From positions 1 through 35,204 of the forward strand of contig CAMAWJ010000004.1 in the NCBI GenBank assembly GCA_945861955.1: a stretch of DNA of 35,204 nucleotides. Reading direction: 5' to 3'. Origin of the DNA: Bifidobacterium breve (GTDB taxonomy: Bacteria; Actinomycetota; Thermoleophilia; Gaiellales; F1-60-MAGs149). Shown piece after piece: positions 1 through 35,204 of this stretch. Every line of letters starts with the position of its first letter. Position 1 is the first letter of the stretch. The translations under genes and the position numbers were made by a program. The notes below the pieces were generated by a model. It made no database searches, was not told the DNA's origin, and was given only the letters and a program-made list of their open reading frames with translations.

Positions 1-587
1 TCGTGCCAGCAGGAAAGGAGGAGGAGTTTCTTGCGCCCTTGCCGCTGCGGGCGCTGCCGGGAATCGGACCGAAGGCCGATAAGCGGATGCGAACTGCGGG
101 GCTGAAGACGATTGGCAACCTGGCCGACCTGGACGATGCAGATCTGCGACTGGTGTTGCCGGGCGCTGTCGGGTTGGAGTTGCGCGAGCGTGCGCGTGGG
201 ATTGATCTGCGTCCGGTGCTGGCCGAGACGGGCCCTTCGGTCTCGATTGGGCACGAGGAGACGTTCGACCATGACATTACGGATCCGGCGATCCTGTCGG
301 AGCACGCTGCTCGCATGGCCGCGTCTGTCACCGAGCGATTGGTCAAGGAGGGGCGGGTTGCACAGACGGTCACGATCAAGCTGCGGTATCCCGATTTTCG
401 GATCTTGTCACGGGCTCGCTCGGCGAGTGCGCCGACGGCTGATCCAATCGAGATTACGCGGCTTGCGGAGGTTGCGCTGGAGCGAGCACTGCGTGACCGC
501 GAGCCGCCCGTGCGCCTACTCGGAGTGACAGTTTCGCGCCTGATCGAGGGCGAACAGTTGCACTTACGACTCGACGAAGAGGCCTAG
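1..587 (+). CDS. dinB: DNA polymerase IV (Y-family), C-terminal part, truncated by window start
   Basis: ORF 3..587 contains a HhH-like thumb motif (LRALPGIGPKADKRMRTAGLKTIGNLADL) and a little-finger domain (SIGHEETFDHDITD...VTIKLRYPDF), typical of DinB C-termini. Confidence 0.9.
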   Translation, partial: VPAGKEEEFLAPLPLRALPGIGPKADKRMRTAGLKTIGNLADLDDADLRLVLPGAVGLELRERARGIDLRPVLAETGPSVSIGHEETFDHDITDPAILSEHAARMAASVTERLVKEGRVAQTVTIKLRYPDFRILSRARSASAPTADPIEITRLAEVALERALRDREPPVRLLGVTVSRLIEGEQLHLRLDEEA

Positions 588-605
588 AAATCAGGACTAG
601 AAATA

Positions 606-644
606 CGAAAGGCTCGGAGACCGCTGGGGTCTCCGAGCCTTTCG
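606..644. terminator. Bidirectional intrinsic-type hairpin between convergent genes
   Basis: Perfect 17-bp inverted repeat CGAAAGGCTCGGAGACC-gctgg-GGTCTCCGAGCCTTTCG just after the dinB stop and before the end of the convergent minus-strand gene. Confidence 0.85.
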
Positions 645-669
645 CTCAGTCCACGTTGTGCTTGAAGGG

Positions 670-1083
670 CTAGGCGCTGAGCGCGTGCTCTTCGAGATGC
701 GAGTGCGACGGGCAGTACTCGCGGCTTGGCAGCGGCGTGCGCTGACAAGGCTTGCCCTTGCGGGTGGTTGCGCGGCAGGGGGCGATGACACCTTCGCCGT
801 GGCGCTCGATCTCGTCGCGAATGAAGTCCTGCGCGAGGCCAACGAAGCGCTCGATCGTGTAGTAGACGCGAGCCTGCTCCGTGATCGGGAAGTAGTAACG
901 CACTTCCTGGAAGAGGCTGCGGGCCGGCTTCGGGAAGTAGCGGGAGTCGCGGGCGAGGCGCTCGATGGTGCTCTCGCAGGCGGCGAGGATTCGACGACGT
1001 GCCTCAACGACCGACACGGTGTCGGGGGAGGGGTCGATGGCGTCCTTGATTTCGACGTAGATCTGTCGGCTAAAGCGATACAT
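670..1083 (-). CDS. Hypothetical protein with C-terminal Cys/His zinc-knuckle-like motif
   Basis: 137-aa ORF; C-terminus CRATTRKGKPCQRTPLPSREYCPSHSH has a C-x(n)-C-x(n)-YCxxH arrangement. Confidence 0.75.
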   Translation of the reverse strand: MYRFSRQIYVEIKDAIDPSPDTVSVVEARRRILAACESTIERLARDSRYFPKPARSLFQEVRYYFPITEQARVYYTIERFVGLAQDFIRDEIERHGEGVIAPCRATTRKGKPCQRTPLPSREYCPSHSHLEEHALSA

Positions 1084-1190
1084 AGGAACTCTTTCTTCGA
1101 ACGTACGTGGGCAATCGCACCACGTACCAAGTGCGAAATGAGGGAGAAGCGGTGCGCTCCGCAGGCAGACCTGCTAGGCGCGTGGGACGC

Positions 1191-1219
1191 ACTATACCGG
1201 TGATACGTTCTCCGCACAA
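1191..1219 (-). promoter_or_regulatory. Predicted sigma70-type promoter for the 670..1083 gene
   Basis: On the minus strand TTGTGC-N17-TATAGT, about 100 nt upstream of the start codon. Confidence 0.45.
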
Positions 1220-1296
1220 GGCATTGTGATAAAAAGCACAAACGGCGATGTGTGAAGCGCGACTAACGCCCGAGCCATCAGGCGTTGAGGGCGCCG

Positions 1297-2046
1297 CTAC
1301 GGCTGAACTTCGCGCGCGTACGCGTCGGGGTAGCCCTGACCCTGAATGGTCGTGGCCGCCAAAGCCGCTTCGTCCTTCGTGGCATACGGCCCCGAGAACA
1401 CGGCCCAGTAACCTGGGTTGAGCGACGGGAACAGGGAAGAGTCGAGCACGCCGACCATCGGCACGCCAGCGGCAGTTGCCTGATCGGCGACTGCTAGGGC
1501 ATCGGCCTCGGTAAAGCTGGCAGCGTCTTTCGAAGCGAGGATCACCGCGTAGCCACTCTGGTCGGCAGGCCAGCCACTCGCTGTGCCAGCGGTGTCCGTT
1601 ATGCCGGTGTCGGTGATACCCGTGTCCGTCATGCCGGTGTCGATGATCCCCGTGTCGGTCATGCCAGTGTCGATGATCCCCGTGTCGGTAATGCCCGTGT
1701 CCGTGATACCGGTAGCCGTCGTCGCCGAGGTCGTGACCGGATCTTCGCCATCGTTCGTGGTACGCAAGGCGACCCAGGCAAGACCAACACCCGCGATGAT
1801 CAAGACCACCGCAATGATTGCCAAAATCGAGGTGTTGCGGTTGGCGAACGCGGAGCCTCCACCCGGCGGCGGTGGAATCTCGTCGACCGCGAGGCGCTCG
1901 CCACATTCGAGGCAGTAGCGCTGATCCGATCGCATCGGCGAGAGACAGGCCGGGCAGCGAGCAACATCGTCAGCCGGCAGTGGCGCTTCGAACTGTGGAC
2001 CGCCCGAGAGTGGACCGTCGATCGTGGGCTGGTCGTCGCTGCTCAC
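1297..2046 (-). CDS. Membrane protein: N-terminal zinc ribbon, one TM helix, TG(I/M)(T/I)D repeat linker, C-terminal SPOR-like domain
   Basis: CPACLSPMRSDQRYCLECG zinc ribbon, hydrophobic stretch SILAIIAVVLIIAGVGLAWVAL, 5-residue repeats, then GYAVILASKDAASFTEADALAVADQA...YWAVFSGPYATKDEA. GTG start at 2046 overlaps the upstream TGA (GTGA). Confidence 0.7.
   Translation of the reverse strand: MSSDDQPTIDGPLSGGPQFEAPLPADDVARCPACLSPMRSDQRYCLECGERLAVDEIPPPPGGGSAFANRNTSILAIIAVVLIIAGVGLAWVALRTTNDGEDPVTTSATTATGITDTGITDTGIIDTGMTDTGIIDTGMTDTGITDTGITDTAGTASGWPADQSGYAVILASKDAASFTEADALAVADQATAAGVPMVGVLDSSLFPSLNPGYWAVFSGPYATKDEAALAATTIQGQGYPDAYAREVQP
1592..1711. repeat. Eight tandem 15-bp repeats (GTGTCSGTNATNCCN) inside a coding region
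   Basis: Eight contiguous 15-nt units beginning GTGTC at 1592, 1607, 1622, 1637, 1652, 1667, 1682 and 1697; encode TG(I/M)(T/I)D repeats on the minus strand. Confidence 0.9.
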
Positions 2047-2516
2047 TGAGTGGGCGTCCCGCAGTAGGCGCAAAAGTTTCCGTCGAGGGGAATTGCTCCT
2101 GTGCAGCTCGTGCACTTCTTCGACGACATCGCAACGGTTCCCGGCGGTAGCGCGGTCCGCCCACTCGCCGCATGCAGCGTGAGGGCGCCGTCGATCTCGC
2201 GCGCACGTTGCTCGACAGTGACGGCCTCGGCGGCACGCAGCCGCAAGAGATGGAAGTTGAACTGGTCGCGGCGGGCCATCTCGATCAGGAGTCCGCCAAG
2301 GTCGCCACGTAACTCTTGGTAGCGGCGCGCGAGCCCGGCGCGTTCCTTGCGCAACTCGCTCGCAGCCTTCTTGGCCTCGCCGGGAGCCGAGGAGACCTGT
2401 TGGATCTGCTTGCCCTTGGCGTCCCGCACTCCACTTGCGGCAACGGTCACGACAACATCCCCAGCAGAGTTAGGTCGTTGCGCAGACAGTCGCGCTCGGT
2501 CGGAAAAGCCTCCCAT
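2043..2516 (-). CDS. Coiled-coil protein with C-terminal zinc ribbon
   Basis: From MGGFSDRARLSAQ; Ala/Arg/Glu-rich helical region, then CTSCTGAIPLDGNFCAYCGTPTQ. Stop overlaps the GTG of the next gene. Confidence 0.7.
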   Translation of the reverse strand: MGGFSDRARLSAQRPNSAGDVVVTVAASGVRDAKGKQIQQVSSAPGEAKKAASELRKERAGLARRYQELRGDLGGLLIEMARRDQFNFHLLRLRAAEAVTVEQRAREIDGALTLHAASGRTALPPGTVAMSSKKCTSCTGAIPLDGNFCAYCGTPTQ

Positions 2517-2525
2517 TGCGCTTGG

Positions 2526-2531
2526 AGTATA
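2526..2531 (-). promoter_or_regulatory. Predicted -10 element (TATACT) for a possibly leaderless transcript
   Basis: Minus strand TATACT ends about 10 nt before the ATG at 2516; no convincing -35. Confidence 0.35.
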
Positions 2532-2646
2532 CGGGGAATCGCACGCGCATCTGGTTCCACATCGGTGAAGACACGCTCGCAGCACTGCTGGCGCAGGTTC
2601 CGGTGTTGCGTCACGATGCAGGGGTTCAGCTATCCGCGGAGGCGAC

Positions 2647-3501
2647 ATGACGCACATTGTTGGAGTGGTCGGGCTTGGCACCATGGGCGCCGGGATCGTG
2701 CAGGTCTGCCTCGCCGCGGGGCACACCGTGATTGGGATGGATGGCGTTGAGGCTGCCCGTGACAATCTTGCTGGCCGTGTCGAAAAGGGTCTTCAGCGCG
2801 GTGTTGCCAAAGGCACGATGACGGTCGAGGACTGCGCCGCTGCGCTTGCGCGCCTGTCCACCACTGACAGCGTTGACGGTTTCGCCGATGCTGATCTGGT
2901 CATCGAGGCGATTGCCGAGATCCCACAGGTCAAGCACGACCTGTTTCGCGAGCTCGCGGCGGCGACCAAGCCGGACGCGATCCTAGCCACGAACACATCG
3001 GCAATTAGCGTGACGGGTATCGCCGAGGCGAGCGGTCGCGCCGAGCGCGTCGTCGGCCTGCACTTCTTTAACCCCGCACCCGTGATGCCGCTCGTCGAGG
3101 TTGTCCATACCCAACATGTCGATCCCGCCGTCTACGCGGCCGCGATCGAGTTTGCCGAGGGGCTCGGCAAAGAGGCGGTTCCGTGCCCTGATACCCCGGG
3201 CTTCATTGTCAATCGCATTCTCGTGCCGATGCTCAACGACGCGGTGCGCACGTACGCCGAGACGGGCGCCGACCCAGCCGACATCGATCGCGCCTTGCAG
3301 GCGGGAGCGGGCTGGCCAATGGGGCCACTCGCATTGATCGACCTGATTGGCGTTGATGTCCAGGTCCATGCCTCCCAGGCGATTGCGGAGGGTCTGGGCG
3401 ACGACCATTGCACTCCCCATCCACTGCTTTTGCAGATGCTCGAGGAGGGCAAGTTGGGACGCAAGACCGGCGTCGGTTTTCACCGCTACGACGCGTCCTA
3501 A
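2647..3501 (+). CDS. 3-hydroxybutyryl-CoA / 3-hydroxyacyl-CoA dehydrogenase
   Basis: N-terminal NAD-binding GVVGLGTMGAGIVQV, ATNTSAISVTGIA, VGLHFFNPAPVMPLVEVV, DTPGFIVNRIL; typical of the HBDH/PaaH/FadB2 family. Confidence 0.92.
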   Translation: MTHIVGVVGLGTMGAGIVQVCLAAGHTVIGMDGVEAARDNLAGRVEKGLQRGVAKGTMTVEDCAAALARLSTTDSVDGFADADLVIEAIAEIPQVKHDLFRELAAATKPDAILATNTSAISVTGIAEASGRAERVVGLHFFNPAPVMPLVEVVHTQHVDPAVYAAAIEFAEGLGKEAVPCPDTPGFIVNRILVPMLNDAVRTYAETGADPADIDRALQAGAGWPMGPLALIDLIGVDVQVHASQAIAEGLGDDHCTPHPLLLQMLEEGKLGRKTGVGFHRYDAS

Positions 3502-3546
3502 CGTAACCATCACACCTTGCTGTCGTTAGGAGAGCATAATGCGCGT

Positions 3547-4014
3547 GTGCTTCGCATAGCTCTCGCTCTGGTGATCCTGCTCGTGGCTGTTCCCGTGGCC
3601 GCGGCCAAGTCGTTCGAGATGGAGGCTGCGAGCGGCGAGTTCTCCTACCGCGGTGCTGCGGGCTTTGACTCGATGGTGGTGATCGAAGTGATCAGTGCGG
3701 GGGCGCAGTTGAGTGGGCCGCTGGAGCTGAAGGAGAGCATCAAGTGCGTCGACGGACAACCGCTTCAGACCTGCGTCAAGATCGTCAAGGGCAAGGCGCC
3801 AGTCGAGATGCGTGTGCTGACGCCGGTCACGGTGAGTTTGCAGCGACGAGGCTCGTTTACGCTGACGGTTCGTCGCGCCACGTCCCTGGCCAACGTTTGG
3901 GTGAGCGGCTGTGGTCACGTTGGCTTGCGAGGCTCGGGTACGTATCAGGCGGACGGTGGTGTCGATGTCACCTACGTTGCGAAGGACAAACCGACTAATT
4001 TGCGGTTGAAGTAG
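3547..4014 (+). CDS. Secreted hypothetical protein
   Basis: Signal peptide VLRIALALVILLVAVPVAAAKS. ORF track starts at TTG 3517, but GTG 3547 fits the signal peptide better. Confidence 0.6.
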   Translation: MLRIALALVILLVAVPVAAAKSFEMEAASGEFSYRGAAGFDSMVVIEVISAGAQLSGPLELKESIKCVDGQPLQTCVKIVKGKAPVEMRVLTPVTVSLQRRGSFTLTVRRATSLANVWVSGCGHVGLRGSGTYQADGGVDVTYVAKDKPTNLRLK

Positions 4015-4023
4015 CGAGGGACG

Positions 4024-4710
4024 ATGGCCGAGCGCATTCTGATTGTTGAAGACGAGATCAACATTGCGACGCCCATCAAGACGTACCTCGAGAAGGCCGG
4101 CTTCGACGTTGATCACGCACTGACGGGTGCCGATGCGTTGCGGCTGATGGAGGCGACGCCGCCGAACCTGATTGTCCTCGACCTCAACCTGCCCGATATT
4201 GATGGTCTCGAGGTGTGTCGGCGGATTCGCGCCACCTCGCAGGTGCCGATCATCATGGTGACGGCGCGCGACGATGACATCGACAAGATTGTTGGTCTTG
4301 AGGTTGGTGCTGACGATTACCTGACGAAGCCGTTCAACGTGCGTGAGTTGGTGGCGCGCGTCAAGGCGATCTTGCGGCGCGCACCGACAACGGCACAGCC
4401 GATTGGTGGGGTCTTGACACACGGTGGCGTCTCGATCGATCGTGGTCGTCACGAGGTCATGCTCAACGGCGAGATTGTTCAGCTTGCACCCAAGGAGTTC
4501 GATCTGCTGTGGACGTTGCTGGAGGAGCGCGGCCATGTGTTGACGCGCGATCAGCTACTCGAGCGTGTCTGGGGATATACGTTCGCGGGTGACACGCGCA
4601 CGGTCGATGTTCACGTTCGTCAGTTGCGGCGCAAACTTGGTGACGATTGTCCGGTCGTGACGGTGTGGGGCGTGGGGTACAAGGTCGGCGACGATGTTGC
4701 TGCTCCGTAG
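4024..4710 (+). CDS. OmpR-family response regulator
   Basis: Receiver ILIVEDEINIATPIKTYLEKAGF...DLNLPDIDGLEV...TKPFNVREL and winged-helix C-terminus TRDQLLERVWGYTFAGDTRTVDVHVRQLRRKLG. Confidence 0.93.
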   Translation: MAERILIVEDEINIATPIKTYLEKAGFDVDHALTGADALRLMEATPPNLIVLDLNLPDIDGLEVCRRIRATSQVPIIMVTARDDDIDKIVGLEVGADDYLTKPFNVRELVARVKAILRRAPTTAQPIGGVLTHGGVSIDRGRHEVMLNGEIVQLAPKEFDLLWTLLEERGHVLTRDQLLERVWGYTFAGDTRTVDVHVRQLRRKLGDDCPVVTVWGVGYKVGDDVAAP

Positions 4711-6175
4711 TCTGCGCGCGCGGCTACTGATCATCGGGATCGTGCCTGTGCTTGCAGCATTGATCGTGACGGCCGTGATGACGGTGCGGTCGGTCAACCA
4801 GTTTTCGGAGTCTCAGCGGTACGAGGCACGCACGCAGCAGGAGCGCGATTTGAAGCGCTTGACGACGGGCCTATCGCGCGAGTTCGCGCCGCTGATTGGC
4901 GGGCTGTTCATCGGCAAGAAAAATGATGTGCTGCAAAGCGTGCACCTCGAGTACGCCTACGGCAGCTCGTTGTATTTCATCGCAACGATGCAGAGCGCCA
5001 CGGTGAACGCCAAGGGGCTGGACTTAAAAGAACTGCAATGGGATCAACCACTGTCCGCCACGATCGAAAAGCGCCTCGGCGACGGTCAGGCAGTTGTGAT
5101 CCCCGCCCAGTACGTGCCCGCGGCACTCAGTGGCGATGTCGTGGTGGCCCGCGGGTTGTTTCCCACAGAGCAGAGCGATTTTCTTGGGGCCAGCCCGGGC
5201 CTCTTGGTCGTGGCACGCCCGGCCGTCCAGGTCTCCTCACCCGCGGGCACGCTGCGGCGCGCGCTGATTCCAGCGTTTGCTGTTGGCACTGCGGTGGCGA
5301 TTATTCTTGCGCTCGTGCTTGGCCTTCGACTTGTCCGTCCGTTGCGACGACTGGCGGCGGCGGCACGAGCGGTGGCGCGTGGTGACGATGATGTGCCGCT
5401 CGACACGACGCGGGTCGATGAGATTGGGATGGTCAATCGCGCGTTTTCCGACATGACTGTGAGGCTGACGGAGGCTCGCGACACCGAGCGCCTCTTCCTG
5501 ATGCGCGTCTCGCACGAGTTGCGTACGCCATTGACGGCGATTCGTGGCCAGGTCGACGCCTTGGCCGACGGCATTTTCGATGATGAGGTTTCGCGTCAGA
5601 CGGCGTATGAGGCGATTACGGCCGAGTCGTTGCGTCTCAATCGTCTCGTGGGAGATTTGCTGGACCTCGCTCGGCTGCAGGCAAAGCGTTTTGGGCTCGA
5701 GGCCGACGAGGTCGATCTCAACGTATTGCTTGAGCAGGTTGTGACGGGTCAGGGTTCCGAGGCGCGCGAGCGAGAAATCGCGATCGGGTTGCAGTCGGGT
5801 GTGCTGCCGGTGGTGATTGGCGATGGCGATCGGATCTTGCAGATCGTCTCGAACCTTGTCCGTAATGCGGTTCGCTGGACGCCAGATGGGGGCACGATCA
5901 CCGTCTCGGCGCTCGCAGAGGCTGGTCGTGTGTGGATTACCGTCGACGACTCTGGGCCGGGTATTCCACTCGAGAAGCGAGCCACGATCTTCCGGGCGTT
6001 CTACACGGAAGACGGTACGGGGACTGGGTTGGGTCTCGCGATTGCTCGCGAACTTTCGGCTGCAATGGGTGGCAGCGTTGTGGTCGGAGATTCGCCGCAT
6101 GGTGGTGCTCGTTTTGTCGTCGAACTCCCGTGCATCCGCGCGCGGGCCGAGAGTGTCTCTGCGACACCTCGGTAA
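4694..6175 (+). CDS. HAMP-domain sensor histidine kinase
   Basis: Two TM segments flanking an extracellular domain, HAMP, RVSHELRTPLTAIRGQVDAL H-box, SNLVRNAVRWTPDGG N-box, DDSGPGIP, GTGLGLAIAREL. Overlaps the response regulator by 17 nt. Confidence 0.93.
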   Translation: MLLLRSLRARLLIIGIVPVLAALIVTAVMTVRSVNQFSESQRYEARTQQERDLKRLTTGLSREFAPLIGGLFIGKKNDVLQSVHLEYAYGSSLYFIATMQSATVNAKGLDLKELQWDQPLSATIEKRLGDGQAVVIPAQYVPAALSGDVVVARGLFPTEQSDFLGASPGLLVVARPAVQVSSPAGTLRRALIPAFAVGTAVAIILALVLGLRLVRPLRRLAAAARAVARGDDDVPLDTTRVDEIGMVNRAFSDMTVRLTEARDTERLFLMRVSHELRTPLTAIRGQVDALADGIFDDEVSRQTAYEAITAESLRLNRLVGDLLDLARLQAKRFGLEADEVDLNVLLEQVVTGQGSEAREREIAIGLQSGVLPVVIGDGDRILQIVSNLVRNAVRWTPDGGTITVSALAEAGRVWITVDDSGPGIPLEKRATIFRAFYTEDGTGTGLGLAIARELSAAMGGSVVVGDSPHGGARFVVELPCIRARAESVSATPR

Positions 6176-6301
6176 GGCTGTTCGCGGACTAGGAGATGGA
6201 GTGACTCACGACCTTGCGGGTGTGCCCGCTCGGCGTTAGGCGAGGTCGGCCATGGTCGGTCTGCGCGATCGGTGGTCGCGCAGAACCTCGCGAGGTGCCA
6301 G

Positions 6302-6511
6302 ATGGAAACACTGTGGACGACGATGGTGCGGTTTATGCACCGACTGACGGATCGGCGCGGGCAGGGCACGGTTGAGTATCTCGGCCTCGTGCTCGCCGTG
6401 GGTGCGCTGCTCTTGGCCGTCTCCGTGCAGGTCAAGGGTGGCGGGGCCGGGATCGGTGGTCAGATCTCGAAATCGATGGAGAAAGCAATCTCCTCGATCA
6501 CTCAGCCCTAG
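6302..6511 (+). CDS. Flp/Fap-type (type IVb) pilin
   Basis: 69 aa; RRG^QGTVEYLGLVLAVGALLLAVSV matches the class III prepilin motif G^XXXXEY followed by a hydrophobic helix. Confidence 0.8.
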   Translation: METLWTTMVRFMHRLTDRRGQGTVEYLGLVLAVGALLLAVSVQVKGGGAGIGGQISKSMEKAISSITQP

Positions 6512-7329
6512 TCTCGGCTCGGCTCGGCTGGCCGATCGTGGCCGGCCGGGCCGACGCACGGGCTGTCGGTCGAGGAAATCATGTCGAGGATCAGTTGATC
6601 ATCGCGCAGCACGCCGATACGCCAGGCCTGGCTGCGTGACAGCGGCGAGTTTGTGGTGCGGGTCGCCGTTAGGAGGATGACGGGACGGCAGAGGACGATG
6701 TCGTCTGCACGCGTTGCTGGTGGCTGGGGGTCAGCACCAGCGGACAGGCTGGCCAGCAGCTGGATGGCGCTGAGCGCCAGACCGAGTGGTCGCGCGATGC
6801 GGTCGGCCACGATACCGGCTCCGTCCCAGCCCAATGCGGTTGCAGCAGCGACGGTGCGATCTGTCTTTGTCGTTTGGCCGGCGGCGTAGAGCGCCTCATC
6901 GCTCGCCGTAATGACCCGCAGAGAGATCTCGCCGGTTCCGCGTGCAACGATGCGGCGCGTGCCAGAGCGGCTCGGCAGGGAGCGGATCGTCAGATCGGCC
7001 AACCATGAAGAGTGGCGCACGGGAAGGCGCGTGACGATCGCCGCACGCAGCTGTTGATCGGCTGCGTCTGTGCCAATCGACTCGGCGAGCCAGGCGCGTG
7101 CGCCATTCAGCGAGATTGCCCCCGCACGACCAGACAGCGCGTGGTCGAGTGCGAGCGTGGCTGCTGGCGGTGGTGTCGCCGTCCTGTCGAGTCGCTCGGT
7201 GATCGTCTGGACGAGATTGGTATGAACGACCATTACGGTCGTCGTGGTGAGCAGTGCGGCAATGACGAGCAGGATCGCCAGCCACTCCACGCTCGCCTGG
7301 CCGCGGCGCGGGTCAGCAGGAGACTGCAT
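6508..7329 (-). CDS. Large pilin-like protein with type IVb prepilin N-terminus (paralog A)
   Basis: RRG^QASVEWLAILLVIAALLTTTTVMVV N-terminus; similar layout and C-terminal block to the neighbouring 7313..8143 product. Confidence 0.7.
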   Translation of the reverse strand: MQSPADPRRGQASVEWLAILLVIAALLTTTTVMVVHTNLVQTITERLDRTATPPPAATLALDHALSGRAGAISLNGARAWLAESIGTDAADQQLRAAIVTRLPVRHSSWLADLTIRSLPSRSGTRRIVARGTGEISLRVITASDEALYAAGQTTKTDRTVAAATALGWDGAGIVADRIARPLGLALSAIQLLASLSAGADPQPPATRADDIVLCRPVILLTATRTTNSPLSRSQAWRIGVLRDDQLILDMISSTDSPCVGPAGHDRPAEPSRD

Positions 7330-8143
7330 GGCTCCAGACCAGCTCGTGCTCGATCAGGCGTCCGGCACGAACGACAGCAATGTCGACTGCGGCGATCTGC
7401 GTGCCGAGTCGTAGACGGGTCGCCTCGAGCGGGTGGTGGTCGACCCACGTCGTGGTTGCGTGGTTGGTGCGCCAGACGAAGCGACAGATGATGACGTCGC
7501 CCTCGCGGCTCCCTGCGGGCGTGCCGCGCGTTGCGGTCTCGGCGGCGGCCGCACCAGCACCAATCACGATTGCAGCCGCGGCCGTCGCAGGATTGATCGA
7601 GCTGATCAGGGTGACAACGCCAGACGTACCGAGTTCGATGGCTTTGCTGGCCCCTGATGCTGACTGCGAGGCAAGCCAGCGCCGCTCATCGTCGGCCGAG
7701 ACGAGCCGTAGCGTGCGGGTCGCGCGGGGCGCCTCGGAGGACCACGCGCCGCTGGTGACGCTTGTCCCGACGCCGTTGAACTCCGCTCGGGCCAGCGCCC
7801 ACGCCGGGTCGGTGAGGGGGCGCAGGCGACCCGTGACAGCAGGTGGCGTCGCGGCTCGTAAGGCGTGCGAGAGAACGAGGGCTCGCGCCTCGGTTGGGCC
7901 GATCTCCTGGCTTAAGCGTTCGATCGCATCGTTGATCGTTGGGCCCGACCCAGTCATCGCCGCATCTACATAAGCCAGGGCGGCCGGGCTGGCCGTCGGG
8001 GGCTCCGAACGATCGAACGCGGACTGGACAGCGGCAACGATGCCACTGGCAGGGAGCGTTGTGGCACCGATTGCAAGCAGTGCGGCAACACAGCCGACCA
8101 GCACGACGTATTCGACAGTGCTCTGGCCGCGTTGCGATCGCAT
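7313..8143 (-). CDS. Large pilin-like protein with type IVb prepilin N-terminus (paralog B)
   Basis: QRG^QSTVEYVVLVGCVAALLAIG N-terminus; 276 aa; overlaps 6508..7329 by 17 nt. Confidence 0.7.
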   Translation of the reverse strand: MRSQRGQSTVEYVVLVGCVAALLAIGATTLPASGIVAAVQSAFDRSEPPTASPAALAYVDAAMTGSGPTINDAIERLSQEIGPTEARALVLSHALRAATPPAVTGRLRPLTDPAWALARAEFNGVGTSVTSGAWSSEAPRATRTLRLVSADDERRWLASQSASGASKAIELGTSGVVTLISSINPATAAAAIVIGAGAAAAETATRGTPAGSREGDVIICRFVWRTNHATTTWVDHHPLEATRLRLGTQIAAVDIAVVRAGRLIEHELVWSHAVSC

Positions 8144-8360
8144 AGGAACAGCATGCGTGAGGGGCGGCGCCAGCGGCCGCGCGGTGTGGCCCTAGCTCGA
8201 CGCGCTCTGTGGCGGAGAACGCACCATCCGCTACGAGTGGCTCACGGCAATGCATGGATGGCGAGTGGGTTCAGACGCGTTCTGCGTGCCACTGCGTCTC
8301 AACTCGGTGCCTTCTTGGCCAGAGGCTCTGCGTCTCTGCGCGAGCGAGCGCCAGAACTAT

Positions 8361-8804
8361 CTACACGCTCGGCGGCTGCGCTGACGCGTCAGCGTCGGCA
8401 ATCCGCTCGAGCTGCGAGCCGACCCGATCGAGTGCCCAGGTGATGCGCTCGAGTTCTTTCTCGATGCGCTGCGAGCGCGCTTCGAGTCGCGCGACGTCAC
8501 CGCGCACGGCACCAAGCCCGTCGACCAGTACATCGACAACAACTTCGAGATCTTCGACGCGACCGACGCGCTCCGCGCGAACGTCCGCAGCAAGCGCACG
8601 AGTACGTTGCGCCGTATCGATCGCCAGCGCGTGCAACTCGGCGACGCGATGGTCAACGCCCGTACCCTCGTGCGCATCGAGTGCACGAGCAACCGCAGCC
8701 TCGATCCGTGTTGGCAAGACCGCCCGCAGATCTGCAGCGATTTCCTTGACCTCGTCGATCTCTGCTGCCAGGTCGGGCTCGTGCTGTGGGGTGTCGTCGG
8801 TCAT
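8361..8804 (-). CDS. Predicted coiled-coil hypothetical protein
   Basis: 147 aa from MTDDTPQHEPDLAAEIDEVKEIAADLRAVL; charged heptad-like helices; ATG overlaps the upstream stop (ATGA at 8801-8804). Confidence 0.65.
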   Translation of the reverse strand: MTDDTPQHEPDLAAEIDEVKEIAADLRAVLPTRIEAAVARALDAHEGTGVDHRVAELHALAIDTAQRTRALAADVRAERVGRVEDLEVVVDVLVDGLGAVRGDVARLEARSQRIEKELERITWALDRVGSQLERIADADASAQPPSV

Positions 8805-9310
8805 GCGCGATCCTCTGGAACGGTGAGTGCGGCGAACGAAGGATGGCCCTCGCCTGGTAGAGGGTAGCGCCCCGGCTCGATCCGGAAGGCGCCGGCGGCA
8901 TCGTCGAATGCGACCTCGACAAGTCCGTGCTTGATTCGATGGTCGAGCCAGGCCGAGCGGAAGACCAGTTTGCGGAGCCAGTAGATCGGGTCTTCGCTGT
9001 CGCGCCCGCAGAGATCGACGAGCTGCTCGCCAACCTGAGAGCGAGGCGCAGTCAATTCGCCGTCGATTGCTGCCGCCACGAGATCGGCCCGCGTCGAGCG
9101 CGAGAGCGGGCGGGTCGCCAACTCGAGTTCGACTGCGGCTCGCAGCACGCGTTGCTCGAAGTCGGCGCGAGCGAACGAGTATGTGCAGCCCAAGAAGGCC
9201 AGCGTCACGTCGTCGCCCGAATGAAAGTCTGCACAGTCCACGAGCGGAGCGTAGCGAAGCGGTGGTTGCCGAATCGAGTACGCGCGCCCTAACGGTCGAC
9301 CGGCGCGCAA
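8801..9310 (-). CDS. Hypothetical protein
   Basis: ORF of 169 aa coupled by ATGA overlap to the coiled-coil gene; exact start uncertain. Confidence 0.55.
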   Translation of the reverse strand: MRAGRPLGRAYSIRQPPLRYAPLVDCADFHSGDDVTLAFLGCTYSFARADFEQRVLRAAVELELATRPLSRSTRADLVAAAIDGELTAPRSQVGEQLVDLCGRDSEDPIYWLRKLVFRSAWLDHRIKHGLVEVAFDDAAGAFRIEPGRYPLPGEGHPSFAALTVPEDRA

Positions 9311-9372
9311 CCCGCCGCGATCTCTGCGTCGCGCGCGCGTCCGCGCCGCGGCGATTGCGCAACGGTGCCGAC

Positions 9373-9927
9373 ATGATTCAACTCTGCGACTACGACTCTG
9401 GCTCGATCCTCGTCCCGACCGTCGAGACGGCTGGCAGTTTCAGTCTCGGTGCAATGCGAGGACTAATCGGTCGCACCTCGATCGGGCCTGGCGAGGGTCT
9501 CTTGCTGCGCGATCCGCTTGGCTGTATCCACACCTTCGGCATGCGCTGCGACATCGACATTGTCTTTTTGTCGCGAACGCTGCGTGTGCTTGAAGTGGCA
9601 GCAAGCGTGCCACCTCGACGCCTGCGATGGGCTCGCGGCGGTGTCGCACAGCTCGAGCTTGCTGGTGGGCAGGCAGCCTCCAACGGGCTGGTTCCAGGTC
9701 GGCGTCTAGTGGCCGTAGAAGGACCGACCGATCAGAGCCGGGGACGTGTTGAGCGTCGATCTCCACACGCGGGCACCGATACCGGCAGCCCGTCTCACAT
9801 TCGCCGAAAAGCCGCTTGCGGCAGCGCTGACAACGTGCCTACTGTGCCGTTCTGGCCTCACTGGGAGGCACCACACGACCCCGACGCTCTGCCGTTGGCA
9901 GTCGGTGGATCTACACAAAGGAGTTAG
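9373..9927 (+). CDS. DUF192-family protein with unusual C-terminal extension
   Basis: GLLLRDPLGCIHTFGMRCDIDIVFLSRTLRVLEVAASVPPRRLRWARGGVAQLELAGGQAASNGLVPGRRL resembles the DUF192 core; the last ~60 codons do not. Confidence 0.65.
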   Translation: MIQLCDYDSGSILVPTVETAGSFSLGAMRGLIGRTSIGPGEGLLLRDPLGCIHTFGMRCDIDIVFLSRTLRVLEVAASVPPRRLRWARGGVAQLELAGGQAASNGLVPGRRLVAVEGPTDQSRGRVERRSPHAGTDTGSPSHIRRKAACGSADNVPTVPFWPHWEAPHDPDALPLAVGGSTQRS

Positions 9928-9930
9928 AAG

Positions 9931-10620
9931 ATGTGCGCAAGCCTGCTCGTAGTTGAGGACGACGAGATGATCTCGGAGTTCCTGGTCGACAATCTGCGAC
10001 AAGACGGTCACGCCGTGACCGTCGTCGGAACCGTCACGGATGCTCTCGTCGCGTTACGTCGCACCCGCACCGAGATCGCGCTGATCGATGTCTCTCTCCC
10101 TGATGGCTCGGGTCTCGACGTCGTTCGCATGATTCGCTCCGGCGAGGCCGGGGCGTCCGACATCGGTGTGGTCGTCGTCAGTGGACGCGGCACTGAGCAA
10201 GATCGAATCCGCGCGTTCGAGCGTGGGGTAGATGACTACATCGTGAAGCCCTTCAACTATCCAGAGCTGCTGCTTCGAACGGCATCGTTGGAATCTCGAC
10301 TCAGTGGGCGCGTGGCTTCGGTCCTGACGGTTGGCTCGCTGACGATGGACCTTGCAGCCCGCGCTGTCACCCTCGATGGCGTGCTGATCCATCTCCCCGG
10401 CAAGGAGTACGAGCTGCTCGCCGTCCTCGCGCGCGATCCCAACAAGGTCAACATGAAAGAGGATCTGATGGAGCGCATCTGGGGGTATCGCAACTGCGGG
10501 ACGCGCACCCTCGATTCGCACGCCTCGCGGCTACGGCGACGACTGACCGCTGTCGCTGACGGTCCCTGGGTGATCAACAACTGGAGCGTTGGGTACTCGC
10601 TGCGAACCGTGCTGCAATGA
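9931..10620 (+). CDS. OmpR-family response regulator, first of the Tad-coupled operon
   Basis: LLVVEDDEMISEFLVDNLRQDGH, DVSLPDGSGLDVV, VKPFNYPELLLR; winged helix MKEDLMERIWGYRNCGTRTLDSHASRLRRRL. Preceded by AAAGGAG. Confidence 0.9.
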   Translation: MCASLLVVEDDEMISEFLVDNLRQDGHAVTVVGTVTDALVALRRTRTEIALIDVSLPDGSGLDVVRMIRSGEAGASDIGVVVVSGRGTEQDRIRAFERGVDDYIVKPFNYPELLLRTASLESRLSGRVASVLTVGSLTMDLAARAVTLDGVLIHLPGKEYELLAVLARDPNKVNMKEDLMERIWGYRNCGTRTLDSHASRLRRRLTAVADGPWVINNWSVGYSLRTVLQ

Positions 10621-11801
10621 CTCGTCTCTGGCTCCGCATCGCGATCGCAACCGTGGCGATCGTGGCGACCCTAGTGGTCGCCGTCGATACCTTCGTGATC
10701 GGGCCGGCTGCAGACCAGTCCGCGCATGCCGCTGCAACTGCGGCCGCGACTGAGGCGACCTTGGTGGCTCAGCTCGTGCGTCAAGGAGGGTCGCCTCCGG
10801 GTGGCGCAGTCGTGCTCACGGGACGCACGCGCTCGGAGGCTGCTAGCGGGAGCGCTCCGATCGGTGACGGGCGCTTCGTGCAGGTGCCGTTCCGGGAGCA
10901 GGGCACACTCGTCGAGGCACTTTGGCGAGGTCTGCTGCTCGTCATCGGCACAGGAGCCTTGGCCGGAGCAGGGTGGGCGCTGTGGGCTGGGGTGGTGCGA
11001 GCGCGTGACCTTGGAAGCGTCTGTCGAGCGCTGCGCGAAATGGGCGGCGCTGAGTCTGCTGCGGTCGTACCGGCAGAGCCTGCGTCGATCGAGCATCTCG
11101 CTCGCGTCGTCGACGGGCTGCGAGCAACGCTCGCTCAGCAGGTGCTGTCGCAGGCCGAACTCGTCGGCATCATGGCGCACGATTTACGCAGCCCTTTGAC
11201 GGGAATCTCCCTGGCGGGCGATTGGTTGGAGCGTTCACAGAACAGTTCGGAGCGTGCGCGAGCGCGGGGTCAAATCCAGCGAGAATGCGATCGGTTGGCA
11301 GTAATTGCCGACGACGTGTTGCAACTGTGCAGAGACGCGCACTCAGACACCACCGATACGCAGCTCGGGGTCGCAGCCGATCAACTCTTGCTCGATGTGG
11401 TCGATCGGCTTCGCAGCGCCGGCTCAGCAGCCCAGCAGGTCCACGTTACGTCGGCTCTCTCCACAGCGGTGTGCGTCGACTCGAGCATCGCTCGTGCAGT
11501 CGCTAACCTCGCCGAGAACGCGGCCCGCCACGCACCCCCTGGCACACAGGTATCGCTCGCGGTCAGGCAGACCGAAGTGGGCGCAGTCGAGTTTGTCGTT
11601 GAGGATGAAGGTCCCGGATTTGCGCCGGAGCTGCTGGAGTGCGCGTTTGTACAGGGCGGCACGTCCCCGGGGCGCGCAGGACTTGGGCTCTCGAGCGTAC
11701 GACGAGTCGTCGCGGCAGCGGGTGGAACATCGCAGCTAGAACGCCGCGATCGTGGAACACGTGTCGTACTCCAGGTCCCCCAACTGGACCGGGGTCTGTG
11801 A
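10617..11801 (+). CDS. Membrane sensor histidine kinase
   Basis: TM segments; GIMAHDLRSPLTGISLAGDWLERS H-box; NLAENAARHAPPGT; VEDEGPGFAPE; GRAGLGLSSVRRVVAAAGG. ATGA overlap with the response regulator. Confidence 0.88.
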   Translation: MTRLWLRIAIATVAIVATLVVAVDTFVIGPAADQSAHAAATAAATEATLVAQLVRQGGSPPGGAVVLTGRTRSEAASGSAPIGDGRFVQVPFREQGTLVEALWRGLLLVIGTGALAGAGWALWAGVVRARDLGSVCRALREMGGAESAAVVPAEPASIEHLARVVDGLRATLAQQVLSQAELVGIMAHDLRSPLTGISLAGDWLERSQNSSERARARGQIQRECDRLAVIADDVLQLCRDAHSDTTDTQLGVAADQLLLDVVDRLRSAGSAAQQVHVTSALSTAVCVDSSIARAVANLAENAARHAPPGTQVSLAVRQTEVGAVEFVVEDEGPGFAPELLECAFVQGGTSPGRAGLGLSSVRRVVAAAGGTSQLERRDRGTRVVLQVPQLDRGL

Positions 11802-12505
11802 TGGCGGTTGCCGAAGCAAACTATGAAACGCGGTCGCTGCCAGCAACGCTCGAGCGCAGCCATTCTGCAGGACGCTCTGTGGTGCTCGTCGGTGCGCATG
11901 GTGGAGCGGGTACGTCCACAGCCGCACTGGCCATCGCGAGCGATGCGGATCGGGGGGTCTGCCTGATCGACGCGGATCTCACCGGCGGAACGCTCGGGAC
12001 GATCCTTGGTGTCGGTAGTCGGATTGGGGATGCCGGCCTTGCCGCGGTACGCGAGGGCGAGGGCAACGCGTTTTCGACACTCGCGCAACGGGTGCCGTTT
12101 GGTTGGTTCGTTGAAATCGGTCCGCGTCCCGAGCTCGTTTGGTTGATTCGAGATGGCGCGCTACGAGAGCTGACGAGGCAGGCGATGCGTCAGGTCTCCC
12201 TGATCGTGGTCGACGCCGCGCGTCCGGTCGGGCCATCCTGCGAGCCGGTCGTTGACGCGGACGTGATTGTCATCGTCGGGCATACCAATCGTTTTGATGC
12301 CATCGAGCGGACGCAGCAGCGACTCGTACGGCTGGGTGTCGATGCCGCCCGGATCGTGTTGTGCCCAACCGCGCCCACAATTGTCGAGCGTACAGTCGGG
12401 CGGCTGCGAGGAAGCCAGACGTGCATCGACGTGCGCCATGGCGACGAGCTACTGCTCCTCGTCGAGGGGCGGCTCGCCGCACTCGGCCCAAGGGAGCGCG
12501 GATGA
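11801..12505 (+). CDS. CpaE/ParA-like ATPase with degenerate Walker A (Tad system)
   Basis: VVLVGAHGGAGTSTAALAIASDADRGVCLIDADLTGGTLGTILG; located between a kinase gene and cpaF; TGATG overlap with the kinase stop. Confidence 0.78.
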   Translation: MAVAEANYETRSLPATLERSHSAGRSVVLVGAHGGAGTSTAALAIASDADRGVCLIDADLTGGTLGTILGVGSRIGDAGLAAVREGEGNAFSTLAQRVPFGWFVEIGPRPELVWLIRDGALRELTRQAMRQVSLIVVDAARPVGPSCEPVVDADVIVIVGHTNRFDAIERTQQRLVRLGVDAARIVLCPTAPTIVERTVGRLRGSQTCIDVRHGDELLLLVEGRLAALGPRERG

Positions 12506-13443
12506 CCTCGCTGCTGTCGTTGGCTGGCCCCTTGGCGCCGCTCCTGATGAACCCCGAGGTTGGCGAGGTTGTCGTCAACGGTCCATTCGATGTCTGGGTC
12601 GAGTTGGATGGCCAGTTGCGCCGTGTCGACACACGCTTTCGCGATTCGCTCGAGCTGAGGCAGACGGCAGTCAGATTGGTGGCTGCCTGTGGGCGGCGCA
12701 TTGACGACGCAACGCCGATGGTCGATGCTCGCCTGCCGGATGGTTCGCGCGTCAACGTCGTTCTGCCACCGCTCGCGGTTGACGGGCCACTGATCACGAT
12801 CCGTCGCTTCGGCACGGCGCCGCTGCGATTTAGCGACCTCGTGGAGCGTGGCTCGATCTCGGCCGAGCAGGCGATCGACCTGACGATGCTCGTGCAGAGC
12901 CGCCGCAACATGCTCATCAGCGGAGGGACGGGTACGGGTAAGACGACGTTGCTTGGGGCGCTGACGGGTTTGGTGCCAACGAATGAACGTCTCGTAACTG
13001 TCGAAGATGCCGCCGAGCTATCCGTTCAGGCCGAACACGTGGCGCGGCTGGAGGCGCGGCCAGCCAACGTCGAGGGGAAGGGAGCGATCGAGCTGCGGCA
13101 GCTGATCCGCAACGCGCTGCGGATGCGACCGGACCGGTTGATCGTCGGAGAGATTCGTGGAGGCGAGGCAATCGACCTCTTGCTTGCCATGAACACGGGC
13201 CACGATGGCTCACTCGCCACGATCCATGCCAATGGTCCGAAAGACGCATTGCGTCGGCTCGAGACGATGGCACTGATGGGCGGTGTCGATATTCCCCACA
13301 CCGCAATTCGTGAGCAGATTGCCTCGGCGGTTCACGCGGTGGTTCACGTCGTGCGATCCCCAGACGGAAACCGCTGTGTGGCATCCGTCGATCGCGTTGA
13401 GCGCGCTGGGGTCGGCTGGCATCTCCAAGCGGTCGAGCGATGA
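12502..13443 (+). CDS. cpaF: CpaF/TadA type II/IV secretion-family ATPase
   Basis: Walker A LISGGTGTGKTTLLGAL; VTVEDAAEL; LRMRPDRLIVGEIRGGEAIDLLLAMNTGHDGSLATIHAN. Confidence 0.93.
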   Translation: MTSLLSLAGPLAPLLMNPEVGEVVVNGPFDVWVELDGQLRRVDTRFRDSLELRQTAVRLVAACGRRIDDATPMVDARLPDGSRVNVVLPPLAVDGPLITIRRFGTAPLRFSDLVERGSISAEQAIDLTMLVQSRRNMLISGGTGTGKTTLLGALTGLVPTNERLVTVEDAAELSVQAEHVARLEARPANVEGKGAIELRQLIRNALRMRPDRLIVGEIRGGEAIDLLLAMNTGHDGSLATIHANGPKDALRRLETMALMGGVDIPHTAIREQIASAVHAVVHVVRSPDGNRCVASVDRVERAGVGWHLQAVER

Positions 13444-14003
13444 GGCTCTTCCGACGGAGCGACCCAACGGTGGGCCTGCTTGCGCGGACACTGCCGGAGA
13501 TCGCGCGGGCGCTGGCTCGCTGCTGTGCGGCGGGGCTCCCAATCGCAGACGCCTTCGATCGCGCAGCGGATGCAGTGGACGAGGTCGCTGTGGACCTGCT
13601 CCGTGCCTGTGCAGCGGGTCTCCGTTCGGGCGCTGCAACGCGTAGCGCCCTCGCGCCACTGCTACCTGTCCCCGGCGGCACCGTATTGGTGGGAACGATC
13701 GAGCTGCATCAGGAACTCGGCGGCGACCTCGTGGCATCGCTCGCGGCCGTCGCTGAGGGGCTTGCCGATCGTGAGCGTCTCCGCCTCGAAGCCGAGGTCG
13801 CCACTGCGCAGGCCAGGCTGGCGGCGCGCATCGTGCCGCTCGCGCCCGTGGTCTCACTCGGATTTCTCGGCGTGCTTGCGCCATCGGCACTTGCTGCGCT
13901 CTTTACGACCGCTCCGGGACTGGCGATACTCGGTGTCTCGGCGGGTCTGACCTGCGTCGCACTGTTCTTGCTTCGCCGCATCGCGCGGGCGGTGGGGTTG
14001 TGA
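13440..14003 (+). CDS. TadB-like inner-membrane protein (T2SSF domain)
   Basis: ALARCCAAGLPIADAFDRAA...ELGGDLVASLAAVAEGLADRERLRLEAEVATAQARLAARIVPLAPVVSLGFLGVL; position after cpaF. Confidence 0.75.
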   Translation: MRLFRRSDPTVGLLARTLPEIARALARCCAAGLPIADAFDRAADAVDEVAVDLLRACAAGLRSGAATRSALAPLLPVPGGTVLVGTIELHQELGGDLVASLAAVAEGLADRERLRLEAEVATAQARLAARIVPLAPVVSLGFLGVLAPSALAALFTTAPGLAILGVSAGLTCVALFLLRRIARAVGL

Positions 14004-14626
14004 CGACACCCCCACGACGGGCCGTTTCGATCGCGTGGCTGGCTGGCTGGGGTAGCGTCGGTCTCTGGCTGTGTTGGCTCGGGACTGGCAGTCTGGTCGT
14101 GGCGGCAGTCGGTGGACTCAGTGGTTGTGGCGTCGCGGTCATCTCGACTCGCCGCCGTCAGCGTGCTCTGCAGCGGCGACGAGCCGAGCAGATCACGGCT
14201 GCCCTGCCCGACGTGCTCGAGTTGCTCGCAGCCACGGTCGACGGTGGTGCTGCTCCCGACCTGGCCGTCAAGCGCGTCGCGGCGTTCGCGACTGAACCGC
14301 TCCGCAGTGTGCTCGTCGATGCCATCCAGGCGGCGGCTGGGGTCGGCCTCGGCGCGTCGATGCGTGCGTCTCACCCTGCGCTGCGACCATTGGGGTCCTT
14401 GTTCCAACAGAGCGAGGAACTGGGCGTCCCGATTGCTGGCGCGCTGCGCCTACTGGCGGGCGATGCGCGACTTCAGGCCCGGGCGGCAGCGCGTGAGCGC
14501 GCAGCCGCGGCTGCACCAAAGATGCTGCTCGTGATTGGTGGGTTGCTGGCACCGGCAGCACTGCTGATCGTGATTGGCGGCCAGGCGCTGGTGCTGCGTA
14601 GCCTGATCGGCCCGGTGATGGGCTGA
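14000..14626 (+). CDS. TadC-like inner-membrane protein (T2SSF domain)
   Basis: LPDVLELLAATVDGGAAPDLAVKRVAAF...QQSEELGVPIAGALRLLAGDARLQARAAARERAAAAAPKMLLVIGGLLAPAALLIVIG. Confidence 0.78.
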   Translation: MTTPPRRAVSIAWLAGWGSVGLWLCWLGTGSLVVAAVGGLSGCGVAVISTRRRQRALQRRRAEQITAALPDVLELLAATVDGGAAPDLAVKRVAAFATEPLRSVLVDAIQAAAGVGLGASMRASHPALRPLGSLFQQSEELGVPIAGALRLLAGDARLQARAAARERAAAAAPKMLLVIGGLLAPAALLIVIGGQALVLRSLIGPVMG

Positions 14627-15321
14627 TGCTCGCAAGACGGAGCGGACAGGCAACCACGGAGTGGGTCGCGGTGCTGATGGCGTGTACCGTGCTCGCCACG
14701 GTGGGCTTGAAGTTTGCGAATGGCCGTCTCGCGACCATGCCACCGCTCTCGCCGATGATGGCAGAGGTCGGCCAGCAGGCCCCGGGGCAGAGGGACGCTC
14801 TGGGAGCGGTGCAATCCTTCGGTCTCTTTCCCGTCGCATCGCTGCCCAGCATCGAAGGGGGCTCAATCGTCGCGATCGCCGAGCGCCTTGAGCGGCTACG
14901 CATCGTTGAGGTGCCATCTGGCTCGAATACCGGTCCGGGGATCATCGACTTTACCGATGGCAATGCCGAAGCGTGGTGCGCCGATTTTGTCTCCTGGGTG
15001 TTGCGAGCTGCAGGACGACCATTCACCGGTGGTGCATCTGGTGGCTGGCGATTGGCATGGACGCTCGATGTACGGGGCTGGTTCGCCGAGCGGGGTGCGT
15101 TTCGCGACCGGCTCGTCGCCGACCCACAGCCAGGCGACGTTGTCTGGTTTTCGTTCGGCCACGTCGGCATCGTGCGACGGGCTACGCCCACAACGATCGA
15201 CACGATCGAAGGCAACTCGGGCAACGCCGTTCGCGCACGCACCTATGACGGCTGGCGGCTCAATGCGAACATCGGCGGATTTGGGCGTCCCTTCGGCGAT
15301 AACGCACCAGTTGAGCACTGA
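14626..15321 (+). CDS. Fusion of type IVb prepilin-like N-terminus and CHAP peptidoglycan amidase domain
   Basis: N-terminus RRSG^QATTEWVAVLMACTVLATVGL; C-terminus AEAWCADFVSWVLRAAG...PQPGDVVWFSFGHVGIVRRATPTTIDTIEGNSGNAV with the CHAP Cys/His/Glu-Asn pattern. Shares one nucleotide with the tadC stop. Confidence 0.8.
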   Translation: MLARRSGQATTEWVAVLMACTVLATVGLKFANGRLATMPPLSPMMAEVGQQAPGQRDALGAVQSFGLFPVASLPSIEGGSIVAIAERLERLRIVEVPSGSNTGPGIIDFTDGNAEAWCADFVSWVLRAAGRPFTGGASGGWRLAWTLDVRGWFAERGAFRDRLVADPQPGDVVWFSFGHVGIVRRATPTTIDTIEGNSGNAVRARTYDGWRLNANIGGFGRPFGDNAPVEH

Positions 15322-15378
15322 GGGTTTGCCCCCTGCGAGGCTCGCTACACTGCCCAAATTCAATCCGGGAGAGTCTTC

Positions 15379-16527
15379 GTGCATCGTCGTTTTATGACCC
15401 TGTGTGTGGTCGTTGCCATCGCAGCGATTGCCGTTCCAATTGCTGCGGCCCGGAGTTTGACTCCACGCGCAGGCACGCTGACGCTCGCCTTTGAAGGTCC
15501 GTTGACGGGTGGCCAGGCAGCCAACGGGCAAGACATGCTGCGGGGCACGAAGCTCGCCATTGCCGAGATCAACAAGGCTGGCGGCGTGCTTGGGATGCAG
15601 ATCAAGCTGATCACCGGCAACGACAAGGCAACAGCGTCGATTGGCGTAACCGTCGCCGAGAACCTCGTCAAGCAGAAGCCATTTGGACTGATTGGACCGT
15701 ACAACTCGTCCGTCGGCCTCGCCAACCTGCCGATCTATATCGCTGGTGGCGTGTTTCCTGTCCAGCTGACCTCGACCGATGACACCAAGAAACTGGGCAT
15801 CACCGTGCAGCCGAAGAACTCTCAGATCTCGCCCGTCGAGGTCCAGTGGATGACCGAGCAAAAGGTCGGCAAAGTCTCGATCTTGTTCGACCCCGACACC
15901 TACACCAAGGGCATGGCGGACCGCATGTTCGCGGCACTCAACAAAAAGGGCGTGCTGGTGACGAAGATCGCCATCGATCCCAAGAGCAAGGACTACAGCG
16001 CGCAAGTCGCGCAGGCAGTGACGAACAATCCTGATGTGGTCTACGTCAGCACGTACTACCCGCAGGGCGCCATCATTGCCAAGAACCTGCTCGATGCGCA
16101 GGCCAGCCACCCGACCAAGTGCTTCATGGGCCTCGCCAACCAGGACGCAGCCTTCGTCAAGGCGGCTGGCATTCCGGCAGCATCCGCCTGCACCTTTAGT
16201 GGCGTGCCGACGCCAAGTCAGTTCGGCAACACCAAGTCGACGGCGTACGTCAAGAACTACGCCAAGAAGTTCAACACCAACCCCGGCCCATGGGGAATCT
16301 TTACGTACGACTCGGTCTACACGATGGTCAGCGCGATTCGACGTGCAGGTAGCCTGAATTACCACGCCGTTTCGAAGCAGGCATTCCGCATCACGAACCT
16401 CTCCGGCGCAACGGGCAGGATCACAATTGATCCGAAGACCGGGTACCGCTCGAACGTCCCCGTCGCGATCCTGGACGTTGACGCGACGACCGGCAAGTTC
16501 GAGCTCACCAAGCTCTACACGAAGTAG
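15379..16527 (+). CDS. Branched-chain amino acid-type ABC transporter substrate-binding protein (LivJ-like)
   Basis: Signal peptide; LTLAFEGPLTGGQAANGQDMLRGTKLAIAEINKAGGVLGMQIKLITGNDKA; periplasmic-binding-protein type I fold features. Confidence 0.9.
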   Translation: MHRRFMTLCVVVAIAAIAVPIAAARSLTPRAGTLTLAFEGPLTGGQAANGQDMLRGTKLAIAEINKAGGVLGMQIKLITGNDKATASIGVTVAENLVKQKPFGLIGPYNSSVGLANLPIYIAGGVFPVQLTSTDDTKKLGITVQPKNSQISPVEVQWMTEQKVGKVSILFDPDTYTKGMADRMFAALNKKGVLVTKIAIDPKSKDYSAQVAQAVTNNPDVVYVSTYYPQGAIIAKNLLDAQASHPTKCFMGLANQDAAFVKAAGIPAASACTFSGVPTPSQFGNTKSTAYVKNYAKKFNTNPGPWGIFTYDSVYTMVSAIRRAGSLNYHAVSKQAFRITNLSGATGRITIDPKTGYRSNVPVAILDVDATTGKFELTKLYTK

Positions 16528-16540
16528 CGGGAATGCCAGC

Positions 16541-16579
16541 GGCGCGTCGTTCGTCTATCAGATAGGCGGGCGACGCGCC
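16541..16579 (+). terminator. Intrinsic-type hairpin after the substrate-binding protein gene
   Basis: GGCGCGTCGTTCGTCTAT-cag-ATAGGCGGGCGACGCGCC; 18-bp stem with three G-U pairs and one C-G/G-C-type interruption, plus a flanking ATGCC/GGCAT arm. Confidence 0.7.
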
Positions 16580-16625
16580 CGGCATACTCTTTAACTCCAC
16601 GGCTTTGCCCCAGAAGGAGCACCAC

Positions 16626-16958
16626 ATGTCCGATGCACTCGAGATCAACAGCGCCAACTTCCAGGGCGAAGTCATCGAATCGGACATTCCTGTCCTGATC
16701 GATTTTTGGGCCGAGTGGTGTGGACCCTGTAAAGCGCTGTCGCCGATCATCGACGAGCTCGCCGGCGAGTACGCAGGCAAGGTCAAGATCGCCAAGCTCG
16801 ACGTTGACGCCGAGCCCGGTCTAGCCGGCAAGTACAACGTCCTCTCGATCCCGATGGTCGCGCTGTTCAAGGACGGCGAGGTCGTCGAGCGCTCCGTCGG
16901 TCTGAAGCCGAAGGATCGGCTCGTCGCCGATCTCAACCTCAGCACGCATTCCGCGTAG
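16626..16958 (+). CDS. trxA: Thioredoxin
   Basis: IPVLIDFWAEWCGPCKALSPIIDELAGEY...YNVLSIPMVALFKDGEVV; WCGPCK active site. Confidence 0.95.
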   Translation: MSDALEINSANFQGEVIESDIPVLIDFWAEWCGPCKALSPIIDELAGEYAGKVKIAKLDVDAEPGLAGKYNVLSIPMVALFKDGEVVERSVGLKPKDRLVADLNLSTHSA

Positions 16959-16989
16959 ACTCTCCCTCTGTGGAGAGGGGGAATGCGTG
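16943..16989 (+). promoter_or_regulatory. Nested hairpin across the trxA stop and downstream RBS/start codon
   Basis: Outer arms CACGCATTCC / GGAATGCGTG (16943-16952 / 16980-16989); inner CTCTCC-ctctgt-GGAGAG (16960-16977). Confidence 0.55.
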
Positions 16990-18795
16990 GATTACGCGGC
17001 GATTGAAGATCACGGGATCATCGGCGACCTCCATTCGGTAGCGCTCGTCACCGAGCAAGGCGCAATTGACTGGTACTGCTGTCCACGCTTCGACTCGCCC
17101 AGCGTCTTCGGTGGGATTCTCGACCAAGAGAAAGGTGGGTCGTTTCGCATCGGCCCACCGGATCGCGATGTGCGGACAAAACAGCTCTACCTCCCTGACA
17201 CGAATGTTCTGATCACGCGTTTTCTCTCGAGCACGGGCGTCGGCGAATTGGTTGACTTTATGCCAGTTGGCTCGGTTGAGGAAGATCGTCACCGCATCGT
17301 GCGCACCGTGCAGTGCGTACGGGGGCACATGCATTTTCAGCTCGACTGCTCGCCGCGCTTTAACTACGGTCGCACCGAGCACGCCATCAAGGTGGACGAG
17401 CACGGGGTGGTGTTCGAGACGGACGACCTCACCCTCGCACTCGATTCGCCGGTGGCTCTCACAACAGACGGTGGCGATGTCCATGCCTTCTTTACGCTCG
17501 AAGCGGGCCAGCGCCTGACCTTCGTCCTCGAGCGCGTTCCTGCCGGCGGTCACTCAGCGCGACCATTCCCGCCCGAAGTCTGTGAGCACCTCTTCGCCGA
17601 GACCGTGAAGTTTTGGCGCGATTGGCTGCACCAGTGCACGTACCGCGGGCGCTGGCGCGAGACGGTGCGCCGTTCTGCCCTGGTCTTGAAACTGCTGTGT
17701 TACCGGCCGACGGGCGCAATCGTCGCGTCGCCAACCATGTCGCTACCGGAGACGATCGGCGGTGCTCGCAACTGGGACTATCGCTACACCTGGATTCGCG
17801 ACTCGTCCTTCACACTCTTCGCCTTCCTCAAACTCGGCTTTAAGGAAGAGGCCAGCCAGTTCATGGCCTTCCTCAAGGAGCGTGCCCTCGAACAGCACTC
17901 GTCAAACGCTGGACCACTCCAGATCATGTACGGCATTGACGGGCGACACGAGCTCGAAGAGTTCGAGCTCGATCACCTCTCGGGGTATCGCGGTTCAAAG
18001 CCCGTGCGGGTCGGCAACGGTGCTGCCGGCCAGTTGCAGCTCGATATCTATGGCGAGCTGATCAACAGCATCTATCTGTACAACAAGTCGGGTGCCCCAA
18101 TTGACTACGAGCTCTGGATGGTTGTCGTTGAGTTGTTGGATTGGCTCTCCGAGAATTGGGATTCCAAAGACGAGGGGATCTGGGAGGTGCGCGGCGGACC
18201 GCAGCACTTCACGTACTCGCGCGTGATGAGTTGGATCGCCTTCGACCGCGCGCTCCGCATCGCCGAAGCGCGCGGGTTTCCCTGCCCACGCATTCGTTGG
18301 CGCGAGACGCGCGATGCAATCTACGAGCAGGTCATGCAACGAGGCTATTCGAAGAAGCGCCAAGCCTTTGTGCAAGTGCTTGACGGTGACGTGCTCGACG
18401 CGTCGACACTGATGATGGTGATGGGGCACTTCATCGCACCTAACGATCCCATGATGCTCTCGACGATTGAAGCGATTCGCGACGAACTCGTGACGGATTC
18501 GCTCGTCTACCGCTACAACCCCACGCTTGCTGCTGATGATGGTCTTGGTGGCGAAGAGGGGACCTTCTCGATCTGCACGTTCTGGTGGGTCGAGGCTCTG
18601 GCGCGTTCCGGCAACATCGACGAGGCGCGTCTGGCCTTCGAGAAGATGCAGACCTACGCCAACCATCTCGGGTTGTACTCGGAGGAGATTGGCGCATCGG
18701 GCGAGGCACTCGGAAACTTTCCACAGGCGTTTACGCACCTCTCGCTGATTTCTGCTGCGCTGTTCCTCGATCGCGCGATCGACAACGTCGGCTGA
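16987..18795 (+). CDS. Glycoside hydrolase family 15 protein (trehalase/glucoamylase-like)
   Basis: IEDHGIIGDLHSVALVTEQGAIDWYCCPRFDSPSVFGGILD; GGARNWDYRYTWIRDSSFTLFAFLKLGF; GTFSICTFWWVEALARSG. GTG start. Confidence 0.9.
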   Translation: MDYAAIEDHGIIGDLHSVALVTEQGAIDWYCCPRFDSPSVFGGILDQEKGGSFRIGPPDRDVRTKQLYLPDTNVLITRFLSSTGVGELVDFMPVGSVEEDRHRIVRTVQCVRGHMHFQLDCSPRFNYGRTEHAIKVDEHGVVFETDDLTLALDSPVALTTDGGDVHAFFTLEAGQRLTFVLERVPAGGHSARPFPPEVCEHLFAETVKFWRDWLHQCTYRGRWRETVRRSALVLKLLCYRPTGAIVASPTMSLPETIGGARNWDYRYTWIRDSSFTLFAFLKLGFKEEASQFMAFLKERALEQHSSNAGPLQIMYGIDGRHELEEFELDHLSGYRGSKPVRVGNGAAGQLQLDIYGELINSIYLYNKSGAPIDYELWMVVVELLDWLSENWDSKDEGIWEVRGGPQHFTYSRVMSWIAFDRALRIAEARGFPCPRIRWRETRDAIYEQVMQRGYSKKRQAFVQVLDGDVLDASTLMMVMGHFIAPNDPMMLSTIEAIRDELVTDSLVYRYNPTLAADDGLGGEEGTFSICTFWWVEALARSGNIDEARLAFEKMQTYANHLGLYSEEIGASGEALGNFPQAFTHLSLISAALFLDRAIDNVG

Positions 18796-18826
18796 TTGAC
18801 AATCGCTTCCTGTAGGGTTCCTGCCT

Positions 18827-19159
18827 GTGAACATCGCTAACGACGCCAATGCCCTCAAGGCCCGCGCCCGCCACTTCGGCTTCCAAGTCTTTCTGGAGCC
18901 TGCGCGCCCCGAGGGGTGGTACGCCACGATCCGACCGGCTGGCAATTCCCTGACAAAGCCCATGCAGATTCTCGCGCCAACCCGCGAGGAGGCAATCGCT
19001 TCGGCGTCGAAGTTGTTCGAAGATAAGCTGGCTGATCAGCTGGTGGCCACGCTGCGTAACGCGGGTGTTGCGGTGCCTAACTGGACGCCGGGTCAGGACT
19101 GGGACGAGCACATCGAGTCGATGGCGACCGCTGTGCGCGAGCACGGCCTTCGCGTCTAG
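18827..19159 (+). CDS. Small hypothetical protein
   Basis: 110-aa ORF with coherent composition, between co-oriented genes; GTG start. Confidence 0.6.
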   Translation: MNIANDANALKARARHFGFQVFLEPARPEGWYATIRPAGNSLTKPMQILAPTREEAIASASKLFEDKLADQLVATLRNAGVAVPNWTPGQDWDEHIESMATAVREHGLRV

Positions 19160-19168
19160 TCGATCAAC

Positions 19169-19996
19169 ATGAGCCCGACCCGCCCGAAGATCGCGGTCGT
19201 GGGGCATGTTGAATGGGTGCTGTTTGGGCGGGCGGCGGCGCCACCGACTTCCGGCGAGATCGTGCATCTTGCCGAGCCATTCGAAGAACCAGCTGGTGGT
19301 GGCGCAGTCGCTGCCATTGCACTGGCTCGCGCTGGTGCTGAGGTCGTCTTCGTGACCGCGCTCGCCAACGATGCTGAGGGTGCGGCGACGCGCGAGCGGA
19401 TGCTGGCTGAAGGTATCGACTTACGGGTGTCAGAGCGTGCTGGACGTCAGGCGCGTGCCGTCACGATTCTTGACGACTTGGGCGATCGCACGATCATCGT
19501 GTCGCAACCGAACGAGTATCCGCGTGGCGACGACCCGCTCGGCTGGGAGAGCCTCGCCGACTGTTCGGCGGTCTATGCGACGTGTGGCGAGCCCTCGGGC
19601 ATCGCTGCGGCGCGTGTTGCCGGGTCGCTGGTCTGCTCGGCGCGCCAACTCCAGGCCTTGATTGAGAGTGGCGTGAAGGCAGATGTGGTTGTGAGTTCGC
19701 TGACGGATCGTGGCGAAGAAGTCGATTTTCGCGTGCTTGGCAAGCACACGAACGCGATTGTCCTGACCGATGGCAACCGCGGTGGGCGGTGGATGTCGAC
19801 GGACGATTCGGGACTGTGGGATGCCGTTTCGCTCCCGGGCGACCCGGTCGACACGTATGGCGCCGGTGACTGTTTTGCGGCTGGATTGACGTACGGTCTC
19901 GGTTTGGGCTTGCCGCTGGCGGCAGCGGTCCAGACCGGTGCCGCCTGGGGGGCAGAGACCGTCTGTCGTCGCGGCCCGTACGGCACCGAGCACTAG
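19169..19996 (+). CDS. PfkB-family carbohydrate kinase
   Basis: EEPAGGGAVAAIALARAGAEVVFVTALANDAEG and DPVDTYGAGDCFAAGLTYGLGLGLPLAAAVQTGAAWGA signatures. Confidence 0.88.
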   Translation: MSPTRPKIAVVGHVEWVLFGRAAAPPTSGEIVHLAEPFEEPAGGGAVAAIALARAGAEVVFVTALANDAEGAATRERMLAEGIDLRVSERAGRQARAVTILDDLGDRTIIVSQPNEYPRGDDPLGWESLADCSAVYATCGEPSGIAAARVAGSLVCSARQLQALIESGVKADVVVSSLTDRGEEVDFRVLGKHTNAIVLTDGNRGGRWMSTDDSGLWDAVSLPGDPVDTYGAGDCFAAGLTYGLGLGLPLAAAVQTGAAWGAETVCRRGPYGTEH

Positions 19997-20020
19997 AGCT
20001 CTAACACTTCTGGACATTGG

Positions 20021-20039
20021 TGGGTGGGGCGAGGTGGGG
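20021..20039 (+). promoter_or_regulatory. Distal G-rich TGGGN cluster, possible auxiliary MraZ site
   Basis: TGGGTGGGGCGAGGTGGGG; two TGGGG units start 10 nt apart (20025 and 20035). Confidence 0.3.
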
Positions 20040-20119
20040 GACTGGCCTTAGCGGGCTGTCACAAAGGTTGGATGGCACGATCGCATCTGGGGGTCCTTTT
20101 CGGCTCAACCATGCTGATA

Positions 20120-20133
20120 CGAACATATGTTCG
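20120..20133. promoter_or_regulatory. LexA/DinR-type SOS box
   Basis: CGAACATATGTTCG: perfect 14-bp palindrome matching the Gram-positive/actinobacterial LexA operator pattern CGAAC-N4-GTTCG. Confidence 0.7.
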
Positions 20134-20148
20134 ACTCTCACGAAATAG

Positions 20149-20177
20149 TTGCAAGGTGGGACAAAGTGGGGTATGGT
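20149..20177 (+). promoter_or_regulatory. Predicted sigma70-type promoter of the dcw cluster
   Basis: TTGCAA-N17-TATGGT, about 65 nt upstream of the mraZ ATG. Confidence 0.5.
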
Positions 20178-20181
20178 GGGG
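20157..20181 (+). promoter_or_regulatory. MraZ-binding repeat array
   Basis: TGGGA-CAAAG-TGGGG-TATGG-TGGGG: three TGGGN units at a strict 10-nt period, as described for MraZ operators, upstream of mraZ. Confidence 0.75.
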
Positions 20182-20241
20182 CGCATTGGTACCAAAGGGG
20201 AACCCGAGTGGGGACTCTGAACACCAGAGAAATGACCCGAA

Positions 20242-20676
20242 ATGCTGCTTGGTGAATACGCTCAGAAGCTCGACGAGAAGAACCGCGTGACGGTTCCTGC
20301 TCGTCTGCGCGAGCCATTCGCCGACGGTCTGTTCGTCACGCGAGGCCTTGATCACTGCGTCGCGATCTACGCCCGTGACGGCTGGGAAAGCTTTGTTGAG
20401 GCGCAGACCTCGCGCCTTGATCCGTTTACGCGCGAAGGCCGCCAGCTCGAGCGTTTCCTCTTTGGTGGCGCTGTCGAAGCCGAGCTCGACCGGCAGGGAC
20501 GCGTCGCGCTACCCGCACCACTGATGCAGCACGCCGTACTCCAACGCGAGATCGTCGTCGTTGGTGTTCGTGATCGACTCGAAATTTGGGATCGCGTGGC
20601 CTGGGAACGTGGCCTCGCCGACTTGGAAGGTAGTGCCGAAAATGTCGCAGAACGCCTGGTCCGTGATGCCCGCTAA
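20242..20676 (+). CDS. mraZ: Transcriptional regulator MraZ
   Basis: MLLGEYAQKLDEKNRVTVPARLRE...LFGGAVEAELDRQGRVALPAPL; two SpoVT/AbrB-like repeats; start of the dcw cluster. Confidence 0.95.
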   Translation: MLLGEYAQKLDEKNRVTVPARLREPFADGLFVTRGLDHCVAIYARDGWESFVEAQTSRLDPFTREGRQLERFLFGGAVEAELDRQGRVALPAPLMQHAVLQREIVVVGVRDRLEIWDRVAWERGLADLEGSAENVAERLVRDAR

Positions 20677-21637
20677 CGCTGCCATCCATGATCCCGTGCT
20701 CGCACACGAAGTCGTGGCTCTGCTCGACGTGCAGCCCGGCATGACCGTCGTCGACGGCACCTTTGGTGCGGGTGGACACGCCACGATGCTGGCCGAGTTG
20801 ATGCAGGGGCGTGGGGCCTACGTCGCGATCGATCGCGACCCCTCGGTCGAGAATCGTGCCCGCTCGTTTCGAGCCTCCCATCCCGACATGGCCGTGCGCC
20901 TCCTCAAGCGTGATTTCGTGGACGCCTTCCGCTCGCTCGCCATCGAGAACGTCGAAGCCGATGCGATCCTGCTCGATCTCGGCGTCTCCTCGATGCAAAT
21001 CGACCAGCCCGAGCGCGGCTTCTCCTACGCTGTTGACGCGCCGCTCGACATGCGCATGGATCCGCGTGGGGGCGACACCGCCGCCGACCTACTCGCCAAC
21101 CTCTCAGAGCGCGAGCTCGCCGACATGTTCTCGCGCTACGGCGAAGAGCGCTACTCGCGCCAGATCGCTCGCGCCATCTGCCGCCGCCGCATGTCACAGC
21201 CCTACGAGCGCAGCGCCGACCTCGTCGACACGATCCGCCACGCGATTCCGACGCCAGCGCAGTTCGGCTCGGGGCATCCTGCCAAGCGCGTCTTCCAAGC
21301 ACTCCGCATTGCTGTCAACGACGAGCTGGCGATGGTCGAAGACGGTCTCGATGCAGCCATGCAGATCCTCAAGCCCGGTGGCCGCATCGCAGTCATCTCG
21401 TTCCATTCGCTCGAGGATCGAATCGTCAAAGAGCGGTTCCGTGACGCCTCTGCACCGTGCACGTGCCCGCCTGATCTTCCGATCTGTGGGTGCAATCGTG
21501 AGGCCACGCTGCGTGTCTTGACGCCTCGGGTGATTCGTCCTGGCTCGTCTGAACTTGACCGCAATCCTCGCGCCGCTTCGTCGCGCCTACGCGTCGCTGA
21601 GCGGACACCTGCCACCCTGCCGAAGGACGCCGCCTGA
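20666..21637 (+). CDS. rsmH: 16S rRNA (cytosine(1402)-N4)-methyltransferase
   Basis: HDPVLAHEVVALLDVQPGMTVVDGTFGAGGHATML, ILLDLGVSSMQIDQPERGFSY, GGRIAVISFHSLEDRIVKERF; start overlaps the mraZ end. Confidence 0.95.
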   Translation: MPANAAIHDPVLAHEVVALLDVQPGMTVVDGTFGAGGHATMLAELMQGRGAYVAIDRDPSVENRARSFRASHPDMAVRLLKRDFVDAFRSLAIENVEADAILLDLGVSSMQIDQPERGFSYAVDAPLDMRMDPRGGDTAADLLANLSERELADMFSRYGEERYSRQIARAICRRRMSQPYERSADLVDTIRHAIPTPAQFGSGHPAKRVFQALRIAVNDELAMVEDGLDAAMQILKPGGRIAVISFHSLEDRIVKERFRDASAPCTCPPDLPICGCNREATLRVLTPRVIRPGSSELDRNPRAASSRLRVAERTPATLPKDAA

Positions 21638-22074
21638 TGGCCGTTGCCGTTCCGCGCCCAACCACCGCGCCACCGCGCCCACGCCGCAAGCCCGCTCCGC
21701 GCCCAATCGACGGTGCCAAGGCAGCGCCGCGACGTCGAGCAGCGACGCGTCGCACACGCGCCACACGAGCCTCGGTGAATGGAAGGCTGGCGCCATTTCG
21801 AATTGCAACGATGATCGCGATTATTGGTGTTGTGCTCTCCTTGGTGGTCTATCTGCATGTCTCGTCCCTTCGCGGCACGATGCAGGCTGGCGAGTTGCGT
21901 ACGCAGGTTGAGGCCACCCAGAACGACGCCACAAACATCCAGGCCGAAACGGAACAACGGCTGGCAGATGGTCGCGTTGAGCGAGCCGCTGCCGCCTACG
22001 GCATGGTGCTGGTGCCGTCGCAGGCGATGCGAACGCTCCCGATCAGCATTCCGAAGGACCAGCAGACCAACTAA
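21637..22074 (+). CDS. ftsL: FtsL-like septum formation initiator
   Basis: Basic N-terminus, one TM (IATMIAIIGVVLSLVVYLHV), short coiled coil; between rsmH and ftsI. Confidence 0.7.
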   Translation: MAVAVPRPTTAPPRPRRKPAPRPIDGAKAAPRRRAATRRTRATRASVNGRLAPFRIATMIAIIGVVLSLVVYLHVSSLRGTMQAGELRTQVEATQNDATNIQAETEQRLADGRVERAAAAYGMVLVPSQAMRTLPISIPKDQQTN

Positions 22075-22075
22075 C

Positions 22076-23827
22076 GTGGCCACGCGCTCTGCTCCCCCTC
22101 GAACGCCGCGTCGCTCGACACGCCAGCGTCCGATTCCCCCGCCGGAGCGACGAATCCGCTGGTTGCTCGTAGCAGCCGCGCTGTTTCTCGTGATCTGCCT
22201 TGGACGGGCCGTGCAGATGCAGGTGGTCGACGGCGATTGGTATTCCACGCGTGCGACTGGTCAGCATCGCGTTGAGATCGTCACCACCGCGCCCCGTGGC
22301 GCGATCCTCGACCGTGACGGGTATCGCCTCGCGCTCACCGAACAGGCCAGCACGATCGGTGCAACGACGGCGATGATTACCGACCCTGCCCGGGTTGTGG
22401 CAGCGGTCGCAGAGGCCAGTGGCGAGTCGCCCGACACGATCATGCAGCGACTCCAAACGAGCGGACCTGCACACGTCGACCTCGCGCGCCAGGTACCAGC
22501 CGCCGCCGCCAAGCGCGTGCAGGCGATGGGCATCGAGGGGCTCGACTTTACGACCGAACACCGACGCGTCTATCCGAGCGCCATCGCCGCCCCTGTGATT
22601 GGGGTAACTGATCTAGAGAGCAAGGGGCTCGCCGGCCTCGAGCTGCAATACGACGAGATCTTGCGTGGCACCAACGGCCTTGAAGTGCGGATTGAAGATC
22701 CGGCCGGTAACGCCATCAACGTGATCAGCCAGCAAGAGATGCGCCCAGGGCACACGATTAGCACTGGGCTTGACCGTCAGATCCAGATCGAAGCCGAGGC
22801 TGTCACGGCGGAGACGCGTACGGAGTATCGCGCGAAAGCCGTGACTGCGATCGTGATGGATCCGAAGACCGGCGAGATCCTCGCCATGGCATCCGCACCC
22901 GCACCCGCGGAAGGTGACTTTCGGCAGGCGACCGCGGCTCAGGTCCGCCTACGAGCGATCACCGACGTCTATGAGCCTGGTTCGACCTTTAAGGCTGTGA
23001 CGCTTGGAGCAGGGTTGGCAACGGGGCGCATCTCGCCATCGACCACTGTCGATGTCGGCCCCGAATGGCAGTTGTACGACGGGATTCTGCGCGATTCGCA
23101 CCCAGACCCTGGTGTCAAGACCGCGACTGAGGCGCTGCGAATGTCGTCCAACATTGGTGTTGCCAAGCTTGCCTACGAGCACCTGTCGACATCGGGTGCG
23201 CGCGACAGCATCTTGGCAAAGTGGATCAATCGGTTCGGCTTCGGCGCGCCAACCGGCATCGACCTACCAGGCGAAGTGGCGGGCATCGTACCCGCCTACA
23301 AGGACTGGTCGGGAACGTCGCCGCTGAACATTCCGATTGGGCACGGCATCGCCACCACACCAATTCAGATTGCTCAGCTATACGCCACGATCGCGAATGG
23401 TGGCATCCAAACCACACCGCACCTCGTGACACGCATTGATGGACAGGGCCCGGTTGGGCTGAAGCAGCAGCGCGTCATGCCAACGCGCGCGGCGAACACG
23501 CTCGTGGGCATGCTGGAGGGCGTTGTCTCGGATCAAGGAACAGCCTCGGCGGCACAGATCCCGGGCTACTCCGTGGCGGGCAAGACCGGCACTACGAAGA
23601 AGATCGACAAGGACGGCACGTACTCCGATAACCGCTACCTCGCCTGGTTCGTCGGTTTCGCGCCGGTTAAGAATCCACGGGTCTTGACGCTGATCATGGT
23701 CGACCAACCGCGCGGTGGGCAGTACTACGGTGGCGAAGTTGCCGGACCGGCGTTCGCGAAACTGACCGAGCGAGCCCTGATTGCGCTCGGCGTACAGCAG
23801 GATCGCCCCGACACCGCAGCGGAGTAG
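22076..23827 (+). CDS. ftsI: Peptidoglycan transpeptidase FtsI/PBP3-like
   Basis: YEPGSTFKAVTLGAGL (SxxK), MSSNIGVAKLAYE (SxN), VAGKTGTTKK (KTG); GTG start at 22076. Confidence 0.93.
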   Translation: MATRSAPPRTPRRSTRQRPIPPPERRIRWLLVAAALFLVICLGRAVQMQVVDGDWYSTRATGQHRVEIVTTAPRGAILDRDGYRLALTEQASTIGATTAMITDPARVVAAVAEASGESPDTIMQRLQTSGPAHVDLARQVPAAAAKRVQAMGIEGLDFTTEHRRVYPSAIAAPVIGVTDLESKGLAGLELQYDEILRGTNGLEVRIEDPAGNAINVISQQEMRPGHTISTGLDRQIQIEAEAVTAETRTEYRAKAVTAIVMDPKTGEILAMASAPAPAEGDFRQATAAQVRLRAITDVYEPGSTFKAVTLGAGLATGRISPSTTVDVGPEWQLYDGILRDSHPDPGVKTATEALRMSSNIGVAKLAYEHLSTSGARDSILAKWINRFGFGAPTGIDLPGEVAGIVPAYKDWSGTSPLNIPIGHGIATTPIQIAQLYATIANGGIQTTPHLVTRIDGQGPVGLKQQRVMPTRAANTLVGMLEGVVSDQGTASAAQIPGYSVAGKTGTTKKIDKDGTYSDNRYLAWFVGFAPVKNPRVLTLIMVDQPRGGQYYGGEVAGPAFAKLTERALIALGVQQDRPDTAAE

Positions 23828-23912
23828 GCATGCCCGCCGCAACTGGTGCCGAACTGCTCCGGACACCAGAACGGGGAATCCGCGGGGCAGGCGGACTAGG
23901 ATTTGGCTCATA

Positions 23913-25328
23913 GTGCTGCTCACGGACCTCCTCGGTCCCGTTCTAGCGCGGGGCACGACGCTCCCAATTGCTGGAGTTGACGTCGTCGACCTCGCGTACG
24001 ACTCGCGACGAGTCGCAGACGGGACATTGTTCTTCTGCGCTCCAGGCGCCACCACGGATGGGCACGACCATGCTGAGGCGGCCGTAGCGGCAGGTGCCGT
24101 TGCTCTCGTTGTCGAGCGTGAGTTACCGATTGCCGTTCCACAGGTCATTGTCGCCTCGACACGGACGCAGATGGGACCGCTCGCAGACACGTTTTTCGGA
24201 CACCCATCGCGTCAACTTCGTGTGCTCGGCGTGACCGGAACGAACGGGAAGACAACTACTGCCTATCTCCAGCACGCGATTCTCGCTGCAGCAGGACAGC
24301 AAGCGGGACTGCTCGGCACGATCGAACGACGGATTGGTGGCCTGAGCGAGGCCGCGGTGCGCACGACCACAGAGGCGATCGATCTCCACCGCGATTTTCG
24401 CCGGATGGTTGATGCTGGCGATACGGGGTGCGCGATAGAGGTCTCGTCGCATGCGCTCGAGCAGGAGCGAGTGGGGGGTGTCACATTCGCCGCAGCGGCC
24501 TTTACCAACCTGACGCGCGATCACCTCGATTATCACCCGAGCATGGAGGCCTACTTCGCCGCCAAGGCATCGCTCTTCGACGGCCGTTGCCCGACTGCCA
24601 CGAACGCCGACGACGACTACGGCTGCCAACTCTCGTCCGACCTCCGCTATGGCATCGAGGCAACGGCTGCCGAGGTACGCGCCGAGCAGATCGTGCTTGG
24701 CCCCACCAGCACGCGGTTTCGTTTGTGCAGCCCGTGGGGCGATGTCGACGTGCAGACAGAACTCGTCGGGATGTTCAATGTTGAAAATGCGCTTGCGGCC
24801 GCCAGCAGCGGCGGACTTGCCGGCATTGAGATTGAGGCGATCGTTGCGGGGCTTGCACGGGTTTCGGGTGTGCCGGGTCGCCTCGAAGTCGTGAGCGACA
24901 ACCAGCCATTTGCGGTGATCGTCGACTACGCACACACAGCAGATGCACTCGGAAATGTCTTGCGCGCCGTACGCGATCTTGCCACGGGCCGCGTGATTGT
25001 CGTGTTCGGATGCGGCGGTGATCGTGATCGCGGCAAGCGACCCGAGATGGCACGCGTCGCCAGCGATTTGGCTGATCACGTGATCATCACGTCAGATAAC
25101 CCTCGCTCGGAGGATCCACAGGCGATTGTCGACGAGGCGCTCGCCGGTGTCGACGGAGGCATCGATGTCGAGTTGGACCGCCGCACTGCGATCGCTCGAG
25201 CGATCGAGTTGGCCGGCCCAGGCGACGTTGTCCTGATCGCCGGCAAGGGCCACGAACAAGGGCAAGACAGCGATGGCGTGATCACTCCATTCGACGATCG
25301 TGTGGTTGCACGAGAGGTGCTGGCGTGA
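23913..25328 (+). CDS. murE: UDP-N-acetylmuramyl-tripeptide synthetase, meso-diaminopimelate type
   Basis: VTGTNGKTTTAYLQHAIL P-loop; HTADALGNVLRAVR; ITSDNPRSEDP, where DNPR is the meso-DAP-specificity motif. Confidence 0.93.
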   Translation: MLLTDLLGPVLARGTTLPIAGVDVVDLAYDSRRVADGTLFFCAPGATTDGHDHAEAAVAAGAVALVVERELPIAVPQVIVASTRTQMGPLADTFFGHPSRQLRVLGVTGTNGKTTTAYLQHAILAAAGQQAGLLGTIERRIGGLSEAAVRTTTEAIDLHRDFRRMVDAGDTGCAIEVSSHALEQERVGGVTFAAAAFTNLTRDHLDYHPSMEAYFAAKASLFDGRCPTATNADDDYGCQLSSDLRYGIEATAAEVRAEQIVLGPTSTRFRLCSPWGDVDVQTELVGMFNVENALAAASSGGLAGIEIEAIVAGLARVSGVPGRLEVVSDNQPFAVIVDYAHTADALGNVLRAVRDLATGRVIVVFGCGGDRDRGKRPEMARVASDLADHVIITSDNPRSEDPQAIVDEALAGVDGGIDVELDRRTAIARAIELAGPGDVVLIAGKGHEQGQDSDGVITPFDDRVVAREVLA

Positions 25329-26695
25329 TTCCCCTCAAACTCGTGGACGTGCCGGCATCGCTGGTGATGCGTGGCGACGCACAGGTCCGCGCCACCGGTG
25401 TCGCCATCGATTCCCGGCTGGTTGAGGCCGGCGATCTCTTCATCGCAATTCGAGGTGGTATCGACCACATCGAGGCAGCCACGGCTGCCGGCGCGATTGC
25501 GGTCGTCGTGGAAGAAGACCATGTCGAAAAGGCACTCGAGACGGCGATTCCGACGATCCTGGCGACGTTCTCGAGCGTTCGCTGTCTGCAGTGCATCGGC
25601 GACGTCAACGCGGCAGCCACGCTGGCGCGGCGCGTTGGCATTACGGGCAGCACAGGAAAAACGTCGACGAAGGACGCGCTCGCGCACCTGATTGCGGATC
25701 AGCGGCGTGTCGTCGCGGCGCTCGAGGGCCACAACAACGAGATCGGCTATCCGCTAACCCTGACGCGGATCAATGCGGACACCGAGGTTGCGGTCTGCGA
25801 GCTGGCGATGCGAGGCAAGGGTCAGATCGCAGAACTCTGTGCGATTGCCGCGCCGGATATCGGTGTGATTACGAACATTGGTGTTGCGCACGTGGAGCTG
25901 CTCGGATCGCTCGAGGCGATTGCCGCTGCCAAGGCAGAGATCGCTGAGGGGCTCCGCGATGGTGGGAATCTCGTGCTGCCCTTTGCCGAGCCACTGCTCG
26001 ATCCGTACGTGCCGGCCGACGCGCAGATCACGACCTTTGGCGATGAGGCGGGCTCGGATGTTCAGCTCGTCGACCGAATCGTTCGCGACGACGGACAGGA
26101 CTTGACGTACCTCGTCTATGGCGAACTCCTGACGCTCAGCACCAACCTCGTCGGCCGTCACCATGCCCGCAACTTGGCTGCTGCGATTGCGGTCTGTCAG
26201 CTTCTCGGCCTCGATCTCGAAGCTGTCGCTGCGCGCGCAGGAGCGATTCCGCTGCCGCGTTGGCGGGGCGAAACGCAGCGTCTCGCGGGCGGCATTGATG
26301 TCGTCAATGATACCTACAACGCCAACCCGGCCTCGATGGAGGCGGCGCTACGGCTGCTGGCTGAGACACCAACGGAAGGGCGCCGCATCGCTGTCCTGGG
26401 GCTGATGGCCGAGCTCGGACCAGAGGCGGAGAGGTACCACCGAGAGGTTGGAGCGCTGGCGGCGAGGGTCGGGGTCGATATGGTGGTCGCCGTGGGGGAT
26501 CTCGCACGTGCCTATCTCGACGGAGCCGGTGATGGAGTGTCGGGCTTTGCAGTTGCCGATGCGACTGCTGCCGTCGAGCAGGTGCTCGCCACCGTGCAGC
26601 CAGGCGATCGCGTGCTGGTCAAAGGCTCGCGGGCGGCTGGGCTAGAGGTCGTGCCAGTACTTCTTGCAGAACGCCTCGAAGGCTCTGCTCCATGA
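25325..26695 (+). CDS. murF: UDP-N-acetylmuramoyl-tripeptide--D-Ala-D-Ala ligase
   Basis: ITGSTGKTSTKDALAHLI; EGHNNEIGYPLTLTRI; DTYNANPASMEAAL; GTGA coupling to murE. Confidence 0.94.
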   Translation: MIPLKLVDVPASLVMRGDAQVRATGVAIDSRLVEAGDLFIAIRGGIDHIEAATAAGAIAVVVEEDHVEKALETAIPTILATFSSVRCLQCIGDVNAAATLARRVGITGSTGKTSTKDALAHLIADQRRVVAALEGHNNEIGYPLTLTRINADTEVAVCELAMRGKGQIAELCAIAAPDIGVITNIGVAHVELLGSLEAIAAAKAEIAEGLRDGGNLVLPFAEPLLDPYVPADAQITTFGDEAGSDVQLVDRIVRDDGQDLTYLVYGELLTLSTNLVGRHHARNLAAAIAVCQLLGLDLEAVAARAGAIPLPRWRGETQRLAGGIDVVNDTYNANPASMEAALRLLAETPTEGRRIAVLGLMAELGPEAERYHREVGALAARVGVDMVVAVGDLARAYLDGAGDGVSGFAVADATAAVEQVLATVQPGDRVLVKGSRAAGLEVVPVLLAERLEGSAP

Positions 26696-27753
26696 CCAGT
26701 GTGCTCGCCTCTGGCGTCGTCGCGATTCTGATTTCGGTCTTTGCTGGACCACGCTTTATTACCTTGCTCCGCCGCTACAAGGTTGGTCAGCGCATCCGCG
26801 ATGAGGGCCCCGTTGGTCATCAGACAAAGTCCGGCACACCCACCATGGGCGGCCTGCTGATCATCCTCGCAACGCTCGTTCCCTACGCCATCTTCTCGTC
26901 CTACGGAGCGCGCAGCCTCGCGGTTATCGGGGTGATGGTCGGCTGTGGCCTGATTGGCTTTCTCGACGACTATCTCAGCGTGATCCGGCGTCGCTCGCTT
27001 GGTCTGCAGGGACGGTGGAAGCTACTGGGGCAGGTTCTGATCTCGGCCGGCATCTGCTTTGTGGCCGTCCGTGAGGGCATCTCAACGAGCGTCTTTATTC
27101 CCATTGCTGATACCCACCTCGACCTTGGTGCCGGGTGGTACGTGCTCGTCTTCTTGATCGTGGTGGGAGCCTCGAACGCCGTCAACCTGACGGACGGTCT
27201 TGATGGCCTCGCGGCTGGCACCTCCGTGATCGCGATGCTTGCGTTTACCGCGATGTGCGTGATTGGCTTCCAAGTGGGGCAGCGAGCACTATCGGTTCCG
27301 GGCATGGAAAATGCCGCGATCGGTTCCGGGCTGTTTGACCTGCAATCGAAGACGTCAGAGACGCTCGACCTCGCGATCCTCGCCGCGGCGCTGCTCGGCG
27401 CCTGTGTGGGTTTTCTCTGGTTCAACAGTCATCCGGCTGAGGTCTTTATGGGCGACACGGGGTCGCTTGCGCTCGGTGGCGCGCTCGCTGGCTTCGCGAT
27501 CTTTACGAAGACAGAACTCTTGCTGCCCTTGATTGGCGGCATCTTCGTCGCCGAGGCTGGCAGCGTGATCATCCAAGTGATTAGCTTCCGACGCTTTGGT
27601 CGGCGTGTCTTCTTGATGGCACCCGTGCATCACCACTTCGAGATGAAGGCCTGGAGCGAAACCAAGATCATGTTCCGTTTCTTGATCGTGGCCTCGATCT
27701 TCTCCTCGATTGCGTTCGTCCTCTACTACGTGCGCTTTGACCAGTACGTATGA
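26692..27753 (+). CDS. mraY: Phospho-N-acetylmuramoyl-pentapeptide transferase
   Basis: Polytopic; GHQTKSGTPTMGG, FLDDYLSV, NAVNLTDGLDGLA, FMGDTGSLALGG, APVHHHFEMKAWSE. Confidence 0.96.
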   Translation: MTSVLASGVVAILISVFAGPRFITLLRRYKVGQRIRDEGPVGHQTKSGTPTMGGLLIILATLVPYAIFSSYGARSLAVIGVMVGCGLIGFLDDYLSVIRRRSLGLQGRWKLLGQVLISAGICFVAVREGISTSVFIPIADTHLDLGAGWYVLVFLIVVGASNAVNLTDGLDGLAAGTSVIAMLAFTAMCVIGFQVGQRALSVPGMENAAIGSGLFDLQSKTSETLDLAILAAALLGACVGFLWFNSHPAEVFMGDTGSLALGGALAGFAIFTKTELLLPLIGGIFVAEAGSVIIQVISFRRFGRRVFLMAPVHHHFEMKAWSETKIMFRFLIVASIFSSIAFVLYYVRFDQYV

Positions 27754-29036
27754 GCGGCGACTTCGAGTTACCACATCACCCGCTCGTGCTGGGTGCCGCC
27801 CGTTCTGGCCGAGCGGCAGCGCGAGCGTTACTTGAGGCTGGGGTGGAGGTGACGCTCGTCGATGATGCGCCCGACGAGAGTGTTGACGCGCCCTGTGCAA
27901 TCGTCGCACCAGCCGTTGTCGATGTGGGCGAGTTCGATGTCATCGTCAAGAGCCCTGGCGTGCCAAGCGATCACCCTCTACTGATCGCTGCGCGGGCGCT
28001 CGACCTGCCGATTTGGGCAGAGGTCGAGCTCGGCTATCGACTCTTGCCACCCGGCGCACGCGTGATCGGGGTGACGGGCACGAACGGCAAGACCACGACG
28101 ATCGAACTGGTCGGAGCGATGCTCTACGCAGCAGCGCTACCTCACGTCGTCTGTGGCAATGTCGGCACAGCGCTGTGCGAGGTCGCGGTCCACCTTCCAC
28201 AGGGCGGCATCGTGGTCTGCGAACTGTCGAGTTTTCAACTGGAAGACATCGTGAGTTTTCACTGCGATGCAGCGGCCGTGACCAACATCACGCCAGATCA
28301 TCTGGATCGACACGGCTCGCTGGAAGACTACGAGCGCGCAAAACTGCGGATCTTCGAGACACAAGATGACAACGACATTGCGGTCCTCAACGATGACGAT
28401 CCACGCTGTGCTGACCTCTCGCGGCTACCGGGTGACGGCGAGATTGTGCGCGTCCATGGCGCCGATGCTGAGGCGTACGGGTTTGCCGACGGACTGTTGC
28501 TGGGTGATCACAATCGTGAGAACGTGGCTGTAGCGGCCGCGCTCGTGCAGGCTGTCGACGTCTCGCCTGAGTGTATTGCTGCGGCTGTGCACGACTTTGT
28601 GCCCGTCCCGCACCGACTCGAGGACTGCGGCAGCGTCGCTGGTGTCCAGTTCTGGAACGACTCCAAGGCGACGAATGTCGATGCCACAATCAAGGCGCTG
28701 ACGGCGTTTCCCGATGGCGCCGTGCGGTTGATTCTCGGCGGCAGCGATAAGGGTGCCGATTTTGCCCCACTCGCCACCGCGCTTCCGGGCCGCATTCGAC
28801 GCGCCTATCTGACTGGACCCGCAGGGGCTCGCATGCACGAAACGCTGGCCGAGGCCGGTGTCGATGCGGTGCTGTGCGAGGGGCTTGCTGCTGCCGTCAA
28901 GACAGCCGCGCGTGACGCCGAACGCGGTGAGCACGTGTTGCTCGCGCCGGCCTGCGCCAGTTTCGACGAATTTGCCGACTACGTCGCTCGGGGAGAGCAC
29001 TTTCGTGCGTTGGTTGTAGCGCTCGGCGCTGCGTAG
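27750..29036 (+). CDS. murD: UDP-N-acetylmuramoyl-L-alanine--D-glutamate ligase
   Basis: VTGTNGKTTTIELVGAML; ELSSFQLEDI; NDSKATNVDATIKAL; LLAPACASFDEFADYVARGEHF. Confidence 0.95.
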   Translation: MSGDFELPHHPLVLGAARSGRAAARALLEAGVEVTLVDDAPDESVDAPCAIVAPAVVDVGEFDVIVKSPGVPSDHPLLIAARALDLPIWAEVELGYRLLPPGARVIGVTGTNGKTTTIELVGAMLYAAALPHVVCGNVGTALCEVAVHLPQGGIVVCELSSFQLEDIVSFHCDAAAVTNITPDHLDRHGSLEDYERAKLRIFETQDDNDIAVLNDDDPRCADLSRLPGDGEIVRVHGADAEAYGFADGLLLGDHNRENVAVAAALVQAVDVSPECIAAAVHDFVPVPHRLEDCGSVAGVQFWNDSKATNVDATIKALTAFPDGAVRLILGGSDKGADFAPLATALPGRIRRAYLTGPAGARMHETLAEAGVDAVLCEGLAAAVKTAARDAERGEHVLLAPACASFDEFADYVARGEHFRALVVALGAA

Positions 29037-29079
29037 TTGCTGGCAGAGGGGATGCCAGTCGAGTGGCGAAACCAGCGCT

Positions 29080-30339
29080 GTGCAACGCGCCAATCCTCTC
29101 CGGCTGTTTCGTTCCGACGCAGCGAGTCCACCCTTGCTGCGGCGTGAGTTGCCACTCGAGGGGCAGGTGTTAGGAATCGTCACGATCATCCTGACCGTCG
29201 TTGGACAGTTGATGGTGTACTCGGCCTCGAGTGCATACGCGATGACGCACTCTGAGTTCAATTTTGATTCGCTCTATTTCATCAAGACAGGCCTCCTCTA
29301 CACGATCTTCGGTGTCGCCCTGATGCTGGGACTGGTTTTTGTGCCGGCTGGCTGGCTGCGACGTTTTGCGCCAATCATCTTTATCGCCTCACTGATCGGT
29401 CTGATTGCCGTCAAGGTTCCAGGCGTTGGCGTCACGGTCAACGGAGCTGCCCGCTGGCTGGCGCTCGGACCAATCACGATCCAGCCCTCCGAGTTTGCAA
29501 AGGTCGGGACGCTCCTGATCGTCGCAGCGATGCTCGCAACCAGGAAACGACCGCCGGAGACCGTCAGAGAACTGTTGATGCCAATTGGCTTGGTCGTCGG
29601 TGTGGTCTGCGCGCTGATCATGGTGCAGCCCGACCTCGGGACGACGATTGCGGTCTGCCTGATGGTCTTTGCCCTGCTTGTCGTGGCGGGCACCAAAAAG
29701 TCGTTGCTCGCCTTGGTGCTTAGTGCTGGCCTTGTGGTCGGGTCCTTGCTGATTTATGCCGCGCCGTACCGTCGCGATCGCTTCCTCGCGTTCCTCGACC
29801 CGTGGTCGCAGAGTGCCGATGGCGCCTACCAAGTGGTCCAGTCGATGATCGCGATCGGCTCCGGGGGCATCTTCGGGGTCGGCTTGGGTTCCAGCGTGCA
29901 GAAAGTCAACTTCCTGCCTGAGGCGCACACCGACATGATCTTTGCCGTGATTGGCGAAGAGCTAGGCCTGTTCGGCTCGGTCTTGATCGTCGCGCTGTTT
30001 GCGGTCTTCGCCTGGGCGGGCTACACGATCGCGATGCGCACAGTCGATCCGTTTCAACGCCTCTTGGCCGCTGGCGCGACGGCGCTGATCGTGGGACAGG
30101 CCATTGTCAACCTTGGCGCTGTGATGGGCATCTTGCCGCTGACGGGCATTCCGCTGCCGCTGATCTCGTATGGCTCGTCGTCGCGGATCGTGATCTTGGC
30201 ACTGGTTGGCATGCTGATTGCAATCAGCCGCGAGCCGCAGATTGCTCCACCGACTCGACGAAGACGTGCGCCCGAGCCCGAGCCCGATACTTCAGTTGCA
30301 CGTCCTACTCGGCGGCGGACTACGGCGAAAGCGCGCTAG
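29080..30339 (+). CDS. ftsW: Peptidoglycan glycosyltransferase FtsW
   Basis: SEDS family: GAARWLALGPITIQPSEFAK, MVQPDLGTT, LPEAHTDMIFAVIGEELG, PLISYGSSSRI; GTG start. Confidence 0.93.
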   Translation: MQRANPLRLFRSDAASPPLLRRELPLEGQVLGIVTIILTVVGQLMVYSASSAYAMTHSEFNFDSLYFIKTGLLYTIFGVALMLGLVFVPAGWLRRFAPIIFIASLIGLIAVKVPGVGVTVNGAARWLALGPITIQPSEFAKVGTLLIVAAMLATRKRPPETVRELLMPIGLVVGVVCALIMVQPDLGTTIAVCLMVFALLVVAGTKKSLLALVLSAGLVVGSLLIYAAPYRRDRFLAFLDPWSQSADGAYQVVQSMIAIGSGGIFGVGLGSSVQKVNFLPEAHTDMIFAVIGEELGLFGSVLIVALFAVFAWAGYTIAMRTVDPFQRLLAAGATALIVGQAIVNLGAVMGILPLTGIPLPLISYGSSSRIVILALVGMLIAISREPQIAPPTRRRRAPEPEPDTSVARPTRRRTTAKAR

Positions 30340-30368
30340 GCGCCGCGGCGTCCTCTAGCCTTGAAGGT

Positions 30369-31442
30369 ATGCCAGTGCGGATCCTGATTGCTGCTGGAGG
30401 AACCGTTGGCCACGTTGCACCAGCGCTCGCTGTCGCCGACGCCTTGCGCGAGCGTGGAGCAGACGTCACGTTTGCTGGTACGCCAGCGCGGATCGAAGCC
30501 GAGCTTGTGCCGGCTCGGGGCTACCCGTTCGTGCCGTTCGCTGTCGACGGTTTTCCGCGCCGCCCGAGTCTCAAGCTCGTCAAGGCGCTGGGTCGAGCAG
30601 CCGTGGCTCCGATCGCCTGCTCGAAGATCATTAAGGACGTTCGACCCGACGTGGTCTTTGGGGGCGGAGGCTATGTTGCTGGGCCCATGCTGGTCGCGGC
30701 TCGCCGACACTCAATTCCCTCGGCGCTGAGCGAAGCCGACGCGCGACTTGGCCTCGCCAACCGGCTGGCGGCACCGCTCGTCGATCGCGTCTTTCTCGCC
30801 TTCCCGGTGGCGGGGCGCAGCGGCGCAAAGTACCTCGTGACGGGACGCCCTGTCGATCGGGCCTTTATCGAGACAACGCGTGCCGAAGCCCGCAGCCAGC
30901 TAGGCCTAACGCTGGAGGAGCGCGTGATTGTGGCCTTCGGTGGCTCGCTCGGTGCGGGGCCAATCAATAAGGCTCTGCGCGCTGCCTATGACGATGGGGT
31001 ACCCGCTGGGCAACGCAGCTACCTGATCGCCGGTCGTGGCAAGGCTCGCACCACGAGCGGTCCAGAGCGCTTTGAAGAGCAGGAGTTCACCACTGCCATG
31101 CCGACGCTCCTCGCGGCCGCCGATGTGGTGGTGGCTCGTGCGGGTGGGTCAGTGGCCGAGATCGCCGCCGCCGGGCGTGCCGCGGTGCTGATTCCCTGGG
31201 CTGGTGCTGCAGATGATCATCAGACGCTCAATGCCGCTTCGTTTGCAGCCGCTGGTGCCGCCACCGTGATCTCCGACGCTCAGCTGACGGCGCAGGCTTT
31301 GCGGAAGGCGATCGACGCGATCATCGGCGATGCCACGCGTCAAGCCACGATGGAACAGGCAATGCGCTCGCTCGCTCGACCCAACGCGGCACAAGAGATG
31401 GCCAACGAACTGCTGCGCCTGGCTGAGGAGTCCAAGCGATGA
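30369..31442 (+). CDS. murG: UDP-GlcNAc:lipid I N-acetylglucosaminyltransferase
   Basis: ILIAAGGTVGHVAPALAVADAL; VVFGGGGYVAGPM; VARAGGSVAEIAAAGRAAVLIPWAGAADDHQTLNA. Confidence 0.94.
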   Translation: MPVRILIAAGGTVGHVAPALAVADALRERGADVTFAGTPARIEAELVPARGYPFVPFAVDGFPRRPSLKLVKALGRAAVAPIACSKIIKDVRPDVVFGGGGYVAGPMLVAARRHSIPSALSEADARLGLANRLAAPLVDRVFLAFPVAGRSGAKYLVTGRPVDRAFIETTRAEARSQLGLTLEERVIVAFGGSLGAGPINKALRAAYDDGVPAGQRSYLIAGRGKARTTSGPERFEEQEFTTAMPTLLAAADVVVARAGGSVAEIAAAGRAAVLIPWAGAADDHQTLNAASFAAAGAATVISDAQLTAQALRKAIDAIIGDATRQATMEQAMRSLARPNAAQEMANELLRLAEESKR

Positions 31443-32746
31443 GCATCCACCTCGTTGGCGTGGGAGGAGCGGGCATGAGTGGCATTGCGCGCGTGCTGGC
31501 TCAACGTGGGCAGGTGGTGACGGGCTGCGATCGTGAGGCGACACGGGTGACGAAGGCGCTGATGGCCGAAGGGATTGCCTGCGCGGTCGGCCATAGCGCC
31601 GAGCACGCAGAGACTGCCGAGCGCCTGATCGTCTCTGGTGCCATTGCCGACGACGCTCCCGAGCTGGTCCGAGCGCGCGAACTCGGACTGCCGATCCAAC
31701 ATCGAGCCGAGGCGCTCGCCGACATTCTTCGCGAACACGCTGCTCGCGTCGTCGTGACGGGCGCGCACGGCAAGACCACGACGAGTGCCATGCTGGCCGC
31801 TGCCGCAGTTGAACTGGGTCTCGACCCAACGTTTGTCGTTGGGGGCGACGTCCGTCAGCTCGGCACCAACGCACGGGGTGGATCGGACCAGATCGCGATC
31901 GTGGAGGGTGACGAGTCTGATCGTTCCGTTCTCCAACTCCCGGCAACGATTGGCGTGATTCTGAACGTCGACTTCGACCACCTCGATCACTACGACTCTG
32001 TCGAGGATGTCGTCGCGTTGCTTGGCGAATGGGCTGACACGGTGCCCACGGACGGGCTGATCGTACTCGGCGACGGTGTCGCGATTGCTCCGGCGGCAGA
32101 GGTGGCGCGGTTTGGTGTCGGTCCGGGTGAGGGACTCCGCGCGCTCAATGCCGTTGCGGATGGTGATGGCATTGCGTTTCGTCCGTCGCGTGGGCCCGAG
32201 CGGGTGCGACTCGCCGTGCCGGGCGTCCACAATGCCGGGAATGCCTGTGCCGCTGCACTGGTCCTCGAACGCCTCGGGGTGTCGCTTGACGAGGCCTTCG
32301 CGGCGTTGGAACGTTTCGAGGGTGCTGGACGACGTTTCGAGGTCGTCGGTCACGCGTTTGGCTACACCGTCGTCGACGATTACGCCCATCATCCGACCGA
32401 GCTTGCAGCCGCCATCGCGGCAGCGCGCGGGCGAGAGCCAAAGCGCCTGATCGTGCTCTTTCAACCGCACATGCCGTGGCGTACGATCGCCTTTGGTGAG
32501 CAGTTTGCCGAGGCACTGAAGGCAGCAGATCGGGTGATTGTGGTCGAGACGTACGTGGCGCGTGGGGCACCCGATCCTGAGGCAAGTGCTCGTCGGATTG
32601 CCCAGCTGGTCGGCTCGAAGGCCGTCTTTATTGCCACCGGCGGTGCCGCCGCGCGGGAAATTCAAGGAATTGCCCGCAGCGGTGATCTGATTCTTTGCTG
32701 CGGCGCTGGGCCTGTTGATCGCATCGCGCGGGCGGTGCTCAATTGA
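31439..32746 (+). CDS. murC: UDP-N-acetylmuramate--L-alanine ligase
   Basis: IHLVGVGGAGMSGIARVL; VTGAHGKTTTSAML; VVDDYAHHPTELAAAI; FQPHMPWRT. Confidence 0.95.
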   Translation: MSIHLVGVGGAGMSGIARVLAQRGQVVTGCDREATRVTKALMAEGIACAVGHSAEHAETAERLIVSGAIADDAPELVRARELGLPIQHRAEALADILREHAARVVVTGAHGKTTTSAMLAAAAVELGLDPTFVVGGDVRQLGTNARGGSDQIAIVEGDESDRSVLQLPATIGVILNVDFDHLDHYDSVEDVVALLGEWADTVPTDGLIVLGDGVAIAPAAEVARFGVGPGEGLRALNAVADGDGIAFRPSRGPERVRLAVPGVHNAGNACAAALVLERLGVSLDEAFAALERFEGAGRRFEVVGHAFGYTVVDDYAHHPTELAAAIAAARGREPKRLIVLFQPHMPWRTIAFGEQFAEALKAADRVIVVETYVARGAPDPEASARRIAQLVGSKAVFIATGGAAAREIQGIARSGDLILCCGAGPVDRIARAVLN

Positions 32747-33636
32747 GCACGCTGCCTGCAGGAGTCTTGGCGGATGTGCCACTCAGTCGCTATACGACGA
32801 TCGGCACGGGCGGTCTGGCGCAGTATTTGGCAGAGCCGACAGAGGAATCGGCCCTCTTGGCGATGCTGCGATGGGCAGAAGAGCGAAACCTCACCATCGC
32901 TGTGATCGGGCTCGGCTCGAACCTGCTGCCTGCCGATTCGGGGTTTGCTGGACTCGTGCTGCGTCTCGACGGGGCGCTCGCTGCGATCGACGTGAACGAC
33001 GCTGGCGCCACCGTGGGTGGTGGTGCAGCGCTCGCTGCAGTCGTGCGCAAGGTTGGCGATGCTGGTCTGGCGGGCTTCGAGTTCGCCTGCGCAATTCCTG
33101 GCACCATCGGGGGTGCAGTGAGGATGAACGCAGGAGCCTACGGGCGCGAACTCAAGGACACACTGGTGAGCGTGACGATCTGCAGCGCCACAGGCAGCCG
33201 TCGAGTACGCGTGGACGAACTTGAGCTGACCTATCGCCACTCGAACCTCCGCCCGGGAGAGATCGTCACACAGGCAGAGTTGTCCCTCGCGCCCGGCGAC
33301 CCCGCGGCGATCAAAGCACTCGTGCGGGACTACCAAGATCGCCGTTCGGCCGCCCAACCGCGCAAGGCGCGCACGTTCGGCAGCGTCTTCAAAAACCCGC
33401 CAGGCGAGCAGACGAGCGGCCAGATCTTGGAGGCGTGTGGGCTCAAGGGCTACACGGTCGGCGGCGCCAGGATTTCCGAGAAGCACGCGAACTTTATCGA
33501 GAACTTCGCCGAGGCGACGTCCGCCGATGTGGTGGCGCTGATGATCGAGGCGCGTCGACGGGCGCGCGAGCAGTTCGACGTCGAGCTCGAACACGAAGTG
33601 CAGACGCTCGGGGAGATCGTAATCCCGCCCGCGTAA
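32743..33636 (+). CDS. murB: UDP-N-acetylenolpyruvoylglucosamine reductase
   Basis: RYTTIGTGGLAQYLAEP; IGLGSNLLPADSGFAGLV; CAIPGTIGGAVRMNAGAYG; KNPPGEQTSGQILEACGLKGYTVGGARISEKHANFIEN. TTG start overlaps the murC stop. Confidence 0.93.
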   Translation: MSTLPAGVLADVPLSRYTTIGTGGLAQYLAEPTEESALLAMLRWAEERNLTIAVIGLGSNLLPADSGFAGLVLRLDGALAAIDVNDAGATVGGGAALAAVVRKVGDAGLAGFEFACAIPGTIGGAVRMNAGAYGRELKDTLVSVTICSATGSRRVRVDELELTYRHSNLRPGEIVTQAELSLAPGDPAAIKALVRDYQDRRSAAQPRKARTFGSVFKNPPGEQTSGQILEACGLKGYTVGGARISEKHANFIENFAEATSADVVALMIEARRRAREQFDVELEHEVQTLGEIVIPPA

Positions 33637-33698
33637 GCCCTCTCACCGGATGGTGAGGTCGCGCGTTTGAAGAGATTAGGTTGTGAGTTTGTCTCTCC

Positions 33699-34808
33699 AT
33701 GGCAGCCACGTCGACCCCCGATCTAAGGCCGCACCTCTCGGCCAGCGCCATTCGTGATGTCTGTTCGCGTCCGGCCGTCCTGCTGGCACTTGCAGAGGCG
33801 ATCCCAGCTGCTGCCGCTCAGAGTCTGCAGCAGCGGCAGCAGGCGGTCGCCGACGGAGTGGCTCGAGCACTCCAGCTAGCGCTCGCGCTCGATCGGTCGG
33901 AAGACGTCGGGCGGACGAACCACGTATTGCTGGAGGAGGCCGCGGCGCGGCTGTGGGAACCGATTGGTGTGGAGTCCACGCGGGTGCTGCAACGCACGGG
34001 CCCCAACGGGCTCTTTGCCTACCTCGTCGTCGATGGTGCGGTGCGTCGCGAGGCGTGGCGCGCAGATACTCAACGGCGTCGCGAGGAGCACGTCGACGAA
34101 CTCCCAATCGATGCCACGACAGAGTTTGAGCGCGACCCTGTCGATCTGACGCGCTTTCGGATCGACGTCGAGCGCACCGCTGCCTGGACCGCCGAACGGA
34201 TGGGAATCCCGAACGACATCGCGCTCGCACTCGTCAGCAGCGAGCTCTCGTACGTCGAGGCGGGACGTCGCACAGGACGATCGTCAAACAGTCTCTGGAT
34301 GGCGATCTCCCGACTGCGTCCCGAATGGCAGGGCGTCGCGGCGCGGGGTAGAGCGGCAGGCTTGGGTGGTGGCGTGCTCGTGCGGGTCACCGATCATGTC
34401 GACAGTGCCGTGCGGCGTGCCGTGCGTTGGCGATTAATAGGAGGCGTCGCAGCGGCGCTGCTGCTGGCGGGGACGCTCGGTGCATTGACAACAGCGAGCC
34501 TGCTCGGCGGGCAGGCACCGCCGCCGCGGGTGTTCAGTGAGCCGCCGCCCGAACTTTCGGCGAGTCCCGGTGAGGGACCGTATGGTCCCGCTGGTCGCCT
34601 GCTCGCACTCGAGGCCGCTCGCCAGTTGCTGGCGAACGCGAAGCCCACAGTGACAGCGAGCTCGAACGCTGCCCGCTCGGCCGCGGCGAACGACAATCGC
34701 GCGAGCAGCGAGGCTGTCACGCCCGCGTCGCCAAGTGCTCCACGCACTGCAACTCCGGCAACAACACTGTCGTGCGGACTCGGCTCGGCCGCGCTGGCCT
34801 GTCGATGA
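33699..34808 (+). CDS. Sigma-factor-like protein with C-terminal TM helix and extracytoplasmic tail
   Basis: Region-4-like HTH (DIALALVSSELSYVEAGRRTGRSSNSLWMAISRLRPEW), then TM WRLIGGVAAALLLAGTLGALTTASLLGG and a Pro/Ser/Ala-rich tail. Confidence 0.5.
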   Translation: MAATSTPDLRPHLSASAIRDVCSRPAVLLALAEAIPAAAAQSLQQRQQAVADGVARALQLALALDRSEDVGRTNHVLLEEAAARLWEPIGVESTRVLQRTGPNGLFAYLVVDGAVRREAWRADTQRRREEHVDELPIDATTEFERDPVDLTRFRIDVERTAAWTAERMGIPNDIALALVSSELSYVEAGRRTGRSSNSLWMAISRLRPEWQGVAARGRAAGLGGGVLVRVTDHVDSAVRRAVRWRLIGGVAAALLLAGTLGALTTASLLGGQAPPPRVFSEPPPELSASPGEGPYGPAGRLLALEAARQLLANAKPTVTASSNAARSAAANDNRASSEAVTPASPSAPRTATPATTLSCGLGSAALACR

Positions 34809-35204
34809 GATCGCTCCTCCTCACGCTGTTCTTCGTATTCGCTCTGGCGGCGAACTGTCAGGCTGCGCCCGTCATCACCAGCCCGCCTGTGATCGGCGGC
34901 GAGGCAGTGGTCGGCCAGCGTCTTGAGGCTACAGACACGCAGGTCGAAGAGGCGATGGAGATCGATCTAACGCTCAGCTGGGAGCGTTCAGTGGACGCCG
35001 GTAGCTTTGTGGAGATTCCTGGAGCGCATGACACGGCCTACCTCGTCGCCACTGCAGATGCCGGAAGCCGGTTGCGCGTGCACGTGGTTGTGGAGACTGC
35101 CGAGGGCAGAGATGAGTCCTGGTCGACAGCAACTATGCGCGTGGCGCGCGCCTCGGACGTCGACCAGCCTGGCGTTCGACTGCGCCTTGGGCCGGCTCGC
35201 AACG
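34805..35204 (+). CDS. Secreted protein with Ig-like/beta-sandwich-type repeat, truncated by window end
   Basis: ATGA overlap with the previous stop; signal peptide MRSLLLTLFFVFALAANCQAAP; PVITSPPVIGGEAVVGQRLEATDT...LSWERS pattern; frame open to the window end. Confidence 0.65.
   Translation, partial: MRSLLLTLFFVFALAANCQAAPVITSPPVIGGEAVVGQRLEATDTQVEEAMEIDLTLSWERSVDAGSFVEIPGAHDTAYLVATADAGSRLRVHVVVETAEGRDESWSTATMRVARASDVDQPGVRLRLGPARN

Follow-up and report, generated by a model that had tools for sequence, protein, structure and literature searches.

A Tad pilus locus in a family of uncultured Actinobacteria encodes a prepilin-like protein with a predicted CHAP peptidoglycan hydrolase domain

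The window, a stretch of 35,204 nucleotides, carries a Tad/Flp-type pilus locus (Table 1). A TadA ATPase, TadB- and TadC-like proteins, a TadZ-like protein and a Flp-like pilin were all recovered there, the NCBIfam matches of TadZ and TadA lying below the curated cut-offs and the Pfam matches above them. The Flp candidate gave no Pfam match above cut-off and is 100% identical in the related locus L116. In L116 and L111, homologues of the two large prepilin-like proteins adjoin Flp, and homologues are present in this neighborhood in L111 and L112, which belong to other genera; these two proteins may fill the TadE/TadF/TadG roles. Structure prediction of the longer one without an alignment was uninformative (pLDDT 41). 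The last gene of the cluster encodes the protein studied here, and its ATG shares one base with the TGA of tadC. A dcw-like wall and division cluster follows the Tad genes downstream, at a distance of about 5 kb (20564–33636, +); in it, ORFs for RsmH, FtsL, a PBP, MurE, MurF, MraY, MurD, FtsW, MurG, MurC and MurB were recognized by eye.

Table 1. Features of the Tad locus, in window coordinates
Feature	Position	Strand	Basis and remarks
Flp major prepilin candidate	6335..6511	+	MHRLTDRRG^QGTVEYLGLVL; alternative upstream start 6302
Large prepilin-like protein	6508..7329	-	273 aa, RRG^QASVEWLAI; no Pfam domain; paralogue of 7313-8143 (-)
Large prepilin-like protein	7313..8143	-	276 aa, QRG^QSTVEYVVL; no Pfam domain
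Response regulator adjoining histidine kinase	9931..10620	+	PF00072, PF00486; synteny
Histidine kinase	10617..11801	+	HisKA, HATPase_c; syntenic with Tad operon in family
TadZ/CpaE-like protein	11798..12505	+	TIGR03815 (CpaE_hom_Actino) E 2.7e-9, below curated cut-off; synteny
TadA/CpaF ATPase	12502..13443	+	PF00437 E 8e-60; TIGR03819 E 4e-105, slightly below curated cut-off
TadB-like platform protein	13440..14003	+	187 aa; PF00482 E 1.7e-12
TadC-like platform protein	14000..14626	+	208 aa; PF00482 E 8.7e-9; synteny; overlaps fusion gene start
Prepilin-CHAP fusion protein	14626..15321	+	231 aa; ORF, Pfam, alignment, AlphaFold2, Foldseek

The fusion protein consists of a leader (residues 1–7), a helix (8–33), a disordered linker (about 34–72) and a CHAP domain (about 78–222). 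Its N-terminus, RRSG^QATTEW, is of the class III prepilin type, with a short leader whose last residue is Gly, a Glu at position +5 and a hydrophobic helix. An initial annotation, made from the sequence alone, had claimed a Flp-like prepilin layout for this N-terminus, and the pattern G^Qx[ST]xE[YW] is indeed common to the Flp candidate, the two large prepilin-like proteins and the CHAP protein. Its comparison with the N-terminus of TadE/TadF/TadG minor pilins does not extend to membership of that family, since neither Flp_Fap (PF04964) nor TadE (PF07811) gave a Pfam match at E ≤ 0.1 and no canonical TadE was found in the genus. Other actinobacterial Tad loci are ordered tadA-B-C-(flp)-tadE/F-tadG (PMC4322843) or tadZABC-flp-tadE-tadF (PMC9531140), so that the fusion gene stands where flp, tadE and tadF sit elsewhere. 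The fusion shares with the TadE/TadF/TadG pseudopilins this place after tadC, a single N-terminal helix and a G^xxxxE processing site (PMC4322843, PMC9531140), but differs from them in matching neither profile and in having a CHAP domain at its C-terminus. Judged by its sequence, it is a putative pseudopilin in a TadE-type operon slot, outside the TadE/TadF/TadG family.

Pfam assigns residues 111–197 to CHAP (PF05257; E = 1.8e-11, 44.8 bits, the cut-off being 26), and the profile matches 13/13 aligned members. The AlphaFold2 model, built with the 13-sequence alignment, shows a helix at residues 5–33, disorder at about 33–69 and a confident CHAP domain at about 78–222. When this model was compared with the PDB by Foldseek, CHAP and NlpC-P60 enzymes came out on top, the best being the CHAP lysin Ly7917 (probability 1.00, E = 1.7e-3), followed by Acd24020, PlyC, the phi812 CHAP and Spr/MepS; a sequence search of the PDB with the fusion protein gave no significant match. 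C118, H179, E195 and N197 are invariant in the 13 aligned sequences (window included) and follow the order and spacing of C54/H117/E134/N136, the catalytic set of LysK (PMC4126393). The CHAP hallmarks pointed out in the initial annotation are thus borne out by profile, by predicted fold and by residues, and we infer from sequence and model that the domain would hydrolyze peptidoglycan. An inactive CHAP that only binds, anchoring the pilus base to peptidoglycan, would answer a plausible need of a pilus that has no outer-membrane channel, but the invariance of all four catalytic-site residues makes this the least probable of the readings considered. The predicted fold and the catalytic Cys/His/Glu(/Asn) set are shared with CHAP endolysins and autolysins (LysK, Ly7917, Acd24020), from which the fusion differs in having no phage context and no separate wall-binding domain and in being carried by a prepilin helix. 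An origin of the CHAP from a phage lysin was rejected: phage and plasmid matches span the CHAP half only, at 32–39% identity, and no close donor was found.

Among 100 related genomes searched, orthologues occur in 13 other genomes, all from one bacterial family and spread over three genera, as the initial annotation required of a genuine fusion. The two family members without an ortholog match are genomes 70–71% complete. Copies with a name come mostly from lake MAGs that have Thermoleophilia, Gaiellales or Actinobacteria in their titles; one contig titled Bifidobacterium breve (L035, CAMDVX010000079.1) also has this Tad locus, and its organism label is probably wrong. Gene order is tadA-tadB-tadC followed by the fusion gene in 12/13 relatives, and in the 13th (L012) the contig ends there. 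Synteny also supports the description of the fusion gene as the last of the Tad operon, the next gene (15379, +) not being seen behind the fusion in the two other genera. A chance or mis-called ORF is ruled out by the orthologues and by dN/dS of close pairs (0.13–0.25 over the whole gene; 0.06–0.18 in the CHAP), and an artefactual join of two genes by the 13 full-length copies, window included, without an internal stop.

The alignment of these 13 full-length proteins shows where the constraint lies. Mean pairwise identity is 77.5% at residues 7–13, 34% in the rest of the helix (14–33), 18% in the linker (34–72), 54% at residues 73–110 and 70% in the CHAP (111–222), as would be expected of two constrained modules with a free linker between them. 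Q8 (+1) and E12 (+5) are invariant, and G7 (−1) is kept in 12/13 sequences, with Ala once. That prepilin residues are retained while the remaining helix and the linker drift speaks against the objection, raised beforehand, that the N-terminus might be an ordinary uncleaved anchor. The central proposal of the initial annotation, a prepilin N-terminus joined to a CHAP domain within a Tad operon, is upheld by the predicted CHAP fold, by the invariant catalytic residues and by retention of the fusion in three genera.

We searched for further fusions with the alignment as a profile, taking loci from the best 30 matches per search and reading part of them. In the class search (399 genomes), family members scored E < 1e-83 and everything else E > 1e-27. 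No further prepilin-CHAP fusion was found among the matches examined, either in the class search or in the phylum search (397 genomes), and the proteins read from L057–L072 had no prepilin N-terminus. For L164–L179 a motif filter returned only L173, and for the others the judgment used just the profile coverage and the E-value. L173, from another actinobacterium, is an ordinary membrane-anchored CHAP protein, and the fusion might likewise be a plain wall hydrolase of this kind, its N-terminus a signal anchor only and its gene a passenger of the Tad operon serving growth or division; the division and cell-wall genes about 5 kb from the Tad cluster are compatible with such a role. We regard this as unlikely, given that the anchor of L173 lacks the GQxxxE motif, that Q+1 and E+5 are invariant within a helix otherwise only 34% identical, and that the gene remains behind tadC across three genera.

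In the draft genomes of the host genus, which are 69–93% complete, TadE and RcpC/CpaB were each found in 0/10 genomes, flagellin in 0/13, and the secretin RcpA in 0/10 genomes of the genus and 0/16 overall, the last being expected because there is no outer membrane. Among T2SSE ATPases of the genus, TadA alone clearly exceeds the cut-off; one genome has an extra marginal match and another has none above it. An A24 prepilin peptidase was found in 8/10 genomes, one per genome; that of the window's genome has 210 aa and no other Pfam domain and its gene lies away from the tad locus, the usual situation in actinobacteria (PMC4322843). Within the family, the CHAP-Tad locus of one genus contains an RcpC-like gene (L112), and three genera have a second, canonical Tad locus, with no CHAP in those read.

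Several envelope machines have peptidoglycan hydrolases of their own, such as FlgJ, VirB1 and the lytic transglycosylases of T4P operons. These share the task proposed here, opening the wall for an appendage; they are, however, separate proteins or part of a rod cap, whereas the enzyme of the fusion is joined to a pilin-type subunit. For the Tad pilus, unlike other appendages, a structural study of 2025 noted the lack of any reported peptidoglycan hydrolase or lytic transglycosylase and suggested that RcpC may recruit one (PMC12307814). Among open-licence papers we found none that links a Tad pilus or a prepilin with a CHAP domain. Peptidoglycan hydrolases as partners of other envelope machines are already known, and so are modular pilins (PMC8179133). 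A survey of modular type IV pilins lists 264 architectures, predicted peptidases (S74, M26) among them; such pilins, for example Streptococcus sanguinis PilB and PilC, resemble the fusion in having a class III prepilin N-terminus, a linker and a functional domain foreign to pili. The pilins of the survey were collected through IPR012902 (T4P-type), and its main text names no CHAP (PMC8179133). The fusion likewise appears, from sequence and model, to combine a pilin module, a linker and a functional domain foreign to pili. It differs from the modular T4P pilins in being of Tad/Flp type, in having no globular pilin head and in carrying a peptidoglycan-hydrolase domain, so that peptidoglycan hydrolysis would join the functions apparently grafted onto pilins.

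Our preferred reading (probability about 0.6) is that the fusion is a modular Tad pseudopilin that brings a peptidoglycan hydrolase to the base of the pilus and opens the wall there. Its class III signal would enter the membrane so that the CHAP domain faces outward, and the genome's A24 prepilin peptidase would cut it after Gly7. The hydrophobic helix would then become part of the growing Flp filament at its base, or of a TadE/TadF-like collar surrounding the filament; the flexible linker, roughly 40 residues long, would be enough for the CHAP to contact and cleave the overlying peptidoglycan, and the pilus would extend through the wall where TadABC works. We infer each of these steps, from membrane insertion and processing to association with the pilus machine, hydrolysis and the opening of the wall. 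In Micrococcus luteus, TadE and TadF are required for pili and yet are not found in sheared pili, and a structure located at the pilus base or extending across the wall was proposed (PMC4322843); a CHAP carried by a TadE/TadF-like subunit would sit where the wall needs opening. This proposal, the position in the TadE/TadF slot and the lack of any Tad hydrolase reported before favor a wall opener at the base over an effector at the tip or an unrelated anchored hydrolase. The reading also draws on the retained residues 7–13, on the LysK-like catalytic set, on the place behind tadC in all 12 relatives with a checkable contig, and on a genus in which the A24 peptidase is kept while TadE, RcpC, secretin and flagellin were not found. 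Against it stand an N-terminus that Pfam recognizes as neither Flp nor TadE, hosts that are uncultured MAGs and support that is computational. Other actinobacterial Tad systems also manage without such a fusion, and no CHAP was seen in the canonical Tad loci that two other genera of the family have as their second, so that a fused hydrolase is not generally needed.

The initial annotation had offered both a wall passage and a tip-borne effector. Of these the wall passage seems to us the better-supported mechanism, and no positive evidence was found for the effector. A Myxococcus Tad-like apparatus kills prey on contact and leaves local holes in prey peptidoglycan (PMC8460266), and exposure at the pilus tip has been suggested for modular pilins (PMC8179133); a fusion at the pilus tip might accordingly cut the peptidoglycan of neighbors in contact killing or predation. 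The coupling of the gene to tadABC, the lack of a conserved gene behind it as a possible immunity protein, and a strong conservation of the CHAP that would suit an enzyme acting on the cell's own wall more than a diversifying effector render this improbable. Flp pili are needed for transformation in Micrococcus luteus (PMC4322843), and the locus might similarly build a DNA-uptake pilus whose CHAP makes an opening in the wall through which DNA can enter, or releases DNA from neighbors. No link to competence genes was seen, and we think this quite improbable, although it amounts to a form of wall opening and is compatible with our preferred reading.

That reading may explain how the Tad pilus of an uncultured family of lake Actinobacteria passes a thick wall, in a genus that has a hydrolase domain on a pilin-type subunit and no detected RcpC or TadE, and a single gene makes the question of the Tad pilus crossing such a wall testable. 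We would give even odds to the stronger statement that the pilus machine has a wall-opening enzyme of its own incorporated in a pilin-type subunit, coupling peptidoglycan cutting to assembly at the base, in what would be the first dedicated Tad-pilus peptidoglycan hydrolase.

As to origin, the slot after tadC looks like an old prepilin slot to which a CHAP was added, because in a sister family the prepilin gene that comes next, either directly after tadC or close to it, specifies a small Flp-like protein that has no CHAP. Such sister-family genes lie at L103:7556-8068, L104:9596-9916 and L105:2928-3146, their proteins sharing a tail like HRRPxxxCLCP. In the tree, all the fusions group in a single clade (100/100). 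Outside the family, several of the nearest CHAPs adjoin flagellin, FlgK, flagellin-like hook-associated or FliW genes, which agrees with a wall-opening role, but the fusion clade joins these flagellar-cluster CHAPs weakly and on a long branch (90/86), which weakens the argument; derivation of the fusion CHAP from flagellar-cluster CHAPs is suggested, with weak support in the tree. Flagellar gene clusters of the class at L147, L149 and L150 also encode CHAP proteins with an N-terminus of the MSxExxLxRVxEI type, possibly the flagellar wall hydrolase of the class.
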